A stretch of DNA of 64,000 bases. Source: Hanstruepera flava. GTDB taxonomy: Bacteria > Bacteroidota > Bacteroidia > Flavobacteriales > Flavobacteriaceae. The translations under genes and the position numbers were made by a program. The notes below the pieces were generated by a model. It searched no databases and was not told the origin of the DNA. It was given only the letters and a program-made list of their open reading frames with translations. This document shows, in pieces, positions 1 through 64,000 of the stretch. Each line of letters begins with the position of its first letter. Within the stretch, counting starts at the first letter, position 1. The stretch spans positions 248,001 through 312,000 of the forward strand of contig NZ_JALJCW010000001.1 in assembly GCF_023634025.1 (NCBI RefSeq). Direction: 5' to 3'.

Positions 1-1838
1 ACAATTACTTTTATTCCAAAAGCCAAAATGATATTCTGCCATACAATTTTTCGTGTGGAACTGCCTATTTTAATAGCTTTCACTACTTTTGAAGGTTGGT
101 CGGTTTGAATGATAACATCGGCTGTTTCTATGGCTACATCGCTACCTAATCCGCCCATTGCTATACCTACATCACTTGCTGCTAAAACGGGTGCATCATT
201 AATACCATCACCAATGAAGGCTACTTTATTTTCTGAATTTTTCTTTATTGCTTCAACTTCATTTAATTTATCCTCTGGCAATAAACCTCCCTTGGCATTT
301 TCTATATTTAAATCCTTTGCCACTTGTTGAGTTATGGAATCTTTATCTCCTGAAAGCATCATTATTTTTTTAATCCCTACCCTATGTAAACTTGATATGG
401 TTTCTTTAGCATCCTCCTTTAATTCGTCCGCAATTACCACATAACCTGCAAAAACATTATCAATAGCTACCAAGACAATAGATTCCACGATAGCTTCAGT
501 TTCATTAGGCACTTCTATATTATTGGACACCATTAACGCTTTATTTCCAACCAAAACTTCTTTACCATTTACCACACCTTTTAACCCTTTACCTGCAACT
601 TCAGAGACCTTATTTGCTTCAAAATTGTTGGTTCCTTTCTGGTATTCCATAATAGCTTTAGCAATGGGATGTGTGGATTGCTCTTCCATTGCCATTAAAT
701 AGTTCATAAATTCTTTTTCATTCCAATCAAACGTTTTTATGTTTTTGATTTTGAAAACTCCTTTGGTAACCGTGCCTGTTTTGTCCATTACCAAGGTGTT
801 TATCTTGGTCATTGCATCAAGAAACGAAGCGCCTTTAAACAGAATACCATTTTTTGAAGCTGCGCCTAAACCACCAAAATAGCCCAACGGAATAGAAATT
901 ACCAACGCACAAGGGCAGGATATTACCAAGAAAATCAATGCTCTGTACAACCAATCCCTAAACACATAATCCTCTACAAAAAAGTACGGTAGAAACGTAA
1001 CACCTATTGCTAAAAACACTACAATTGGTGTGTAAATACGTGCAAATTTCCTGATAAACAATTCGGTTTTGGACTTTCTTGCTGTGGCGTTTTGTACCAA
1101 ATCCAATATCCTTGCAATGGAACTGTCTTCAAACTTGCTGGTAACTTCCACTTCAATCACACTTTCCAGATTGATGCTTCCTGCATATACTTTTGACTTT
1201 TTATTTATGGTGTCAGGTTTACTTTCGCCTGTTAACGCTGCGGTATTTAAAGATGCTTTTTCAGATAGCAGAATTCCATCCAATGGGATTTTTTCACCCA
1301 CACGTACTTGGATTTTTTCGCCTATTTCGACACTTTCAGGATTGACACTTTTATAATCCCCATCTCGAAAAACATTGGCTTCCTTTGGTCTTACATCCAA
1401 TAAGGCCTTAATGTTTCCTTTGGCTCTATTGACTGCTGCATTTTGAAACAATTCGCCTACTGCATAAAATAGCATCACCGCAACGCCTTCGGGATATTCA
1501 CCTATTATGAACGCACCAATAGTTGCTATAGACATTAAAAAGAACTCTGTAAACACATCGCCCTTTTTTATGCTTTCCCAACCTTCTTTCACTACCGGAA
1601 AACCAACAGGTAGATATGCTATGCCGTACCAAATTATACGAAGCCAATCCTTAAAAAAAGAAACATCAAAATAGTCTAATCCTATTCCAATGATAAGCAT
1701 TGTAAAACTTATAATGGCGGGAATGTATGCTTTAAATTGACTTGAACTTTTACCGTGATGATTGTGGCCATCATCGTGACTATGCCCGTTATCAGAATCA
1801 AGCTTTAAGTCTCTTAAATTAATTTTCTTTTTTTTCAT
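1..1838 (-). CDS. Heavy-metal-translocating P1B-type ATPase (Zn/Cd/Co type), C-terminus cut by window edge
   Basis: An ATP-driven inner-membrane exporter for divalent metal ions. The reading frame runs from an ATG at 1838 off the left edge, giving 612 codons, so only the last transmembrane part is missing. The N-terminus is rich in His and Asp (HSHDDGHNHH) and lacks a CxxC metal-binding domain. Visible family motifs are TGES (residues 203-206), the membrane metal site CPC (308-310), the phosphorylated Asp in DKTGT (D352) and GDGIND (543-548). CPC plus a His-rich start points to the ZntA/CadA group rather than copper pumps, which is inference. It is the last gene of the metal-efflux operon, 56 bp after the Fur-family regulator, and probably clears the same ions from the cytoplasm that the CzcCBA-like system removes from the periplasm. 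Confidence 0.93.
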   Translation of the reverse strand, partial: MKKKKINLRDLKLDSDNGHSHDDGHNHHGKSSSQFKAYIPAIISFTMLIIGIGLDYFDVSFFKDWLRIIWYGIAYLPVGFPVVKEGWESIKKGDVFTEFFLMSIATIGAFIIGEYPEGVAVMLFYAVGELFQNAAVNRAKGNIKALLDVRPKEANVFRDGDYKSVNPESVEIGEKIQVRVGEKIPLDGILLSEKASLNTAALTGESKPDTINKKSKVYAGSINLESVIEVEVTSKFEDSSIARILDLVQNATARKSKTELFIRKFARIYTPIVVFLAIGVTFLPYFFVEDYVFRDWLYRALIFLVISCPCALVISIPLGYFGGLGAASKNGILFKGASFLDAMTKINTLVMDKTGTVTKGVFKIKNIKTFDWNEKEFMNYLMAMEEQSTHPIAKAIMEYQKGTNNFEANKVSEVAGKGLKGVVNGKEVLVGNKALMVSNNIEVPNETEAIVESIVLVAIDNVFAGYVVIADELKEDAKETISSLHRVGIKKIMMLSGDKDSITQQVAKDLNIENAKGGLLPEDKLNEVEAIKKNSENKVAFIGDGINDAPVLAASDVGIAMGGLGSDVAIETADVIIQTDQPSKVVKAIKIGSSTRKIVWQNIILAFGIKVI

Positions 1839-1894
1839 TTTTAAGTTGTCTTAAATTCAAAGTTCCGTAAAATTAGGATGCAACAGAAGTGCAT

Positions 1895-2311
1895 TTATTG
1901 TCCACTACACTTATCACATATACCTTTTACCACCAAGTTTACATTTTCTGCTACAAAACCTTCAGGAACTTTGATTTGTGGTATTTTATGTTCTGTTAAG
2001 CAAACAGTATTACCACAGATGCTACAATGAAAATGTAAGTGCAAATCTGTTTTAATATTGCAATTGCAACCTTGTTCACATAATGCGTATTTGGTAATAC
2101 CTGTACCATCGTCTATTTGATGCACAATATCGTTTTCCTCAAAGGTCTTTATTGTTCTGTAAAGCGTTGTTCTATCTGCTTTTCCAAACGCATTTTCAAT
2201 GTCGCTTAACGTTACAGCAATTTCTTTTTCTGCAAGAAATTTATAAATAAGCAACCGCATTGCCGTAACGCGAATACCTTTTGACTCTAATAATTGTTCT
2301 ATTGTTTCCAT
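1895..2311 (-). CDS. Fur-family metal-responsive transcriptional regulator
   Basis: A 138-residue protein with the Fur layout: an N-terminal winged helix (about residues 1-80, with the recognition segment DRTTLYRTIKTF) and a C-terminal dimerisation and metal-binding part holding HLHFHC, CSIC and a final CDKC. The two CxxC pairs suggest the structural zinc site of the family, and the His-rich segment the regulatory site. It starts 2 bp after the stop of the CzcB-like gene and precedes the P-type ATPase, so it is inside the operon it probably controls. A Zur-like zinc sensor is the likeliest subtype, but the ligand cannot be read from sequence. Confidence 0.93.
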   Translation of the reverse strand: METIEQLLESKGIRVTAMRLLIYKFLAEKEIAVTLSDIENAFGKADRTTLYRTIKTFEENDIVHQIDDGTGITKYALCEQGCNCNIKTDLHLHFHCSICGNTVCLTEHKIPQIKVPEGFVAENVNLVVKGICDKCSGQ

Positions 2312-2313
2312 AA

Positions 2314-3519
2314 TTAATGAGCGTGTTCTGCTTCTCCTTTTTTCATTTCTGCTATAAGGTAATACGCATTATTGTAAGCAAATTTGGTATTAGCGGATAC
2401 TTCTTCTGAAAAAGTAACTGCAATCCAATCTCCATCTTTTTCTCCAGTTATTACTTCTACAGGCTTAAAAGCCCAAATTTCACCTTCTTTTTCTACCGTA
2501 AAAACAAAAAATCTATCGCCATCTTTTACAATGGCACTTTCAGGCAATGCCTTTGTTAAAGCATTATCGGTTTGTATTCTTCCTTGAATGTACATACCTG
2601 GAATGAGATTACCTGATTTATTTTCTATTTCGGCGTGCACGTGAACCGCTTTAGGATTGTCTTCAAAGGTTTTGCTTACCGAGTAAATCTCGGCCGTAAG
2701 TTCTGCATCTGGTATGGATTGCACACTAAAAGTTACCTTTTGCCCTTGTTTTACTTTATAGACATCTTTTTCAAACACCATTAAATCTGCGTGCACGTGG
2801 TGTGTGTTTACAATCTCGAACAGTTCAGTTTGTGGTTCTACATATTGTCCTGTCTTAACCTCGACTTTTTGCACAAAACCTTCAATGGGGCTTCGTAGCG
2901 GAATTTGTTGAGCGATACTCCCATTACGAACTGATGCTGTATTGATATTCAAAATTTTCAGTTGAGCTGACAAACCATTTACTAATGCCGTTGAACCTTT
3001 GTATTCTGCTTCTGCCTTTTGGAAATTAGCACCAGATCCTACTCCTGCATCGTATAATTTTTTTTGGCGTTCGTAATTTTTCTTTAAAAGTTCGCTATTG
3101 CTATAAGCGTTTAGGTAATCGGTCTGTAAGGCTATAATATTTGGATGTGACAAATAAGCCACTACCTGACCTTTTTCAACTTTATCGCCTTCAATTACTT
3201 TTATGGATGTTACATTTGCTCCTATAACAGAAGTAATAGCAGCTTCGTTTTGGGGTGGTACTTCCAATGTGCCGTTTGCCTCAACATAGCCACTCATATT
3301 GCGTAAGCCCAAGGTGTCTATTTTCATTTTTAAGGCATCAAACTGTTGCTGATTAATCGTTACTTCGCCTTCTTCGTGGTGTTCTTCATTTTCACTGGTT
3401 TGTTCTGTTTTATCGTGAGAATGTCCATCATTTTCTGAATGGTCTTTTTTATTGCCACAAGACACCATAAAAAGTGCTGCAAAAATGACTGCGATGTATT
3501 TATATGCTGTTTTTTTCAT
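2314..3519 (-). CDS. CzcB/CusB-like efflux RND periplasmic adaptor, lipoprotein
   Basis: Membrane-fusion protein that joins an inner-membrane RND pump to an outer-membrane channel. I place the start at the ATG at 3519 (MKKTAYKY) because this gives a proper lipoprotein signal ending in the lipobox MVSC and begins just after the stop of the pump gene; a longer in-frame start at 3555 would overlap that gene and spoil the signal. After the lipid-anchored Cys comes a His/Glu-rich segment (HSHDK, EEHHEEGE) that may bind metal. Then follow a barrel-sandwich domain split by a coiled-coil hairpin and the beta-barrel and membrane-proximal parts usual for CzcB. A C-terminal HAH end is also present. It sits between pump and Fur regulator in one operon. 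Confidence 0.92.
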   Translation of the reverse strand: MKKTAYKYIAVIFAALFMVSCGNKKDHSENDGHSHDKTEQTSENEEHHEEGEVTINQQQFDALKMKIDTLGLRNMSGYVEANGTLEVPPQNEAAITSVIGANVTSIKVIEGDKVEKGQVVAYLSHPNIIALQTDYLNAYSNSELLKKNYERQKKLYDAGVGSGANFQKAEAEYKGSTALVNGLSAQLKILNINTASVRNGSIAQQIPLRSPIEGFVQKVEVKTGQYVEPQTELFEIVNTHHVHADLMVFEKDVYKVKQGQKVTFSVQSIPDAELTAEIYSVSKTFEDNPKAVHVHAEIENKSGNLIPGMYIQGRIQTDNALTKALPESAIVKDGDRFFVFTVEKEGEIWAFKPVEVITGEKDGDWIAVTFSEEVSANTKFAYNNAYYLIAEMKKGEAEHAH

Positions 3520-3523
3520 AATG

Positions 3524-6500
3524 TTATTGATTGAAATATTGTAATTGAAATGCACTTTCTAAATAATTGATTAAAGCGTTTTGAGCTTCCAGTTCTGACT
3601 GTACGGCTTCTTTTACCAATTGTGTAAAGGTGGTATAATCTATTTCTCCTTCCTTATACGCCAACAACGCTCCTGATTTCTGGTCTTTGGTTAATGGTAA
3701 CACTTGTGTTTTGTAAAATTCCCAAGACAGTTTCCATTTTAAATAATTTTCTTTTGCTTGTGCATATTGTGATTGTAATTCTTGTTTTTTGAATAACAAA
3801 TTACTTTCTGCAATAGCATTGTCAATTTTTGCCGATTTAATTCGGGCTTTATTTGATCCTGACAGGAATGGAATAGAAATTCCTGCTTGATAGGTATAAA
3901 AACCTGAATCGCCATTAACTTTTTGTAAACCACCCTGAAGGTTCAATTTTGGTAAATTATCAGCTTTTGCTGCCCTCAATTCTGCTTCGGCGACATTCAA
4001 TTGATTTTCTGAAACAGTAACCATTGGATGTTCATTTGTTGATAAGCTATCAGTTTCAATCGTTGCAATGTTTTCCAATTCTTCTGATACAGTATAAATT
4101 TCGTCTTCAAATAACCAAAGATTTAACTGTTGTATGGCTATGAGGTAATCTCTGTATGCCTGTACTTTTTTATTTTGAATTTGAAACACTTGATTTTTTG
4201 CCGCTGAATACTCCAATTTAGAAATGGCTTCCACTTCAAAGTTCAGCGTAACTGCTTGTTCAAAATTACCATAGATGGAATCAAGCTCTTTGTACAACTG
4301 AAAGTTTCTCATAGACTGATAACATTTTGCCCACGCTTTTTTCACTTCCAGTTCTACCTCCAATTCAGATAATTGCAATGCTTTTTGAGACAACTCAATG
4401 CGTTGTTGTTGCAGTTTTCGTTTTGCTCCGATTCCAAACACATCCATATTTGATTGTCCAACACCGACCGTTGTGTAGATTCCTGTTCCATCTTTCACTT
4501 CTTCACCTCCTGTAAAGATTTGAGTAGAACCAAAATCATATGCTGTGGATTTTAGGTTTTCTTGTTTGGTAACTTCCAATTGTTTTTGCTTCAATAGTGG
4601 ATAGTTCTTTTTAGATAAAGCAACAGCATCGTTTAAAGTGATTTTAGACAAGGTATCCGTGATTTGTTGTGCATTACTTCGAGTTGAAAACACAAACATT
4701 AAAACCAGTACTGCGGTTGCACTCACTATTTTTTTGTTTAGCTTTAACCTAAACGATTTATTCTCTACCCAATGATATAAAATAGGCAATACAAATAAGG
4801 TGAGTAATGTAGAAGTCAATAACCCACCAATAACTACGGTTGCCAACGGACGCTGTACTTCTGCACCTGCCGATGCTGAAACAGCCATTGGTAAAAAGCC
4901 CAATACATCAGTAAAAGCAGTGAGCATAATGGGACGTATTCTTCGCTTTGTACCTTCCAAAATTCGTTCTTTTAAATTGGTAACACCTTCTTCTTTCAAT
5001 TCATTTAAGCCACTTATCATTACCAAGCCGTTTAGTACGGCCACGCCAAACAATACAATAAAACCAACACCTGCCGAAATGCTAAAGGGCATATCTCGTA
5101 GCCACAACGCTACCACACCGCCAATGGTAGCCATTGGAATAGCAATGTATATCATTAAGGTTTGTGGTACTGATTTTAAAGCAAAGTATATCAGTACGAA
5201 AATAAGCAGTAAGGCAATAGGTACTACGGTTTGCAAGCGGTTACTGGCTCGTTCCAAATTTTCAAAAGCACCGCCATAGCGTACAAAATAGCCAGAGGGT
5301 AATTTCAATTGTGCATCTAATTTGGTTTTAATTTCTTCTACCAATGATTTTACATCACGCCCTCTTACATTTATACCTACATAGGTTCTTCTGTTGGTAT
5401 TGTCCCTACTAATTTGCATAGGTCCCGCTTTATAAGATATATCAGCTATTTCACGAAGTGGAATTTGTGCCCCAGAAGGCAAATTGATAAACAGATTTTG
5501 AATATCTGATATATCCTTACGGTTGTGTTGGTTTAAACGAACTACCAAATCAAACCGTTTTTCGCCTTCAAAAATAACGCCTGCATTTCCTCCGGCAAAT
5601 GCCGATTGCACCATTTTGTTAAGTGTGTTGATTTGCAGCCCGTATTGCGCCAACTTATCTCTATTGTAGGTTATGGTCATTTGTGGTAAGCCTGTTGTGG
5701 CTTCGGCTTTCATATCACCAATACCCGGTGTTCCTGCAATTATTTTAGTGATTTCCTCTGCCTTTTGGGATAAGACCTCGATGTCTTCGCCGTACAACTT
5801 AATGGCAATATCTTCACGCACCCCTTCAAGCAACTCATTAAAACGCATTTCTATGGGTTGGGTAAATTCATAATTGACTCCAGGGATAATTTCAACAGCT
5901 TCTTTCATTGCTTCAATAAGCTCATCTTTTGTCTCTACCGTAGTCCATTCACTTTTAGGTTTTAGGATTACAAATACATCTGCTAAATCCATAGGCATTG
6001 GGTCTGTTGGTATTTCAGCCACACCAATTCGACTAACTATTTTTTCAACTTCGGGAAATTTTGCCTTTACAATCTGCTCAATTTTGGTAGTGGTTTCTAC
6101 TGTTTCTGATAGTGAACTACCTGGTTTTAAAATGGCGTGGAATGCAATATCGCCTTCATCGAGTTGTGGGATAAATTCACCTCCCATTCGGGTAAACATA
6201 AAGACTGTTACAGCAAATAGAGCCACTGCAATCCCTGTAATTAATTTGCCTTTTAAAAGGGCTTTTTCCAATAAAGGTTTGTACTTATTTTCAACCCAAT
6301 GCACAAATTTATCACCATAAGATAATTTATCATTTTTTGGTGTTCTCAATACTAAAGCAGACATCATTGGTACGTAGGTAAGACACAAAACCATAGCTCC
6401 AATCATTGCGAAAATAAAGGTCAATGCCATTGGTTTGAACATTTTCCCTTCAATACCTTGTAAGGCTAAAATGGGAAGAAACACAATAAGGATAATAAGC

Positions 6501-7858
6501 TGACCGAAAAAGGCTGCATTCATCATTTTTTTGGAAGCCGATGCAGCAACCTCATCACGCTCCTTGTTTGTTATTTTTTTCTTTTTAAGTACTTGGGAAG
6601 CGATAAGAAATACAGTAGACTCCACAATAATTACTGCACCATCTACAATAATTCCGAAATCTATAGCTCCTAAACTCATCAGGTTTGCCCATACGTTGAA
6701 TACATTCATTAAAATAAATGCAAACAGTAAAGATAGTGGAATAGTTGATGCTACAATTAAACCACCTCGCCAATTACCCAACAAGAAAATGAGGATAAAA
6801 ATAACGATTAAAGCCCCTTCAATAAGGTTTTTAGCAACTGTAGAAGTGGTTTCACCAATTAACTTACTTCTGTCTAAAAGTGGTTCAATAACAACGCCTT
6901 CTGGTAACGATTTTTGAATTTGAACCATTCGCTCTTTAACATTGGCAATCACATCATTTGAATTTGCACCTTTAAGCATCATTACCAAGCCACCGACAAC
7001 TTCTCCTTCACCATCTTGTGTTAATGCTCCGTAACGAATGGCTGAACCAAATTGCAATGTTGCGATGTCACCAATGGTGATAGGCACATTATTAATGGTT
7101 TTAACCGTAATTTTTTTTATATCGTTTAAACTTCTTGCCAAACCTTCTCCACGTATAAAATTAGCCTGGTGGTTTTTTTCGATATAAGCACCACCCGTAT
7201 TTTGGTTGTTGGCTTCGAGGGCTTCAAATACATCTGTAATGGTAATCCCTATAGATTTAAGCTCGTTAGGGTCTACAGCAACTTCATACTGTTTTATTTT
7301 ACCACCAATAGCGTTGACCTCGACAACCCCAGGAACCATTGCCATTTGGCGTTGTACAATCCAGTCTTGCATTGTACGCACATCTGAAATGGAATATTTG
7401 TCTTTAAACTCTGGGGCTACTTTTAAAGTGTATTGATATATTTCTCCCAGACCTGTGGATATAGGCCCCATTGTAGGTTCGCCAAAACCAGCAGGAATTT
7501 GTTCTTTTACTTCGTTGAGTTTTTCTGCTACCAATTGCCTTGGAAGATATGTACCCATATCATCATTAAATACGATGGTTACTACTGACAGACCAAAGCG
7601 TGAAATTGAGCGAATTTCTTCCACATTGGGCAAATTGCTCATTGCCACCTCAACAGGATAGGTAACTATTTGCTCAATATCTTCTGTACCTAAATTTGGG
7701 GATTGCGTTATTACCTGAACTTGGTTGTTGGTAATATCGGGAACGGCATCTATGGGTACTTTTGTCATACTCCAGATACCTGCTCCAATAATGGTAAGCG
7801 TTAGCAAACCAATAATGAATTTATTATTGATTGAAAAATCAATGATTTTATTAATCAT
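3524..7858 (-). CDS. CusA/CzcA-family heavy-metal RND pump fused to a TolC-like outer-membrane channel
   Basis: About 1444 residues, roughly 400 more than a normal CzcA. The first ~1040 residues are a full RND pump (FSINNKFIIGLLTL start, two large periplasmic loops, PATIGG-like and GxxxVLNGLVMISGLNEL segments), which drives metal export with the proton gradient. The remainder resembles the outer-membrane efflux protein (CzcC/TolC) family, with long helices and internal duplication. Between them is a Lys-start hydrophobic stretch ending in RSNAQ, which looks like a signal peptide. I take the ATG at 7858 (MINKIIDF) rather than 7897, because RND pumps begin at this point. So pump and exit duct are encoded as one chain. 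Fusions of this kind occur in Bacteroidota databases under CusA/CzcA, so the fusion itself is not new. Confidence 0.93.
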   Translation of the reverse strand: MINKIIDFSINNKFIIGLLTLTIIGAGIWSMTKVPIDAVPDITNNQVQVITQSPNLGTEDIEQIVTYPVEVAMSNLPNVEEIRSISRFGLSVVTIVFNDDMGTYLPRQLVAEKLNEVKEQIPAGFGEPTMGPISTGLGEIYQYTLKVAPEFKDKYSISDVRTMQDWIVQRQMAMVPGVVEVNAIGGKIKQYEVAVDPNELKSIGITITDVFEALEANNQNTGGAYIEKNHQANFIRGEGLARSLNDIKKITVKTINNVPITIGDIATLQFGSAIRYGALTQDGEGEVVGGLVMMLKGANSNDVIANVKERMVQIQKSLPEGVVIEPLLDRSKLIGETTSTVAKNLIEGALIVIFILIFLLGNWRGGLIVASTIPLSLLFAFILMNVFNVWANLMSLGAIDFGIIVDGAVIIVESTVFLIASQVLKKKKITNKERDEVAASASKKMMNAAFFGQLIILIVFLPILALQGIEGKMFKPMALTFIFAMIGAMVLCLTYVPMMSALVLRTPKNDKLSYGDKFVHWVENKYKPLLEKALLKGKLITGIAVALFAVTVFMFTRMGGEFIPQLDEGDIAFHAILKPGSSLSETVETTTKIEQIVKAKFPEVEKIVSRIGVAEIPTDPMPMDLADVFVILKPKSEWTTVETKDELIEAMKEAVEIIPGVNYEFTQPIEMRFNELLEGVREDIAIKLYGEDIEVLSQKAEEITKIIAGTPGIGDMKAEATTGLPQMTITYNRDKLAQYGLQINTLNKMVQSAFAGGNAGVIFEGEKRFDLVVRLNQHNRKDISDIQNLFINLPSGAQIPLREIADISYKAGPMQISRDNTNRRTYVGINVRGRDVKSLVEEIKTKLDAQLKLPSGYFVRYGGAFENLERASNRLQTVVPIALLLIFVLIYFALKSVPQTLMIYIAIPMATIGGVVALWLRDMPFSISAGVGFIVLFGVAVLNGLVMISGLNELKEEGVTNLKERILEGTKRRIRPIMLTAFTDVLGFLPMAVSASAGAEVQRPLATVVIGGLLTSTLLTLFVLPILYHWVENKSFRLKLNKKIVSATAVLVLMFVFSTRSNAQQITDTLSKITLNDAVALSKKNYPLLKQKQLEVTKQENLKSTAYDFGSTQIFTGGEEVKDGTGIYTTVGVGQSNMDVFGIGAKRKLQQQRIELSQKALQLSELEVELEVKKAWAKCYQSMRNFQLYKELDSIYGNFEQAVTLNFEVEAISKLEYSAAKNQVFQIQNKKVQAYRDYLIAIQQLNLWLFEDEIYTVSEELENIATIETDSLSTNEHPMVTVSENQLNVAEAELRAAKADNLPKLNLQGGLQKVNGDSGFYTYQAGISIPFLSGSNKARIKSAKIDNAIAESNLLFKKQELQSQYAQAKENYLKWKLSWEFYKTQVLPLTKDQKSGALLAYKEGEIDYTTFTQLVKEAVQSELEAQNALINYLESAFQLQYFNQ

Positions 7859-7931
7859 AAGAATGGTTATAATGAATTTATAAATAGAGATAAGCAACCT
7901 ATTACAAAAATGGGTTACTTGAATTTATAAG

Positions 7932-7951
7932 ATACCTGCATACGCAGGTAT
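7932..7951. repeat. Perfect 8-bp-stem hairpin between DUF6660 gene and RND pump
   Basis: ATACCTGC (7932-7939), loop ATAC, GCAGGTAT (7944-7951). It lies just after the stop of the small DUF6660 gene and 74 bp before the pump start. There is no U-run on the minus strand side, so it is more likely an mRNA-stabilising or REP-like element than a terminator. Confidence 0.6.
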
Positions 7952-7954
7952 TCA

Positions 7955-8266
7955 TTAAACCTGTGGTGGTTGTAAAAGGGTAGTATTGAAGTCTTTTTCA
8001 AGACCATCAAAATAATAGAATAATTGAGTTGGAATAACAGTATTAGATATACTGTAATCTACAACATTAAAATGTGTAACGTGAATATGACAACAGTGGC
8101 ATTGGCAAAATGGTGAGCATAAATCTGCTCCTTGGTGTTGATGGTCGTTGTCTAACGCTTGAGAAATTTCAGTTTTAACCTCATTATCAGGTATACCATT
8201 ATCTTCACAAGGCACTAAATTGAGCGCAAAGATATAAATAGATAATATGAGTGCTAACACTTTCAT
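7955..8266 (-). CDS. DUF6660-like small exported Cys/His protein
   Basis: A 103-residue protein with an N-terminal hydrophobic signal (KVLALILSIYIFALNLVP) and a Cys/His cluster CSPFCQCHCCHIHVTHF at about residues 50-66, followed by a C-terminal part without clear features. Proteins of this sort, named DUF6660 to my knowledge, are found as the first gene of CzcA/CusA operons in Bacteroidota. The metal-ligand-rich core suggests a periplasmic metal-binding accessory or sensor, which is inference from composition and context. It is the first gene of the metal-efflux operon, with a TAnnTTTG box immediately upstream. Confidence 0.8.
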   Translation of the reverse strand: MKVLALILSIYIFALNLVPCEDNGIPDNEVKTEISQALDNDHQHQGADLCSPFCQCHCCHIHVTHFNVVDYSISNTVIPTQLFYYFDGLEKDFNTTLLQPPQV

Positions 8267-8271
8267 CGAGA

Positions 8272-8279
8272 CAAAGATA
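8272..8279 (-). promoter_or_regulatory. Possible -7 box of the metal-efflux operon
   Basis: On the minus strand the sequence TATCTTTG fits the Bacteroidota TAnnTTTG -7 element. It ends only 5 bp before the ATG at 8266, so the transcript would be nearly leaderless. No TTG sits at the ideal 19-21 bp distance (nearest at 14 and 25 bp), so this is tentative. Confidence 0.35.
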
Positions 8280-8312
8280 AAAATATTTTAATGCAATGGT
8301 GTTGCAAAGTAT

Positions 8313-10424
8313 TTATAAAAACCACAACGTATCTTTTGCATCCTCTGGAACACCGTTTTCAAAACGAGGTGCTATTTGGGCTACCATTTCGGGATATTTT
8401 ATGGTAATTGGCACATTTTGTTGGCGTAAGGATTTCCAATACAATCGGCTGAACTGATATACTTGGGTTAACAATTCTTCAATAACCTCAACATCTTCAA
8501 AAGCATCATCATCCGGACTGCTTATTTTTATTTTTATCGGAAATGGAAACCCATCAGTATCTGAATAAAAGCGGTCACTTGGATAACGTGCATTGTTAAA
8601 CAATAAGAATTGGTTTTCGGCAATGCGAATGTATGTACCACTAACCGGCATTAGTTTGTTATCCCAATTTAAATCGTAAGCAATGATGTCTTCAGATTCT
8701 GTTTTGTTGATGTTTAGTATATACAAAGGCACTCCTAATTTTAGTTTGTGCATCCCTTCTATTATGGGTTTTAACTCCTCATATTTCATTTCTTTATAAA
8801 AATGAATCACTACCTTATCTGCTTCTGCTACAGACGTAAAATCCCTAATAGCCTTTAAAATACTCCCTGCCAATAACTCTGTTTCGTTTTGGTTGAAGTA
8901 TTCAAAATTTCTAAACAAACCATTGTTTTGAAAACTAAAGGCACTTGCTATATATCTTCTGTTTTCGCCTTGATTGGTAAATGCTCCTACACCAATCACC
9001 AATTCTTTTTTATCGGTTACTGCCAACTTCCAAGGTGCACCACCTAATTTGGCGTGGATAGCCAATGCCATATTTTGTAATGAGAATTGGAAGTTGTATT
9101 GGTCTTGGATATTTACAATCATTTTTTCGTAATCGACCACTTGGGTTACAATGCCTTCATTTAAAAACAGTTCTTTAATGCGGATGTAAATTTCCCTATC
9201 GTCAGGATCTGGTGTAAACTTATCGAAAGGACTTATATAAAATGCTGCATACTTTACATTGTCGTGGTCAAAAGTTAAACTTTCAAGCTGTTCAACTATT
9301 TCAGGTATTGGGTCATTTTCGTTGGTAAATTCAATAAAGTGGTCTTTTGATGCTGTAGCCTTTATATTTACATAAGCTTCCAATCCTTTGTAATAGTTCT
9401 TTTCAGTATTTACTCCTTCTTTTAAATTTTGATAGAAAGACAGCACCGAATCTTTATGTGAGGTATGGCAAATGAAAAATATCTTGATATTTTGATTGCT
9501 TGGGCGTCTGTAAGGGTTTAGAATGTTCATTGCCTTTTTAGGCACTAAATGGGTTCTTTTGTTACCATATTGGTCTTTACCAAACTCTAATAAGCCCAAG
9601 TTAGGGTTGATGTGATTGATGCGATTGCCAGGAACATCTATAAAGGCATCTTGCTTAAAAGGAAACAAGGTCTTAAATTCTTCTGTAAACAAGTAGTTTT
9701 TAGCAAAAGTAGTGATGAGTGCTACATACTTTTGGTATCTGTTCTTTGGTCTGTCTGGTTCTTCAATAGGTATATTTAAAGCTCTTGCCAGTTGTAAATT
9801 GAATATTGGAAAGGCTTGAGTAAATTCTATGCTGTTGTAAAACTCTTCTTTATCCTCTGTATCAAGGTTCATTTGGTAATTGAAGGTTTTTTGACCATAC
9901 ACACAACGCTTAATATACTCTGTTTCCTCAATTTCCTTAACTGACTTTGTGAGAACTTTTGACGTACCATCATACGATACTACAAGTTCTGGTAAGTCTG
10001 TTAGTGTTGCAAACAGTATTTTGAATGAGAATTTATAGTATAAATTATAGTCTGCTGTATTTCCTTTTTTTGAAGGCATCCAAACCTGTACATCACGTAC
10101 AAAGTTTTTGACCACGATATAACCCTTTTCTAAAAAGTAGGTTTTTAATTGGTGTTTAAGGAATTGTTTGTATATGCGTAGTTCTTTTTCCTTTATTAAA
10201 TTTATTTTGATACTTGGGGCATTGGGTATTTCTTGGGTAAATGTGGTGAAAATATGCTCTAAACCTGATATATCTGTATCTGGAAACGCCTCTTTAATCT
10301 GCTTTGAAAACTTTGATTTATGGATTGGATGGCTACCCTCAATATCTTCTAACGATAAATATATGACAGGTGTGCTACTTGGCCATTTAAAATTGAGTAT
10401 GTTGGTTTTTAAGTGTTCTTGCAT
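8313..10424 (-). CDS. Long prokaryotic Argonaute, catalytically inactive PIWI (long-B-like)
   Basis: A 703-residue protein I assign to the Argonautes. Residues 1-270 are the poorly conserved N/L1/PAZ region, about 271-312 the L2 linker (PNLGLLEFG), 313-440 MID and 441-703 PIWI. The MID pocket for the guide 5'-phosphate is complete in the YK form: Y413 and K417 four apart, Q428 eleven residues later, and K459 in HAKLGGAPW, a family signature. The PIWI tetrad is lost: the first Asp is G480 (in VIGVG), the third is Y543 (in VIHFYKE), the last position falls at E679 (in IKYPEM); only an acidic finger (E514/E516) remains. It should bind a guide and target but not cut. The C-terminus ends in Leu-Trp-Phe-Leu, as in many family members. 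It is the third gene after XRE and HEPN-like genes, 46 bp downstream. Guide type (RNA or DNA) cannot be read. Confidence 0.9.
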   Translation of the reverse strand: MQEHLKTNILNFKWPSSTPVIYLSLEDIEGSHPIHKSKFSKQIKEAFPDTDISGLEHIFTTFTQEIPNAPSIKINLIKEKELRIYKQFLKHQLKTYFLEKGYIVVKNFVRDVQVWMPSKKGNTADYNLYYKFSFKILFATLTDLPELVVSYDGTSKVLTKSVKEIEETEYIKRCVYGQKTFNYQMNLDTEDKEEFYNSIEFTQAFPIFNLQLARALNIPIEEPDRPKNRYQKYVALITTFAKNYLFTEEFKTLFPFKQDAFIDVPGNRINHINPNLGLLEFGKDQYGNKRTHLVPKKAMNILNPYRRPSNQNIKIFFICHTSHKDSVLSFYQNLKEGVNTEKNYYKGLEAYVNIKATASKDHFIEFTNENDPIPEIVEQLESLTFDHDNVKYAAFYISPFDKFTPDPDDREIYIRIKELFLNEGIVTQVVDYEKMIVNIQDQYNFQFSLQNMALAIHAKLGGAPWKLAVTDKKELVIGVGAFTNQGENRRYIASAFSFQNNGLFRNFEYFNQNETELLAGSILKAIRDFTSVAEADKVVIHFYKEMKYEELKPIIEGMHKLKLGVPLYILNINKTESEDIIAYDLNWDNKLMPVSGTYIRIAENQFLLFNNARYPSDRFYSDTDGFPFPIKIKISSPDDDAFEDVEVIEELLTQVYQFSRLYWKSLRQQNVPITIKYPEMVAQIAPRFENGVPEDAKDTLWFL

Positions 10425-10470
10425 AGGTATTGAGGTGTTTTTGTATTTACATATAGTGAGTAATTATAGG

Positions 10471-11178
10471 TTATAAATAGACATCGTACTTTTCAAGTTT
10501 TTCAAATAGACCTAATATATTTTCAATAATTTCATCTATAAACTTTTTGTTATCAAAGAGTAAATAATGAGATTTAAATTCCCTGTCTCTTACATAAAAG
10601 GTATATCTACCTTTTGAAAATGCTTTTAATATTTCTAATTTTTTATCTTCACCAAATAAAATTGTGCTGTTATTATGAACGATACAGTTACCTACTCTTC
10701 GTAAATTATTAATAAACGACCAGTGAGGTTCTAAATTTTTCATATTTACACCCGCAGATCGTGTTAAAAACAACTTTGCTTTTTCAAATTCACTATTTCC
10801 ACGTAAATCATCCAAACCAAACTCTTTATTATGCATTAAGCAATAAGAATTACACACGTCTTGAATAGTCCGTTCTATAAAAGAGAACAATTGTGTAATC
10901 ATTGAAGCTCTGAAACTTTGTACAAAATCCCTATCAATTTCTATTAACCTATCAACTAAATTATCCTGAATATGAGTTAGTTCTTCATTAGAATAGGTTA
11001 ATGGATTATGGTCTATTTTATGCATTATTTTTTTATACTCTTCTTCTCCATTAGAAACTGATTGTTCGAAATGGTCTTCTACAAACTTTGCATAATTGCG
11101 AAAGGTTTGTAACTCCAAGTCTAAAAAGAAGATATTGTTATCTTTTCTGAAATTTGAAAGTGCGTTTATTCTTGACAT
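10471..11178 (-). CDS. HEPN-like protein encoded with the Argonaute
   Basis: A 235-residue, mostly helical, soluble protein. Residues 85-110 (SFRASMITQLFSFIERTIQDVC) and 150-170 (HWSFINNLRRVGNCIVHNN) resemble the two core helices of HEPN domains. Family members usually read LRxIRNxIVHN there; here the canonical Arg is G163, while R160/R161 upstream and N164 and H168 remain. Thus R161-x6-H168 fits the broad Rx4-6H rule but not the tight RNxxxH form, so RNase activity is uncertain. The ATG overlaps the stop of the XRE gene by one base (TAATG), which implies coupled translation, and the Argonaute follows after 46 bp. Position and fold make it the likely effector, or an RNA-binding partner, of the inactive Argonaute. 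Confidence is high that it is a gene, moderate for HEPN. Confidence 0.7.
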   Translation of the reverse strand: MSRINALSNFRKDNNIFFLDLELQTFRNYAKFVEDHFEQSVSNGEEEYKKIMHKIDHNPLTYSNEELTHIQDNLVDRLIEIDRDFVQSFRASMITQLFSFIERTIQDVCNSYCLMHNKEFGLDDLRGNSEFEKAKLFLTRSAGVNMKNLEPHWSFINNLRRVGNCIVHNNSTILFGEDKKLEILKAFSKGRYTFYVRDREFKSHYLLFDNKKFIDEIIENILGLFEKLEKYDVYL

Positions 11179-11477
11179 TATTTACATTTCTTTTCAATCT
11201 TACTAATTTTTTCTTCAGCTATTTTGAGGATTTCCGTACTGTCCTTTTCATTTCTTATCATCTGTACAATCTGTTCGGACATCCAAAGCTTAATTAATTT
11301 GTTCTCATCTTCTTTTAATTCTTTTGCAAATGCTATTACCTGCTCTCGTCTTGCCATACGGTTTCCTCGTTCAATCTTGCTTAAATAAGCGACATCCATA
11401 TTAATATTTGCAGCCATTTCCCTTAATAGCAAATTGCGCTTTTCGCGCAATGAGCGTATGTATTCGCCAAACTCCAT
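11178..11477 (-). CDS. XRE-family helix-turn-helix regulator of the Argonaute operon
   Basis: A 99-residue Cro/C1-type DNA-binding protein. The HTH is at about residues 5-60, with LLREMAANINMDVAYLSKIERG as helices 2 and 3 and the family-typical Lys-Ile-Glu-Arg-Gly turn, followed by a charged helical tail. It is the first gene of the XRE-HEPN-Argonaute operon. An inverted repeat (11488-11513) lies directly before its start, so it probably represses its own operon. Small XRE proteins often keep toxic defence modules silent or act as antitoxins; which of these applies here is open. Confidence 0.88.
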   Translation of the reverse strand: MEFGEYIRSLREKRNLLLREMAANINMDVAYLSKIERGNRMARREQVIAFAKELKEDENKLIKLWMSEQIVQMIRNEKDSTEILKIAEEKISKIEKKCK

Positions 11478-11487
11478 AATAGCATTA

Positions 11488-11513
11488 ATTAGACTTGTCA
11501 GATTTTGTCTAAT
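11488..11513. promoter_or_regulatory. Candidate operator of the XRE-HEPN-Argonaute operon
   Basis: A perfect 7-bp inverted repeat ATTAGAC (11488-11494) and GTCTAAT (11507-11513) with a 12-bp spacer, ending 10 bp before the XRE ATG. The spacer also repeats TTGTC at 11495 and 11505, ten bases apart. Position over the translation start region suits autorepression by the XRE protein; inference. Confidence 0.55.
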
Positions 11514-11628
11514 TTAAGAAAAGGAAGCTAAAGGAAAACAAAAAGATATAAACAGTTATTAACAGACAATGAGGAAGTTAAGGATTTAAGGAAACCTATA
11601 CTTAAATTCCTTTGTTTCCTCAATTTCC

Positions 11629-13383
11629 TTATAATGATTTTGCAGGATTAGAATAGTTATTATGTGCTTCTCTATGTATTAATCCAGCCTCAACAAATTT
11701 GGTGATATAGCCTTCTGCTGTTTTATGTGGAATGTTTTGTTTGGTTGCTAAATCTAAATACTCTTGTCTACTGAATTGCTTTGGTAAACTTTCTAAAAAA
11801 CGTTCTTTACGATTTAGGCGTTTTACAGCTTTTTGTTCAATTGGTAAATCATTAAATACCTTACTACTATGCTTTACTAAAATAGCAATGATTGTTAGTG
11901 CATTTTGGAAATCGACATCCTCACATTCTTTTACTTGATTAACATCACCATCTTCCATAATGCGAAATGCTGTAAATAACATCATTAATCGAAATGCTAT
12001 TAAGCCTAATCGTCTAATGGTTGCAATATACTCTTCCGGTTGTAAGTTGATGTATTTAGTCTGTAAGGATTCAAAAAATGTATTGAATTGCTGTTGTTGA
12101 GGTGTTGTTAGTCTTACCTCAATTTCAGGATTATTCTTCAATGTTTTATATAGGCCTAAAAACTCACTTCCTAATTGCGAATAGTAATCATCTAAACCAA
12201 CATTGTTATTGCTTGAAAATACATTTTTCCAAGTGGGCTTTATATTCATATAATAGAATATAAAGCGACTGAACAAACCATTTTCGGCATTCGGGATTAA
12301 TGTTGCCACTTGCTTGGGTGTTCCTGACAATACAGTAGACAGACACGGTTTTTCTATATCTACATACTCTCTATCAGTTCTACGATAATAACTAATGGTT
12401 TCGTGATGGAAGGCTTTACGAAAACCATCGCTATAATTACCGTAATCGCTTTTAAATGCTTGTGCTAATGTATCGCCTTCGGTTTCAAAAATCAATCCTC
12501 TGCCTTCATTATCAGAAATTAATTGATATACTCCAGTAACACTATTGTTGGCAGGGATAAACAACATTCTTTCGGGTGGCTTACCGGGTTTCTCTAAATT
12601 TTCATCTTTACCCTTGTTCATATTATACGTTGCCATTTCTGTATTAAATTGTTGCTTTAGTACTTTGGCTTGCTCACGTTTTAATTTATGTACAGGATCT
12701 ACCAAATTTTTAATTTGGTTAAGCCTGCCTTTACCTGCAGATGCAGGTGCAGTTACAAACAGATATAAATTAGCAAAAACTTTACGTTGGTCGTAGATAC
12801 CAAAGAGTTTGGGAAAGCAGGCACTAAAAGCCGTTAAAGCTCCTAACAACAAAATGTCCTTTTCCTCTTGACTGCTCGCAGGATTTACAACTTGTTGTAA
12901 AAACTGCGGTAAGCTATTAAATACCTCATCTGGTATTGTTGGCATTGCTTGCTCTGGTGCATCAACAACAGTTGCAACATTTGTTGCAACTTCGTTGTTG
13001 TTTTGTTGCTTCATCGGTTTTATACCTGCCTGATGTGCATAATGGTAAAACGTTGCAATGGTAATGCCGTGACCTTTTGCATTTAAACATTTGTTAAATT
13101 GTTCGTCACATTCTTTTGAATCATAACCTACATAGTTTTTGCTTATTCTGTGTAAATAATCTCTTCCTGTCTCTCCATATTCTTCAGCCAAAGCAAATCC
13201 TAAATCTCTCCAAGTGGCATAATTTCCTGTGATGTCTATACCTGATTGCTCAATTGCTGAAATGTAGGTTTCAATGTCATTATCAGCAACAGCAACAACA
13301 TTAGTTGCTGCGTTGTTGCTTGTTGGTTGCGGTTGTTCTTTTGGAACTTCCAACCATTCTTTTGGGTTAAATATTTTTGTCAT
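11629..13383 (-). CDS. PriCT_2 and DUF3987 domain protein (mobile-element replication)
   Basis: A 584-residue protein. After a short Gln/Asn-rich lead, residues ~35-125 match the primase C-terminal-2 type (TWRDLGFALAEEYGETGR, then CLNAKGHGITIATFYHYA), and residues ~150-560 the DUF3987 type, with a P-loop-like segment TAPASAGKGRLNQ near 210-222 and IFETEGDTLAQAF near 300. This is the standard helicase/primase-like protein of Bacteroidota integrative elements. Two near-identical linkers (ATNVVAVAD and ATNVATVVD) flank the PriCT_2 domain. Its ATG overlaps the stop of the BT4734-like gene by 4 bases. It is the last gene of the replication operon. Confidence 0.88.
   Translation of the reverse strand: MTKIFNPKEWLEVPKEQPQPTSNNAATNVVAVADNDIETYISAIEQSGIDITGNYATWRDLGFALAEEYGETGRDYLHRISKNYVGYDSKECDEQFNKCLNAKGHGITIATFYHYAHQAGIKPMKQQNNNEVATNVATVVDAPEQAMPTIPDEVFNSLPQFLQQVVNPASSQEEKDILLLGALTAFSACFPKLFGIYDQRKVFANLYLFVTAPASAGKGRLNQIKNLVDPVHKLKREQAKVLKQQFNTEMATYNMNKGKDENLEKPGKPPERMLFIPANNSVTGVYQLISDNEGRGLIFETEGDTLAQAFKSDYGNYSDGFRKAFHHETISYYRRTDREYVDIEKPCLSTVLSGTPKQVATLIPNAENGLFSRFIFYYMNIKPTWKNVFSSNNNVGLDDYYSQLGSEFLGLYKTLKNNPEIEVRLTTPQQQQFNTFFESLQTKYINLQPEEYIATIRRLGLIAFRLMMLFTAFRIMEDGDVNQVKECEDVDFQNALTIIAILVKHSSKVFNDLPIEQKAVKRLNRKERFLESLPKQFSRQEYLDLATKQNIPHKTAEGYITKFVEAGLIHREAHNNYSNPAKSL
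13291..13320. repeat. 9-bp inverted repeat inside the PriCT_2-DUF3987 gene
   Basis: AGCAACAAC (13291-13299) and GTTGTTGCT (13312-13320), 12-bp spacer, in the segment coding the first Asn/Ala-rich linker. A second GCAAC-rich patch with two GTTGCAAC palindromes is at 12971-12978 and 12983-12990 in the other linker. Codon choice for Asn, Ala and Thr alone could produce this. Confidence 0.45.
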
Positions 13384-14288
13384 AATGCTTGGTGTCTTTT
13401 ATGTAAAAAAGCTGTTGGGTCGTATGGTAAAAAACACGCTCTGGAAACGTCTTTACCTGATTGGTCAACCTCAATGTTATAGGTATGCTTAATGTAATTG
13501 GCTACTGCGGTGAAATACTCTGAATGTGTTACTTCTGAAACATCTATTCTGATAATCCATTTTAGACCATCACCGGAAGGTGATGTAAATAGCATTTCGG
13601 TTTCAAAATATTCATCATTCAATAATTGGGTTCTTAACTCTTGTAGATTATCTAAATGGTCAAAATCAATAGTTAATAGATTGGAATGCTCTAACAAATT
13701 GTTATCGTTTCGCTTTTCAAATGTTCCTGAAATAGTGACGTAATCAAAGCGATTAGCTTTGAATTTACGTGCTTCTTTTACATCGGTTATTGCTCTTAAA
13801 TCTTCAGTAATCCTTTTGTATTTATCACTTGTGATTAATGCAAATACTTGATGTAATCGCATAGTTTCCGCAGGAAACACATTGCGAACCGGGGCTTTGA
13901 AAAAGCTACAGTAAGCATACCAGGTATCATCTGGACCATTCAACCAATCTAATTCGCTTTTTTCCTTGACTTCTAAATTTAGGTGCAACTCTTGGTTAAT
14001 CTTATGCAACAATTCTTCTTCATCGGTTATTCTGAAATGGTACTGTGCAAAATCGAATACATCTCCGTTAAAAGTTTTTAGTTCTGTATCTCGATGTGTT
14101 GCTATAACGCCATCAATATGAATCCGTAAAGTTTCTTTACCACCATTAAAAGGGTTTCGGGTTATCCCGCAGTCCCTTCCTTTTACAGAAAGGACTGTTG
14201 TTTCAGGATAATAGTGTCTTAACACGTAGGCATAAATCTTTAAGCCGTAATGTGTTTTGTCTAAAATTGCCTCTCTACTTACTTCCAT
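13380..14288 (-). CDS. BT4734/BF3469-like protein (VirE N-terminal domain)
   Basis: A 302-residue protein that in Bacteroidota elements stands just before DUF3987 proteins. Its C-terminal half (about residues 130-300) shows the BT4734-like pattern: LTIDFDHLDNL, an acidic metal-binding-like strand as in primase/polymerase palms, then SPSGDGLKWIIRID and DVSRACFLPYDP. The N-terminal ~110 residues (VKGRDCGITRNPFNGG, then TLRIHIDG) look like a separate small domain. A role in element replication or priming is inferred from these acidic motifs and the neighbours. It overlaps both adjacent genes, so the unit is translated together. Confidence 0.82.
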   Translation of the reverse strand: MEVSREAILDKTHYGLKIYAYVLRHYYPETTVLSVKGRDCGITRNPFNGGKETLRIHIDGVIATHRDTELKTFNGDVFDFAQYHFRITDEEELLHKINQELHLNLEVKEKSELDWLNGPDDTWYAYCSFFKAPVRNVFPAETMRLHQVFALITSDKYKRITEDLRAITDVKEARKFKANRFDYVTISGTFEKRNDNNLLEHSNLLTIDFDHLDNLQELRTQLLNDEYFETEMLFTSPSGDGLKWIIRIDVSEVTHSEYFTAVANYIKHTYNIEVDQSGKDVSRACFLPYDPTAFLHKRHQAL

Positions 14289-14571
14289 CTTGATTGAAAT
14301 TATGGTTGTAGTAGTTATCTTGAAGCAATTGCTCTACATCGGACACTTTGTAATAAAACTTACCCTTTACTTTGCTATAAGGCAGTGTTCCGTTATCTCT
14401 AAAGGTCTGTAAGGTTCGCTTACTGATGTGTAAGGTCTGCAATACGTCTTGGTTGTCTATCCACGTATCTTTTAATACTTCCGCTCTCGAATGTCGTAAC
14501 AACTCGATACGTGCTTTTAAGTCCTTTATTTCTTGTGAGAGCGCCAAGAGTAAATCGATTATTTCAGTCAT
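14275..14571 (-). CDS. Helix-turn-helix domain protein (excisionase-like)
   Basis: A 98-residue protein with an N-terminal coiled coil (IDLLLALSQEIKDLKARIELL) and a MerR/excisionase-type winged HTH at about residues 36-85 (LHISKRTLQTFRDNGTLPYSKVKGKFYYKVSDVEQLL). Such pairs of small HTH proteins open the replication operons of Bacteroidota conjugative and mobilisable elements. It overlaps the BT4734-like gene by 14 bases and the preceding HTH gene by 4. Confidence 0.86.
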   Translation of the reverse strand: MTEIIDLLLALSQEIKDLKARIELLRHSRAEVLKDTWIDNQDVLQTLHISKRTLQTFRDNGTLPYSKVKGKFYYKVSDVEQLLQDNYYNHNFNQDGSK

Positions 14572-14867
14572 AACTTCACCGCTCCTTTCTTAATTAAGTA
14601 ATCGGCAGCTTGCTGTTCGATTTCATCTTGTGAATCGACACGGTTAGTTAATAACCATTGTTCTAATTCTACTCTGTTGAAATAAATCTTCTTACCATTT
14701 GGTTTGTAATGCGGAATGGTTCCGGTACTCGTAAGCTTGTATAAATGGGATTGTGACAATTCCAAAAATTTACAGGCTTCGTTAAAGCTCAATACGTTTT
14801 TTACAATAATGTTTCTGTCTAAAACGTGTGCTTCGATAATTTTAAGACGTTCTAATATTTCGTCCAT
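14568..14867 (-). CDS. Helix-turn-helix domain protein (excisionase-like)
   Basis: A 99-residue protein with a MerR/excisionase-like HTH at about residues 25-75 (LSFNEACKFLELSQSHLYKLTSTGTIPHYKPNGKKIYF followed by ELEQWLL). It is the first gene of the four-gene replication operon. An 18-bp palindrome lies 28 bp before its ATG and may be its own binding site. The C-terminal tail has no recognisable feature. Confidence 0.86.
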   Translation of the reverse strand: MDEILERLKIIEAHVLDRNIIVKNVLSFNEACKFLELSQSHLYKLTSTGTIPHYKPNGKKIYFNRVELEQWLLTNRVDSQDEIEQQAADYLIKKGAVKL

Positions 14868-14894
14868 AACTAATTAATTTTAAAAATAGAAATG

Positions 14895-14912
14895 GACATC
14901 TGGCCAAATGTC
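14895..14912. promoter_or_regulatory. 18-bp near-perfect palindrome before the HTH operon
   Basis: GACATCTGGCCAAATGTC, symmetrical except for one base pair, centred on TGGCCA. It is 28 bp upstream of the first HTH gene and in the only long gap between the replication and integration operons, so it is a likely operator. Confidence 0.55.
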
Positions 14913-14964
14913 ATTCTTGGTTTTCAAGAACAGGACAAAGGTTTAAAATTGGCTATCGGATTTT

Positions 14965-15020
14965 AGTAAGAGTGTAAAATGAGAGTAAGACAACAGTAAG
15001 ATTTCTTACTAATCTTACTG
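14965..15020. repeat. Cluster of five AGTAAGA motifs with a 10-bp-stem hairpin
   Basis: AGTAAGA occurs at 14965, 14984 and 14995 and, inverted, as TCTTACT at 15004 and 15013. The last three build a perfect hairpin: CAGTAAGATT (14994-15003), 7-nt loop, AATCTTACTG (15011-15020), followed on the plus strand by TTTTTT. It begins 5 bp after the stop of the unknown gene at 15025. It may end that transcript, although the U-run is on the wrong side, or serve as a protein-binding or origin site. Confidence 0.6.
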
Positions 15021-15024
15021 TTTT

Positions 15025-15975
15025 TTATTGCAGTTGTTGGATTGTTTTATCGATTTCTTCCTTTTCTTTCGGGCTATCAATCTTGTTTTTGTATAAATTT
15101 CCTGCTCTTAAAGCTGCTCCAGTTTTAGTTATAAATTTTCCTGAACGCTCTATAGTTGTTGGTTTCAAATTATGGAAATAAGATTTCAATTCTTTAACTA
15201 CATAGCTAAATTGTGTTGTTTCACATTGCAGGTAAATCTTGTAATCTATATTATTGAAGTTTTCTGCTAATAACAGTTTTTCCAATTGTTCAGGGGTAGT
15301 TCTATTGTCTAATAGTTCAATCCTAAAATGTAATTGCTTTATAACTGGAAGTAATTTTGAAGTATCTCTATTTTTATAACCAAATGAGGTTTTAGGCTTA
15401 CTCGTTGTTTTAGATAGCTTTTTAACCACCTCTTTTTTATCAGTTTCTAATTTTAGAAATACTGAAGTATCAAAATCAATATCGTTAAAGTACTTTTCTG
15501 CTATTTCTTGAATTGAGAATAATGCAGATTCTGAAAATTGTCCGTATTGCTCTTGTAGTTCAATGTATAAGCGAATTGCAGATACTTTTAAGTAATTGAT
15601 GATATAATCGGTGTCATTGCCTAAATTGTTACTTATAGACTGCTTTTTAATGTAGGTGGCAATATCCTTTAAATACTTATTGAACTTATTAAATTGTACG
15701 GTATAGTTATACTTGTTTTCGGGTTCCGTAGCATCTTTTGGGAATTGGGATTTTAATGTTGCTAATTCGGTTTCAGTATCATTTGAAATCAGCTTAAAGT
15801 AATATTCTTTTTTACTGTTTAGAGGTCTTTTAAAGTTTACTTTAAAAACCACATTAGTAGCTTTTGGTGTTTCCTTTAATTCAGAGTTCTGAAAATTAAA
15901 TTCTCTATCTGATCTATCGTCTCTATGTAAACCGTTGGTAATCGACACCAAACTTGCAAATACATTTCCATTCAT
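15025..15975 (-). CDS. Unknown protein encoded with the integrase
   Basis: A 316-residue soluble protein I cannot assign to a function. The C-terminal third (about residues 215-300: LDNRTTPEQLEKLL, then DYKIYLQCETTQFSYVVKEL and ITKTGAALRAGNLYKNK) resembles a conserved C-terminal region I recall from hypothetical proteins of Bacteroides and related genera. The central part is helical with a Lys/Thr-rich linker near residue 190. Its ATG overlaps the integrase stop by one base, so it is the third gene of the integration operon. A role in excision or element maintenance is possible, by context only. Confidence 0.75.
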   Translation of the reverse strand: MNGNVFASLVSITNGLHRDDRSDREFNFQNSELKETPKATNVVFKVNFKRPLNSKKEYYFKLISNDTETELATLKSQFPKDATEPENKYNYTVQFNKFNKYLKDIATYIKKQSISNNLGNDTDYIINYLKVSAIRLYIELQEQYGQFSESALFSIQEIAEKYFNDIDFDTSVFLKLETDKKEVVKKLSKTTSKPKTSFGYKNRDTSKLLPVIKQLHFRIELLDNRTTPEQLEKLLLAENFNNIDYKIYLQCETTQFSYVVKELKSYFHNLKPTTIERSGKFITKTGAALRAGNLYKNKIDSPKEKEEIDKTIQQLQ

Positions 15976-17069
15976 TATAAATCCAATTGAATACGGTTAG
16001 CAGCTTCTTTCTTTTTATCATCAATTACCTTTGCATAAATCTGTGTTGTTCTCAATTCTTTATGTCCTAATAATTTTGATACTGTGTAAATATCTGTACC
16101 CAAAGTTAACTGTAAAGTAGCATACGTATGACGCGCACAATGAAATGTTATATCTTTTGTAATACCTGCTTTCATCATCCATTGTTGTAATTTAAGGTTT
16201 GACCAGGCACTATAATGTAAACCTTCAAAAACTTTTGCTTCGGGTTTTCCTGCTTCACCTAATAATTCTCTTGCCTGTTCTGAAATTGGTAATGTTTCAG
16301 CACCTTTGGTTTTCTTTTGTCTGAAACGTATGTAATAACCCATTTCTTTAGAGTGTTGGATTTCTGACCATACCAATTTTTCAATATCTGACCAACGCAA
16401 TCCGGTAAGGGCTGAAAATATAAAAGCATTTTTTAATAATGGTAATTCACATTCTGTGTTAACTGCTTTTTGTAATTCATCAAGCGTTAAAAATTCTCGT
16501 TGAGGTTCTCCTTGTTTGAAATAATCTACACCATTAGCAGGATTGACTTTTAAAATACCATCCTTAACTGCTTGCTTTAAAGCTGCACAAAACTTACCAT
16601 AGTATGAATATTTAGAGTTTTGAGACAATTTTTTACCTGCTCTTGCCATAGCATCTTTGTCTAAATACTCTTTGAAACGCTCTACAAATGATTTATCCAA
16701 ATCTTGAAAACTAACATCTGTAGGACAAAAGGTCTTTAAATGTTTTAGCATACTGTTCCAATTGCCATAGTTGCCAGAGCTTGTATTTTTCTTTTCAGCT
16801 AAAGCTGTAACATAAGTAATAAAACTTCCTTTTAATTTCTCAATATCCTGAAACCCGTAAATACCGTTTTGTATTTCTATTTGGCGTTGTGCGCAAATGG
16901 TTTCTGCTAATTGCTTGGTTTTCTTGTTAACCTCTCTTTCGGTTTTAGTTTTAGGATTAGGTGTAAGGTATAAGCGTAAATACTCGGTTTTGCGTTTTCC
17001 TTTATGATAGTAATCTAAATACAGACTTATTTTATCATTCTTTTTGCGTTGTCTTAATGTTACTTTCAT
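15975..17069 (-). CDS. Tyrosine recombinase (integrase) of the mobile element
   Basis: A 364-residue site-specific recombinase. Residues ~1-65 form an arm-type DNA-binding domain (LRQRKKNDKISLYLDYYHKG), ~80-180 the SAM-like core-binding domain, and ~195-360 the catalytic domain. The catalytic set is complete: R225 (TGLRWSDI), a Lys in QKKTKG near 252, H310 and R313 (HCARH), H336 (LLGHKEL) and the nucleophile Y345 (QIYAKV). It is therefore probably active. It follows the zinc-ribbon/HTH gene by 6 bp and points away from mnmE, whose 3' end 590 bp away is the likely attachment site. Confidence 0.95.
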   Translation of the reverse strand: MKVTLRQRKKNDKISLYLDYYHKGKRKTEYLRLYLTPNPKTKTEREVNKKTKQLAETICAQRQIEIQNGIYGFQDIEKLKGSFITYVTALAEKKNTSSGNYGNWNSMLKHLKTFCPTDVSFQDLDKSFVERFKEYLDKDAMARAGKKLSQNSKYSYYGKFCAALKQAVKDGILKVNPANGVDYFKQGEPQREFLTLDELQKAVNTECELPLLKNAFIFSALTGLRWSDIEKLVWSEIQHSKEMGYYIRFRQKKTKGAETLPISEQARELLGEAGKPEAKVFEGLHYSAWSNLKLQQWMMKAGITKDITFHCARHTYATLQLTLGTDIYTVSKLLGHKELRTTQIYAKVIDDKKKEAANRIQLDL

Positions 17070-17075
17070 AGGATG

Positions 17076-17441
17076 CTAATTAAAAAGGTTTTCTATTTGC
17101 CATCTGGCTACAATACGTTTTCTACCAAAAGGGACTGCTTTTAAACGTCCTTGTTGAATCATTCTTTGAATGGTCCATCTACTAACACCAATCAATTGTG
17201 AGGCTTCAGTAACGCTTAAAAAATCTTTATTATTTACCGTGTTGAGGTTTGGAACTTGAACAGCTTCTTTTTGCTGCTGCATATCCTTTGCAAGAGTAGC
17301 TTGTACTTTTTCTTTACGCTTACGTGCCTTATAGGCCTTTTTAGCGCAAGTATCACCACAGTATTTAGTTACTGTTGTACGTGCTGTAAAAGCATTACCG
17401 CAATGTTTACAGATTTTTGGGATGTATAAATTACTGCTCAT
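17076..17441 (-). CDS. Zinc-ribbon plus helix-turn-helix DNA-binding protein (excisionase-like)
   Basis: About 121 residues from the ATG at 17441; a longer start at 17495 would run through the ATGGTGC repeats and adds a poor Met-His-His leader. N-terminal Cys pairs (CKHC at about 12-15, CGDTC 14 residues later) make a zinc ribbon. A basic, Gln-rich linker follows, then an excisionase-type HTH (LSVTEASQLIGVSRWTIQRMIQQGRLKAVPFGRKRIV). First gene of the integration operon, so a directionality factor or regulator of the integrase is the natural guess. Confidence 0.82.
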   Translation of the reverse strand: MSSNLYIPKICKHCGNAFTARTTVTKYCGDTCAKKAYKARKRKEKVQATLAKDMQQQKEAVQVPNLNTVNNKDFLSVTEASQLIGVSRWTIQRMIQQGRLKAVPFGRKRIVARWQIENLFN

Positions 17442-17443
17442 AA

Positions 17444-17490
17444 ATGGTGCTTTATGTAGCGTTATGGTGCAACGTGGGGCAATATGGTGC
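17444..17490. repeat. Three ATGGTGC repeats at exact 20-bp spacing
   Basis: ATGGTGC starts at 17444, 17464 and 17484, in the leader directly before the zinc-ribbon/HTH gene. The 20-bp period is close to two helical turns, so proteins bound there would line up on one face of the DNA. Candidate operator or recombination-accessory site. Confidence 0.6.
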
Positions 17491-17512
17491 ATCATTTCGC
17501 CAATCTTTTAGC

Positions 17513-17564
17513 CAACAGATTTGGGCAACAAATCCGTATTTAAGGCAACAGATATACAACAAAT
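17513..17564. repeat. Four CAACARAT repeats between integrase operon and mnmE
   Basis: CAACAGAT at 17513 and 17546 alternates with CAACAAAT at 17526 and 17557, with a fifth partial copy CAACAAAA at 17588. The set reads as two copies of a two-unit module (spacings 13 and 11). The repeat at 17557 overlaps the -7 box and the partial one overlaps the -33 box of the promoter. Likely arm-type integrase or excisionase binding sites. Confidence 0.6.
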
Positions 17565-17590
17565 TTAGTTAAAAAAGAGCAAAAAAGCAA
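17560..17590 (-). promoter_or_regulatory. Bacteroidota-type promoter of the integration operon
   Basis: On the minus strand TTG (17590-17588), a 20-bp spacer, and TAAATTTG (17567-17560) match the TTG-N19-21-TAnnTTTG pattern. It would transcribe the zinc-ribbon/HTH, integrase and unknown genes with a leader of about 110 nt holding the CAACARAT and ATGGTGC repeats. Confidence 0.65.
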
Positions 17591-17651
17591 CAAAAAAGAG
17601 AAGATAAAAACTCGTAAAGTCAATAAAATCAATACATTAACAAACAAAAGA

Positions 17652-17680
17652 AAGTAAGTTACTTCCCGATACAAAAGTTA
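17652..17680. other. Presumed attachment site (attL/attR) at the 3' end of mnmE
   Basis: The element side ends at the stop of mnmE. A perfect inverted repeat AAGTAA-G-TTACTT (17652-17664) spans the stop codon, and the adjoining codons encode the invariant MnmE end FCIGK. SGI1-type islands recombine in exactly these last ~18 bp of trmE/mnmE. The other copy of the core was not found in the window and would lie left of position 1. Confidence 0.55.
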
Positions 17681-19071
17681 GCAAAAATATTACCCAAAAG
17701 ATCGTCATTGGTAACCTCCCCTGTTATCAGCCCAAAGTAATACAAGGCCTCACGAACATCTATAGCCATTAAATCACTTGATAGTCCAGAATCCAAGCCA
17801 TGCTTCACTTTTTGTATCTCTTCAAAAGCTTTAAGCAAAGCATCATAGTGTCTGGTATTGGTAACTATTGTTTCATTATTACGAAGTGCACCCGTATTAA
17901 TCAAATTCAATAGCGCATTGGTCAATTGCTCCACACCAAAACCGGTTTTAGCCGATAGTAATTTTACCTCTGGAATAGCCGCTTGTAAAGATGCCAATTG
18001 CGTGTCATCCAGTTTATCTATCTTATTAGCTATTATGAGTAAAGGTTTTTGCGGGTATTTATTTTTTATTTGCCAGATTTCATTTTTTAAAGCTTCAAAT
18101 TGCTTCCCTTTTGGGGAAGCTGTCTGGAGGACTGAAGGGGCATCAAACAAATAAATGGTTACCTGCGATTGCTCTATTTTTTCAAAAGTCTTTTTAATAC
18201 CAATGCTTTCTACAACATCCTGGGTTTCACGAATACCTGCGGTATCTATAAACCGAAAACCTATACCACCTATGGAAATCTCATCCTCTATCGTATCGCG
18301 TGTAGTTCCTGCTATTTCAGAAACAATGGCGCGCTCTTCATTCAGCAGCGCATTCAAAAGCGTCGATTTGCCTACGTTGGGCTCACCAACAATTGCCACT
18401 GGAATACCATTTTTAATAACATTGCCAACCGCAAAGGAATCGATTAAACGTTTTAACACAAACGTAATTCTATCAATAAGTTCCCTAAACTGCGTTCTAT
18501 CGGCAAACTCCACATCCTCTTCCGAAAAGTCCAACTCCAACTCTATCAACGAAGCAAAGTTCAAGAGTTCCTCACGAAGTTTGGCAATTTCAGAGGAAAA
18601 ACCACCGCGCATTTGCTGCATCGCTATTTGATGGGAGGCTTCATTATCGCTGGCAATAAGATCGGCTACAGCTTCAGCCTGACTTAAATCCAGTTTTCCA
18701 TTTAAAAAAGCACGCAAGGTAAACTCCCCTGCATCAGCCATTCTACAACCTTTTCGCAAAAACAATTGAATAATCTCTTGTTGAATATAGGGCGAACCAT
18801 GGCAACTTATTTCAACCACGTTTTCACCAGTATAAGAATTGGGATTCTTGAATACCGATACCAAAACCTCATCAATTACCCGATTGTCATCCTTAATATG
18901 TCCTAAATGTATAGTATGGGTCTTCTGGTCACGTAACTGTTTGCCATTGGTAACCGACTGAAAACAGTCAGAAACCATACCAATAGCATCCGTTCCAGAC
19001 AGCCGTAAAACAGCAATAGCACCAGCTCCAGACGGAGTAGCCAAGGCAATAATAGTATCGTTTTGAATCAT
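17659..19071 (-). CDS. mnmE: tRNA modification GTPase MnmE
   Basis: With MnmG it adds the (carboxymethyl)aminomethyl group to U34 of certain tRNAs. About 470 residues from the ATG at 19071 (MIQNDTIIALATPSG is the usual start; a longer in-frame start at 19098 is not). It has the N-terminal tetrahydrofolate-binding domain, a helical domain, and the inserted G domain with GEPNVGKST near residue 219, DTAGIRET and NKID. The C-terminal FCIGK with its essential Cys is intact although a mobile element sits directly behind the stop codon, so integration preserves the gene. Confidence 0.97.
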   Translation of the reverse strand: MIQNDTIIALATPSGAGAIAVLRLSGTDAIGMVSDCFQSVTNGKQLRDQKTHTIHLGHIKDDNRVIDEVLVSVFKNPNSYTGENVVEISCHGSPYIQQEIIQLFLRKGCRMADAGEFTLRAFLNGKLDLSQAEAVADLIASDNEASHQIAMQQMRGGFSSEIAKLREELLNFASLIELELDFSEEDVEFADRTQFRELIDRITFVLKRLIDSFAVGNVIKNGIPVAIVGEPNVGKSTLLNALLNEERAIVSEIAGTTRDTIEDEISIGGIGFRFIDTAGIRETQDVVESIGIKKTFEKIEQSQVTIYLFDAPSVLQTASPKGKQFEALKNEIWQIKNKYPQKPLLIIANKIDKLDDTQLASLQAAIPEVKLLSAKTGFGVEQLTNALLNLINTGALRNNETIVTNTRHYDALLKAFEEIQKVKHGLDSGLSSDLMAIDVREALYYFGLITGEVTNDDLLGNIFANFCIGK

Positions 19072-19153
19072 ACCACAAAAATAGTAAATAGAACGCACTT
19101 TAGGTCAAACCGATATTAGCTAATTCTTAACAAGTAATAAGTGTTTTATCTGT

Positions 19154-19161
19154 TATATTTG
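19154..19161 (+). promoter_or_regulatory. -7 box of the TlpA-like gene
   Basis: TATATTTG fits TAnnTTTG and lies 19 bp before the ATG at 19181. No TTG is placed well for a -33 element, so only half of the promoter is supported. Confidence 0.5.
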
Positions 19162-19180
19162 CACATCTAAAACAAAACAC

Positions 19181-20302
19181 ATGATTAAAAAAATTTTAGT
19201 TGCAGCTTTAGTACTATTTACCATCTCTTGCGAAAAAGAAAACGACAGTTTTCTTATTAAAGGAAAAATAGATTCCTTTTACAGTGGCAGAAAAATTAAG
19301 TTGGTAAAACTTGATAGGATAAAAACTGTAACTATCGACTCCACAATAATAACCAATGGAAAATTAGAACTCAAAGGTTCTGTGGAATCGCCAGACTTGT
19401 ATTATATTTTTATTGACAACTACAAAGGTTCGTTTCCTTTGATTGTTGAGAATGAAACCATGAATATTGAATTCAATAAAGATACAATTGCAAATTCTAT
19501 TGTTACGGGAAGCAAAGAAAACGACATTTTTAAAATCTATCAAGATTTCGCCAAGCCATTACGAGATCAAAATGCCAAACTAAACCAACAATTTCGCGTA
19601 GCCCAAGCCAATAATGATATGCAAACCATGCAACAAATTAGGGCGAAATATGATAGCCTGGTAAAGGTGAATAACGACAAGAGTATTGAAAACATAAAAA
19701 AGTACAACAACGCTGCAATAAGTGCTGTAATGTTAGAGGACTTTTTAAATGCTAAAGTTGTTACGGCAAAAGAAGCTGAAGAGATTTACAATACCTTTAC
19801 CCAAGATGTAAAAAACACACGTTCTGGCAAGGAAATAAAACGCATTGTTGATGCTACTATAGCCACTGAAATAGGCAGTGTAGCTCCAGAATTTTCTGGA
19901 ACAACACCAGAAGGTAAAACCATTGCCTTAAATGATATTAGGGGCAAAGTCACCATTGTAGATTTTTGGGCTTCGTGGTGTGGACCATGTAGAAAAGAAA
20001 ACCCTAATGTAGTAAAGGTATATAATAAATATCATGAAAAAGGCCTGGAAATTATAGGCATTTCTTTAGATGGCAACAAAAGACAGAACAACCCTAAAGA
20101 AGCGTGGTTAAAAGCTATAGAGACTGACAGCCTAGATTGGCATCATGTGTCCAACCTACAGTATTTTAACGACCCAATTGCAAAGCTGTACAATATAAAC
20201 GCCATTCCTGCTACATTTATCCTTGATGAAAATGGTAAAATAGTAGCCAAGAACTTAAGAGGTCCAGCATTGGAACAAAAAATATCGGAACTCCTAGATT
20301 AA
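19181..20302 (+). CDS. DUF4369/TlpA-like thiol-disulfide oxidoreductase, lipoprotein
   Basis: A 373-residue periplasmic or membrane-anchored protein. The signal ends in a lipobox (LFTISC at about 12-17). Residues ~25-120 form a DUF4369-type beta domain (FLIKGKIDSFYSGRKIKL), then a helical connector, then a TlpA/AhpC-TSA thioredoxin fold with the active site WCGPC at about 265-270 and the cis-Pro segment NAIPATFIL near 345. The arrangement is common in Bacteroidota, where such proteins reduce envelope disulfides or cytochrome c apoproteins; the actual substrate is unknown. Divergent from mnmE and ended by a strong terminator. Confidence 0.93.
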   Translation: MIKKILVAALVLFTISCEKENDSFLIKGKIDSFYSGRKIKLVKLDRIKTVTIDSTIITNGKLELKGSVESPDLYYIFIDNYKGSFPLIVENETMNIEFNKDTIANSIVTGSKENDIFKIYQDFAKPLRDQNAKLNQQFRVAQANNDMQTMQQIRAKYDSLVKVNNDKSIENIKKYNNAAISAVMLEDFLNAKVVTAKEAEEIYNTFTQDVKNTRSGKEIKRIVDATIATEIGSVAPEFSGTTPEGKTIALNDIRGKVTIVDFWASWCGPCRKENPNVVKVYNKYHEKGLEIIGISLDGNKRQNNPKEAWLKAIETDSLDWHHVSNLQYFNDPIAKLYNINAIPATFILDENGKIVAKNLRGPALEQKISELLD

Positions 20303-20318
20303 GTGTAATAACCACAAA

Positions 20319-20352
20319 CAAAAAAGCCTTTCACTATTGAAAGGCTTTTTTG
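20319..20352. terminator. Bidirectional rho-independent terminator
   Basis: A-run, GCCTTTC (20326-20332), loop ACTATT, GAAAGGC (20339-20345), T-run. It lies between the convergent TlpA-like and rhomboid genes and can serve both. Confidence 0.9.
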
Positions 20353-21003
20353 TTATAACTTCCCTAGTTTCTTCAACACAAACAATAAAATGATTGGTAA
20401 TGCCAGCAAGCCTATCATAAGTAAATTTTCCTTAAACAACCACGAGGCCAATATTAAAGTGATGACATAACCACCTATGGCACCTCCAAAATGGGCATCA
20501 TGACCAATATTACCTATTTGCCTTTTCATACCATAAATAGAGTATAACAAATAGCCTATTCCAAAGATATAAGCTGGAATTGGTATGGGGATAAAAAACA
20601 TAATTAAACTCATGTCTGGTTGCAATAATATAGCAGAATACAATACACCCGTAACTGCTCCACTCGCACCAACAGCGCTATAATAGTATTCATTTTTATG
20701 AAAAACCAGTGATAATAAATTTCCCAATAACAAACTACCTATATACACAACCAAAAACTTAAAGCTTCCCAAGTATGCAATAACAACATCAGCAAAAAAG
20801 TATAGGGTAAACATATTAAAAAACAAGTGGGCATTGTCAACATGTAAAAACCCAGCACTAAACAAACGAATTTGCTCTCCCCTTCTAACGGCACCAACAT
20901 TAAACTTATACTTTTCAAAGAAGCTGTAATCGTTAAATCCCTTGAAGGATATCATAACATTTGCTGCTATAATAATGATAGTTATTAAACTTAAATTGCC
21001 CAT
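20353..21003 (-). CDS. Rhomboid-family intramembrane serine protease
   Basis: A 216-residue membrane protein with about six transmembrane segments. The catalytic dyad is visible as S114 in GASGAVTG and H171 in AHFGGAIGG; HxxxN is present as HLFFNMF near residue 59. Length equals the basic six-helix rhomboid core. It cleaves transmembrane substrates inside the bilayer; the substrate here is unknown. Single gene, convergent with the TlpA-like gene. Confidence 0.95.
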   Translation of the reverse strand: MGNLSLITIIIIAANVMISFKGFNDYSFFEKYKFNVGAVRRGEQIRLFSAGFLHVDNAHLFFNMFTLYFFADVVIAYLGSFKFLVVYIGSLLLGNLLSLVFHKNEYYYSAVGASGAVTGVLYSAILLQPDMSLIMFFIPIPIPAYIFGIGYLLYSIYGMKRQIGNIGHDAHFGGAIGGYVITLILASWLFKENLLMIGLLALPIILLFVLKKLGKL

Positions 21004-21033
21004 AAATAGTAAACGTATAAATAGAATATAATA

Positions 21034-21041
21034 TATATTTG
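21034..21041 (+). promoter_or_regulatory. -7 box of the acyltransferase gene
   Basis: TATATTTG (TAnnTTTG type) 24 bp before the ATG at 21066, in the divergent gap with the rhomboid gene. The surrounding sequence is a TA repeat, so chance is possible. Confidence 0.4.
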
Positions 21042-21065
21042 TCTCTGCAAATCTAAAATTAATTC

Positions 21066-21947
21066 ATGCAATTTCTTGCTTACATTATAATTTATCCATT
21101 TCTATGGTTAATCTCAATACTTCCTTTTAGACTCTTGTATCTCTTTTCTGATAGTGTTTACCTGTTGGTATTTTATGTTATTGGTTATCGCAGAAAAACA
21201 GTAAAAGAAAATTTAATGTTGGTTTTTCCAGAAAAGTCAGAGCAGGAAATCAAAATCATTTCCAAAAAGTTTTATCACCACATGTGTGATATGTTTTTAG
21301 AGATGATAAAAACTTTAACCATTTCCCGTAAACAACTAAACAAGCGATTTATCATAAAAAACCCAGAAAGCTTACAAAAGTTAGAAGCTCTTAATAAAAG
21401 TATTGTAGTCATGTATGGGCATTATGCCAGTTACGAATGGTCTTTTGTAGTAGAAAACCATATTACTATGAAGGGTATTGGTATTTATAAAACCATTGCA
21501 AATACATACTTTGACAATCTGGTAAGAAGACTCCGCTCACGTTATAATACCGAACTCATAGATACCAAAAAAGCCGTTGCCAGAATAACAGAATACGAAA
21601 AACAAAATATTAAATCTGTAATTGCTTTTTTAAGCGACCAATCGCCAAAAAGCTTTAAAAAATATTATTGGACAACATTCATGAACATTGAAGTACCTTG
21701 CTTTACTGGAGCCGAAAGAATAGCCAAAGATTTAGACCTATCGGTTACCTATTTAAAAATTGAAAAAGTGAAGCGTGGGCATTATGAAGCAGAATTTATA
21801 ACTCTAGCTGAAAATGCTAATGACTATGCCGATTTTGATATAACCGATAAGTTTACCTACGAACTAGAGCAGCAAATAATTAAAGCGCCTGAATTTTATT
21901 TATGGACACATAAACGCTGGAAACATCGCAATAAAAAACCAGCTTAA
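21066..21947 (+). CDS. Lysophospholipid/lipid A acyltransferase (LpxL/HtrB family)
   Basis: A 293-residue inner-membrane enzyme with an N-terminal hydrophobic anchor, followed by the HtrB-type acyltransferase fold: RRKTVKENLMLVFPEKSE at about 37-54, and MYGHYASYEWS at about 118 in the place of the catalytic HxxxxD/E motif, then FLSDQSP and the C-terminal WTHKRWKHR typical of the family. It would add a secondary acyl chain to lipid A. The gene overlaps the convergent aminotransferase gene by 4 bases. Confidence 0.92.
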   Translation: MQFLAYIIIYPFLWLISILPFRLLYLFSDSVYLLVFYVIGYRRKTVKENLMLVFPEKSEQEIKIISKKFYHHMCDMFLEMIKTLTISRKQLNKRFIIKNPESLQKLEALNKSIVVMYGHYASYEWSFVVENHITMKGIGIYKTIANTYFDNLVRRLRSRYNTELIDTKKAVARITEYEKQNIKSVIAFLSDQSPKSFKKYYWTTFMNIEVPCFTGAERIAKDLDLSVTYLKIEKVKRGHYEAEFITLAENANDYADFDITDKFTYELEQQIIKAPEFYLWTHKRWKHRNKKPA

Positions 21948-23449
21948 AGCTTAAACCAATCCTCTATTATGGTATCAGCTTCAGATTTACCTTCTAATGA
22001 TTTATGATTGAACTCATTTGAACTTCTATCATAGTCATAATCTAAAGCCCATTCTTTGTGATGCTTGGCGAGATCAATAATACTATCGCAAACTAACTTT
22101 ATTTCAGCATCTGTTGTTGTAGGATGAATCGACATACGTATCCAACCAGGCTTACGTGTTAATTCGCCTAGTGAAATTTCTTGTGTTAATTCATGAGAGG
22201 TTTCATAATCTACATGTAACAGATAATGACCATATGTACCGGCGCAACTACAACCACCTCGTGTTTGAATCCCAAATCGGTCGTTCAGCAATTTCACACC
22301 TAAATTGTAATGCAAATCATCAATGTAAAATGAAATAACCCCTAACCTATCTTGATGCTGACCAGCCAAAATATTAATGTTATCAATAGGTTTTAAAGTC
22401 TTAAAAACATAATCAATTATCTGATGTTCGCGTTCAAGCATAGTATCAACACCCATTTGCTCTTTTAACTTAATGGCTAAAGCTGTACGTATAGTCTGTA
22501 AGAAACCTGGAGTACCACCATCTTCACGATCTTCAATATTGTCTATATACTTATGTTCTCCCCAAGGGTTTGTCCAACTCACGGTTCCGCCACCCGGACA
22601 ATCTGGAATCATGTTCTTGTACAACTTCTTATTAAAAATTAATACTCCTGAAGATCCAGGGCCACCTAAAAATTTATGTGGTGAAAAGAAAATGGCATCA
22701 AGTGCTTGATTCTCGTTTTCAGGATGCATATTAATATGAACATATGGAGCAGAACAGGCATAATCCACAAAACAAACACCACCATGCTTGTGCATAAGCT
22801 CTGCTGCCTCATGAACTGGGTTTTGTATACCTGTAACGTTAGAACCATGTATAATTGAAGCTATCTTTATGGTGCAATCTTGATGTTCTACCAATAGTCT
22901 TTCTAAATTTTCCAAACTAAACAAACCATCCTCACCAGGCGGAATAACCACAACCTTGGCAATGGTTTCCAACCATGTTGTTTGATTGGAATGATGCTCC
23001 ATATGTGACACAAATACAACCGGGCAAATTTCTTCTGGTACTTGAGTATGTTTACTCAAATTCTCGGGGATTTTTAAGCCTAAAATTCGTTGAAATTTAT
23101 TAACAACACCTGTCATTCCATTACCTGAAACAATCAGAACATCATCATCATTACAATTTACATGCTTTTTAATAATGTTTTTAGCTTCATGGTAAGCTTT
23201 TGTCATGGCAGTGCCTGAAACTGTTGTTTCGGTATGTGTATTGGCTACATAAGGCCCAAATTCATTGCACATTTTTTCTTCAATGGGTCGATATAAACGA
23301 CCTGATGCTGTCCAATCGGTATAAAGAATTTTTTTCTTCCCAAAAGGAGACTCAAATTCTTGGTCAATTCCAATAATGTTATTTCTAAACGTGTTGAAAT
23401 ACGATTCTAAATCAGTTGACTTTTTTAAATCGGACATTGAAGTAATCAT
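21944..23449 (-). CDS. Class V aminotransferase (cysteine desulfurase/kynureninase-like)
   Basis: About 501 residues; the start is taken at the ATG at 23449, with 23437 (MSDLKK) equally possible and the TTG at 23470 unlikely. A PLP enzyme of fold type I: SGNGMTGVVNKF, ASIIHGSNVTG, the Asp-containing CFVDYACSAPY and the PLP Lys in FFSPHKFLGGPG. A Cys pair RGGCSCAGTYG lies near residue 395, where cysteine desulfurases hold the catalytic Cys loop. Long members with an unusual C-terminus are common in Flavobacteriia and their reaction is not established. It lies 26 bp after glmM. Confidence 0.88.
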   Translation of the reverse strand: MITSMSDLKKSTDLESYFNTFRNNIIGIDQEFESPFGKKKILYTDWTASGRLYRPIEEKMCNEFGPYVANTHTETTVSGTAMTKAYHEAKNIIKKHVNCNDDDVLIVSGNGMTGVVNKFQRILGLKIPENLSKHTQVPEEICPVVFVSHMEHHSNQTTWLETIAKVVVIPPGEDGLFSLENLERLLVEHQDCTIKIASIIHGSNVTGIQNPVHEAAELMHKHGGVCFVDYACSAPYVHINMHPENENQALDAIFFSPHKFLGGPGSSGVLIFNKKLYKNMIPDCPGGGTVSWTNPWGEHKYIDNIEDREDGGTPGFLQTIRTALAIKLKEQMGVDTMLEREHQIIDYVFKTLKPIDNINILAGQHQDRLGVISFYIDDLHYNLGVKLLNDRFGIQTRGGCSCAGTYGHYLLHVDYETSHELTQEISLGELTRKPGWIRMSIHPTTTDAEIKLVCDSIIDLAKHHKEWALDYDYDRSSNEFNHKSLEGKSEADTIIEDWFKL

Positions 23450-23475
23450 GGCTATTAAATTATAAGGCAAAAGTA

Positions 23476-24864
23476 CTAAATATTAGCGACAGCTTTTATT
23501 TCTGATATAATTTTATCGGCTAAAGTATCTGCCTCAACTTGAGAAGGCGCTTCAGTATAAATACGAATTATAGGTTCGGTATTACTTTTACGCAAATGCA
23601 CCCAACTATCAGAAAAATCTATTTTCACACCATCAATGGTTGTTAGGTTTTCATGAGCATATTTGGTTTCCATAGCTTTTAAAATACCATCTACATCCAA
23701 TCCAGGAGTCAGTTCAATTTTCTTTTTGCTCATAAAATAGTTTGGATAGGAAGCACGCAAGGCACTAACTGACATCTTTTTATCAGCCAAAAGGCTTAAA
23801 AAAAGTGCAATACCAACCAAAGCATCACGTCCATAGTGTAATTCGGGATAAATAATTCCACCATTCCCTTCACCACCAATTACAGCGTTATTCTTTTTCA
23901 TAAGCTCTACTACATTCACTTCTCCAACAGCACTGGCTTCGTAAGTTCCGCCATGTTTTTCTGTTACATCACGTAAAGCTCTGGTAGAACTCATATTACT
24001 TACTGTATTTCCCGGTGTTTCAGAAAGCACATAATCGGCACAAGCCACCAAAGTATATTCCTCTCCAAACATCTCGCCTTTTTCGTCCATAAATGCCAAT
24101 CGATCCACATCAGGGTCTACAACAATCCCAAAATCGGCATGTTCTTTTACAACAGCTTTAGATAAATCGGTTAAATGTTCTTTTAAAGGCTCTGGGTTAT
24201 GCGGAAAATGACCATTGGGCTCACAATATAATTTCACAGGATGAACACCCAATCGTTCCAACAACAAAGGAATAGCAATCCCTCCTGTAGAGTTTACGCC
24301 ATCGACAACCACTTTAAATTTGGCATCTTCAATGGCTTTTTTATTAACAAGTGGTAAATTTAAAACCTCATCAATATGCATATCAATATAGGCTTGGTTT
24401 TTAGTAATCTTACCTAAATTATCAACATCTGCAAAGGACATCTCATCAGACTCTGCTATCTCTAAAATTTTTGCTCCTTCGGCACCATTTAAAAATTCTC
24501 CCTTTTCGTTCAACAATTTAAGAGCATTCCATTGTTTAGGGTTATGACTAGCGGTTAAAATAATGCCACCATCAGCATGTTCCATTGGTACAGCTACCTC
24601 AACAGTTGGTGTTGTTGATAAGCCTAAATCCACTACATGTATACCTAAACCGACCAAGGTATTCATAACCAAATTTTGTATCATTTCACCAGAAATTCGG
24701 GCATCACGTCCCACAACAACTTTATGAGTATCTTTGTTTCGTTGTTGTTTTAACCAAACACCATAAGCTGAAGCAAATTTAACGGCATCTATTGGTGTTA
24801 AATTCTCACCAACAGTCCCACCAATGGTACCTCGTATTCCAGATATAGATTTTATTAAAGTCAT
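23476..24864 (-). CDS. glmM: Phosphoglucosamine mutase
   Basis: A 462-residue alpha-D-phosphohexomutase. The phosphoserine loop TASHNPKQWNALK is at about residue 102, the metal loop DPDVDRLAF near 245, the sugar-binding GEGNGG near 325 and the phosphate-binding segment RKSNTEPIIRIY near the end. It makes glucosamine-1-phosphate for peptidoglycan and LPS. Flavobacteria often annotate it so, although phosphomannomutase activity cannot be excluded from motifs. A TATATTTG box is 21 bp upstream. Confidence 0.93.
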   Translation of the reverse strand: MTLIKSISGIRGTIGGTVGENLTPIDAVKFASAYGVWLKQQRNKDTHKVVVGRDARISGEMIQNLVMNTLVGLGIHVVDLGLSTTPTVEVAVPMEHADGGIILTASHNPKQWNALKLLNEKGEFLNGAEGAKILEIAESDEMSFADVDNLGKITKNQAYIDMHIDEVLNLPLVNKKAIEDAKFKVVVDGVNSTGGIAIPLLLERLGVHPVKLYCEPNGHFPHNPEPLKEHLTDLSKAVVKEHADFGIVVDPDVDRLAFMDEKGEMFGEEYTLVACADYVLSETPGNTVSNMSSTRALRDVTEKHGGTYEASAVGEVNVVELMKKNNAVIGGEGNGGIIYPELHYGRDALVGIALFLSLLADKKMSVSALRASYPNYFMSKKKIELTPGLDVDGILKAMETKYAHENLTTIDGVKIDFSDSWVHLRKSNTEPIIRIYTEAPSQVEADTLADKIISEIKAVANI

Positions 24865-24884
24865 GTTATTTTTTAAAATTTCAA

Positions 24885-24892
24885 CAAATATA
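24885..24892 (-). promoter_or_regulatory. -7 box of glmM
   Basis: On the minus strand TATATTTG (TAnnTTTG) ends 21 bp before the glmM ATG at 24864. A -33 TTG is not evident. Confidence 0.5.
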
Positions 24893-24917
24893 AGTTTTCT
24901 GTGTGTTTTCTATATTA

Positions 24918-24933
24918 CGAATTTGTAAATTCG
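24918..24933. promoter_or_regulatory. Perfect palindrome in the glmM/acpH divergent gap
   Basis: CGAATTT-GT-AAATTCG, 7-bp arms and a 2-bp centre, ending 5 bp before the ATG at 24938. It could be an operator for either direction; AT-rich context lowers the weight. Confidence 0.35.
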
Positions 24934-24937
24934 GAAA

Positions 24938-25546
24938 ATGAATTTTCTCGCTCACATTTATCTTTCCGGAAACAATGAATTGGTAACCATTGGCAATTTT
25001 ATTGCTGATGGCATTAAAGGGAAAAAGTACAAGAATTATTCCAATGATATTCAAATTGGTATATTGTTGCATCGTGAAATAGACAGCTTTACCGATACTC
25101 ACCCAATTGTAAGGCAAAGCACAAAACGGCTACATAAAAGCTACAGCCACTACAGTGGTGTAATTGTAGATATTCTATACGATCATTTTCTAGCAAAAAA
25201 TTGGTTATCATATTCCAAAACACCTTTGGATATCTATGTTGAAAATTTTTATGCTTCCCTTGAGAAAAACTTTGAAATATTACCAGAACGCACCAAAAAA
25301 ATGATGCCATTTATGATTGCGGACAATTGGTTATTAAACTATGCCAATATCGAAGGTATTCAGCGTGTACTTGACGGCATGAACAGGCGAACCAAAAACA
25401 AATCGAAAATGAACAAGGCCACTACTGAACTAAATGCCTTTTATTCAGAATTTGAAAATGAATTTACACTGTTTTTTGATGAATTAATTCAATTTTCAAA
25501 TGTAAAACGCGTTGAGCTCACCAAAAAAATCAATAACGAACCATGA
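24938..25546 (+). CDS. Acyl carrier protein phosphodiesterase (AcpH-like)
   Basis: A 202-residue protein with the AcpH pattern from the first residue: MNFLAHIYLSG, GNFIADGIKG, LHREIDSFTDTHP and HYSGVIVDILYDHFLA. His and Asp residues in these motifs are those of the HD-like metal site that removes 4'-phosphopantetheine from ACP. It opens a five-gene operon and overlaps ggt by 4 bases (ATGA). Confidence 0.92.
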   Translation: MNFLAHIYLSGNNELVTIGNFIADGIKGKKYKNYSNDIQIGILLHREIDSFTDTHPIVRQSTKRLHKSYSHYSGVIVDILYDHFLAKNWLSYSKTPLDIYVENFYASLEKNFEILPERTKKMMPFMIADNWLLNYANIEGIQRVLDGMNRRTKNKSKMNKATTELNAFYSEFENEFTLFFDELIQFSNVKRVELTKKINNEP

Positions 25547-27249
25547 AAAAACTATTGTTCATATTCTGTTTTGCATTTATTCTCATAAACTGTAAAAACA
25601 ATTCAGAAAAAAATGTTAATCCTAAAACAAAGACCATTGGCCTTATCACTGAAAAAGCTATGGTTGTTTCCGCACGTGTTGAAGCTTCCAAAATTGGTTC
25701 TGCCATTTTACAAAAAGGCGGCAACGCTTTTGATGCCATGGCGGCAACAGAATTGGCTTTAGCCGTAGCCTACCCTTATGCTGGTAATATTGGTGGTGGT
25801 GGTTTCATGGTCTATCGCTTAAATTCGGGTGAAATTGGAGCATTAGACTATCGAGAAAAAGCCCCATTAGCTGCCACAAAAGATATGTATGTAGATAAAA
25901 ATGGTAATGTTATTCCAGATAAAAGTACAGTTGGTGCCATGGCTGTAGGAGTACCTGGCACTATTGCCGGAGTATTTGCATCACATAAACGTTTTGGAAT
26001 TTTACCAATTGAAGATATTATACAACCCGTTATTGATTTGGCTCGGAAAGGTGTGGTAGTTACCGCAAAACAAGAAGCACGTCTAGAGTATTTTCAACCT
26101 TACTTTAATCAAGTTAATCCACATGGTACCGTTCTGGATGGTAGTTGGAAAGAAAACGACACCATTAAATATCCTGCTTTAGCCAATACATTAAAAGCTT
26201 TAATGAAAAATGGTAAAGACGAATTTTATAAAGGAGAAACTGCTAAAATATTAGCCGAATTTATTCAAAGTCAAGGCGGTATAATTACAGAAGAAGATTT
26301 GTCTCGATATGAAGCTAAATGGCGCAAACCCATAACATTTGAATATAACGGTTTAAAAATCATTTCCATGTCGCCACCATCCAGTGGTGGTATTTGCTTG
26401 GCACAGATTATGACAATGATTGAACCTTACAAGGTATCAGAATTTGAGCATAACAGTTTAGAGTATATTCAAGTCATTACCGAAGCCGAACGCCGTGCTT
26501 ATGCAGATAGAAGCTATTACCTAGGTGATCCAGATTTTGTAAACATTCCTGTTGAAAGTCTAATCAGTCAAGCTTATGTAACTGACAGAATGCAGGATTT
26601 TTCTTTTGAAAACGCAACGCCTTCAAATAAAGTCTCCCATGGAAAAGTAGACATTATTGAGAGCAATGAAACTACCCACTACTCCATTGTGGACCAATTT
26701 GGCAATGCCATTGCTGTAACAACTACATTAAACAGCGGATTTGGTTCTAAACTTTACTGTCCAGAATTGGGCTTTTTCCTAAATAATGAAATGGACGATT
26801 TTAGCAGTAAACCTGGAGTACCCAATGTCTATGGCCTTATTGGCGCCCAAGCGAACAGTATTCTGCCCGAAAAACGTATGTTAAGCTCCATGACGCCTAC
26901 TATAGTTGAAAAGGATGGCGAACTTTTAATGAGTGTTGGAACGCCAGGCGGTTCAACTATTATTACTTCGGTTTTACAAACTATTTTGAATGTTCACGAG
27001 CATAATATGAGTATGCAGGAGGCTGTTAATGCTGCACGTTTTCATCATCAATGGCTTCCCGATGAAATTAGAATGGAACCAGGTAGGTTTAGTAAAGAAT
27101 TAATTAGGCAGTTGGAAACAAAAGGATACATCATAAATGAAGAACGATCTCCAGTCATCGGTATTGTTGATGGTATATTAGTTACTGACGACGGCAAACT
27201 GGAAGGTGGTGCCGATTGGCGAGGTGACGATACAGCAATAGGGTTTTAA
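25543..27249 (+). CDS. ggt: Gamma-glutamyltransferase, lipoprotein
   Basis: A 568-residue proenzyme that cleaves and transfers gamma-glutamyl groups, for example from glutathione. The signal ends in a lipobox (ILINC). GNIGGGGFMVYR near residue 85 and LDYREKAP are typical of the large subunit. The autoprocessing site and nucleophilic Thr lie in ETTHYSIVDQFGNA near residue 380, and SSMTPTIV and GTPGGSTI follow in the small subunit. It sits between acpH and an AlkD-like gene with no gap. Confidence 0.96.
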   Translation: MKKLLFIFCFAFILINCKNNSEKNVNPKTKTIGLITEKAMVVSARVEASKIGSAILQKGGNAFDAMAATELALAVAYPYAGNIGGGGFMVYRLNSGEIGALDYREKAPLAATKDMYVDKNGNVIPDKSTVGAMAVGVPGTIAGVFASHKRFGILPIEDIIQPVIDLARKGVVVTAKQEARLEYFQPYFNQVNPHGTVLDGSWKENDTIKYPALANTLKALMKNGKDEFYKGETAKILAEFIQSQGGIITEEDLSRYEAKWRKPITFEYNGLKIISMSPPSSGGICLAQIMTMIEPYKVSEFEHNSLEYIQVITEAERRAYADRSYYLGDPDFVNIPVESLISQAYVTDRMQDFSFENATPSNKVSHGKVDIIESNETTHYSIVDQFGNAIAVTTTLNSGFGSKLYCPELGFFLNNEMDDFSSKPGVPNVYGLIGAQANSILPEKRMLSSMTPTIVEKDGELLMSVGTPGGSTIITSVLQTILNVHEHNMSMQEAVNAARFHHQWLPDEIRMEPGRFSKELIRQLETKGYIINEERSPVIGIVDGILVTDDGKLEGGADWRGDDTAIGF

Positions 27250-27250
27250 A

Positions 27251-27919
27251 ATGACATTTATATCTGAATTACAACAAGCATTTCAATCTCAAGCTAATGA
27301 TGTTTTTGCAGAGCAGATGTCTGATTATATGCTTAAAAAATTTCCATTTTATGGTATAAAAGCACCCTTACGGCGTTCGATATCTAAGCCTATTATTGAA
27401 AAACATAAACTTGAAATTCGCGATACGGTTAGAACTCTTACTTTCGATTTATATGATATTCCGCAACGTGAAATGCATATGGTAGCCATTGAGTTATTTG
27501 AAAAGCAACTACGAAAATCCTACAAAAAAGAGGACATCATACTTATTGAAAAATTAATCACCACCAACTCATGGTGGGATTCAGTCGATTTTGTTGCCAA
27601 ACAAATATTGGGAAAATATTTGCTGCTTTACAAAGAAGAAATACCTACTATCATGTTACAGTTTTCAAATTCAAAAAATTTATGGTTACAAAGAAGCAGT
27701 ATCATCTTTCAACTGGGCTATAAAGAAAAGACTGATGAGGCATTGTTGTTTAAACAATGTTTAATCCACAAAGAATCTGATGAATTTTTTATACAAAAAG
27801 CAATTGGTTGGGCACTAAGGGAATATGGTAAAGTAAATCCAAAAGCTGTGCTTGATTTTGTAAACAAAAACACTTTAAAACCCTTGAGTAAACGCGAAGC
27901 TATACGACGATTAATATGA
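27251..27919 (+). CDS. DNA alkylation repair protein (AlkD family)
   Basis: A 222-residue all-helical HEAT-like repeat protein. Conserved elements are YGIKAPLRR, the helix with TTNSWWDSVDFVA (Trp-Trp and Asp of the AlkD active groove) and FIQKAIGWALREYGK. AlkD excises positively charged alkylated bases without flipping them. The ATG is one base after the ggt stop, and the gene overlaps the ATP-grasp gene by 4. Confidence 0.95.
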   Translation: MTFISELQQAFQSQANDVFAEQMSDYMLKKFPFYGIKAPLRRSISKPIIEKHKLEIRDTVRTLTFDLYDIPQREMHMVAIELFEKQLRKSYKKEDIILIEKLITTNSWWDSVDFVAKQILGKYLLLYKEEIPTIMLQFSNSKNLWLQRSSIIFQLGYKEKTDEALLFKQCLIHKESDEFFIQKAIGWALREYGKVNPKAVLDFVNKNTLKPLSKREAIRRLI

Positions 27920-28809
27920 CAGACATTGTAATTCTTACTGACAAACGCTATTTAGAAGATTCTAAAACCGATGTCTACAAGCATAATGTATTTTACGAAG
28001 ATTTCTTGGTGCAAGATGCTTTAAATAAACTAGGTTTAAAAACATTACGCCTAGCTTGGGATGATCCTGATTTTGATTGGTCTAAAACCAAGTCCGTTCT
28101 ATTTAGAACCACCTGGGATTATTTTGACAGATTTAGCGAATTTTCAAAATGGTTAACTCAAGTATCCAAAGTAACTACCTTATTCAATTCTGAAAATATT
28201 ATTCGTTGGAATCTGAATAAACACTATTTATTAGATTTGGAAAAAGCTGGTGTTCGCATTGCCAAAACCCATTTCATTGAAACAGGTACAAATATAAATT
28301 TGGCTCAATTACATGAGCAGCTCAATTGGGAAGAAACGGTTTTAAAACCTTGTATTTCTGGCGCTGCAAGACACACTTATAAGTTAAACTTAAACAACTT
28401 ATCAGAATATGAATCTTTATTTTCAGATTTAATCACTCAAGAGTCCATGATGCTTCAACCCTTTCAACACAATATCGTATCAGAAGGTGAGTTATCATTA
28501 ATGGTCTTTAACGGACAGTTTACACACGCTGTTTTAAAAAAAGCAAAAGACGGTGATTTTAGGGTTCAGGATGATTTTGGCGGAACCGTGCATGGCTACG
28601 TGCCTTCGAAAGAAGAGATTGCATTTGCCCAAAATGCCGTAAAAGCATGTCCAGAATTGCCCATTTACGCTAGAGTTGATATATTTACAGATAACGATGG
28701 ACAAATAGCACTTTCAGAACTGGAACTCATTGAACCAGAATTGTGGTTTAGAAATTATCCTAAAGCTGCTGATGTTTTAGCTGTTAGTTTAAAGGCAAAA
28801 ATTCAATAA
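27916..28809 (+). CDS. ATP-grasp family ligase of unknown substrate
   Basis: A 297-residue protein. The preATP-grasp part has the pattern LRLAWDDPDFDW and FRTTWDYFDR; the ATP-grasp part has TVLKPCISGAARHTY, EGELSLMVFNG, ARVDIF and ELELIEPELWF, the last being the metal-binding strand. This resembles the group that includes the cycloserine enzyme DcsG and glutathione-synthetase-like proteins. Adjacent ggt might suggest a gamma-glutamyl or peptide substrate; that is a guess from context. Confidence 0.85.
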   Translation: MTDIVILTDKRYLEDSKTDVYKHNVFYEDFLVQDALNKLGLKTLRLAWDDPDFDWSKTKSVLFRTTWDYFDRFSEFSKWLTQVSKVTTLFNSENIIRWNLNKHYLLDLEKAGVRIAKTHFIETGTNINLAQLHEQLNWEETVLKPCISGAARHTYKLNLNNLSEYESLFSDLITQESMMLQPFQHNIVSEGELSLMVFNGQFTHAVLKKAKDGDFRVQDDFGGTVHGYVPSKEEIAFAQNAVKACPELPIYARVDIFTDNDGQIALSELELIEPELWFRNYPKAADVLAVSLKAKIQ

Positions 28810-28810
28810 A

Positions 28811-29527
28811 ATGAAACTGAAAAAAATCCTTAAGGTAACTGCTGGATTGGTGATATTTTTCACTTTACCCAGTCTACTATTTTTTGGATTTGTTTATTTT
28901 AAATACAATGAAGATTTGCCCATTGGAGAATCTAACCAAAAGGCAGAATTATTGGCTAATAATATGTTGGAAGCCCTTAACTACGAAGCCTATAAAAACA
29001 CTAATTATATTGAATGGACGTTTAAAAACCGTCATCATTTTAAATGGCAAAAAGACAAAAACACTTGTGTCGTATATTGGAAGGAATACAAAGTAGATTT
29101 AAACTTAAACAATCCTTCTAAATCTAAAGCTTATGTGCATAATTTTAAGGTAGAAGGCGAACAAGCAGAAGAACTCATAGACGAAGCCACTAATTATTTC
29201 AACAACGACTCCTTTTGGCTTGTGGCTCCTTACAAGGTTTTTGATCCAGGAACCCAAAGAAGCCTAGTAAAAACAGAAACTGGCGAGGATGCTTTATTAG
29301 TAACTTACACATCTGGAGGCACAACACCAGGTGATTCGTATTTATGGTTTTTAGACAAAGACAATAAACCCACAAAATTTAAAATGTGGGTTGACATCTT
29401 ACCTATTGGCGGTTTAGAAGCTTCATGGAACGATTGGACAACTACAGAAAGCGGAGCACAATTACCAACATTCCACGAAATGTTATTTTTAGACATTAAA
29501 CTTAACGATATTCAAGGAACAAAATAA
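28811..29527 (+). CDS. Membrane-anchored hypothetical protein
   Basis: A 238-residue protein I do not recognise beyond its family-free features: an N-terminal transmembrane anchor (about 6-28, VTAGLVIFFTLPSLLFFGFVYF) and a beta-rich outside domain with many Trp and Lys (IEWTFKNRHHFKWQKD, LVTYTSGGTTPGDSYLW). Last gene of the acpH operon, one base after the ATP-grasp stop, and convergent with the next gene at 29529. Confidence 0.8.
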   Translation: MKLKKILKVTAGLVIFFTLPSLLFFGFVYFKYNEDLPIGESNQKAELLANNMLEALNYEAYKNTNYIEWTFKNRHHFKWQKDKNTCVVYWKEYKVDLNLNNPSKSKAYVHNFKVEGEQAEELIDEATNYFNNDSFWLVAPYKVFDPGTQRSLVKTETGEDALLVTYTSGGTTPGDSYLWFLDKDNKPTKFKMWVDILPIGGLEASWNDWTTTESGAQLPTFHEMLFLDIKLNDIQGTK

Positions 29528-29528
29528 C

Positions 29529-30056
29529 CTATTTTAAACTCTGCCCTTTAAACTGTTGATCCTTTAATTTAAACAAAACATTAAACGTGGTCAAGCTACC
29601 ATAAGATCTCGTTATGTACTGCTGTAAATCTATTTTCTCCTGCTCGTCCAAATTTTTACTGGAATTAATTTTCTGTTCCATAACGCGGAGTCTATCACGT
29701 ACCATGGTTATTTTATGAAAGAAATTATCTATGGGCACTTCCTTGCTTTGCAAAGCGGTATCACCAGGCTCTAAAATTAACTTGCCTCCTTTCCACTTAT
29801 CTGCTATATGTACAATTTCAGATACATCGCTATATCTTTTTAATATCTCCACAAGGCTACTTTCCACATCAAAAAAGCTTACCGTATCCACATCATCTTC
29901 GGCCGCTTCAATAACTTCAAATTCAGAATCAATATCTATGGTTTCCAATCCGCCATCTATAAAAGTCACCCAATAATGTTTTGAAGTTACATTCGTTACA
30001 ACGCCTTTACCGTACTCTGGATGATTAATTCGTGAGCTAATTCCTAATATTTTCAT
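29529..30056 (-). CDS. Hypothetical protein with a Tudor/KOW-like N-terminal domain
   Basis: A 175-residue acidic protein. Its first ~45 residues (INHPEYGKGVVTNV, WVTFIDGGLETI, then EFEVIEA) follow the same pattern as the C-terminal domain of UvrD/PcrA encoded at 51747 (HLRFGKGEVLKI, IKFDNGGVKKL, KLEVI), a Tudor-like fold that in PcrA touches RNA polymerase. The rest is helical and unknown. It lies 8 bp after the PPOX-type gene, so the two are probably co-transcribed. Confidence 0.78.
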   Translation of the reverse strand: MKILGISSRINHPEYGKGVVTNVTSKHYWVTFIDGGLETIDIDSEFEVIEAAEDDVDTVSFFDVESSLVEILKRYSDVSEIVHIADKWKGGKLILEPGDTALQSKEVPIDNFFHKITMVRDRLRVMEQKINSSKNLDEQEKIDLQQYITRSYGSLTTFNVLFKLKDQQFKGQSLK

Positions 30057-30064
30057 GTTTATTT

Positions 30065-30616
30065 TTATTTTAAATTTTTCTCAATTTCAGTTTTAAAACC
30101 GTCTATACTTTGTGCGTTTTTTTCTTCCCAATACGTTTTAATTCTATCTTCACCTTTCTTCTCCATTGAAACTTTTAACTGATTACGTTCCGCTTTAAAA
30201 TCCATATAAGGCACTGCATAACCACAGGATGTTTGAACCAAATCAACATCTAATTCTATTACTTGTCGCGAGCCAGCAATATTTGGAAACAGGCTTATAT
30301 ATTGACTATACGCGGCATCGGTATTATGGTATATTCTAGCTTGCCCATACAGCCTTAAAATATTGGGCTTACCTTCAAAAGCACAAAACATAATGGTCAT
30401 TCTATTGCTCTTAAGTAAATGTGCCGCTGTTTCGTTACCGCTTCCTGTTAAATTTAACCACACAATTTTTTTAGGGTGTATTACGCGAAATGTATCCATC
30501 CCTTTAGGAGAAATGTTCACACGCCCATCAGTAGCAGCAGTACCTACAAAAAACAACTTTTGATGCTTTATAAAATCAATTTGCTTATCAGGTATTTCAC
30601 TAAACTGTTTTCCCAT
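30065..30616 (-). CDS. Pyridoxamine 5'-phosphate oxidase family flavin protein
   Basis: A 183-residue split-barrel FMN-binding type protein: FVGTAATDGRVNISPKGMD near residues 24-42, VWLNLTGSGNETAAHL and MFCAFEG are the strands and helix usual for these general-stress PPOX-like proteins. The reaction is not known. Divergent from uvrA. Confidence 0.88.
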   Translation of the reverse strand: MGKQFSEIPDKQIDFIKHQKLFFVGTAATDGRVNISPKGMDTFRVIHPKKIVWLNLTGSGNETAAHLLKSNRMTIMFCAFEGKPNILRLYGQARIYHNTDAAYSQYISLFPNIAGSRQVIELDVDLVQTSCGYAVPYMDFKAERNQLKVSMEKKGEDRIKTYWEEKNAQSIDGFKTEIEKNLK

Positions 30617-30772
30617 ATATAAGTTTTAAAAATATATGTCTAAAACTAAAAATTTTAATTCAATTTAAAAGTCAATTTCATCATTAAAAGTGATAATTAT
30701 TTATAATAATTCTTTTACGCAATAAAATCTTAAGCGAATCTTAACGGGCTTCATTTTTACAAGCAAATTAAA

Positions 30773-30780
30773 TACCTTTG
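30773..30780 (+). promoter_or_regulatory. -7 box of uvrA
   Basis: TACCTTTG (TAnnTTTG) 34 bp before the uvrA ATG. No SOS-like operator was recognised by eye in the 198-bp divergent gap. Confidence 0.6.
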
Positions 30781-30814
30781 CAACTTTGCCAAATTAACAG
30801 GTTGTATTGAAAAA

Positions 30815-33646
30815 ATGAGTGATTTTGAAGAGTTTATAGAGGTTAAAGGCGCCCGCGTTCACAATCTCAAAAATATTGATGTTTCTATTCCGCGAGAAAA
30901 ATTGGTCGTAATAACCGGTTTATCTGGAAGCGGAAAATCGTCACTTGCTTTCGATACCATTTATGCTGAAGGTCAAAGACGTTACATTGAAACCTTTTCG
31001 GCGTATGCCAGACAATTTTTAGGTGGCCTTGAACGTCCAGATGTTGATAAAATTGATGGTCTTTCTCCTGTTATTGCCATTGAACAAAAAACAACCAGTA
31101 AATCACCACGTTCAACCGTTGGAACCATAACCGAAATTTACGATTTTCTGCGTTTGCTATTTGCTCGTGCCAGTGATGCATACAGCTATAATACTGGTGA
31201 AAAAATGGTTAGTTATAATGATGAGCAAATCAAGAACCTCATAAAAGAATCGTTTAGTGGTAAGCGCATAAACATATTGGCTCCAGTTGTACGCTCAAGA
31301 AAAGGACATTACCGTGAGTTGTTTGAACAAATTGCCAAACAAGGTTTTGTTAAAGTTAGAACGGATGGTGAAATTCGTGATTTGGTAAAGGGCATGAAAC
31401 TGGATCGTTACAAAACACATGATATTGAAATTGTAATCGACCGCTTAAAAATTGATGATACTGCCGATAATGATAAACGCTTAATGGAAACCATAAACAC
31501 AGCCATGTACCATGGTGATGATGTACTAATGGTTATAGATCAGGACACTCAAGATGTTCGCTATTTCAGCAGAAATTTAATGTGTCCTTCCAGTGGAATT
31601 TCATACCCAAATCCAGAACCTAATAACTTCTCGTTCAATTCTCCAAAAGGCGCCTGTCCGAAATGTAATGGTATTGGAACGCTATATGAAATAAATGAAT
31701 CTAAAATAATTCCTAATCCCAAACTATCAATAAATGCTGGTGCACTGGCACCTCATGGTCCTCAAAAAAACAGTTGGATTTTTAAGCAGTTTGAAACTAT
31801 TGCGCAACGCTACGGATTTTCATTAAACGATGCTTACAAAGACATTCCTGAAGAAGCCAAGCAGGTTATTATGTATGGAGGCAACGAGAAATTTTCAATA
31901 GAAAGTAAAACACTTGGTGTTACACGAGATTATAAAATAGATTTCGAAGGTGTTGCCAATTTTATTGAAAACCAATACAAGTCAGCCGAATCAACCTCAT
32001 TAAAACGTTGGGCAAAAGACTATATGGATAAAGTTACGTGTTCTGAATGTACTGGATCACGACTACGAAAAGAATCGCTTTACTTTAAAGTTAACGACCT
32101 TAATATCGCCGAACTTGCACAAAAGGATATTGTTGATTTAGCGCAATGGTTTCAGAATTTGGATGAGTATTTAACTAATATGCAAAAAAAGATTTCTGAA
32201 GAAATCACCAAAGAGATTCGTACGCGATTACAATTTCTACTTGATGTTGGTTTAGATTACCTATCATTAAACCGAAGTTCCAAATCTTTATCTGGTGGTG
32301 AAGCGCAACGTATCCGTTTGGCTACTCAAATAGGGTCCCAACTTGTGGGTGTTCTGTATATTTTAGATGAACCTAGTATTGGCCTTCACCAACGAGATAA
32401 CGAAAAACTCATAAAATCATTAGTATCACTTCGGGATATTGGTAATTCGGTAATTGTAGTTGAACATGACAAAGATATGATTGAACATGCCGATTATGTT
32501 ATAGACATTGGTCCAAAGGCTGGAAATCATGGTGGCGAGATAATAAGTTTAGGCCCTCCTAATGAGCTTAAAACCCATGACACACTAACTGCAGATTACC
32601 TTAACGGAAATAAAGAAATTGAAGTTCCCAAAAAACGCCGTAAAGGAAATGGCAAAACTTTATCTCTAAAAGGATGCACAGGCAACAACTTAAAAAATGT
32701 ATCCATCGATATTCCTTTAGGAAAAATGATTGGCGTAACCGGTGTTTCAGGAAGTGGTAAATCTACCTTAATCAACGAAACTCTTTACCCTATTATGAAT
32801 GCCCATTATTTTAATGGTGTAAAAAAACCTATGCCATACAAAAGCATTAAAGGCTTAGAGCATATTGATAAGGTAATAGACATCAACCAATCGCCAATAG
32901 GTAGAACTCCGCGCAGCAATCCAGCAACATACACTGGTGTGTTTAGTGAAATACGTAGCTTATTTGCCAAGATACCCGAAGCCATGATACGTGGTTACAA
33001 ACCAGGACGATTTAGTTTTAATGTTAAAGGAGGTCGCTGCAAAACATGCCAAGGTGGTGGCTTACGCGTTATTGAAATGAATTTCCTACCAGATGTATAT
33101 GTGGAATGTGAAACATGCCAAGGCAAACGTTTTAACCGCGAAACACTAGAAATTCGCTACAAAGGAAAGTCTATTAGTGATATTTTAGAAATGACCATTA
33201 ATGACGCTGTGGATTTCTTTGAGCACATTCCAAAAATTTATAAAAAACTAAAAACCATAAAAGATGTTGGTTTAGGATACATCACCCTTGGGCAACAAAG
33301 TACTACGCTTTCAGGTGGCGAAGCCCAACGTATTAAATTAGCAACCGAATTAAGCAAACGTGATACAGGAAACACGTTTTATATTCTAGATGAACCAACA
33401 ACGGGATTACATTTTGAAGATATTCGTGTTTTAATGATAGTATTAAATAAATTGGCAGACAAAGGCAATACGGTATTAATTATAGAACACAATTTAGACG
33501 TTATAAAAACAGTTGACTATATTATAGACATTGGTTACGAAGGCGGAAAAAATGGCGGTGAAGTTATTGCTAAAGGTACTCCAGAGGAAATCATAAAAAA
33601 TAAAAAAAGCTATACAGCACAATTCTTAAAAAAAGAACTAATTTAG
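30815..33646 (+). CDS. uvrA: Excinuclease ABC subunit A
   Basis: A 943-residue DNA damage sensor of nucleotide excision repair. Both ABC modules are complete: [14 protein letters not shown] near residue 35 and [14 protein letters not shown] near 643, two LSGGEAQRI signatures (about 490 and 830) and two Walker B ILDEP segments. Zinc-binding Cys pairs are present (CPKC...C near 285, CKTCQGGG...CETCQGK near 745). Length is normal. First of four genes read in the same direction. Confidence 0.98.
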
Positions 33647-33674
33647 CTAGTTGACGAATTTTAAAAAATTTTAA

Positions 33675-34364
33675 ATGAGAAAAGAACAACATCATAAACG
33701 ATGGAATGAAATAAAAACAAATGACTCATGGGCTATATTTAAAATCATGGGTGAGTTTGTAAATGGCTATGAAAAATTGAGCCGAATTGGCCCTTGTGTT
33801 TCAATATTTGGATCGGCTCGTACAAAACCAGACCATAAATATTACAAATTGGCTGAAGATATTGCCTGTAAAATCGTAGACCATGGCTATGGCGTTATTA
33901 CTGGTGGTGGACCTGGTATTATGGAAGCTGGTAATAAAGGGGCTCATATTGCTGGAGGAACTTCAGTCGGGCTGAACATAGAATTGCCTTTTGAACAGCA
34001 TGACAATCCTTATATCGATTCTGACAAGAGTTTAGATTTTGATTATTTCTTTGTTAGAAAAGTTATGTTTGTTAAGTATTCTCAAGGCTTTGTGGTTATG
34101 CCTGGCGGTTTTGGAACTTTAGATGAACTTTTTGAAGCCATGACACTTATTCAAACTAATAAAATTGAAACATTTCCTATTATTTTAGTAGGAACCGATT
34201 TTTGGTCTGGACTTTTAGATTGGGTAAAAAACACCTTATTGGATAAGTTTGAAAATATTAGCGCAAAAGATTTAGACCTTATTCATTTAGTTGATACTCC
34301 AGATGAAGTTATTTCTATTCTGGATAACTTCTATAAGGAATATAGATTAAGTCCGAACTTTTAA
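33675..34364 (+). CDS. LOG family protein (TIGR00730)
   Basis: A 229-residue Rossmann protein with GSARTKPDHKYY, GGGPGIMEAGNKGA and the signature PGGFGTLDELFEA near residue 140. Family members hydrolyse nucleoside 5'-monophosphates such as cytokinin ribotides to free base and ribose-5-phosphate. It follows uvrA by 28 bp. Confidence 0.94.
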   Translation: MRKEQHHKRWNEIKTNDSWAIFKIMGEFVNGYEKLSRIGPCVSIFGSARTKPDHKYYKLAEDIACKIVDHGYGVITGGGPGIMEAGNKGAHIAGGTSVGLNIELPFEQHDNPYIDSDKSLDFDYFFVRKVMFVKYSQGFVVMPGGFGTLDELFEAMTLIQTNKIETFPIILVGTDFWSGLLDWVKNTLLDKFENISAKDLDLIHLVDTPDEVISILDNFYKEYRLSPNF

Positions 34365-34386
34365 ATTAAAGTTCGAAACATATAGT

Positions 34387-35655
34387 ATGAAAAAGAAATT
34401 GCACATTATTTGGATAGTTTATATCCTTAACATAACTATTGGGTTTTCACAAGAAACCTTTAATATTATGTTTTATAATTTGCTTAATTTCCCACTTGAA
34501 GACGCGGTTCCTAATCGCTTGAATGATTTAGAGATTATATTGGCAGATTATAATCCTGATATTTTCATGGTTTGTGAGCTTAATAATGAGGAAGGTGCAA
34601 ACACCATTTTGCAACTTATTCAAGATCGTGTAAACCCTGATTTCGAAATGGCTGCTTTTGAATTAAACACTTCTGATGATGAGATTGGCGACCAAAACGA
34701 TTTGCAAAATTTAGTGTTTTACGATGCTTCTAAATTCATATTGGAAAACCAAACAATTGTCTCAACAATATTTAGGGATTTTAATCATTATGAATTAAAA
34801 ATCAACTCGGTAAACCAAGACACCAATCCTATAATTTTACATGCCATTATTTGTCATCTAAAGGCTTCTAGCGGTACAGAAAATCAAGCCTTAAGATTAC
34901 AGATGGCTCAAGATTTAACGGCTTATTTAAACACATTACCATCCGACATCCATGTGATACTTGCAGGAGATTTTAATGTTTATACTAGTTCTGAAGGTGC
35001 TTTTCAAGAATTTATAAATCCGCTAAACAACATTCCGTTTAACGATCCTGCAAACCGCATAGGTAGCTGGCATAATAATTCAAATTATGTTGAAGTATTT
35101 ACGCAGTCAACGCGTACACAAACCGGAATGGGTGGTACAACAGGTGGTTTTGATGATCGGTTTGATTTTATAATGACATCAAACAACCTTATGACTGATG
35201 ATAGTCTAAATTATGTCGATGAATCTTATCAAGTTTATGGCAACAATGGTAATAGTAATTGTTTAAACCAAGCAATAAACGATTTTGAATGTAGTGGTTC
35301 TGATTTTTCATTTAGCATTCGTGATGCACTACATAACTTTAGCGATCATTTACCCGTAACCATACAAATTGAAACCGACCAAACTCTACTTGATATCAGA
35401 GAGTTTAACTATTCTAGTGGAATTGAAATTGTTGGCTCTAATGTTGTTAACAATGACTTGGTTTTAAAAATTGATTCTAGTAAGAATTTAGAGGAATTGG
35501 TGATTTACAACACAATTGGTCAAAAAGTAAAAACCATTAAGCTTTTTAACTCAAGTTTAATAAGTATTCCTTGTGTAAGCTTGTCGAATGGCATGTATTA
35601 CTTGACTACAAGCAAATCCAATACTAACCCTATAAAATTTGTAAAAGTTAATTGA
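34387..35655 (+). CDS. Secreted endonuclease/exonuclease/phosphatase protein with T9SS sorting tail
   Basis: A 422-residue exported protein with a signal peptide (about 1-20), an EEP fold at ~22-335 (MFYNLLNFP, CELNNEEG, HLKASSGTENQ, ILAGDFNVYTSSEG, DDRFDFIMTS and the final FSDHLPV, holding the catalytic Asp/Asn/His) and a C-terminal type-A secretion tail at ~350-422 (IYNTIGQKVKTI, SLSNGMYYL, FVKV). Expected to be exported by the type IX system and to cut nucleic acid or phosphoesters. Its stop TGA shares bases with the TTG start of the next gene. Confidence 0.93.
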   Translation: MKKKLHIIWIVYILNITIGFSQETFNIMFYNLLNFPLEDAVPNRLNDLEIILADYNPDIFMVCELNNEEGANTILQLIQDRVNPDFEMAAFELNTSDDEIGDQNDLQNLVFYDASKFILENQTIVSTIFRDFNHYELKINSVNQDTNPIILHAIICHLKASSGTENQALRLQMAQDLTAYLNTLPSDIHVILAGDFNVYTSSEGAFQEFINPLNNIPFNDPANRIGSWHNNSNYVEVFTQSTRTQTGMGGTTGGFDDRFDFIMTSNNLMTDDSLNYVDESYQVYGNNGNSNCLNQAINDFECSGSDFSFSIRDALHNFSDHLPVTIQIETDQTLLDIREFNYSSGIEIVGSNVVNNDLVLKIDSSKNLEELVIYNTIGQKVKTIKLFNSSLISIPCVSLSNGMYYLTTSKSNTNPIKFVKVN

Positions 35656-38489
35656 ATTTAAAATCTGCCATAAAACTCTTTTTAATCTTATGCCCTTTTT
35701 GGGTAATAAGTCAAAATACTATGGATATTAAGGCCGATTTTAATGTCCGCAATAATCAAATTAAAATTTCGCAAGAAATCACCTATTACAATACTACTAA
35801 CGATACACTACACACGGTTTATCTAAACGATTGGAGTAATAGCTATTCAACTAAAAGTACGCCTTTGGCAAAACGATTTGCCGAAGAATTTAAAACCGAG
35901 TTTCATTTTGCGAAAAACGAAGATCGAGGCTATACTGTAATTACAGAACTAAAACAAAACAATAAGGATGTTGATTTTGTTAGATTAAAAGACCAGATTG
36001 ATGTTGTCAAGGTAACTTTATCTGAACCTTTGCTGCCAAATAGTTCATACACCCTTAACTTAAGTTATATTGTTCAAATCCCTAACGATAAGTTTACTAG
36101 ATATGGCATTGCTTCAGATGGTAATTACAACCTGCGGTATTGGTATATAACTCCAGCAATTTATAATGGCGAATGGCAATATAGTAGCAATAAGGATTTA
36201 GATGATTTATTTGTCCCTAAATCTGATATTCGCTTGGAAGTAAAATGCCCTGATTATTTTTATGCAGAATCTGAACTAAACGAATTTGATTACAATCAAA
36301 TTGACAGTTCTAAAGTTTTTGTTTTTAGAGGTGAAAATCGTGTGAATTCAAAATTGGTTTTAAGCAGACAACCTGTTTTCAGATATGTTAAAACAGATTT
36401 TTTTACGGTTGTATCCAATGTTGATGACGAAGAACTCAATCCTTTAAACAAAGCGCTAATTACAGATAATATAGCCGCATTTTTATCACACAATCTTGGT
36501 TCTTATCCACATGAAAAATTACTGATTACAAATGTTGATTACAAAAAGAGCCCTATATATGGACTGAACTTACTACCTGATTTTATTAGACCATTCCCTG
36601 ATGACTTTCAGTATGAATTAAAAATATTAAAAACAGCTTTACACAACTATTTAGAAAATATTTTACTTATCAACCCAAGAGAAGATCAATGGATTTTTGA
36701 TGGTATTCAAACATATTACCTTATGAAATATGTAGATGAATACTACCCTAATATGAAACTCGCTGGAACACTCTCTAAAATTTGGGGACTTAAGTCATTT
36801 CATGCCGCTCAATTAAAGTTTAATGCTCAATATCCTTTTTTGTATATGCACATGGCAAGAGGGAATTTAGATCAGCCTCTACTTATGCAAAAGGATTCAT
36901 TATTAAAGTTCAATGAAAATATTGCCAATAAATATAAAGCTGGTGTAGGGCTTAACTATTTAAATTCCTACTTACAGGGTCAAGTTATTGAAAGTACTAT
37001 TAAAGAGTATTTAGCAACTCGAAATTTAAAGGAAACCAATACAGAAGACTTTAAAAAATTGTTAGAATCCAATTCTAAAAAAAACCTAGATTGGTTTTTT
37101 AATGATTATTTAAAGACAAATAAAATTATAGATTACACCATAAGTAGAGCAGAGCGCATAGGCGACTCTGTTGAAGTAACCATAAAAAACAACACCAATG
37201 CAGTAGTTCCAATTTCGTTGTTTGCCATGACTGATGATACGGTGAAATCAAAAATATGGGTAGATAATGTAATCGATTCAACCACTATTAAAGTTTCAGA
37301 TAATGGTTTAACAAAATTGGTTCTAAATCAAGATCAAATTATTCCAGAATTCAACTTGCGTAACAATACTAAAACATTAACCAAAGCCCTATTTAACAGA
37401 CCTGTTCAATTTAGGCTTTTTAAAGATATTGAGGATCCAAAATACAATCAGGTATTCTTAATGCCTTTAATTGAATTTAATAACATTTACGATGGATTTG
37501 TTCTTGGGGTTAAAGCTTATAATAAAACAGTTCTTAAAAAGGCTCTTAATTATCAAATTTCTCCACAGTATGGATTAAGATCACAATCGTTAACTGGTTC
37601 AGCATCTTTAGTTTACAACCAGTATATCAGAAGTAATTCCAATATGTTTTTGGTACGCTATGGTGGTGGTTTTAGTTACTCAAGTTATGCCGATGACCTT
37701 TTTGTTTTAAAACTGACACCTGGTGTTGTGTTTCAATTCAGGGATAAAAGTAATTTACGCTCTAACAAGAGAGATTATTTAACAGTACGTTATGTAGGTA
37801 TTAACAGAGATGAAAACCCCAATCCTACTAATATTAATGAAACTGAAGAGCCTAATTATGGAGTCTTTAATGCGCGCTATAGCCATGTAGATAGAGATTT
37901 AATCAATTACTCGTCATGGTTTGCAGATTTTCAAATATCAGATAAATTTAGCAAGCTAGCCTTAAACTATGAATACCGTAAATTAACCGAACGCAACAGA
38001 CAATATAACATTCGCTTTTTTGCGGGAATATTTTTAAACAATAAAACCAGCACCGATTCTGACTATTTTAGCTTTGCACTAGATAGACCAACCGATTATC
38101 TGTTTGATTATAACTACTACGGACGTTCTGAAAGTTCAGGATTATTCAGCCAGCAATTAATAATTGCAGAAGGTGGTTTTAAATCGCAGCTAAACCCAGC
38201 TTTTGCCAATCAATGGATAACAACAGCAAATGGAAGCATTACCATTTGGAAGTATATTTTTGCCTATGGCGACCTTGGTTTTGTGAAAAACAAAGGTGTC
38301 AATGCTGAATTTGTTTACGATTCAGGTATACGCGTTAGTCTAGTTGAAGATTACTTTGAATTATACTTTCCAGTTTATTCAAATTTAGGTTGGGAAATTG
38401 CCGAATCCAATTATGCTGAAAGAATTCGTTTTATTGTAACTTTAGACTTCAAAACACTATTAGGTTTATTTTCAAGACGCTGGTACTAG
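35652..38489 (+). CDS. M1-peptidase-like protein with C-terminal outer-membrane beta-barrel
   Basis: A 945-residue exported protein; the start is a TTG at 35652 inside TTGA, with a signal peptide (KSAIKLFLILCPFWVISQ). Residues ~22-520 follow the M1 aminopeptidase plan, but the zinc site is gone: where HExxH should be, the chain reads ALHNYLENIL near 328, and WIFDGIQTYY replaces the usual Trp-x-x-Glu-Gly-x-Ala-Tyr. Residues ~590-945 are beta-rich with alternating aromatic strands and end in FSRRWY, like an outer-membrane barrel. So it is probably a surface or periplasm-facing binding protein rather than a peptidase. Confidence 0.85.
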   Translation: MNLKSAIKLFLILCPFWVISQNTMDIKADFNVRNNQIKISQEITYYNTTNDTLHTVYLNDWSNSYSTKSTPLAKRFAEEFKTEFHFAKNEDRGYTVITELKQNNKDVDFVRLKDQIDVVKVTLSEPLLPNSSYTLNLSYIVQIPNDKFTRYGIASDGNYNLRYWYITPAIYNGEWQYSSNKDLDDLFVPKSDIRLEVKCPDYFYAESELNEFDYNQIDSSKVFVFRGENRVNSKLVLSRQPVFRYVKTDFFTVVSNVDDEELNPLNKALITDNIAAFLSHNLGSYPHEKLLITNVDYKKSPIYGLNLLPDFIRPFPDDFQYELKILKTALHNYLENILLINPREDQWIFDGIQTYYLMKYVDEYYPNMKLAGTLSKIWGLKSFHAAQLKFNAQYPFLYMHMARGNLDQPLLMQKDSLLKFNENIANKYKAGVGLNYLNSYLQGQVIESTIKEYLATRNLKETNTEDFKKLLESNSKKNLDWFFNDYLKTNKIIDYTISRAERIGDSVEVTIKNNTNAVVPISLFAMTDDTVKSKIWVDNVIDSTTIKVSDNGLTKLVLNQDQIIPEFNLRNNTKTLTKALFNRPVQFRLFKDIEDPKYNQVFLMPLIEFNNIYDGFVLGVKAYNKTVLKKALNYQISPQYGLRSQSLTGSASLVYNQYIRSNSNMFLVRYGGGFSYSSYADDLFVLKLTPGVVFQFRDKSNLRSNKRDYLTVRYVGINRDENPNPTNINETEEPNYGVFNARYSHVDRDLINYSSWFADFQISDKFSKLALNYEYRKLTERNRQYNIRFFAGIFLNNKTSTDSDYFSFALDRPTDYLFDYNYYGRSESSGLFSQQLIIAEGGFKSQLNPAFANQWITTANGSITIWKYIFAYGDLGFVKNKGVNAEFVYDSGIRVSLVEDYFELYFPVYSNLGWEIAESNYAERIRFIVTLDFKTLLGLFSRRWY

Positions 38490-38601
38490 ACCCAAATCAA
38501 AATACATTATTCTTAATGGAAATGCATTATTTTCATTTTTATTAAAAATATCGCAATAAAAAATGCGTTTTGTAAAGATATTGTCAATTTTATAACATAA
38601 A

Positions 38602-38638
38602 TTGACATTGCAAATCTTGCTAATATTAACTACCTTTG
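38602..38638 (+). promoter_or_regulatory. Promoter of the E1 dehydrogenase gene
   Basis: TTG (38608-38610), 20-bp spacer, TACCTTTG (38631-38638), a full TTG-N20-TAnnTTTG match 20 bp before the ATG at 38658. Confidence 0.7.
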
Positions 38639-38657
38639 CAAAAATACCTTACACCCT

Positions 38658-41069
38658 ATGCAAACAAACCCTGAAATAAAAAAAGACTTGTCTTTTGAGG
38701 ACTTTAAAACTGAAGTTTTAAACGATTACAAAATTGCTGTCACATCACGTGAATGCAGTCTTCTGGGAAGACGAGAAGTCCTTACAGGCAAAGCTAAGTT
38801 TGGTATTTTTGGTGACGGAAAAGAAGTCCCTCAATTGGCTTTAGCCAAAGCTTTTGAAAACGGAGATTTCCGCTCGGGTTATTATCGCGATCAAACCTTT
38901 ATGATGGCTATAGGCGAATTAAATATCGAACAGTTTTTTGCTGGATTATATGCCAATACCGATTTAAAGGAAGAGCCTATGTCGGCTGGTCGACAAATGG
39001 GTGGTCATTTTGCTACGCACAGTTTAGATGAAAATGGCAATTGGAAAGACTTAACTGCTCAAAAGAATTCCAGTGCCGACATTTCTCCAACTGCAGGTCA
39101 AATGCCACGGTTATTGGGTTTGGCGCAAGCATCCAAAATATACCGAAATGTAAAAGGTATTGATACCACTAATTTTTCTGTAAATGGAAATGAAGTAGCC
39201 TGGGGAACTATCGGAAATGCTAGTACAAGTGAAGGATTATTTTTTGAAACTATAAATGCAGCCGGTGTTTTACAAGTGCCAATGGTAATGAGTGTGTGGG
39301 ATGACGAGTATGGTATTTCCGTTCATGCTAGACATCAAACAACAAAAGAGAATATCTCTGAAATATTAAAAGGTTTCCAACGCGACGAAAATAACAATGG
39401 CTTTGAAATACTTCGCGTAAAAGGTTGGGATTATGCCGCGCTTATAGAAACCTATCAAAAAGCTTCTCAAATAGCTCGTGAAGAACATGTTCCTGTCTTA
39501 ATTCATGTTCAAGAATTAACACAACCGCAAGGCCATTCTACTTCTGGTTCACATGAGCGTTATAAAGATGAAAACCGTTTAGCTTGGGAAGCAGAATACG
39601 ATTGCAATTCACAATTACGCGATTGGATGGTTGCTAATAGTATTGCTACTGATGAAGAATTAAAAGAGATTGAAAAGGATATAAAAAAGCAAGTTCGCGA
39701 CGGTAAAAAAGCGGCTTGGACTGCATTTACAAAACCTTTAAAAGATGAACAAAACGAACTAATTGCTATTTTGAATAATGTAGCCAATTCGAGTTCAAAC
39801 AAGGTTTTTATAGAAAAACTTGCCAATGATTTAGCAGAAATAAAAGAACCTATTAGAAAAGAGATTCTATCTACTGCACGAAAGGCGTTAAGATATGTGG
39901 TTAGTGAATCGTCTGAAGTTAAAACAAGCCTAGTAAATTGGATTAACAATTACATTTCTGCAATTCAACCAAAATATAGTTCCCATTTATATTCTGAATC
40001 TGAAAGTTCAGCTTTAAATGTTTCAGAAGTAAAACCAACCTACAATGACAATGCTGAAGAAGTAGATGCGAGATTGGTAATACGTGATAATTTTGATGCC
40101 ATTTTTAGTAAATACCCTGAAACATTGGTGTTTGGAGAAGATGCAGGTCATATTGGTGACGTTAACCAAGGCTTGGAAGGCATGCAAGAAAAATATGGTG
40201 AGTTGCGTGTGTCGGATGTAGGCATTCGCGAGGCCACTATTCTAGGGCAAGGTATTGGTATGGCCATGAGAGGCCTTCGACCAATTGCAGAAATTCAGTA
40301 TTTAGATTACATTTTGTATGCTCTACAAATAATGAGTGACGATTTAGCAACCTTACAATACAGAACCAAAGGTCGCCAAAAAGCACCACTAATTATTAGA
40401 ACTCGAGGACATAGATTAGAGGGTATATGGCATTCGGGCTCGCAAATGGGAGGCATTATTAATTTAGTTCGTGGAATTCATGTGCTAGTCCCTAGAAACA
40501 TGACTAAAGCAGCTGGTTTCTATAATACTTTATTGGAAGGTGATGAACCTGGCTTGATAGTCGAATGCTTAAATGGATATCGCCTAAAAGAAAAAATGCC
40601 TACTAACCTTGGAGAATTTAAAACACCTCTTGGCGTGGTTGAAACCATACGAAAAGGTCAAGATATCACGTTGGTCTCTTATGGCTCTACCCTACGTATA
40701 ATAGAGCAAGCGGCCAAAGAATTAATGGAAGTAGGTATAGATACTGAAATTATTGACGTTCAATCTCTATTGCCTTTTGACTTAAATCATGATATTGTAA
40801 AAAGTGTGGCTAAAACCAATCGTTTAATGGTAATTGACGAAGATGTTCCTGGTGGCGCTTCGGCATTTATTTTAAATGAAATTTTAAATACCCAAAATGC
40901 TTACCAGCATTTAGACAGCAAACCGCAAACACTTACAGCGCAACAGCACCGACCAGCTTATGGAACCGATGGTGATTATTTTTCGAAACCATCTGCAGAA
41001 GATGTTTTTGAAGCAGTTTATAATGTCATGCACGAAGTTAATCCTAATGATTTTCCAAAATTAAGATAA
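38658..41069 (+). CDS. Fused alpha/beta E1 component of a 2-oxoacid dehydrogenase
   Basis: An 803-residue thiamine-diphosphate enzyme joining both E1 subunits. The alpha part (about 1-340) has GHFATHSLDENGNW, GNEVAWGTIGNASTSEG (the TPP/metal motif, here with a changed GDG) and VHVQELTQPQGHSTSGSHERY. The beta part (about 470-803) has VFGEDAGHIGDVNQGLEG, AEIQYLDYILYALQ and VIDEDVPGGASAF. Bacteroidota use this type for branched-chain 2-oxoacids or pyruvate; the substrate is not determined by these motifs. Single gene with its own promoter and terminator. Confidence 0.92.
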   Translation: MQTNPEIKKDLSFEDFKTEVLNDYKIAVTSRECSLLGRREVLTGKAKFGIFGDGKEVPQLALAKAFENGDFRSGYYRDQTFMMAIGELNIEQFFAGLYANTDLKEEPMSAGRQMGGHFATHSLDENGNWKDLTAQKNSSADISPTAGQMPRLLGLAQASKIYRNVKGIDTTNFSVNGNEVAWGTIGNASTSEGLFFETINAAGVLQVPMVMSVWDDEYGISVHARHQTTKENISEILKGFQRDENNNGFEILRVKGWDYAALIETYQKASQIAREEHVPVLIHVQELTQPQGHSTSGSHERYKDENRLAWEAEYDCNSQLRDWMVANSIATDEELKEIEKDIKKQVRDGKKAAWTAFTKPLKDEQNELIAILNNVANSSSNKVFIEKLANDLAEIKEPIRKEILSTARKALRYVVSESSEVKTSLVNWINNYISAIQPKYSSHLYSESESSALNVSEVKPTYNDNAEEVDARLVIRDNFDAIFSKYPETLVFGEDAGHIGDVNQGLEGMQEKYGELRVSDVGIREATILGQGIGMAMRGLRPIAEIQYLDYILYALQIMSDDLATLQYRTKGRQKAPLIIRTRGHRLEGIWHSGSQMGGIINLVRGIHVLVPRNMTKAAGFYNTLLEGDEPGLIVECLNGYRLKEKMPTNLGEFKTPLGVVETIRKGQDITLVSYGSTLRIIEQAAKELMEVGIDTEIIDVQSLLPFDLNHDIVKSVAKTNRLMVIDEDVPGGASAFILNEILNTQNAYQHLDSKPQTLTAQQHRPAYGTDGDYFSKPSAEDVFEAVYNVMHEVNPNDFPKLR

Positions 41070-41097
41070 CTCACGATTAAACCATTTTAAGTTATTT

Positions 41098-41129
41098 AAG
41101 TCCTATATATCATATGGGACTTTTTTTTT
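41098..41129 (+). terminator. Rho-independent terminator after the E1 gene
   Basis: AAGTCC-TATAT stem, ATATG-GGACTT return, then nine T. It ends 38 bp before the peroxidase ATG. Confidence 0.8.
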
Positions 41130-41166
41130 ATAAGTATCTCAAAATTGACAACCCAAACATATTATT

Positions 41167-42354
41167 ATGAAAGCACTAGTTTACCTTCTTTGTGCCATTA
41201 TATTTTTATCATGCTCTAATGACGACAGCAGTAACAATGGCGATACTATAAATAATGAAAACAATAACAGCCTTGACTTTTCAGAAATTTTAAATATTGA
41301 TTTTGACAACCTATTTAATTATTCTAATCAGTTTGTCCCAAATTATATAACAAAAGATAATACATCCGGTAACAATATTACCAACGAAGTAGCCACATTG
41401 GGTCGTATCTTGTTTTATGATAAAAAACTATCTGTAAACGAAACAATATCATGTTCTAGTTGTCATAAGCAAGAATTTGCTTTTAGTGATGATGCTAATG
41501 TTAGTTCAGGTGTAGACGGCACAACAGGCAGACATTCAATGCGATTAGTCAATGCTCGATTTAGTAATGAAGAAAATTTCTTTTGGGACGAACGCGCCAA
41601 TTCATTAGAACAGCAAACAACTATGCCAATTAAAGATCATGTAGAAATGGGTTTTAGTGGCGAGAATGGTGATTTAAATTTTAACGATTTAATCAATAAA
41701 TTAGAAGAAACGGAGTATTATCCTGCATTGTTTGACTTTGCATTTGGGAATACCGAAATATCAGAATCTAAAATTCAATTAGCATTAGCTCAATTTATTA
41801 GAAGCATACAGTCTTTCGACAGTAAGTATGATTTAGGACGTGCGCAAGTAACTACAGAAGGTGAGCCTTTTCCAAACTTCACAGCTCAAGAAAACAATGG
41901 CAAAAGATTATTTCTTCAACCTCCCATTTTCAACAATCAAGGTGTACGCATAAACGGTGGCCTTGGTTGCGCAGGTTGCCATCAAGCACCAGAATTTGAT
42001 ATAGACCCAAATTCTCTTAACAACGGAGTTATTGGAAACGCAAATGGTACAGGTTCAGATTTAATAGTAACACGATCACCTAGTTTACGAGACGTCGTGA
42101 AATCTGATGGATCCAACAATGGCCCATTTATGCATATTGGTGCTTCCAATAATTTCATGACGGTATTAACTCATTATAACCAAATAAGTTTAGCTGGCAA
42201 CAACAATTTAGATCCAAGACTTATGCCAGGAGGAAATCCGCAACAACTTAACTTAACACAACAAGAACGTGAAGATATTTTTGAGTTTATAAAAACTTTG
42301 GCAGGTAATAATATTTATACCGATGCTAAATGGAGCAATCCTTTTATAGATTAA
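41167..42354 (+). CDS. Di-haem cytochrome c peroxidase (CcpA/MauG family), lipoprotein
   Basis: A 395-residue periplasmic protein. The signal ends in a lipobox (FLSC) followed by an Asn/Ser/Asp-rich linker. Two CxxCH haem sites are visible: CSSCH near residue 98 and CAGCH near 263. LGRILFYDKKLS, SLEQQTTMPIKDHVEMG and a C-terminal PFMHIGASNNFMTVLTHY are typical of this family. It reduces peroxide, or like MauG oxidises a protein partner. Flanked by terminators on both sides, thus a single transcription unit. Confidence 0.94.
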   Translation: MKALVYLLCAIIFLSCSNDDSSNNGDTINNENNNSLDFSEILNIDFDNLFNYSNQFVPNYITKDNTSGNNITNEVATLGRILFYDKKLSVNETISCSSCHKQEFAFSDDANVSSGVDGTTGRHSMRLVNARFSNEENFFWDERANSLEQQTTMPIKDHVEMGFSGENGDLNFNDLINKLEETEYYPALFDFAFGNTEISESKIQLALAQFIRSIQSFDSKYDLGRAQVTTEGEPFPNFTAQENNGKRLFLQPPIFNNQGVRINGGLGCAGCHQAPEFDIDPNSLNNGVIGNANGTGSDLIVTRSPSLRDVVKSDGSNNGPFMHIGASNNFMTVLTHYNQISLAGNNNLDPRLMPGGNPQQLNLTQQEREDIFEFIKTLAGNNIYTDAKWSNPFID

Positions 42355-42375
42355 ATAAAAACCAAAATATAATTT

Positions 42376-42408
42376 AAAAGCCCAAACTTAAGTTTAGGGC
42401 TTTTTTTT
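42376..42408 (+). terminator. Rho-independent terminator after the peroxidase gene
   Basis: AAAAGCCC-AAACTT and AAGTTT-AGGGC arms followed by eight T, 22 bp after the stop. Confidence 0.88.
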
Positions 42409-42432
42409 ATATATTTAAAAAAAGCCTAATTC

Positions 42433-44034
42433 ATGCTAACCAAAACAGATAAAGAACAACTTCGAGGTATAATTTTCAGGCATTTAGATGGTATTGCTAC
42501 GGCTACTACAGCATACGCCTTATACCAGAAAGGTGTTCTAAAATACTTAATTGAAAAAAAGAAATCATCACTGGATGAACTTTCCTCAAAATTTCAGGCC
42601 AATAAAGGTTACCTCAATGTAGCATTAAGGATATTATGTTCACAAGGTTGGCTAGAACAAGACTTAAATAATAAAACCAATACGGTTTCTTACGAGATTA
42701 ATAAGCTAAGTAAAAAGGCTTTTGAATTAGCTACATTATATGAAGATAGTGTTAAACTACTTAACTATGCCGTAAAATTTCCAGAAGAACGAATTGGTCC
42801 AGATGCCTTTATAGCATTGGAACGTATATTTAAAAAATATCAAAATCAGTTTGGTTTAAACCACATTACTGAAGATTCTGTTGAATATCAAATCTTAAAA
42901 CACATTGAAGGTTGCATAGTAGGCCCAATAATTGTTTTATTAGGTGTAAATGGCTTGTTTCACAAATACTTTATGGAAGCTTCATTCACTGCTGAAGAAT
43001 ACCATAAAGACCCTGAAAGTTTTAAAAAAATATTGGATTTCTTTGCTCATTTGGGTTGGTTTACCAAAAAGAAAAACACCTACCAATTTACCGACAAAGG
43101 TTTGTTTTTTGCTAAAAGAGCTTCAGCTTATGGTGTTACGGTTTCCTATTTACCAACCTTCTTAAAATTAGATGAGTTGATTTTTGGTAATCCATTAATT
43201 CTAAAAACCAAGGACCCTACGGAGACTGAAAAACATGTAGACCGCGAAATGAATGTCTGGGGAAGCGGTGGTGCACATGCAACTTATTTCAAGGTTATAG
43301 ACGAAGTCATTAAAAAACTGTTCAACAAACCCATAGACGAACAACCTAAAGGAATATTAGATATGGGTTGTGGTAATGGCGCCTTTATTCAGCATATTTT
43401 CGATGTTATTGAACACCAAACCAATCGCGGCAAAATGTTAGAAGAATATCCCTTGTTATTGGTTGGTGCCGATTTTAACCAAGCAGCGCTAAAAGTAACT
43501 CGAGCCAATTTAATAAAAGCTGATATTTGGGCCAAAGTTATTTGGGGCGATATTGGTAGACCAGATTTACTCTCCAAAGATTTAAAAGAAGATTATAATA
43601 TTGAATTAAGAGATCTCCTTAATGTTCGTACATTTTTAGACCACAACCGTGTTTGGGAAGAACCCAAAATACAATCGAACAGAATTAGTACATCATCTGG
43701 TTCCTTTGCTTCCAATGGCAAACATCTTTCAAACAATGCGGTTGAAGATTCGCTCTTGGAACATTTAAACAAATGGAAACCCTTTGTTGAACAATTTGGT
43801 TTATTAATTATAGAATTGCATACGTTGGATCCTAAAATTACAGCTCAAAACATTGGAAGAACAGCTGCCACAGCTTATGACGCTACCCATGGTTATAGCG
43901 ATCAATATATTTTAGAAACCAATGTGTTTAATAAAATCGCTAAAGAAGCTGGATTAACTCCAGATAAAAATTATTACACCACTTTTCCGAAAAATGAATT
44001 AGCAACCGTAAGCATTAATCTTTTAAAAGGGTAA
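42433..44034 (+). CDS. Class I SAM-dependent methyltransferase with N-terminal winged-helix region
   Basis: A 533-residue protein. The first ~200 residues are helical with a winged-helix-like pattern (LDELSSKFQANKGYLNVALRILCSQGWL), as in O-methyltransferases of natural-product pathways. The SAM site is GILDMGCGNGAFIQHIF near residue 306, with VGADFNQAALKVT after it. Overall it resembles AprA-related methyltransferases to my eye. No polyketide or peptide synthase genes are adjacent, so the substrate is unknown. First of four co-directional genes. Confidence 0.85.
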   Translation: MLTKTDKEQLRGIIFRHLDGIATATTAYALYQKGVLKYLIEKKKSSLDELSSKFQANKGYLNVALRILCSQGWLEQDLNNKTNTVSYEINKLSKKAFELATLYEDSVKLLNYAVKFPEERIGPDAFIALERIFKKYQNQFGLNHITEDSVEYQILKHIEGCIVGPIIVLLGVNGLFHKYFMEASFTAEEYHKDPESFKKILDFFAHLGWFTKKKNTYQFTDKGLFFAKRASAYGVTVSYLPTFLKLDELIFGNPLILKTKDPTETEKHVDREMNVWGSGGAHATYFKVIDEVIKKLFNKPIDEQPKGILDMGCGNGAFIQHIFDVIEHQTNRGKMLEEYPLLLVGADFNQAALKVTRANLIKADIWAKVIWGDIGRPDLLSKDLKEDYNIELRDLLNVRTFLDHNRVWEEPKIQSNRISTSSGSFASNGKHLSNNAVEDSLLEHLNKWKPFVEQFGLLIIELHTLDPKITAQNIGRTAATAYDATHGYSDQYILETNVFNKIAKEAGLTPDKNYYTTFPKNELATVSINLLKG

Positions 44035-44035
44035 T

Positions 44036-44299
44036 ATGGATGACAAAAACAAACTAATTATTCGAGACTGGCTAGCCATAGAAAGAACCAAGTTAGCAAA
44101 TGAACGCACTTTTTTAGCCTATTTCAGAACCTTTATTGTGATTCTGGGAACTGGTGTTACACTGCTTAAAATTGAGTTTTTTAGTGATTTGAAATTTTTC
44201 GGTGTTATATTAATTTGTATTTCTCCTATTATACTTTTCATTGGTATTTTCAGGCTCTTTCGAGTAAAAAGAACTATTAGAAAACACTACAAATATTAA
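44036..44299 (+). CDS. DUF202 small membrane protein
   Basis: An 87-residue protein with the DUF202 signature WLAIERTKLANERTFLAYFRT followed by two transmembrane segments (about 35-55 and 60-78). Starts one base after the methyltransferase stop. Function of the family is not established. Confidence 0.9.
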   Translation: MDDKNKLIIRDWLAIERTKLANERTFLAYFRTFIVILGTGVTLLKIEFFSDLKFFGVILICISPIILFIGIFRLFRVKRTIRKHYKY

Positions 44300-44779
44300 A
44301 TGAAAGCAGAATCTGTAGTTACCATAAAAAAAGAATTGCAACACCGCTCACATGAAGAGTTAATGCAACTGTGCTTGAGATTGGCACGATTTAAAAAAGA
44401 GAACAAAGAGCTCCTAACCTATTTACTATTCGAATCGCATAATGAAGAAGATTACATTAATAGTATTAAGATTGAAATAGATGAGCAATTCAAAAACATT
44501 AATAGAGCAAGTTATTTTTATATTAAAAAAAGTGTACGGAAAATTTTAAGGACAATCAAAAAGTACGCTAGATATTCACTTAAAAAAGAAACCGAAGTGG
44601 AATTGCTGCTTCATTTCTGTAAAAAACTACAAGTATTCTCTCCTTCAATAGAGAACAATGTAACGCTAACCAATATCTACAAGAGACAAATTGTTGTAAT
44701 AAAAAAAAATATTGCAACGCTTCATGAAGATTTACAATACGACTATAATCTACAGCTAAAAGAACTCAAAACCCTCTAA
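44300..44779 (+). CDS. Hypothetical helical protein
   Basis: A 159-residue Lys/Glu-rich, probably all-helical cytoplasmic protein that I do not recognise. The ATG directly follows the DUF202 stop, so the two are almost surely expressed together. The N-terminus (HRSHEELMQLCLRLARFKKENKELLTYLL) is the best-defined part and resembles a helical repeat. Confidence 0.8.
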   Translation: MKAESVVTIKKELQHRSHEELMQLCLRLARFKKENKELLTYLLFESHNEEDYINSIKIEIDEQFKNINRASYFYIKKSVRKILRTIKKYARYSLKKETEVELLLHFCKKLQVFSPSIENNVTLTNIYKRQIVVIKKNIATLHEDLQYDYNLQLKELKTL

Positions 44780-44789
44780 ACTCAACATA

Positions 44790-45119
44790 ATGTCCAACTG
44801 GAATGATAAATTACAACTGTTTGATACCATTGTAGAAACTTGCCCTGAGTTTGAACGCAAAGGCAAGTCCATGATTTACTGTTCTGCAAACGGTTATATG
44901 TTTGCGTTATTAAACAAGGCAGGTGAAATTGGAGTTAGGTTATCAAAGCCATCACAAGAGGCCTTTAAGGCGAAATACAATACAAGCGAATACAGGTCTT
45001 ATGGTGCCGTAATGAAAGATTATGTATTAATTCCAGACAGCTTATTAACCAATTCGGTTTTAATGACTCAACTATTTACAGAAAGTTATAATTATGTCAT
45101 GTCTTTAAAACCAAAGTAA
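44790..45119 (+). CDS. TfoX N-terminal-domain-like protein
   Basis: A 109-residue protein with the TfoX-N/YjbR-like pattern: MIYCSANGYMFALLNKAGEIGVRLS, then a mid segment with Tyr-rich SEYRSYGAVMKDYVLIP. The Sxy/TfoX name implies competence control in gamma-proteobacteria, which need not hold here. Last gene before the convergent holA. Confidence 0.75.
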   Translation: MSNWNDKLQLFDTIVETCPEFERKGKSMIYCSANGYMFALLNKAGEIGVRLSKPSQEAFKAKYNTSEYRSYGAVMKDYVLIPDSLLTNSVLMTQLFTESYNYVMSLKPK

Positions 45120-45122
45120 AAA

Positions 45123-46127
45123 CTAATTTAAGATACGGACAATTAATTCTTTTAAAAGGTCACGCTGCGGAAGTGCATTAGCGCCCACACCCTTACTTTT
45201 TACGTCAAAATCACGTAACGTTGCAACTATTTGGCTAACCCGTTTCATGGGGTAATTTCTAGCTGCAGTAAGATACTCATTAACAAAATACGGGTTAATG
45301 CGTAAAGCCGAAGCCACACTTCGTGGCGATTTATCATTCAAGCCATGCAGTCTTAACAATTGAGAATAGAAATTAAATAACAGCGAGACAGTTACAATAA
45401 TGTTGTTATCTTTAGGATTGTCCGAAAAATAATTAATAATCTTATGCGCTTTAACCGCATTCCTTTCTCCTAGAGCCTTTCGCAGCTCAAAATTATTGTA
45501 ATCCTTACTAATTCCAATATTCTTTTCTATATGTTCGGGTGTAATTTGTGTGCCTTCAGGTAAAATTATTTTAAGCTTATTAAGCTCGTTAGTTATCTTA
45601 CTTAAATCCGTTCCTAAAAACTCAACTAAAATTAAAGCTGCTTTTGGTGTAATGGAATAATTCTGACCAGCCAACACACGTCTAATCCAATCAGGTACTT
45701 GGTTATCGTATAATTTCTTGCTTTCAAAAACAACACCTGTTTTCTTTAACTCTTTGTATAAACTTTTTCGTTTATCAATAGTTTTATACTTATAATTAAA
45801 GACCAAAACCGTTGAAGTCTGTGGTTGTTTAGCATAAGCAGTAAGTTTTTCTATACTACGTGATAAATCTTGAGCTTCTTTAACAATAACAACCTGATAT
45901 TCGGCCATCATTGGAAATCGCTTGGCATGTCCAACAATATCTTCTATGGTAACATCACGACCATATAAAACCATTTGGTTAAACCCTCTCTCCTCTTCGC
46001 TTAAAACGGTATCCTCAATAAAATCTGAAATCTTATCAATGTAATAAGGTTCTTCACCCATTAAAAAATAAATAGGCTTTATTTTGCCAGATTTTATGTC
46101 GTTTACTATCAGCTTTACATCATCCAA
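45123..46127 (-). CDS. holA: DNA polymerase III subunit delta
   Basis: A 334-residue clamp-loader subunit. Typical features are the start KLIVNDIKSGKIKPIYFLMGEEPYYID, VIVKEAQDL, a central FLGTDLSKITNELNKL and the C-terminal helical collar with RGINPYF-like SALRINPYFVNEYL. It opens the beta clamp within the clamp-loader. Divergent from the HsdR-N-like gene. Confidence 0.93.
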   Translation of the reverse strand: MDDVKLIVNDIKSGKIKPIYFLMGEEPYYIDKISDFIEDTVLSEEERGFNQMVLYGRDVTIEDIVGHAKRFPMMAEYQVVIVKEAQDLSRSIEKLTAYAKQPQTSTVLVFNYKYKTIDKRKSLYKELKKTGVVFESKKLYDNQVPDWIRRVLAGQNYSITPKAALILVEFLGTDLSKITNELNKLKIILPEGTQITPEHIEKNIGISKDYNNFELRKALGERNAVKAHKIINYFSDNPKDNNIIVTVSLLFNFYSQLLRLHGLNDKSPRSVASALRINPYFVNEYLTAARNYPMKRVSQIVATLRDFDVKSKGVGANALPQRDLLKELIVRILN

Positions 46128-46222
46128 AATTGCAATGGTTTTATATAAACATGCTATTATAATAAATAACCTTTGGTAATTGATTATTGTAGATTAACTT
46201 TGAAAAAATCCTGAACGGTTTC

Positions 46223-46669
46223 ATGCAAAAACTCAATTTTCCAAAGTTTTCGTTTCGATTCAAAAATAGCGAAAATAAAGTATCTATATTCGATATCATT
46301 CGGAAAAAATTTGTGGTTTTGCAACCCGAAGAATGGGTAAGGCAAAACTGTGTACACTATTTAATTTCGTACAAAAATTTCCCTAAATCCTTTATTAATG
46401 TTGAAAAAGAACTGGTAATTAACAACTTAAAAAAACGTTACGATATTGTTGTGTACAATTCAGACAGTACCATCCATCTACTAGTTGAATGTAAAAGCCC
46501 TACAATTACCATAAACCAAGATACTTTTGACCAAATAGCGCGTTATAATTTACAGTTAAAAGCAGACTATTTAATGGTTACAAATGGATTAAATCATTAT
46601 TATTGCCAAATGGATTTTAATCAATCACGCTATAATTTTCTTAAAGACATTCCAAATTACACATTATGA
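46223..46669 (+). CDS. Type I restriction HsdR N-terminal-like (PD-(D/E)XK) protein
   Basis: A 148-residue stand-alone nuclease-fold protein. KRYDIVVYNSDSTIHLLVECKSP carries the Asp and Glu-x-Lys of the PD-(D/E)XK motif (D near 74, E-C-K near 91-93), and QIARYNLQLKADYLMVTNGLNHY is the usual following helix and strand. No HsdM or HsdS is near, and the protein lacks the helicase part, so this is the widespread orphan form in Bacteroidota and not a restriction system. Overlaps the glycosyltransferase gene by 4 bases. Confidence 0.88.
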   Translation: MQKLNFPKFSFRFKNSENKVSIFDIIRKKFVVLQPEEWVRQNCVHYLISYKNFPKSFINVEKELVINNLKKRYDIVVYNSDSTIHLLVECKSPTITINQDTFDQIARYNLQLKADYLMVTNGLNHYYCQMDFNQSRYNFLKDIPNYTL

Positions 46670-47646
46670 AAATTGCTGTTGTTATATTAAACTGGAACGG
46701 AAAAACCCTACTAGAGCAGTTTATACCATCGGTAATTTCGTATTCAAATGAAGCTGATGTTTACCTTGCGGACAATGCCTCTACTGATAATTCAGTAGAT
46801 TATGTAAAAACCCATTTTCCGACTATTAATATCATTCAAAATACTGAAAACGGCGGCTATGCAAAAGGCTACAACGAGGCTCTTAAACAAATAAAAGCAG
46901 ATGTTTATTGTTTGTTGAATAGTGATGTTGAAGTCACGAAAAACTGGTTGCAGCCGGTAATTGAAGAATTTGAAAGTAATCCTGAAACCTCCATTATACA
47001 ACCCAAAATATTAGACTACAAAAACAAAGACTTTTTTGAATACGCTGGAGCCGCTGGTGGTTTTATTGATAAATATGGATACCCTTATTGTAGAGGTCGT
47101 ATATTCAATACAATTGAAAAAGATTCTAGACAATACAATGATAATGTAGAAATATTTTGGGCTTCTGGCGCTTGTTTTTTTATAAAAGCGCAGGTTTTTA
47201 AAAACTTAAACGGATTTGACGAGTCGTTTTTTGCCCACATGGAGGAAATAGATTTATGCTGGAGGGCTTTTAACAAAGGTTACGTTACAAAATATGTTGG
47301 CGATTCTACTATTTACCATTTAGGAGGAGCTACCCTAAAAAACACCAATCCTAAAAAAACCTATTTAAATTTTAGGAATAGTCTTTTTACCCTTGTAAAA
47401 AATGCAAAAGGGAATCTATTGTCTCTGGTCTTTACCCGATTGCTTCTCGATGGTGTTGCGGGCGTTAAATTTTTATTTGAATTTAAATTCGGCCACATTT
47501 TAGCCATTATAAAAGCACATTTCAGCTTTTACATAAATCTTCCAAGATTATTAAACACCAGAAAGCAGCTATTACAAAAGGGCAATTACTTCCAAACTAA
47601 ATCAATTGTGTGGCGTTATTACATGAAAAACATCAAGACTTTTTAA
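46666..47646 (+). CDS. Family 2 glycosyltransferase
   Basis: A 326-residue GT-A enzyme: AVVILNWNGKTLLEQF start, ADNASTDNSVDYV, the metal-binding LNSDVEV, and HMEEIDLCWRAFNKGY with the catalytic Glu-Asp-like pair. Similar to rhamnosyl- and other LPS sugar transferases. A hydrophobic region near the C-terminus may bind the membrane. Confidence 0.93.
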   Translation: MKIAVVILNWNGKTLLEQFIPSVISYSNEADVYLADNASTDNSVDYVKTHFPTINIIQNTENGGYAKGYNEALKQIKADVYCLLNSDVEVTKNWLQPVIEEFESNPETSIIQPKILDYKNKDFFEYAGAAGGFIDKYGYPYCRGRIFNTIEKDSRQYNDNVEIFWASGACFFIKAQVFKNLNGFDESFFAHMEEIDLCWRAFNKGYVTKYVGDSTIYHLGGATLKNTNPKKTYLNFRNSLFTLVKNAKGNLLSLVFTRLLLDGVAGVKFLFEFKFGHILAIIKAHFSFYINLPRLLNTRKQLLQKGNYFQTKSIVWRYYMKNIKTF

Positions 47647-47706
47647 TTGTTTATAAATAGTGTTAAAATTTTTGTTAACATTTCATTTATGCATTATTCT
47701 TTTGCA

Positions 47707-47714
47707 TAATTTTG
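47707..47714 (+). promoter_or_regulatory. -7 box of the OmpA-like gene
   Basis: TAATTTTG (TAnnTTTG) 37 bp before the ATG at 47752; no well-placed TTG. Confidence 0.45.
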
Positions 47715-47751
47715 GTATGTTAATTAATAACATCTAAAAAACATTTAAAAA

Positions 47752-48612
47752 ATGAAAAAAATAATCTTATTTGGTATATCTGCAATGTTCCTTCTAGGAT
47801 CATGTGTATCTAAAAAAGAATACGCTGCTCTAGAAGCAAAACAAAAAGAAACTCAAGACTTACTAAATTCTGCAACTGTAAAATTAAATTCTTGTTTGGC
47901 CGATAAAGCATCAGCTGACGCACGCGTTAAATCTTTAGAAGAGCGTATTGCTGACTTAAAAAATTCTAATGAAAACCTAATACAAAGTAATAAGGATCTT
48001 ACCATGCTAACTTCTAAAGGTGCATCAAATGTTGAAAAGACACTTGAAAGCATGAAAGAAAAAGATTTAAAAATATCACGTTTACAAGATGCTGTTAACA
48101 AAAAGGACAGTGTTATGTTAGCTTTAGTAACTAGCTTGAAAAAAGAAGTTGGTATCAATGACCCAGATATTGAAGTAAATGTTGAAAAAGGCGTTGTATT
48201 CATTTCTATAGCTGACAAATTATTATTTAAGAGCGGTAGTTATGTTGTAAACGAACGCGCAAAAGAAGTTTTAGGCAAAGTTGCCAAGGTTGTAAAAAGC
48301 AAACCTGATTTTGAATGTATGGTTGAAGCGCATACAGACCCTGTACCTTACAACAAACCTCCATTGTTAGACAACTGGGATTTAAGTGTTAAACGCGCTA
48401 CATCAGTTGTTCGAGTGCTCGAAGATTTAGGTGTTAACTCCAGCAAGCTTATAGCTGCAGGTCGTTCTCAATATGTGCCAATTGACACCAATGATACTGC
48501 CGAAGGTAGAGCTGCAAACAGACGTACAAGAATTGTTATTTTACCAAAAATTGACGAATTCTACGATATGATTGAAAAAGAAATGAAAAATCTTGAAGCT
48601 GGTTCCAACTAG
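47752..48612 (+). CDS. OmpA-family peptidoglycan-binding lipoprotein
   Basis: A 286-residue outer-membrane lipoprotein (lipobox LLGSC). Residues ~25-120 form a long coiled coil with heptads (LEERIADLKNSNENLIQSNKDL), and ~145-270 an OmpA C-terminal domain with LLFKSGSYVV, VEAHTDPVPY and NRRTRIVILP, where Asp and Arg bind peptidoglycan diaminopimelate. It tethers outer membrane to cell wall. Strong terminator behind it. Confidence 0.94.
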   Translation: MKKIILFGISAMFLLGSCVSKKEYAALEAKQKETQDLLNSATVKLNSCLADKASADARVKSLEERIADLKNSNENLIQSNKDLTMLTSKGASNVEKTLESMKEKDLKISRLQDAVNKKDSVMLALVTSLKKEVGINDPDIEVNVEKGVVFISIADKLLFKSGSYVVNERAKEVLGKVAKVVKSKPDFECMVEAHTDPVPYNKPPLLDNWDLSVKRATSVVRVLEDLGVNSSKLIAAGRSQYVPIDTNDTAEGRAANRRTRIVILPKIDEFYDMIEKEMKNLEAGSN

Positions 48613-48635
48613 TTTAACCAAGTAATTAATATTGT

Positions 48636-48668
48636 AAAAGCCTAACAAATATTTGTTAGGCTTTTTTT
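48636..48668 (+). terminator. Rho-independent terminator after the OmpA-like gene
   Basis: A perfect palindrome AAAAGCCTAACAAAT and ATTTGTTAGGCTTTT followed by more T, 24 bp after the stop. Confidence 0.9.
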
Positions 48669-48877
48669 ATTTTCCTTAAATCTCAATTCCGTTTATCCAA
48701 CATATTTGACGTTTATCTATACTAAAAATGCAAGAAATGTTAGTTCATCAAATAAAATTTGCAATTCATAGAAAATCAATGATTTATATGGTTTTAAGTG
48801 TTATTTTAAATATACCAAATCTACATTCAGTCCATCTTGTAACTAAAAATAGTTACCTACTTTAAAACATTAAGACT
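48669..48877. other. AT-rich gap without recognised feature
   Basis: About 210 bp between the terminator and a small ORF. I see no RNA gene, repeat or clear promoter in it. Confidence 0.5.
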
Positions 48878-49039
48878 ATGATACAAGTTTTACCCTACCG
48901 TTTTAAAAGACGTTCTAAAAATCATTTTGATTGGATGTTAAACGTCATTAAATCTGAAAGTTATTTTAAAGCAGACTCCATTATTTTAGACCAAAATTGT
49001 CAAAAAAACAGAATATTTAATAAGTCAGCTAAGCTTTAA
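48878..49039 (+). CDS. Small ORF of 53 residues, uncertain
   Basis: An ATG-started frame coding a basic, aromatic-rich peptide (QVLPYRFKRRSKNHFDWM, YFKADSIILD). It fills the space up to the stop of the convergent Sua5-type gene exactly, with the two stops adjacent. There is no signal or membrane segment. Composition looks coding (Lys, Phe, Tyr typical of the genome), but I have no family for it. Confidence 0.35.
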   Translation: MIQVLPYRFKRRSKNHFDWMLNVIKSESYFKADSIILDQNCQKNRIFNKSAKL

Positions 49040-49660
49040 CTAAAATATCTCAAGGCTTCCTTTTCCTTCTCGAATGACTGTTGGAGTGTTTTCAGATAGA
49101 TCAATAATTGTTGACGCTACGTTATCTCCGTAACCACCATCGATTACTAAATCTACAAGATTATCCCATTTTTCGAGAATCAGTTCAGGGTCTGTTGTAT
49201 ACTCAATAACATCATCTTCATCACGAATGGAAGAAGATATTATTGGGTTACCCAGCTCTTTAACAATCTCTAAAGCAATCTGATTGTTTGGGATACGAAT
49301 ACCTACGGTTTTTTTCTTCTTAAAAACAGATGGTAATGTTTTAGCCCCAGGAAGGATAAAGGTATATGGGCCTGGCAGAGCACGTTTTAAAATCTTAAAA
49401 GTAGAAGTGTCTATCTGCTTAACATAGTCGCTTAAATTACTTAAATCGCGACATACAAAAGAAAAATTAGAATTCTCTAGTTTTACACCTTTAATCCTAG
49501 CAATTTTTTCTAATGCTTTAGTGTTAGTAATATCGCAACCCAAACCATAAACAGTATCGGTAGGATAAATAATTAACCCACCCTTTTTTAAAACATCAAC
49601 AACACGTTTAATTTCTTTTGGGTTTGGGTTTTCTTCGTAAATTCTAATAAATTCCGCCAT
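49040..49660 (-). CDS. L-threonylcarbamoyladenylate synthase family protein (Sua5/YciO/YrdC)
   Basis: A 206-residue single-domain YrdC-fold protein: GGLIIYPTDTVYGLGCDI, RIKGVKLENSNFSF, ALPGPYTFILP, VGIRIPNNQIAL and SSIRDEDD, with basic residues lining the ATP/threonine pocket. It supplies threonylcarbamoyl-AMP for t6A37 of tRNAs, although the YciO subgroup, to which this short form is close, may do something else. Confidence 0.92.
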   Translation of the reverse strand: MAEFIRIYEENPNPKEIKRVVDVLKKGGLIIYPTDTVYGLGCDITNTKALEKIARIKGVKLENSNFSFVCRDLSNLSDYVKQIDTSTFKILKRALPGPYTFILPGAKTLPSVFKKKKTVGIRIPNNQIALEIVKELGNPIISSSIRDEDDVIEYTTDPELILEKWDNLVDLVIDGGYGDNVASTIIDLSENTPTVIREGKGSLEIF

Positions 49661-49811
49661 TTATGGATTTAGTTTAAATGATTCTTTACAAATTAAATAT
49701 TTTTCATTGAATTGTTGTGCACTATTAAAACATTTGAAAAAATTAAGCTTAAATTTATAATCTATCTTTTTAAACCCTGTAACATTTAAATATTTTTTCA
49801 GTCATATTAAT

Positions 49812-50777
49812 ATGCCAAGAATACTATTATTTTTATTAATTGTTTGCTTCTCAAGTGTCTTGAATGCCAATGATATTATTAAAAAAGGGACTATTATTTT
49901 TCCGAAATCTGAAAAGATAAACGAATACACTACACGAATTCCCTTTAAACTAGTAGATCATCTTATTATTGTTGAAGCTGAAATTTATAACAAGAAAGGA
50001 AATTTTATTATAGATACAGGTTCTGAATCTATGATTCTTAACAAAATGCACTTCAATAATCTTTACAAACATCACGAAAAGAAAAATCAATCATTTGGAG
50101 TAATGGAGGCAATTGACAATCCTTATGAAAAACATGTAAAAGATTTTGTGCTCCAAAATTTTAAACTAGAAACCTTAAAGTCCGACGTTATAAACCTATC
50201 TCATATTGAGCAAAGCAAGAAAATAAAGCTTTTAGGTATTATTGGCTATTCTGTTTTAAAAGATTACGAAGTCTTTGTTGACTTGCATTTGAATCAAATT
50301 ACACTATCAAAGGTTGACCGATTTGGGAATAAGCTTGATAAAAACGTTTATCTTGAAAAAATTGTTGATAGTTTAAATTTTACTTTAAAAAATCATACAA
50401 TAATTCTTTTTGGAGATATCAACAATAAAAAAGTGAAGTTTGGGCTTGATACAGCAGCTGAATTCAATCAAATAAGTAAAAACCTAAACAAAGATTTACT
50501 CAATTGCTTTATTCCTAAAAAACGTTTGGTCTTGATGGACGCTAGTAACAAGAAAACCGAAGTCATTGCAGGTAAATTACATCGTGTTAGATTAAGCAAA
50601 ACCATATATTTTGGACCAATGGATACCGTTCTAACTAACTTAAAAAGGGTAAACGAAGCATTTGGTACAGATTTAGATGGTATATTAGGGTACGAATTCT
50701 TTAAATATAAAAGAACCATAATAAATTATCAGAAAGAGAAATTATATTTTATTAATTATCCAATAAAAAGACATTGA
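49812..50777 (+). CDS. Exported retropepsin-like aspartic protease
   Basis: A 321-residue protein with a signal peptide and two Asp-protease half domains. NFIIDTGSESMILNK near residue 63-77 holds the classical DTGS; the second, KFGLDTAAEFNQIS near 213, holds DTAA. Each is followed by a strand and LDGILGYEFF/LGIIGYSVLK, as in periplasmic clan AA proteases. Bacteroidota have many such double-domain members of unknown substrate. The stop TGA overlaps the TTG start of the CBM48 gene. Confidence 0.88.
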   Translation: MPRILLFLLIVCFSSVLNANDIIKKGTIIFPKSEKINEYTTRIPFKLVDHLIIVEAEIYNKKGNFIIDTGSESMILNKMHFNNLYKHHEKKNQSFGVMEAIDNPYEKHVKDFVLQNFKLETLKSDVINLSHIEQSKKIKLLGIIGYSVLKDYEVFVDLHLNQITLSKVDRFGNKLDKNVYLEKIVDSLNFTLKNHTIILFGDINNKKVKFGLDTAAEFNQISKNLNKDLLNCFIPKKRLVLMDASNKKTEVIAGKLHRVRLSKTIYFGPMDTVLTNLKRVNEAFGTDLDGILGYEFFKYKRTIINYQKEKLYFINYPIKRH

Positions 50778-51742
50778 AGTTAGCAATCAAACATACCACC
50801 TCTATTCTTTTATTTCTTACCTGCACATTGAGCATTTCTCAAGATAAAAATGTTCTGGGCTATAAAATTGATGGTGATGATATTGTTTTTGTATTCGATA
50901 CTCGCGATTATGAAAAGGCTACCTCTGATTCCTCTGGCAGCATAAAAGATTTTGATGACTTAAAAATAGAAGAAGTTATTGTCTCTGGGCAGTTTAACAA
51001 CTGGACGCGTGATAAGTGGCAAATGATTAAAATTGGCGATAATACATTTGAGTTAAGAAAAAAAATAACAGATTTTTCAAATGAATCTTCTTGGGAATTT
51101 AAATTTCTAATTAATGGTAAATACTGGGCCGAACCAACAGATAAAATAGCCAATATTGTTCCGGCAAAAACACCTAACGGAAAACCTTTAAACGTTTATA
51201 ATTTAAAGTTCTATACTGCTTATCAAAATGAAGATGGCAACGCTTGTTTTAAACTTTATGGTTACAACAATGCAAAAAAGGTAATACTTGCCGGCTCATT
51301 CAATAAATGGGATGAAAATCTATTTGAAATGAATAAGGTGGGAAATGGTTGGGAGATAACTTTACAGATAAAACCAGGATCGTATGAATATAGATATATA
51401 GTTGACGGTAAATGGATTGAAGATCCTTACAATCCCAATAAAGTTGGAAACGAATTTGGGGAATATAACTCGGTAATCAATATAAGCAAAGAGGTTACCT
51501 TTGAATTACAAGGTTTTTTAGATGCCAAAAAAGTTATTCTTTCTGGAAGTTTTAATAATTGGTCTGAAAATGAACCAAAAATGAAAAAAACAGATTTTGG
51601 TTGGACGCTAACCTTAACTTTAGCAGGCGGGAAACACCATTACAAATTTATTATTGATAATGAATGGTTGATTGATCCCGATAATCCGGTAAAAGAATAT
51701 GATGGTAAAGGCAATATTAATTCGGTTTGCATGGTTAAATAA
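50774..51742 (+). CDS. Exported protein with three glycogen-binding (CBM48/E-set) modules
   Basis: A 322-residue protein starting at TTG inside the TTGA overlap, with a signal peptide. Three repeated modules of ~85-100 residues each show the same core: EVIVSGQFNNWTRDKW, KVILAGSFNKWDENLF, KVILSGSFNNWSENEP, each followed by a Trp-containing strand and a YRYIVDGKWIEDPYNP-type end. This is the AMPK/CBM48 pattern for binding alpha-glucans. No catalytic domain is attached. Confidence 0.88.
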   Translation: MKLAIKHTTSILLFLTCTLSISQDKNVLGYKIDGDDIVFVFDTRDYEKATSDSSGSIKDFDDLKIEEVIVSGQFNNWTRDKWQMIKIGDNTFELRKKITDFSNESSWEFKFLINGKYWAEPTDKIANIVPAKTPNGKPLNVYNLKFYTAYQNEDGNACFKLYGYNNAKKVILAGSFNKWDENLFEMNKVGNGWEITLQIKPGSYEYRYIVDGKWIEDPYNPNKVGNEFGEYNSVINISKEVTFELQGFLDAKKVILSGSFNNWSENEPKMKKTDFGWTLTLTLAGGKHHYKFIIDNEWLIDPDNPVKEYDGKGNINSVCMVK

Positions 51743-51746
51743 ACTT

Positions 51747-54077
51747 TCAGCCTATAACTTCAAGTTTTGCGAAGCGTAACAATAATTTTTTTACACCGCC
51801 ATTATCAAATTTAATTTCAGCTTTAACATCACTTCCGACACCTTCTATTTTAAGCACCTCTCCTTTTCCAAATCTTAAATGCTCTACAATATTACCAACC
51901 GCCAACTTACTATCAAACAAATTGGTGTTCCCTGAAGTTTTAGAAACTGGTTTTAGGTTTTTAGGTGTAGATACGGGTTTCTTTTCTACTTTATTGACTG
52001 CTCTCCCCTTTTTAAATGTAGGTTGTACAGGCTTTTTAAATCTAATTTTATTGGGTTCAACATCTCCAAAAATATCAGCATCCAACATGGGGTTAAAACG
52101 TCGTTCCTCAATTGGCGTAACAACTTCTAAATATTGGTCATCTATTTCTTCAATAAACCTACTTGGTTCAGAATCTATTAATTTCCCCCAACGATAGCGA
52201 GATAAAGCATACGTTAAATATGCTTGCTTTTCGGCGCGAGTCAATGCCACATAAAACAAACGTCGCTCCTCCTCTAGCTCACTACGTGTATTCATACTCA
52301 TAGCACTTGGGAATAGATCTTCCTCTAAACCTACAATATATACATACGGAAACTCCAATCCTTTAGCTAAATGAATCGTCATTAAAGCCACATGGTTACT
52401 ATCGCCTTTATCGGCATCTAAATCTGTAGCAAGTGCCACATCTTCTAAAAATTCTGCCAATGAAGCAGTAGCATCAGCTATTTCCTTTTGCCCCTCAACA
52501 AAGTCCTTAATACCGTTAAGCAACTCTTCAATGTTTTCCATCCTGGCAACACCTTCGGGCGTACCATCTTTGTTAAATTCACGAATTAATCCACTGGCTT
52601 TTACTACATGTTCTGCCAATTCGAATGCATTGGCCGTTTCATTCATAACCTGAAAACTTTTGATTAAAGTCACAAAATTTTTCAGTTTCGTTTTTGTTCC
52701 AGAATTTATGCCAACATCTAGCTTGTCAATATTTTCAAGAACTTTAAAAATAGTGCGCTCATAGCCATTTGCGGCTACAATCAACTTATCTAAAGTTGTT
52801 TGACCAATTCCTCGAGCCGGATAATTAATAACCCGCTTTAAAGCTTCCTCATCTGCCGGATTGATAACCAAACGCAAGTACGACAGCACATCCTTAATCT
52901 CCTTCCGCTGGTAAAAGGACAAGCCTCCATAAATCCGATAAGGAATATCGCGCTTTCTTAAGGCATCCTCAATAGCACGAGATTGCGCATTTGTGCGGTA
53001 CAGAACTGCAAAATCACTATTCTGAAGTTGATTCTGCATTTTATTCTCAAAAATAGAACTGGCCACATAACGCCCTTCATCACCATCAGTCAACGACCGA
53101 TTTACAATTATTTTAGGCCCTTCATCATTGGCTGTCCAAACCACCTTATCTAACTTGGTTTGGTTTTTGTCTATAATGGAATTGGCTGCGTTTACAATAT
53201 TCTTGGTTGAACGGTAATTTTGTTCCAATCGGAACACTTTCACATCGTCATAATCTCTTTGAAAATTCAGGATATTATTTATGTTAGCACCACGAAACGC
53301 ATAAATGCTTTGCGCATCATCTCCTACTACACATATATTTTGAAATCTATCAGAAAGTGCCCTAACAATCAAATACTGGGAATGGTTGGTATCCTGATAC
53401 TCATCAACTAAAATATAGCGAAACTTATCTTGGTACTTTGCCAACACATCTGGAAATCTGGTAAGGAGTTCGTTAGTTTTCAATAACAAATCGTCAAAAT
53501 CCATGGCGCCTGCCTTAAAACAACGGTCTACATAATTCTTATATATCTCACCCAAGCGTGGGCGCCTTGCCATAGTATCGGCTTCAATTAACTCTGGGTT
53601 TTGAAAATAAGCCTTAACGGTTATTAGGCTGTTTTTATATGAAGATATGCGAGAGCGTATTTGTTTGTATTTATAAACATCTTTATCAAGATTCATTTCT
53701 TTTATGATAGACGCTATTAATCTATCGGAATCTTGTGTATCATAAATGGTGAAATTACTTGGGTAGCCTAACTTATCCGCCTCAAAACGCAAGATTTTGG
53801 CAAATACAGAGTGGAATGTTCCCATCCAAAGATTTTTTGCTTCTCCATCACCAACTATTTCAGCGATACGACCTTTCATTTCTCTGGCTGCCTTATTAGT
53901 AAATGTCAATGCTAAAATATTAAACGCATCAACACCTTGACTCATAAGATAGGCTATACGATAAGTTAAAACACGTGTCTTTCCAGAACCTGCTCCAGCA
54001 ATTACAATCATAGGACCATCTTTTTGCAAAGTTGGCGCTAATTGGGCATCATTTAACTGACTTAAATATTTTTCCAA
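51747..54077 (-). CDS. uvrD: UvrD/PcrA-type superfamily 1 DNA helicase
   Basis: About 777 residues if started at the TTG at 54077, which gives the family start Glu-Lys-Tyr-Leu-x-x-Leu-Asn; the upstream ATG at 54155 adds 26 unrelated residues. Motifs in order: Q motif LNDAQLAPTL, Walker A AGAGSGKT, LTFTNKAAREM, Walker B ILVDEYQDTN, VGDDAQSIYAFRGA, LEQNYRST, MTIHLAKGLEFPYV and YVALTRAEKQAYL. The C-terminal ~50 residues are a Tudor-like domain (HLRFGKGEVLKI) that contacts RNA polymerase in PcrA. 3'-to-5' helicase in repair and transcription-conflict removal. Confidence 0.94.
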   Translation of the reverse strand: MEKYLSQLNDAQLAPTLQKDGPMIVIAGAGSGKTRVLTYRIAYLMSQGVDAFNILALTFTNKAAREMKGRIAEIVGDGEAKNLWMGTFHSVFAKILRFEADKLGYPSNFTIYDTQDSDRLIASIIKEMNLDKDVYKYKQIRSRISSYKNSLITVKAYFQNPELIEADTMARRPRLGEIYKNYVDRCFKAGAMDFDDLLLKTNELLTRFPDVLAKYQDKFRYILVDEYQDTNHSQYLIVRALSDRFQNICVVGDDAQSIYAFRGANINNILNFQRDYDDVKVFRLEQNYRSTKNIVNAANSIIDKNQTKLDKVVWTANDEGPKIIVNRSLTDGDEGRYVASSIFENKMQNQLQNSDFAVLYRTNAQSRAIEDALRKRDIPYRIYGGLSFYQRKEIKDVLSYLRLVINPADEEALKRVINYPARGIGQTTLDKLIVAANGYERTIFKVLENIDKLDVGINSGTKTKLKNFVTLIKSFQVMNETANAFELAEHVVKASGLIREFNKDGTPEGVARMENIEELLNGIKDFVEGQKEIADATASLAEFLEDVALATDLDADKGDSNHVALMTIHLAKGLEFPYVYIVGLEEDLFPSAMSMNTRSELEEERRLFYVALTRAEKQAYLTYALSRYRWGKLIDSEPSRFIEEIDDQYLEVVTPIEERRFNPMLDADIFGDVEPNKIRFKKPVQPTFKKGRAVNKVEKKPVSTPKNLKPVSKTSGNTNLFDSKLAVGNIVEHLRFGKGEVLKIEGVGSDVKAEIKFDNGGVKKLLLRFAKLEVIG

Positions 54078-54309
54078 AGGGACTGTTTTTTCAAAGTGTG
54101 AAAATAAGTATTGTAAACCTTTTAGACCGCTAGAATTATTAATAATTATAAACAATTTAAAGGCATATATGTTATATAACCGTAATACATTTTTAAAACC
54201 ATTAGATATAACAATTACATTTATTAAATAACAAATTTTAGAATTTATAGGACTTGTAAGAGCCTTACTTTATCCATATTTTAAATATATTTACTTCAAA
54301 ATATTTAGT

Positions 54310-55878
54310 ATGGATACTTTTTTTGAATTCTTGGGTAATACAACATGGTGGATGTGGATTATTATTGCCTTAGTACTTATTGCAATTCGAGATGTCTTTA
54401 TCCAAAAGCGTCATACCATTAGTCACAACTTTCCCATTATTGGTCATATTAGATATTTATTTGAAAGCATAGGCCCTGAAATCCGTCAATATTTTGTAGC
54501 AAACAATAGAGAGGAACTCCCGTTTAACCGTATAGAAAGAGGTTGGATTTACGCCTCTGCTAAAAACGAAAACAACTATGAAGGCTTTGGTACCGACCGT
54601 GATATTTACGCACATCAGCATATTTTTATAAACAATGCTATGATGCCTTTCAAATTGGAAGAAAATCATCCCAATACTATTGATAAATCTTTTTTGCCTT
54701 GTGCTAAAGTTATGGGTTTACATAACCAAAGAAGAAAACCATATAGACCCGCTTCAATAATTAATGTTTCGGCTATGAGTTTCGGCTCATTATCCGCCAA
54801 AGCAGTTGAGTCACTCAATATAGGTGTTAAAATATCAGGTGCCTATCACAATACTGGTGAAGGTGGCCTATCTCCTTACCATTCGAATGGCGGCGATGTT
54901 ATTTTTCACTTTGGAACAGGATATTTTGGGGTTAGAGACGAGCAAGGCAATTTCTCAATGGACAAGCTTGTCAATTTAGTTAACAAAAACCCTTTTGTTC
55001 GCGCTATTGAAATCAAACTTTCCCAAGGCGCAAAACCTGGCAAAGGAGGTGTTCTTCCAGCAGCAAAAATAAGCCAAGAAATAGCCAATATCAGACACGT
55101 TCCCGTTGGTAAAGATGTTTTGTCACCACCTAATCATTCCGCCTTTTCAAATGTTCAGGAAATGGTTGATTTTATTGAAGCCATTGCCGAAAAAACTGGA
55201 CTTCCTGTTGGTATAAAAGCTGCTATTGGCAAATTAGACCAGTGGAATGAACTGGCAGATATTATGGAACAAACAGGAAAAGGCCCTGATTTTATTACCG
55301 TAGATGGTGGCGAAGGTGGTACAGGAGCTGCACCACCTAGTTTTGCCGATCACGTATCACTACCATGGGTCTATGGTTTTAGTGATTTATACAAGGTATT
55401 TCAAAAGCGTAATCTAACCTCACGCATTGTGTTTATTGGAAGCGGTAAATTAGGGTTTCCTGCTAAAGCTGCAATGGCTTTCGCAATGGGTGTTGACTGC
55501 ATTAATGTTGCTCGCGAAGCCATGATGAGTATTGGTTGTATTCAAGCCCAAGTCTGCCATACGAATCGTTGTCCTAGCGGAGTTGCCACGCAAAGCAAGT
55601 GGTTGCAAAGGGGTATTAATATTCCTTTAAAATCAGAGCGTTTAGCTCAATACTTTAAAACTTTTAGAAAAGAATTAATTGAAATAACCCATGCAGCAGG
55701 TTATGAACACCCTTGCCAGTTTACTATGGAAGATATTGATGTAAATGTAGATGACCATAACTTATCTGAAGAATTGAACAGAACCTATATGTATGAAAAA
55801 ACAAAAGTCCCTTTTACCAGTATACAGGATTTAAAAGATTGTTTATATTTGGGAGGTTCTAAAAACACCAATACTTAA
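54310..55878 (+). CDS. FMN-binding glutamate-synthase-family protein
   Basis: A 522-residue protein with an N-terminal transmembrane segment (about 12-28) and the GltB FMN/3Fe-4S domain: ASIINVSAMSFGSLSAKAVESLN, NTGEGGLSPYH, VDGGEGGTGAAPPSF and the Cys cluster CIQAQVCHTNRCPSGVATQ that binds the iron-sulfur centre. It lacks the glutaminase domain, so this is the stand-alone form of unknown reaction. Paired with a small membrane protein 10 bp downstream. Confidence 0.93.
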   Translation: MDTFFEFLGNTTWWMWIIIALVLIAIRDVFIQKRHTISHNFPIIGHIRYLFESIGPEIRQYFVANNREELPFNRIERGWIYASAKNENNYEGFGTDRDIYAHQHIFINNAMMPFKLEENHPNTIDKSFLPCAKVMGLHNQRRKPYRPASIINVSAMSFGSLSAKAVESLNIGVKISGAYHNTGEGGLSPYHSNGGDVIFHFGTGYFGVRDEQGNFSMDKLVNLVNKNPFVRAIEIKLSQGAKPGKGGVLPAAKISQEIANIRHVPVGKDVLSPPNHSAFSNVQEMVDFIEAIAEKTGLPVGIKAAIGKLDQWNELADIMEQTGKGPDFITVDGGEGGTGAAPPSFADHVSLPWVYGFSDLYKVFQKRNLTSRIVFIGSGKLGFPAKAAMAFAMGVDCINVAREAMMSIGCIQAQVCHTNRCPSGVATQSKWLQRGINIPLKSERLAQYFKTFRKELIEITHAAGYEHPCQFTMEDIDVNVDDHNLSEELNRTYMYEKTKVPFTSIQDLKDCLYLGGSKNTNT

Positions 55879-55888
55879 AACACCTACT

Positions 55889-56410
55889 ATGGAAGTCGAT
55901 AAAATTTTTGAAGTTTTTCTCTATGCTGTTCCAGCTTTAATAACCGGATTAATTGCTTATTTCTTTTTTAAGGAACATACAAAAAATGAAGATGGTCGCA
56001 GACGCTTTTTATTACATAAAGATATGCAGGTCAACTCTATGCCCTTAAGGCTTCAGGCTTACGAACGTATGGCATTATTTTTAGAACGTATCACTCCATC
56101 AAAATTACTTATTCGTGTGGCTCCAATATCCTCAAATAAAGAAGATTACGAATCTTTACTTATACAAAGTATTGAACAGGAGTTTGACCACAATTTATCA
56201 CAACAAATTTATTTAAGCGACGAATGCTGGAACATTATCACAGCTGCCAAAAACGCAACTATCCAACTCATTAGAAAGGCTAGCTTGCTAGAAAAAACCG
56301 ATACCGCTAATAAACTCCGCGAAGTAGTTCTTACCGAGATGATGGAGAAACGCGCACCAAGCGATGCTGCATTATCTTATATAAAGCAGGAAGTTAGCGA
56401 GATGTGGTAA
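55889..56410 (+). CDS. Membrane-anchored hypothetical protein (DUF7935-like)
   Basis: A 173-residue protein with one N-terminal transmembrane helix (VFLYAVPALITGLIAYFFF) and a helical cytoplasmic part (LRLQAYERMALFLERITPSKLLIR). It is co-transcribed with the GltB-like gene and overlaps the convergent patatin gene by 17 bases. The DUF name is from memory; function unknown. Confidence 0.82.
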   Translation: MEVDKIFEVFLYAVPALITGLIAYFFFKEHTKNEDGRRRFLLHKDMQVNSMPLRLQAYERMALFLERITPSKLLIRVAPISSNKEDYESLLIQSIEQEFDHNLSQQIYLSDECWNIITAAKNATIQLIRKASLLEKTDTANKLREVVLTEMMEKRAPSDAALSYIKQEVSEMW

Positions 56411-57293
56411 TATCACCATGTTTATCTTGCGCATAATCATAACCTTGCTGCCACCATTTAGTCATTAAACGCTTACTGAATATTAATGAGTTTTCAGTTA
56501 GTGTTGTAGGCGTATAATACATGTTCAACTTAACACCTCTGTTTTTTGCCGCCAATTGCCCAATAATGATATCATTACGCTCTACTTGATCCAATAAGTG
56601 CCCGAATAAATTCAACATTAAAGAGAATGGGTTTTTACCTAAAACTTTATTGCGTTCCATATTTTCAGCCTCCAAAACAATAGCATCAACCTCTGTCGCA
56701 CCTCGCTTAATAGCCTCACGTATAGGGACCACACACCCAAGACCTCCATCGGCATATTCATAACCATTGACTTTTGCTATAGACATAAATGGAATATAAT
56801 TACATGAAATCCATATCCAATTACAAAACTCTTCATAAGCACAATCTTTAATGGACTTATACTCTACCCTATTTTTCGATAGGTTAGAAACAGTTACCAC
56901 CAAATCATGCTTGGTCGCTTTTACAATCTCATATTCTTCACGAGTAAAATTCTTTCTAATATTGCGACGCAAAGCCTTACTTTCCCCAAAAGTTCGTTTT
57001 AAGCGCACAAATTGCCAAAGCGAATTAACAAAATCAATGGACACATACTCACGATCACCTTTTTTACGCTGCACAAAAGGACTTACACTAAAAATGTCAT
57101 GTTGCTGCACATTGGTAAAAATATCATAAAGCTTTGGTATGTTATTAACAGCCAAATGCGGCACCAACAAACTACCCGTAGACGTACCCAAAAACATATC
57201 GTACCTCCTACCCTCAACCTCCATTAAATACTGCGCCACGCCACCTGCATAAGCGCCTTTACTCCCTCCACCGGAAATTACCAATGCACGCAT
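56394..57293 (-). CDS. Patatin-like phospholipase
   Basis: A 299-residue cytosolic lipid acyl hydrolase. The oxyanion loop SGGGSKGAYAGG is at residues 6-17, the nucleophile Ser in GTSTGSL near 38, and the catalytic Asp in DGGLG near 187, so the dyad is complete. It starts one base before the next gene's end at 57295, in line with an operon with the M1 aminopeptidase. Confidence 0.94.
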   Translation of the reverse strand: MRALVISGGGSKGAYAGGVAQYLMEVEGRRYDMFLGTSTGSLLVPHLAVNNIPKLYDIFTNVQQHDIFSVSPFVQRKKGDREYVSIDFVNSLWQFVRLKRTFGESKALRRNIRKNFTREEYEIVKATKHDLVVTVSNLSKNRVEYKSIKDCAYEEFCNWIWISCNYIPFMSIAKVNGYEYADGGLGCVVPIREAIKRGATEVDAIVLEAENMERNKVLGKNPFSLMLNLFGHLLDQVERNDIIIGQLAAKNRGVKLNMYYTPTTLTENSLIFSKRLMTKWWQQGYDYAQDKHGDITTSR

Positions 57294-57294
57294 A

Positions 57295-59316
57295 TTAACT
57301 GTTTTTTAATTTTTCTAGAATATCAGCATAGCGTTCATCGTTAGACAAAGCACCCACCAAATCCCTGGCAAAGGATCTAAACTGCCAATTGTAATGATTT
57401 GTAGCATTTACCAAATTCGCCAAAGCAGCTTCAGGAAATAGATTTAAAGCTTGTAAATACGAGAATGCTCCCATACGCACCTCAAATCCATAATCTGGAG
57501 CCGTATAACCAATTAATTCATCAAAATAGGCTTGTTTGTTGTTCTGTTCATAGTCTGGAGTCGACAAAGCCAGAACCAACCATAACAAACGCACATTCCT
57601 ATCTTGAAACCCAATAATACCCTTGGTTTTATCAAGATACCGTATGCGATCATTAGGAAAATTAGACCATAAATTGTACAAAGCAGCCTCAATGGTTACA
57701 TAAGAATCATCTTTTAAAAGCGATTCATATTGCGTTTTTAAAGAATCTGGTATTTTACTCACATGTTTTGCTATGGCTTGCCTCACTTTTAAGCCATCCA
57801 TAAACACATCTGAAGTAATACGTTCTGGCACTTGCGAAATTATTTTTGATTTTGCCTGATCAGACAATGGCGCCTCCAAATAATAATCACATTTAGCATT
57901 ATTAGCCTCACAATCAGCCATTAGGTATTCCTGGATAAATTTAGACTGCTCCAAACTCGCCATAACTTCATTATAAGGGAAGACAGGGCTTTCAAGCCAT
58001 TTTTCAAAAAAACCATCAACTTCAACATCACTTACATTTTTAACTTCTCGAATAAAATCTTCAGAAGATACGTTTTGAAATTGATGAGCTATCAAATAAT
58101 TTCTAACAGCCTGCCTAAAAGCAAAATCACCTATTTTTTCGCGAAGCATATGCAATAACCAAGCGCCTTTTTTATAAAACGTAACGCTACTCGATTTCGG
58201 ATTCAACAAAGCCGTACCAGCGCCTCTATTATCTTGATCCAATAATTCTTGAGCATATTCATACAAACGCCAATAATAATACTTATCACCAAACACCGCA
58301 CGCTCTGCCAACAAAGCATAGTACGTAGCAAAACCTTCTTGCAACCAATGATGCGTTCCTGAAGTTTCTGTAACCATATCCCCAAACCATTGATGTGCTA
58401 ATTCATGCGCATTAACATTAACATAGTTCTTATCGTTAAACCCAATGGAATCCGTCACAAAAGCATCAGAAAAAATCGTTAAACTGGTATTTTCCATTCC
58501 AGCATACAGAAAATCATGTACAGGCACCTGTTTGTAATTCTGCCAGGGGTAAGGCACACCTATCTCTTGTTCTAAAAAATCGAACATTTGCTTTGTGTAG
58601 CGATAGGTTGGCTCTACTTTCAAGGAATCTTCAGGATAATAATACATCTCTAGCGGAATTCCGCTTGCTGAAGTTTCGACTTGCTTATCATACTTTCCAA
58701 TCGCTAAAGCAACTAAATAGCTAGACATAGGTTTTTCCATCATAAACACGTGGTCGGCTTTACCGTCTACAGTTTCCGTTTCAAAGACTTTTTTTCCGTT
58801 GGAAATAACTTCGTATTCATTATTAAACCGAATGGTTAACGAAAAGGCTACCTTTTCATTCATGTCATCAAAACTGGGCAACCAATTACTGGTATATTTT
58901 CCTTGACCTTGCGTCCAAATTTGGTTAGGCGCTTCATTATCCCAACCCACAAAATACAAAGCCTTGCCAGGAATTACCTTATAATTTATAATAACCTCAT
59001 ACTGCTTCCCTGCTTTAAAACCATACTTAAGCCAAATCTTACTACCGTCATTTCTGTATGCTATTTTATAGGTTTCAGAGTTTTCAAAATCCAATAATTC
59101 CACCGGATTTGTGATGTCCATTTTTTGCGCATCAACAAATACAGAATCAACATCCTTTAACATAACAAATTTATGGCGCACTATACCAGAAACTGATTTT
59201 TCTACGGTATCGAATTTCACAAAAGCTTTACAAAAGGTAAAATCCACATAATCGGTTTGTTGCGCCAAAACCATTTTGGCACAAACGAAGAGTAGTAGGC
59301 TTAAAAACAATCTCAT
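57295..59316 (-). CDS. M1-family aminopeptidase, exported
   Basis: About 673 residues from the ATG at 59316, which begins a clean signal peptide (MRLFLSLLLFVCAKMVLAQ); the frame's first ATG at 59409 overlaps recG. The zinc site HELAHQWFG is near residue 303, followed by HHWLQEGFATYYALLAER with the third ligand Glu, and GMENTSLTIF stands for the GAMEN exopeptidase motif. It is thus an active zinc aminopeptidase of the envelope, unlike the M1-like protein at 35652. Confidence 0.95.
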   Translation of the reverse strand: MRLFLSLLLFVCAKMVLAQQTDYVDFTFCKAFVKFDTVEKSVSGIVRHKFVMLKDVDSVFVDAQKMDITNPVELLDFENSETYKIAYRNDGSKIWLKYGFKAGKQYEVIINYKVIPGKALYFVGWDNEAPNQIWTQGQGKYTSNWLPSFDDMNEKVAFSLTIRFNNEYEVISNGKKVFETETVDGKADHVFMMEKPMSSYLVALAIGKYDKQVETSASGIPLEMYYYPEDSLKVEPTYRYTKQMFDFLEQEIGVPYPWQNYKQVPVHDFLYAGMENTSLTIFSDAFVTDSIGFNDKNYVNVNAHELAHQWFGDMVTETSGTHHWLQEGFATYYALLAERAVFGDKYYYWRLYEYAQELLDQDNRGAGTALLNPKSSSVTFYKKGAWLLHMLREKIGDFAFRQAVRNYLIAHQFQNVSSEDFIREVKNVSDVEVDGFFEKWLESPVFPYNEVMASLEQSKFIQEYLMADCEANNAKCDYYLEAPLSDQAKSKIISQVPERITSDVFMDGLKVRQAIAKHVSKIPDSLKTQYESLLKDDSYVTIEAALYNLWSNFPNDRIRYLDKTKGIIGFQDRNVRLLWLVLALSTPDYEQNNKQAYFDELIGYTAPDYGFEVRMGAFSYLQALNLFPEAALANLVNATNHYNWQFRSFARDLVGALSNDERYADILEKLKNS

Positions 59317-59398
59317 AGGCAATCTGAACACAAAGATTAGTCCAAAATACAAAAAAATGCATTTCTCGAATTGATTGAAAACACTTAATTTCGCTAAT

Positions 59399-61501
59399 AT
59401 GAGTACCAACCTTCAAACTCCCATAGACTACCTTAAAGGCGTTGGCCCCAATCGTGCGGAATTACTGCGAAAGGAGCTTGGTATTCACACCTATCAAGAT
59501 TTAATAAATCTGTTTCCCAATCGGTATTTAGATCGCACGCGATATTACAAAATCAATGAACTACAACGCAACAGTGCCGATGTTCAAATTATAGGGCAAA
59601 TTATTAAGTTTGAAGAAGTTGCTCAAAAACGTGGCAAGCGCCTAGTAGCTACATTTCATGATGATACAGGTACAATGGAATTGGTTTGGTTTCGTGGCCA
59701 TAAATGGATTCGGGAAAATCTTAAACTAAAAACAGATTATGTGATTTTTGGTAAAACCAATTGGTTTAACGGCAAGTTTTCTATGCCACATCCTGACATG
59801 GAACTACTTAAAGACCATGAGAAAAACATACAATCGGTTATGCAGCCCATTTATCCTTCAACGGAAAAATTAACAAACAAAGGCATTAGCAATCGTGTGT
59901 TTATTAAAATTATGCAGCAATTGTTTACAGAAACCAAAGGCAGGTTTACCGAAACTTTGTCTCCCGAACTACTCAATAGCCAAAAATTAATATCTAAAAG
60001 TCAAGCACTACTCAATGTACATTTTCCACAAAACCAAGAACTGTTAGCTCGAGCCCAATACCGACTAAAATTTGAAGAACTTTTTTACATTCAACTGCAA
60101 TTAATTTTAAAAAATCTTATCCATAAATCCAAAATTAAAGGATTTCCTTTTGAGCAAGTAGGCGACTACTTCAATACCTTTTTCAAAGACCATTTACCCT
60201 TCGAATTAACCTATGCGCAAAAACGTGTATTGAAAGAAATTCGAGCCGATCTAGGTAGCAACGCACAAATGAATCGACTTTTACAAGGTGATGTAGGTTC
60301 CGGGAAGACAATAGTTGCCTTCATGTCAATGCTCATAGCGCTTGACAACGGTTTTCAAGCCTGCCTAATGGCTCCGACTGAAATTTTGTCAGTTCAACAC
60401 TATAACGGATTATTTGAATGGTGTAATAAACTGAATATCAGTATAAAATTATTAACAGGTTCTAGCAATACTTTAGATCGAAAAGAGATTCACGAAAATC
60501 TTGAAAATGGCGATTTACAGATACTTGTTGGTACTCATGCACTTTTGGAAGATAAGGTGAAATTCAAAAATTTAGGACTCGCCATCATAGACGAGCAACA
60601 CCGATTTGGAGTTGCCCAAAGAAGTAAATTATGGCGTAAAAACTCGTCTCCTCCACATATTTTGGTGATGACAGCAACACCTATTCCACGAACTTTGGCC
60701 ATGTCTGTTTATGGTGACTTGGACATCTCGATTATTGACGAATTACCACCAGGTAGACAAGCCATAAAAACAGTTCATAGATACGACAATAATCGCTTAA
60801 AAGTATTTCGTTTTATACGCGATGAAATTGCCAAAGGCAGGCAAGTGTATATTGTATATCCATTAATTCAAGAAAGTGAAAAAATGGATTATAAAGATTT
60901 AATGGATGGTTATGCCAGCATTGAACGCGATTTCCCAAAACCGGAATATCAAATTTCTATTGTTCATGGCAAAATGAAAGCTGCCGACAAAGATTATGAA
61001 ATGCAGCGCTTCGCCAAGGGCGAAACGCAAATTATGGTTGCAACAACCGTTATTGAGGTTGGTGTTAACGTACCCAATGCTTCAGTTATGGTAATTGAAA
61101 GTGCCGAACGCTTTGGCCTCTCGCAATTACACCAATTGCGAGGTCGGGTAGGTCGCGGTGCTGAACAAAGCTATTGCATACTCATGACGAGCCACAAGTT
61201 AAGTAACGACAGTAAAGTGCGCTTGGAAACCATGGTTCGTACTAACGATGGGTTTGAAATTGCCGAAGTTGATTTAAAACTACGCGGACCAGGCGATATT
61301 ATGGGCACCCAACAAAGCGGTGTATTAAATTTAAAAATAGCCGATTTAATAAAAGACAACGATATTCTTAAAACAGCTCGATATTGGGCTAAACAAATTT
61401 TAAATAACGACCCGAGTCTTGCCTCACCAAACAATGCAGCCATTTTAAACACCTACAAACAAATGAGCAAGTATCGTAATATTTGGAATTACATAAGTTA
61501 G
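59399..61501 (+). CDS. recG: ATP-dependent DNA helicase RecG
   Basis: About 700 residues starting at the ATG at 59399 (MSTNLQTPIDYLKGVGPNRAELL); the ATG at 59375 adds eight extra residues. It has the wedge OB domain, then helicase motifs LLQGDVGSGKTIVAF, APTEILSVQH, IIDEQHRFGV, MTATPIPRTLA, VATTVIEVGVNVPNA and SQLHQLRGRVGRG. It reverses stalled forks and processes Holliday junctions. Divergent from the M1 aminopeptidase. Confidence 0.97.
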   Translation: MSTNLQTPIDYLKGVGPNRAELLRKELGIHTYQDLINLFPNRYLDRTRYYKINELQRNSADVQIIGQIIKFEEVAQKRGKRLVATFHDDTGTMELVWFRGHKWIRENLKLKTDYVIFGKTNWFNGKFSMPHPDMELLKDHEKNIQSVMQPIYPSTEKLTNKGISNRVFIKIMQQLFTETKGRFTETLSPELLNSQKLISKSQALLNVHFPQNQELLARAQYRLKFEELFYIQLQLILKNLIHKSKIKGFPFEQVGDYFNTFFKDHLPFELTYAQKRVLKEIRADLGSNAQMNRLLQGDVGSGKTIVAFMSMLIALDNGFQACLMAPTEILSVQHYNGLFEWCNKLNISIKLLTGSSNTLDRKEIHENLENGDLQILVGTHALLEDKVKFKNLGLAIIDEQHRFGVAQRSKLWRKNSSPPHILVMTATPIPRTLAMSVYGDLDISIIDELPPGRQAIKTVHRYDNNRLKVFRFIRDEIAKGRQVYIVYPLIQESEKMDYKDLMDGYASIERDFPKPEYQISIVHGKMKAADKDYEMQRFAKGETQIMVATTVIEVGVNVPNASVMVIESAERFGLSQLHQLRGRVGRGAEQSYCILMTSHKLSNDSKVRLETMVRTNDGFEIAEVDLKLRGPGDIMGTQQSGVLNLKIADLIKDNDILKTARYWAKQILNNDPSLASPNNAAILNTYKQMSKYRNIWNYIS

Positions 61502-61664
61502 AAAAAGAAAAAGACTGCTTAAAAACTACTAGATAAAAATACACTTATTGCTATTGATTAATAACACTAAAATTCACAGATTTCGCAATAAACGCTTAAA
61601 ACTACCCTATCATATATTTAAACAGTCTTTTGAACAAAACAGTTTGTCCCTAAAAACAAAACTA

Positions 61665-62756
61665 TTACAGTGCGCCTAATTCCTTTAAATGTTTTTCAGA
61701 ATTGGCTTTAACATTTGCGGGAGGATTCATGGATAAAGATTTCTTAAAATACTTAATGGCATTTTTAGTATCACCCATGTTTTTATAACATTCACCCAAA
61801 CTATCATAACCATTAGGGTCTTCAGGATGATTAGCTATATTTTGCTTAAAATATTTTTCAGCACGTTCGTAATCTTTTGCTGCTATCATTTGGTAACCCA
61901 ATGCATTTAACTGCTGTTTATTTGCCATACCTGCTGCCTCATCCATGAGTGAAGCATACTCGTCGGTACGTCCCATTTTGTTTAAAATCTGGGCTTTTAT
62001 GGCTACATTATTAAAATTCTTCTGACTATAAAAATTACCAGCAATAGCTCCATCAATCCATGTTAAGGCTTCGTTTAAATCGCCACCATTATTAAGGGCA
62101 TAGGCAGCAGCCTGTTCCCAATTCTGACGATTAAACCCAAACTGCCCTGTAGATTTTGCTTTAAAATCGTCTAAAACAATTTGTGTGGTATTAACCGAAA
62201 TGTTTACCGGAAAAGCCTTTTTACCCCAAACCAACGATAATACAGCACTTGTTGGCGTAATATTGCTAAATTCAAAAGTCAATAATTCATGATGAGGCGC
62301 CTCTGTTGTTGCAATATCGGCACGCAAGGCATCGCGGTTTTTATCATAGAAGAAACTACCCCAAGCTTGGGTATCGTGCGAGAGGATTAGTGTAGCCTCG
62401 TTATTAGGCTTAACTTCAAAAAACAAACCATAGGTACCGGCTTTAATTGTTTTACCTTCAACTGTGGCATCGTTGGCAAAAGTAATGGTAGTATTCTCGT
62501 TAGCCCCAGCACGCCATGGCGCAGCCGTTGCTGTACCAAAACCCAAGTTGTTCATACCATAAGGTACAAGGCTACCCCATAGCTCCCGACCATTAACACT
62601 TGGTCTGGAATAGGTAACGCTAATATCGGTAACACCAACGCGTTGCATAACTGTAGCTTTGGCGCTGGCTTGTGGTGTTTGTAGCTGTGCCGTAGTAGTT
62701 AGACTAACTAATAAAAAAAGGCACAGCACGGCTGTAAAAAGGTTGTTCTGTTTCAT
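61665..62756 (-). CDS. DUF2911 protein with C-terminal TPR repeats, exported
   Basis: A 363-residue protein with a signal peptide (LFTAVLCLFLLVSLTTTAQ), a DUF2911 beta domain at ~25-185 (VTDISVTYSRPSVNGRELWGSLVPYG, WRAGANENTTITFANDATVEG) and tetratricopeptide helices at ~210-360 (YERAEKYFKQNIANHPEDPNGYDSLGECYKNMGDTKNAIKYFKKSL). Common in Bacteroidota; function unknown. Convergent with recG across 163 bp that show no evident terminator. Confidence 0.92.
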   Translation of the reverse strand: MKQNNLFTAVLCLFLLVSLTTTAQLQTPQASAKATVMQRVGVTDISVTYSRPSVNGRELWGSLVPYGMNNLGFGTATAAPWRAGANENTTITFANDATVEGKTIKAGTYGLFFEVKPNNEATLILSHDTQAWGSFFYDKNRDALRADIATTEAPHHELLTFEFSNITPTSAVLSLVWGKKAFPVNISVNTTQIVLDDFKAKSTGQFGFNRQNWEQAAAYALNNGGDLNEALTWIDGAIAGNFYSQKNFNNVAIKAQILNKMGRTDEYASLMDEAAGMANKQQLNALGYQMIAAKDYERAEKYFKQNIANHPEDPNGYDSLGECYKNMGDTKNAIKYFKKSLSMNPPANVKANSEKHLKELGAL

Positions 62757-62939
62757 AATAATTAAGTTTAAATTAGTGTTATGAAGTTAGACACAAACCC
62801 AATTGTAAGTTGTTAGCGTTGTGTTAATTAACATAAATCTTCTGTTAATTAACGCTTTGTTAAGAATTGTGGTCCTTTATAAATTACGTACCACTACCTA
62901 TTGATTTAATGACTAGAAAACTCTAACTTCGCTTACTTG

Positions 62940-63002
62940 TACTGAACTATGTTTCAGTATCAGACGACAAAGTCAACCTGTGCTGAAGGTATTTCAGTAT
63001 CA
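62940..63002. repeat. Two REP-like hairpins
   Basis: Copy 1: TACTGAA (62940-62946) and TTCAGTA (62953-62959). Copy 2: TGCTGAA (62981-62987) and TTCAGTA (62993-62999). Both end in TTTCAGTATCA. They resemble the CTGAA...TTCAG extragenic palindromes scattered through flavobacterial genomes. They lie between the DUF2911 gene and the HEPN remnant. Confidence 0.55.
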
Positions 63003-63026
63003 AAACTGAATTTATCTTTGCTTTAG

Positions 63027-63995
63027 AAAAAATTATCCGACATTAAAAAATTCAGAATAAACATACAAGGTCCTGATTTTGAATACCCAAACAAAAATAT
63101 TTGTCTAATTAAACATTGGGAAGAAGTTAGAGATGTTTTTAAAAAATATTCCTTCGAATATGATAAAGCAATGATAACAATTCATTCTGACTTCACTGAT
63201 ATATTTAATAAAATCAAAGTACATAATGATTTCTGGGGTGGAGATATTTTAATGACTATTTTATATGATAATGCCGTCGATATTTCTAATAGAAAAAATG
63301 TTGAAAATTTTTTAATTACAAGTTATCTGGACGTTTTATTTCTGTGCGTGAATCTATCATTGCCTGGCTCATTGTCTATAAAATCAACTGTTATATTCAA
63401 TAACGATTTTCAAGATGAAATAAATCTATTCTCTGGATACTTACATAGTTCTTTTGATGTTTCATTAAATTATGGAGGATGGCCAAAAATTCAAGCTTTA
63501 CCTTTGAAAGAAGTTGTGATATGGTATGATTCATTAAACATTGGGTTAAATATTAAAGCTCAAAATGATTTAGAAAGAACATTATTTTAACTATTGTATT
63601 TTTGCAATGACGCTCACATAGGATACAATCCTTCATTAGTTGTTTGGATTATCCAAAGTCTCGAATCTTTTTTTGGAATTAAATCAAATGACTCTATTAT
63701 TAGAACATTAAAAACACGAATCTATCTTCATTTAGGGAATCCTGAACAGTTAAAAGTTATTAATAGAAAGATTAATGAATTCTATGATTATAGAAGTAAG
63801 TTTGTTCACGGAGATATGGAAATATTAAGATACGGATCAGACAAATTTTTAAGAATGAAGTCAATAGATGAATATTATAGCAAACTTATTGGACTGAATG
63901 ATTTCGGCGCTACATTAATTATATCTTGTCTTCAAAAAATGATTGTAACGAATTCTAAATCAATTGAATTTTCTGAAATAATTAAATATAAATAA
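63027..63995 (+). pseudogene. Remnant of an Apea-like HEPN gene with an internal TAA
   Basis: One frame runs from 63027 to the stop at 63993-63995, broken by a single TAA at 63588-63590. The sense on both sides fits one protein: ERTLF, stop, LLYFC is the ERxLFxLLYFC segment of Apea-like HEPN proteins, and the canonical Rx4H motif follows as DYRSKFVHGD near the C-terminus. No ATG exists between the upstream TAG (63024) and 63171, and sequence resembling protein (INIQGPDFEYPNKN, KHWEEVRDVF) precedes that ATG, so the N-terminus is also lost. Most likely a decayed defence-type gene; expression from ATG 63171 or TTG 63594 as split parts is possible but less likely. Confidence 0.72.
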
Positions 63996-64000
63996 CTTTT

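Follow-up and report, generated by a model that had tools for sequence, protein, structure and literature searches.

A fused metal pump and outer-membrane channel gene in Hanstruepera flava, with a probable internal signal peptide at the joint

The window, by which we mean the whole 64,000-nucleotide stretch of Hanstruepera flava DNA analysed, contains a gene in which an RND pump and an outer-membrane channel share one frame, followed by genes for a periplasmic adaptor and a Fur-family regulator (Table 1). The full-length fused chain has a computed mass of 160 kDa. Its start codon alone is uncertain, the frame also being open from TTG 7897. The adaptor gene begins 4 nt past the stop of the fused gene, and its product has a lipoprotein-like start (MKKTAYKYIAVIFAALFMVSC) when ATG 3519 is taken as the first codon, the listed open reading frame opening at GTG 3555.

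Table 1. Features of the fused pump-channel locus, in window coordinates.
Feature	Coordinates	Strand	Basis or remark
Fused pump-channel gene	7858..3524	-	1444 aa; ATG 7858, stop 3526-3524, no internal stop
HME-RND pump half, residues 1-1028	4775..7858	-	TIGR00914, PF00873, solved-structure matches; TM12 ends at the LPILY motif
Linker and basic n-region, residues 1029-1043, K/R-rich, HWVENKSFRLKLNKK	4730..4774	-	Sequence; homologue charge
Hydrophobic h-region, residues 1044-1057, IVSATAVLVLMFVF	4688..4729	-	Sequence; AF2 helix
c-region, residues 1058-1063, STRSNA; proposed SPase I cut after A1063	4670..4687	-	A1063/Q1064 conservation
Putative mature OMF channel (TolC/CusC type), residues 1064-1444	3527..4669	-	PF02321, AF2, Foldseek
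Periplasmic adaptor (CusB/CzcB type)	2314..3519	-	PF16576 and TIGR01730 above cut-off
Fur-family regulator, adjoining the adaptor	1895..2311	-	PF01475, 39 bits, cut-off 23

The pump half scored 1219.5 bits against TIGR00914 (CusA/CzcA; residues 1-1037; curated cut-off 701.45) and 935 bits against PF00873, and its top-scoring solved structures were ZneA (4k0e) and CusA. The pump sequence contains DFGIIVDGAVIIVE, which matches the TM4 acidic motif DFGxxxDG of the divalent-cation type of HME-RND. By family and motif, this half is predicted to be a CzcA/CusA-type RND metal pump. The channel half (381 residues, 43.2 kDa, with a predicted N-terminal Gln as pyroglutamate) contains the two-repeat OEP domain, with two stretches matching PF02321 at 112 bits against a cut-off of 22. 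Its AF2 model had a mean pLDDT of 88.6, and a Foldseek search of the PDB returned 43 matches at E<=0.001 with titles of outer-membrane channels or efflux pumps, except for six rows that bear only the title 'a membrane protein from Pseudomonas aeruginosa'. The TM-scores (query) were 0.65-0.71 against TOprJ1, SilC, CusC 3pik and TolC entries, and lower, at 0.41-0.47, for the rows of another CusC study (4k34, 4k7k). The modelled channel half is thus predicted to have the complete TolC-type protomer fold. The first-pass annotation had described an RND pump and a TolC-like channel in one chain, and this was confirmed by the scores of TIGR00914 and PF02321, both above cut-off within one open frame.

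The halves are joined by a linker of 35 residues, HWVENKSFRLKLNKK-IVSATAVLVLMFVF-STRSNA, after which the chain continues with QQITDT. We found at this joint the basic n-region, short hydrophobic core, small P1 residue and Gln at P1' of a type I signal peptide, at an internal position starting at residue 1029 of 1444. With Arg at P4 and Ser at P3, the c-region of the window is not the best form of such a site. The segment is consistent with a Sec signal peptide that follows the Bacteroidetes Q-rule, but one that would be internal. In the excerpts of PMC5837995 and PMC10653852, Q-rule substrates of SPase I have a Sec signal followed by Gln at +1, and 332 of 334 Bacteroidetes species lie above 48% in those of the former. 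The signals described in these excerpts are N-terminal, whereas that of the window lies after 12 helices.

We assessed the conservation of the candidate site across fused homologues. The motif [AGSTC]Q was found 2-14 residues past the hydrophobic maximum in 106/106 fused proteins (94/94 non-redundant), whereas in the pump halves of this non-redundant set, used as decoys, it followed only 49 of 1056 hydrophobic segments. Shuffling the 25 post-core residues 1000 times produced the motif in 34.6 of the 94 proteins on average and in 48 at most. The earlier reading of a Lys-led hydrophobic stretch ending in RSNAQ (residues 1060-1064) as signal-peptide-like is borne out, as the [AGSTC]Q motif is beyond chance at the joint across homologues. 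More than one match occurred in the post-core stretch of 28/94 proteins and AQ was among the matches in 80/94, the P1 tally (AQ preferred if present) being A 80, S 11, G 2 and T 1. Rows L067 and L108, by eye not pump-channel fusions, were dropped, as were L013, a duplicate of the window's own row L001, and L121, whose longest frame is antisense and whose true frame was read separately. A named-genome set of 76, which overlaps the first fused set in part, had the motif in 76/76 and AQ within 21 post-core residues in 62/76; L219 and L240 (incomplete), L253 (split) and L210 (fused, but missed by the TM12 pattern) were dropped from it. By eye, the motif also fits L121 (GTAQAQD) and L210 (SYTQEK).

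An alignment of the 94 rows made without motif anchoring gave 0.99 for the Gln column and 0.84 for the Ala column, while the other retained linker columns drift; among 15 full-length homologues Q1064 is invariant and A1063 nearly so. When the 94 rows were lined up by their first motif match, K or R made up 35-47% of the profile at positions -24 to -19 and was absent from -13 to -5, and AVILMFC made up 68-89% at -14 to -6. The net charge from TM12 to the core was positive in 92/94 non-redundant homologues, the negative exceptions being L134 and L050. A Q-blind (-3,-1) caller with weights of our own, kept as a conservative control, placed Gln at +1 in 77/106 proteins and in 55/62 of those with sites scoring >=3. 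A gapless matrix of fixed length, trained on the signals of 27 standalone channels, ranked the linker as the top site of the chain in 60/94 proteins with the +1 column, 36/94 without it and 17/94 with core columns only; on the window protein, a site in the pump beat the linker (8.8 vs 5.5), and we count this non-decisive outcome against the signal-peptide reading.

The segment could instead be an uncleaved thirteenth transmembrane helix by which the channel domain stays tethered at the inner membrane, which we consider unlikely. The orientation would be correct, with the positive loop inside and the chain leading toward the periplasm. However, the AF2 helix at 1042-1056 is short, at 15 residues against 27 for TM12 in the same model, even though TM12 is cut by the start of the construct, and the A-Q pair is kept exactly at the helix exit, where a mere anchor would not need it. 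In the assembled pump, the N-terminus of the channel is expected far from the inner membrane, so that the 14 modelled residues between the helix end and the first channel element (1057-1070) look too short for a tether.

The starts of unfused channels had been proposed as a comparison for the internal signal, and they carry its equivalent. Seven close relatives are split, and in 7/7 the channel gene starts with a signal-peptide-like stretch that ends in AQ at the corresponding position. The same motif was present in 27/27 standalone channels from the window's family, from a sample of 30 loci minus L156, L163 and L172. In the split L145, KKKELTDN, a stop codon and YTHLQMKTSISTIFLLLISSFSLAQN succeed one another in one frame, a single in-frame stop dividing the pump from the channel start; by comparison, the fused L033 reads KRKNKMKTPIITVIILLISAFSFAQN, including a Met, at the same stretch. 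That L145 starts at this place also favours internal translation initiation, by which the channel would be made, also or mainly, as a separate product whose N-terminal signal peptide is this segment, and 62/94 homologues have an in-frame ATG, GTG or TTG between TM12 and the core (ATG in 40). We nevertheless regard this as very improbable, as 32/94 homologues have no such codon (rarer start codons uncounted) and the candidate GTG of the window (V1045) would give a signal without basic residues. It is scarcely credible that the halves are parted by some periplasmic protease and not by SPase I, or that the fused chain represents a dead-end artefact of annotation, given the conserved SPase I-type site with its phylum-typical Gln and, against a sequencing artefact, the long frames kept across many genomes.

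The reading of an internal signal peptide, put forward in the first-pass annotation, is supported by the topology, the n/h/c profile, the near-invariant A-Q in a drifting linker and the N-terminal signals of the split relatives. The one gene very probably encodes a precursor of two proteins, to be split by SPase I at the internal Sec signal. We infer that the channel half is exported, cut off and cyclised at its first residue, that the pump keeps the signal and that the output is 1:1, as follows. The N-terminal metal pump would insert into the inner membrane with its 12 helices, its C-terminus reaching the cytoplasm; after a short Lys/Arg-rich loop, the second, internal Sec signal would lead the remaining chain across the membrane, and SPase I would cleave between A1063 and Q1064, giving products of about 117 and 43 kDa. 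A periplasmic glutaminyl cyclase would cyclise the freed Gln; from the fit to the Q-rule, the channel is expected to begin with pyroglutamate. Genes for a glutaminyl cyclase and for signal peptidase I are present in the genome. The 381-residue channel would reach the outer membrane, trimerise and rejoin the pump through the separately encoded adaptor, the 1:1 output being what a trimer:trimer machine would want. The signal, once cut, should stay on the pump as its C-terminal, thirteenth helix, so that 'signal peptide' and '13th helix' are compatible descriptions.

The fusion layout is common to many Bacteroidota. Five Hymenobacter plasmid records among the matches listed cover just ~70% of the fused protein, and thus not every close pump there is fused. 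In a tree of 113 of the fused rows (L020 and L028, with the same genes as L146 and L147, were left out), the split relatives are nested within the fused clade, the fork uniting L145 with fused rows having support of 80/75; in a smaller tree sample, L142 stood beside the fused L033 (81/54). The fused L050 and L121 fall apart from the main clade with the split L043 and L047 near them. A single clade of splits was rejected (p-AU 0.026), and so was a clade uniting the fused rows with the nested splits L142 and L145, which served to test whether all fused genes share one origin (p-AU 0.014), both tests being weakened because the groups were named after the first tree had been seen. Given the nesting and the former rejection, two fissions would most simply account for the split relatives, and two fusions or further splits are possible alternatives for the placement of L050 and L121. 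By eye, no channel-like open reading frame lies directly downstream of the split outgroup pumps L043, L047 and L041 in the available flank. Horizontal transfer to Gammaproteobacteria, suggested by L223 ('Glaciecola amylolytica'), was set aside: its neighbour genes are Bacteroidota-like by eye, and thus the record is probably mislabelled.

On balance, we favour the wider proposal that SPase I matures an ancient pump-channel polyprotein across Bacteroidota, one translation event supplying two trimeric ends in two membranes. The channel would begin with pyroglutamate and the pump would keep a permanent thirteenth helix and hence a periplasm-facing C-terminus, which textbook RND topology does not have. 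The fusion would have arisen at least once, possibly twice, and been undone by fission, probably at least twice.

The window locus shares its pump, adaptor and channel families with CusCBA/CzcCBA (HME-RND, TC 2.A.6.1). In those systems the channel has its own gene, first in a channel-adaptor-pump order (2/2 proteobacterial loci examined), whereas here it is fused to the pump C-terminus and the adaptor follows. The nearest precedent appears to be FbcH, the cytochrome b/c1 precursor of Bradyrhizobium japonicum, in which one gene encodes a polytopic membrane protein and, behind an internal signal peptide, its exported partner, the product being cut into two subunits; our literature search did not retrieve it. 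In architecture, both join a membrane protein to a second subunit, in the window gene one predicted to be exported, through an internal signal-like segment. FbcH is a respiratory enzyme in one membrane, whereas the second product of the window gene would go to another membrane; unlike that of FbcH, the window site conforms to the Q-rule, and its layout recurs widely across a phylum. Viral polyproteins, among the literature matches listed, likewise mature through internal signals and signal peptidase, but in the eukaryotic ER and in viruses rather than in a bacterium's own pump. No described pump-channel fusion was found in the titles and abstract openings among the matches listed, nor in the excerpts of PMC8277102, PMC6281302 and PMC6549377.

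If this reading is true, a Bacteroidota envelope machine is made as a polyprotein cleaved by the housekeeping signal peptidase, and offers a ready test of whether matched pump and channel synthesis matters. It also suggests that predictors confined to the N-terminus would overlook internal functional signals. The annotated records examined bear only RND transporter or CzcA-family pump names, which hide the channel half, so that channels may be missed when outer-membrane factors are surveyed and their counts come out too low.

The first-pass annotation had proposed that a metal-efflux pump and its outer-membrane channel are made as one chain joined by an internal signal peptide. The single chain was confirmed: one open frame of 1444 codons holds the CusA/CzcA pump family (TIGR00914) over residues 1-1037 at 1219.5 bits and the outer-membrane channel family PF02321 in the C-terminal part. 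The best-scoring solved structures for the pump half were ZneA and CusA. The gene was the sole TIGR00914 match of its genome at E <= 1e-150 (four of seven candidates scored), and the broader PF00873 picked up other RND pumps. Because RND pumps end in the cytoplasm, a channel fused there requires a further signal for its export, as the annotation had argued, and a linker of signal-peptide anatomy fits that role. The linker would supply this signal, signal peptidase I (SPase I) would cut at the joint and leave the signal on the pump as helix 13, and one chain would yield equal synthesis of pump and channel, which may suit a machine in which trimer meets trimer and the adaptor is produced separately.

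Past the last pump helix (..LFVLPILY1028) the joint reads HWVENKSFRLKLNKKIVSATAVLVLMFVFSTRSNA, followed across the proposed cut by QQITDT. We assessed this anatomy among homologous loci, where frames longer than 1380 aa were present in 110 of 147; leaving out L067, L108, L121 and L013 gave 106 fused proteins, the window's included, and 94 non-redundant ones. The motif [AGSTC]Q was found 2-14 residues past the linker's hydrophobic maximum in 106/106 and 94/94, compared with 49/1056 for hydrophobic segments taken from those 94 proteins' pump halves and a mean of 34.6/94 (maximum 48/94) over 1000 linker shuffles. More than one match occurred in the scored stretch of 28/94. With AQ taken where present, the residue before the cut was Ala in 80, Ser in 11, Gly in 2 and Thr in 1. 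Net charge between TM12 and the core was positive in 92/94, the longest uncharged run had a median of 14, and the mature channel, measured from the first match, spanned 373-399 aa. When the proteins were aligned with MAFFT without anchoring on the motif, the Gln column reached 0.99 and the preceding Ala column 0.84; the 24 retained columns ahead of these (each occupied in 60% of rows or more) reached 0.56 at most. Standalone channels of the same family carried the motif in 27/27 by the same measure (30 loci, three dropped). It was noted that two junctions have Thr ahead of Gln (L102, ..TYKTQEN; L210, ..SYTQEK), providing natural weak-site tests.

An AlphaFold2 run on residues 1005-1444 (55 sequences, mean pLDDT 88.6) gave a 15-residue helix at 1042-1056, separate from the TM12 helix, then pLDDT below 50 at 1059-1067, spanning the proposed cut site, and beyond this a complete TolC-like protomer, comprising two pairs of strands as well as long helices. 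Foldseek against the PDB returned 43 matches at E <= 0.001 titled as outer-membrane channels or efflux pumps, including SilC (9rmm), CusC (3pik), OprM and TolC, save six rows titled just "a membrane protein from Pseudomonas aeruginosa". An uncleaved helix tethering the channel to the inner membrane appears unlikely from this model, because just 14 residues separate the short helix from the first channel element and, by geometry, the channel's N-terminus in the assembled pump lies farther than 14 residues can reach. Internal translation initiation, which would make the channel separately, cannot be general because 32 of the 94 genes have no ATG, GTG or TTG where such a start would have to lie.

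Several results ran against reading the linker as a signal peptide, though they are compatible with a cut chain as well as with an uncut one. A Q-blind site caller placed Gln at +1 in 77/106 fused proteins. With a gapless matrix built from the 27 standalone signals, the linker was the top site of the chain in 60/94, falling to 36/94 minus the +1 column and 17/94 with the core columns alone; in the window protein it was outscored (5.5 vs 8.8 elsewhere), and its c-region has Arg at P4.

The small residue-Gln junction fits, at the sequence level, the Bacteroidetes preference for Gln directly after the cleavage site, known as the Q-rule. The genome encodes signal peptidase I (PF10502) and a cyclase of family PF05096, which we take to be the plant type. 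In PMC5837995, predicted Q-values exceed 48% in 332/334 Bacteroidetes species (mean 71%) and a plant-type cyclase is reported for Flavobacteriia; PMC10653852 describes stabilisation of exported proteins by cyclisation of Gln and an essential glutaminyl cyclase in P. gingivalis.

The comparison with unfused channel starts suggested by the annotation supported the signal-peptide reading. In seven close relatives (L142-L147, L253) the channel gene directly follows the pump gene, and 7/7 open with a signal-peptide-like stretch ending ..AQ at the homologous place, some with long n-regions. In L145 just one stop codon interrupts the frame that pump and channel share (..KKKELTDN, stop, YTHLQMKTSISTIFLLLISSFSLAQNAQTLTLEQA); the corresponding stretch of fused L033 is ..KRKNKMKTPIITVIILLISAFSFAQNTQTVTLEQA. 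On a pump tree of 145 rows the fused and split states need 4 changes, with the seven splits nested in the fused clade; 2 changes suffice on a more careful tree restricted to 17 rows. A single clade for the seven was rejected (p-AU 0.026), a modest result since the group was named after a first tree. On the simplest reading, an old fusion was later undone by fission, most likely on two or more occasions, and the once-internal segment would then have acted as the channel's N-terminal signal. L050 and L121 fall outside the main clade (p-AU 0.014 against a single clade that includes the nested splits), which leaves room for a second fusion or for additional splits. By eye, the split pumps L043, L047 and L041, which branch off beyond the main fused clade, had no channel-like ORF of at least 150 aa directly downstream in the available flank.

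Bacteroidota genomes and a plasmid collection were sampled. By a repeated hand count, frames of at least 1424 codons held 68 of 123 listed family matches across 148 genomes of the order (at most four candidates scored per genome), and both forms were present among the matches listed for 296 genomes of the phylum (two candidates each). Of 587 confirmed matches in genome contigs the top 80 were kept, a choice favouring full-length ones; 76 were fused with the motif, and the others were L210 (fused), L219 and L240 (incomplete) and L253 (split). Two fused MAGs were labelled Chlorobiota and Melioribacteraceae. The window protein matched 3944 plasmid records. Among the 60 of these records listed, 35 span at least 80% of it, all with Bacteroidota genus names, from which phylum was inferred; 19 rows of other groups (H42-H60) stop at residue 1028-1043 and five Hymenobacter rows (H36-H40) at 1004-1028. 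Fused chains on plasmids are annotated 'CusA/CzcA family heavy metal efflux RND transporter', once 'heavy metal efflux pump, CzcA family'. No description of a pump-channel fusion was found in the open-licence papers searched; domains and signal are known, and the arrangement was not found described there. In mechanism, FbcH from Bradyrhizobium comes closest as a precedent. Fused L223, titled Glaciecola amylolytica (Gammaproteobacteria by taxonomy), has Bacteroidota-like neighbours by eye and is probably mislabelled.

The operon may be carried by an integrated element, because primase-like, BT4734-like, DUF6617 and integrase genes lie nearby; ARAGORN found zero tRNA within the 64,000-nt window. 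An Argonaute-like gene adjoins the operon, and the 235-aa protein beside it matched no family of Pfam or PADLOC. The small Cys/His-rich DUF6660 protein immediately upstream of the pump gene is possibly its metal-binding partner; similar small ORFs were seen by eye near the pump in L142, L143, L145 and L253.

Features of the pump operon and its surroundings (window coordinates unless stated)
Feature	Position	Strand	Evidence
Fused pump-channel gene	7858..3524	-	TIGR00914, PF02321
CusB/CzcB-type adaptor	starts 4 nt past the fused gene's stop		family matches
Fur-family regulator	after the adaptor gene		family match
DUF6660 protein	7955-8266	-	
Prokaryotic Argonaute-like protein	8313-10424	-	PADLOC pAgo model PDLC02385, 938 bits; Pfam Piwi
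235-aa protein; small HTH protein	10471-11178; 11178-11477		
DUF3987/PriCT_2 primase-like protein, BT4734-like protein, DUF6617, tyrosine integrase	11629-17069	-	
Second RND frame, 1237 aa	contig 1, 243638-247282, just beyond the window		PF00873 in four pieces
785-aa fusion (L163)	contig 2, about 302.4-306.0 kb		

In the same genome, the 785-aa frame L163 carries a periplasmic binding-protein-like domain (by eye) in front of an OEP channel and adjoins an RND pump gene; OEP frames of 785-829 aa likewise occur in G420, G432, G433 and G434.

Follow-up and report, generated by a model that had tools for sequence, protein, structure and literature searches.

A catalytically inactive long-B Argonaute carried with varying defence neighbours by an integrative element at mnmE in flavobacteria

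Organization of the locus

Within the window, by which we mean the whole 64,000-nt stretch of DNA that was analysed, an intact open reading frame for an Argonaute (Ago) lies between metal-efflux genes and the genes of an integrative element (Table 1). Because the stop codon of the XRE gene overlaps the start codon of the HEPN-like gene, these two form one operon, to which Ago probably belongs as well. The gene of the VirE-N/BT4734 type is part of the replication module of the element.

Table 1. Features of the Ago-carrying element in the window.
Feature	Position	Strand	Remark
Metal-efflux cargo: Fur-like, CusB-like, CzcA-like, DUF6660	1895..8266	(-)	downstream of Ago
Argonaute, catalytically inactive, single-chain, long-B type	8313..10424	(-)	703 aa
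HEPN-like protein	10471..11178	(-)	235 aa, 46 bp ahead of the Ago start; Gly in place of motif R163
XRE-type HTH regulator	11178..11477	(-)	stop overlaps HEPN-like start (TAATG)
PriCT_2/DUF3987 replication protein	11629..13383	(-)	element backbone
BT4734-like (VirE-N type) primase-like protein	13380..14288	(-)	element backbone; likely 'og_54'
Two HTH_17 (excisionase-like) genes	14275..14867	(-)	element backbone
DUF6617 protein	15025..15975	(-)	element backbone
Tyrosine integrase	15975..17069	(-)	of the element
139-aa element gene	17076..17495	(-)	flanked by integrase and mnmE; C-terminus looks HTH-like
Candidate attachment core, TTTGTATCGGGAAGTAA	17659..17675	(-)	mnmE 3' end

The insertion site of the element is the mnmE 3' end. 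The distance from this end to the integrase was 583-604 bp, mostly 593-594 bp, in 30 of the 33 loci that include mnmE. A near-copy of the mnmE end, with two differences in 17 bp, lies beyond the left edge of the window at a distance of about 31.7 kb (G000:C1:233996) and is a candidate for the other end of the element; Ago and the metal-efflux genes sit between the two. The near-copy came from a search with a pattern derived from the mnmE end and is one of four matches in the genome, so it could have arisen by chance. An unspecific search of positions 1-20000 for direct repeats that could be att sites gave no clear pair. In four other loci, a conserved short protein (MGKIxQGILGGLSGKVGN...) was observed near the presumed far end of their elements (L133:6181-6822, L171:3848-4489, L172:15827-16468 and L028:17180-17821).

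Linkage of Ago to the element

The scan of 84,980 species genomes returned 391 stretches encoding Ago relatives. The best 80 of the 391 were used, and these were almost all from Bacteroidota by title; most of the closest Ago loci had the same gene order as the window. Ago and its varying defence neighbours are carried by a mobile element through many marine flavobacteria.

Linkage was counted in a sample of 299 family genomes, with Ago accepted at E below 1e-100. Ago was present in 27 genomes. Each of these also carried the element integrase (identity about 60% or higher), and the genomes of this sample without such an integrase had no Ago. The two genes shared a contig in 26 of the 27, about 5-22 kb apart. 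Ago was missing from 7 of the 34 genomes with the integrase; two of these stretches end at a contig edge (G623 and G567), and the remaining ones carry more distant elements, with related islands in G464, G474 and G603. We concluded that Ago is a near-constant gene of the element at the mnmE 3' end.

Ago is tied more tightly to the backbone than the changing genes beside it are, which would fit a function that serves the element, such as a part in its replication or transfer alongside the primase and DUF3987 genes, and not defence. We consider such a function very unlikely, given that the three related integrase islands exist without Ago and that defence is the role of the long-B pAgos examined to date (PMC10620215).

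Fold and class of Ago

Pfam placed a Piwi domain at residues 408-685 (E 8.5e-13), and the full-length pAgo model of PADLOC matched the protein with E 1e-282. A fold model was predicted by AlphaFold2 from a 35-sequence alignment, with pLDDT 88.8 and pTM 0.86. The nearest solved structure to this model, over its full length, was RsAgo, which came first in Foldseek (E 2.6e-29) and gave Z 34.7 over 624 residues at rmsd 4.2 in VIA-align (aligned 3-703); the next protein was AfAgo, with Z 29.8, covering MID-PIWI only. N-L1-L2-MID-PIWI are predicted on a single chain, as in RsAgo, and the stretch from L1 to L2 (reduced PAZ, PAZ*) appears short by the look of the model alone. The best sequence-profile matches were AfAgo, RsAgo and EcAgo, all long-B, with AfAgo at the top in PDB. 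RsAgo was absent from the tblastn matches in the plasmid collection.

Since the aspartates are lost as in RsAgo (see below) and RsAgo is also the nearest structure, the ranking of profiles and of the predicted fold places the protein as a single-chain long-B pAgo. Every long-B member lacks the catalytic tetrad, and nearly all have the YK motif (PMC6299218). Ago therefore joins an already known clade, which is defined by the loss of slicing. The sequence-only reading had spoken of a selective loss of cutting; taken as a special event this is not supported, since the whole clade and RsAgo share the loss as a defining long-B trait (PMC6299218).

Guide pocket and catalytic site

The reading frame, its strand and length and the MID pocket described from the letters were all recovered. 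Y413, K417, Q428 (+11) and K459 were invariant in the alignment of 87 relatives (87/87), and Y413-x3-K417, Q428 and K459 align with the YxxxK, Q and K of RsAgo. When TtAgo, whose sequence was taken from its gene on plasmid pTT27, was aligned, R418, K422, Q433 and K457 fell on the same pocket; TtAgo has Arg at the Tyr413 position, and the proposed equivalence of its K422 and Q433 with K417 and Q428 was borne out.

The two replacements proposed for the PIWI domain were also found. G480 aligns with the first Asp of the tetrad (TtAgo D478) and was kept in 85 of the 87 relatives, with Asn in the other two, and Y543 aligns with the third (TtAgo D546) and was kept in 83 of 87. Beyond these two positions, the alignment places E679, an acidic residue kept in 81 of 87, at the fourth (TtAgo D660). 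The Glu-finger position (TtAgo E512, roughly E516 in Ago) varies within the clade in a region where the alignment is weak. Judged from the alignment, the first and third Asp are clearly lost and the Glu finger is probably lost, and the change at the fourth position appears conservative.

Selection on Ago

The loss of catalytic residues, together with split or truncated relatives, could be taken to mean that Ago is a decaying gene or a pseudogene. However, the pocket was invariant, the open reading frame was intact in most relatives, and the window Ago gave dN/dS of 0.03-0.10 against close relatives, similar to the DUF3987 gene of the element. A value of 0.05 was obtained even between two loci with nothing directly upstream of Ago (L068 and L073). 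By these ratios, Ago is under strong purifying selection and so is not decaying; its substitutions are ancestral and have been maintained. Decay is contradicted by this selection test and is scarcely tenable; the earlier statement that this is not a decayed gene was upheld. Split or N-terminally truncated Ago genes were seen in L079 (10001-12112), L101 and L102.

Variable genes directly upstream of Ago

The slot between XRE and Ago was analysed in 61 elements with an anchor gene. It held the gene of a 107-aa protein in 10 elements (and of a second type in one more), ApeA with a HEPN domain in 10, AbiD in 8, a type IIG R-M gene in 6, a 355-aa protein in 4, the HEPN-like gene in 3 and others in 10, and was empty in 9. 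The slot gene directly adjoins Ago, mostly at 17-46 bp, with XRE first. Several copies share a short leader ahead of the Ago start although their upstream genes differ, suggesting an exchange of modules up to the Ago leader. The 107-aa protein (L048:9445-9768), among the two commonest direct upstream neighbours of Ago, had only a weak CARF-HEPN match.

No effector candidate was found on either side of Ago in L068, L125 and L126, where Ago was intact. In L073, where the slot was empty, a gene downstream of Ago encodes a 797-aa protein that weakly matches DrmE, so this locus is not entirely without a candidate. Because Ago was kept where the slot is empty, it is unlikely to need one dedicated effector beside it of the kind seen in BPAN; Ago may use partners elsewhere in the genome. 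Exchangeable defence cargo is the best description of the variable upstream gene, here the HEPN-like one, which may be coupled to Ago.

A broader form of coupling would be that Ago activates whichever abortive-infection gene occupies the slot (HEPN-like, ApeA, AbiD or a membrane protein), the effectors being interchangeable. The close placement behind XRE and the many slot families of HEPN or Abi types agree with this. We hold it to be distinctly unlikely, as one interface for several unrelated folds is hard to expect, ApeA, AbiD and IIG R-M are listed as stand-alone defence genes, and 9 of the 61 slots are empty.

The HEPN-like neighbour

Across the 299 genomes, the HEPN-like profile picked up 14 strong copies. 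Twelve of them adjoin Ago within 100 bp on the same strand, and two lie without Ago in similar metal islands. There are two subfamilies, one upstream of Ago (235 aa) and one downstream (about 244 aa). Twelve of the 13 aligned sequences retain the motif R163-N164-x-x-V167-H168 (RX4H); the window copy has G163. R161 of the window copy would give RX6H, and this residue is not conserved in the family. The Gly163 codon and its L049 counterpart differ at more than one base, which makes a lone sequencing error an improbable cause, and the window protein may lack catalytic activity in this genome. The gene evolves faster than Ago, with dN/dS 0.23 between the window and L049.

With VIA-align, HEPN chains (Csm6, HepT, AF_0298) were frequent among the top rows for the helical bundle predicted for this protein, with Z of only 6-8, so that the model is only suggestive of a HEPN fold. 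Foldseek with the model gave nothing significant, Pfam gave nothing above cut-off, the PDB sequence search gave nothing convincing, and no relatives were found in the viral contigs scanned. PADLOC had no match for the window copy and a weak RTasHEPN match for the L049 copy (E 6e-4).

If this neighbour were the dedicated toxic partner of Ago, guide-directed DNA binding by Ago would activate the adjacent HEPN-like RNase and lead to cell shutdown, as in BPAN. The repeated placement beside Ago in two subfamilies and the retained motif speak for such a pair, as do HEPN effectors reported beside AfAgo-type long-B pAgos (PMC10954474). But the gene is absent from most Ago loci, it has Ago-free copies, and the window copy has lost the motif Arg and diverges faster than Ago, making the pair unlikely. 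In view of the empty slots and the Ago-free copies, the HEPN-like protein was set aside as an obligatory partner of Ago. The sequence-only reading had taken the loss of cutting to indicate a sensor. This step goes by analogy with BPAN; non-cutting, being ordinary for the clade, does not in itself point to a sensor. Against a simple coupling of sensor and effector, the adjoining gene is exchanged for members of unrelated families or is missing while Ago is conserved.

A second HEPN-like gene was observed about 9 bp past the Ago stop in about a dozen loci (e.g. L071:12125-13966), usually followed by DUF4238. This pair also occurs without Ago in L169.

Relation to known systems and proposed role

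RsAgo (PDB 5awh/6d8a) shares with the window Ago the full-length fold, the YK-type pocket, Gly at the first Asp and the absence of the third Asp, at about 16-17% identity. A predicted nuclease gene is reported downstream of RsAgo (PMC10620215), whereas the window Ago has none; its downstream neighbours are DUF6660 and CzcA, and its upstream neighbours HEPN-like and XRE. The BPAN, BPAS and BPAM systems likewise have a catalytically inactive long-B pAgo, but with a fixed downstream partner of the PD-(D/E)XK, SIR2 or og_100 membrane type, none of which lies directly downstream of the window Ago. AfAgo, the top PDB profile match, belongs to a group for which HEPN proteins are reported among the Af1317-type effectors, and is split from its N-L1-L2 half, unlike the single chain here.

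Ago is a conserved protein and, judged from its pocket, in all likelihood binds guides. We propose that it would load a 5'-phosphorylated guide, a short RNA by analogy with RsAgo and AfAgo, and bind complementary DNA without cutting. On behalf of the element and its host, it would thereby recognise and suppress competing DNA, such as plasmids, phages and rival elements. It would not rely on one dedicated neighbour, either because binding alone interferes or because the partner is not fixed beside Ago. The guide type, the DNA target and the outcome are the parts of this model that we infer. In a foreign host, RsAgo by itself was reported to reduce the expression or the content of plasmids (PMC10620215). 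Two points count against an effector-free action: an effector mediates the action of the long-B pAgo systems that Song 2023 tested (PMC10620215), and the adjoining position of 12 of the 14 strong HEPN-like copies fits a coupling. Overall, we give a probability of roughly one half to Ago being a near-constant element gene that acts as a guide-directed DNA binder against competing DNA without one dedicated neighbouring effector. More tentatively, Ago could be the core weapon of the element in conflicts between mobile elements, without a dedicated effector and with unrelated defence genes exchanged alongside it.

What is new here is the genomic context, namely the linkage to the element and a natural set of differing neighbours. 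The same Ago with HEPN-like, ApeA, AbiD or nothing beside it provides natural test pairs, which make it directly testable whether a non-cutting Argonaute can defend without an effector of its own.

One long-B subclade has a VirE-N gene (og_54) usually 2-8 genes upstream, with its role left open and the group marked for later study (Song 2023, PMC10620215; orthogroups of Ryazansky 2018). It shares with the present clade an inactive PIWI and a VirE-N/BT4734 gene a few genes upstream, and by this likeness in description the present clade is most likely the og_54 subclade. The VirE-N gene would be explained here as a primase of the element and not as an effector, and the og_54 gene is most likely the primase of the Ago-carrying element. 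Song 2023 left the og_54 long-B pAgos without a function, and our data suggest that VirE-N is present beside them as the element primase.
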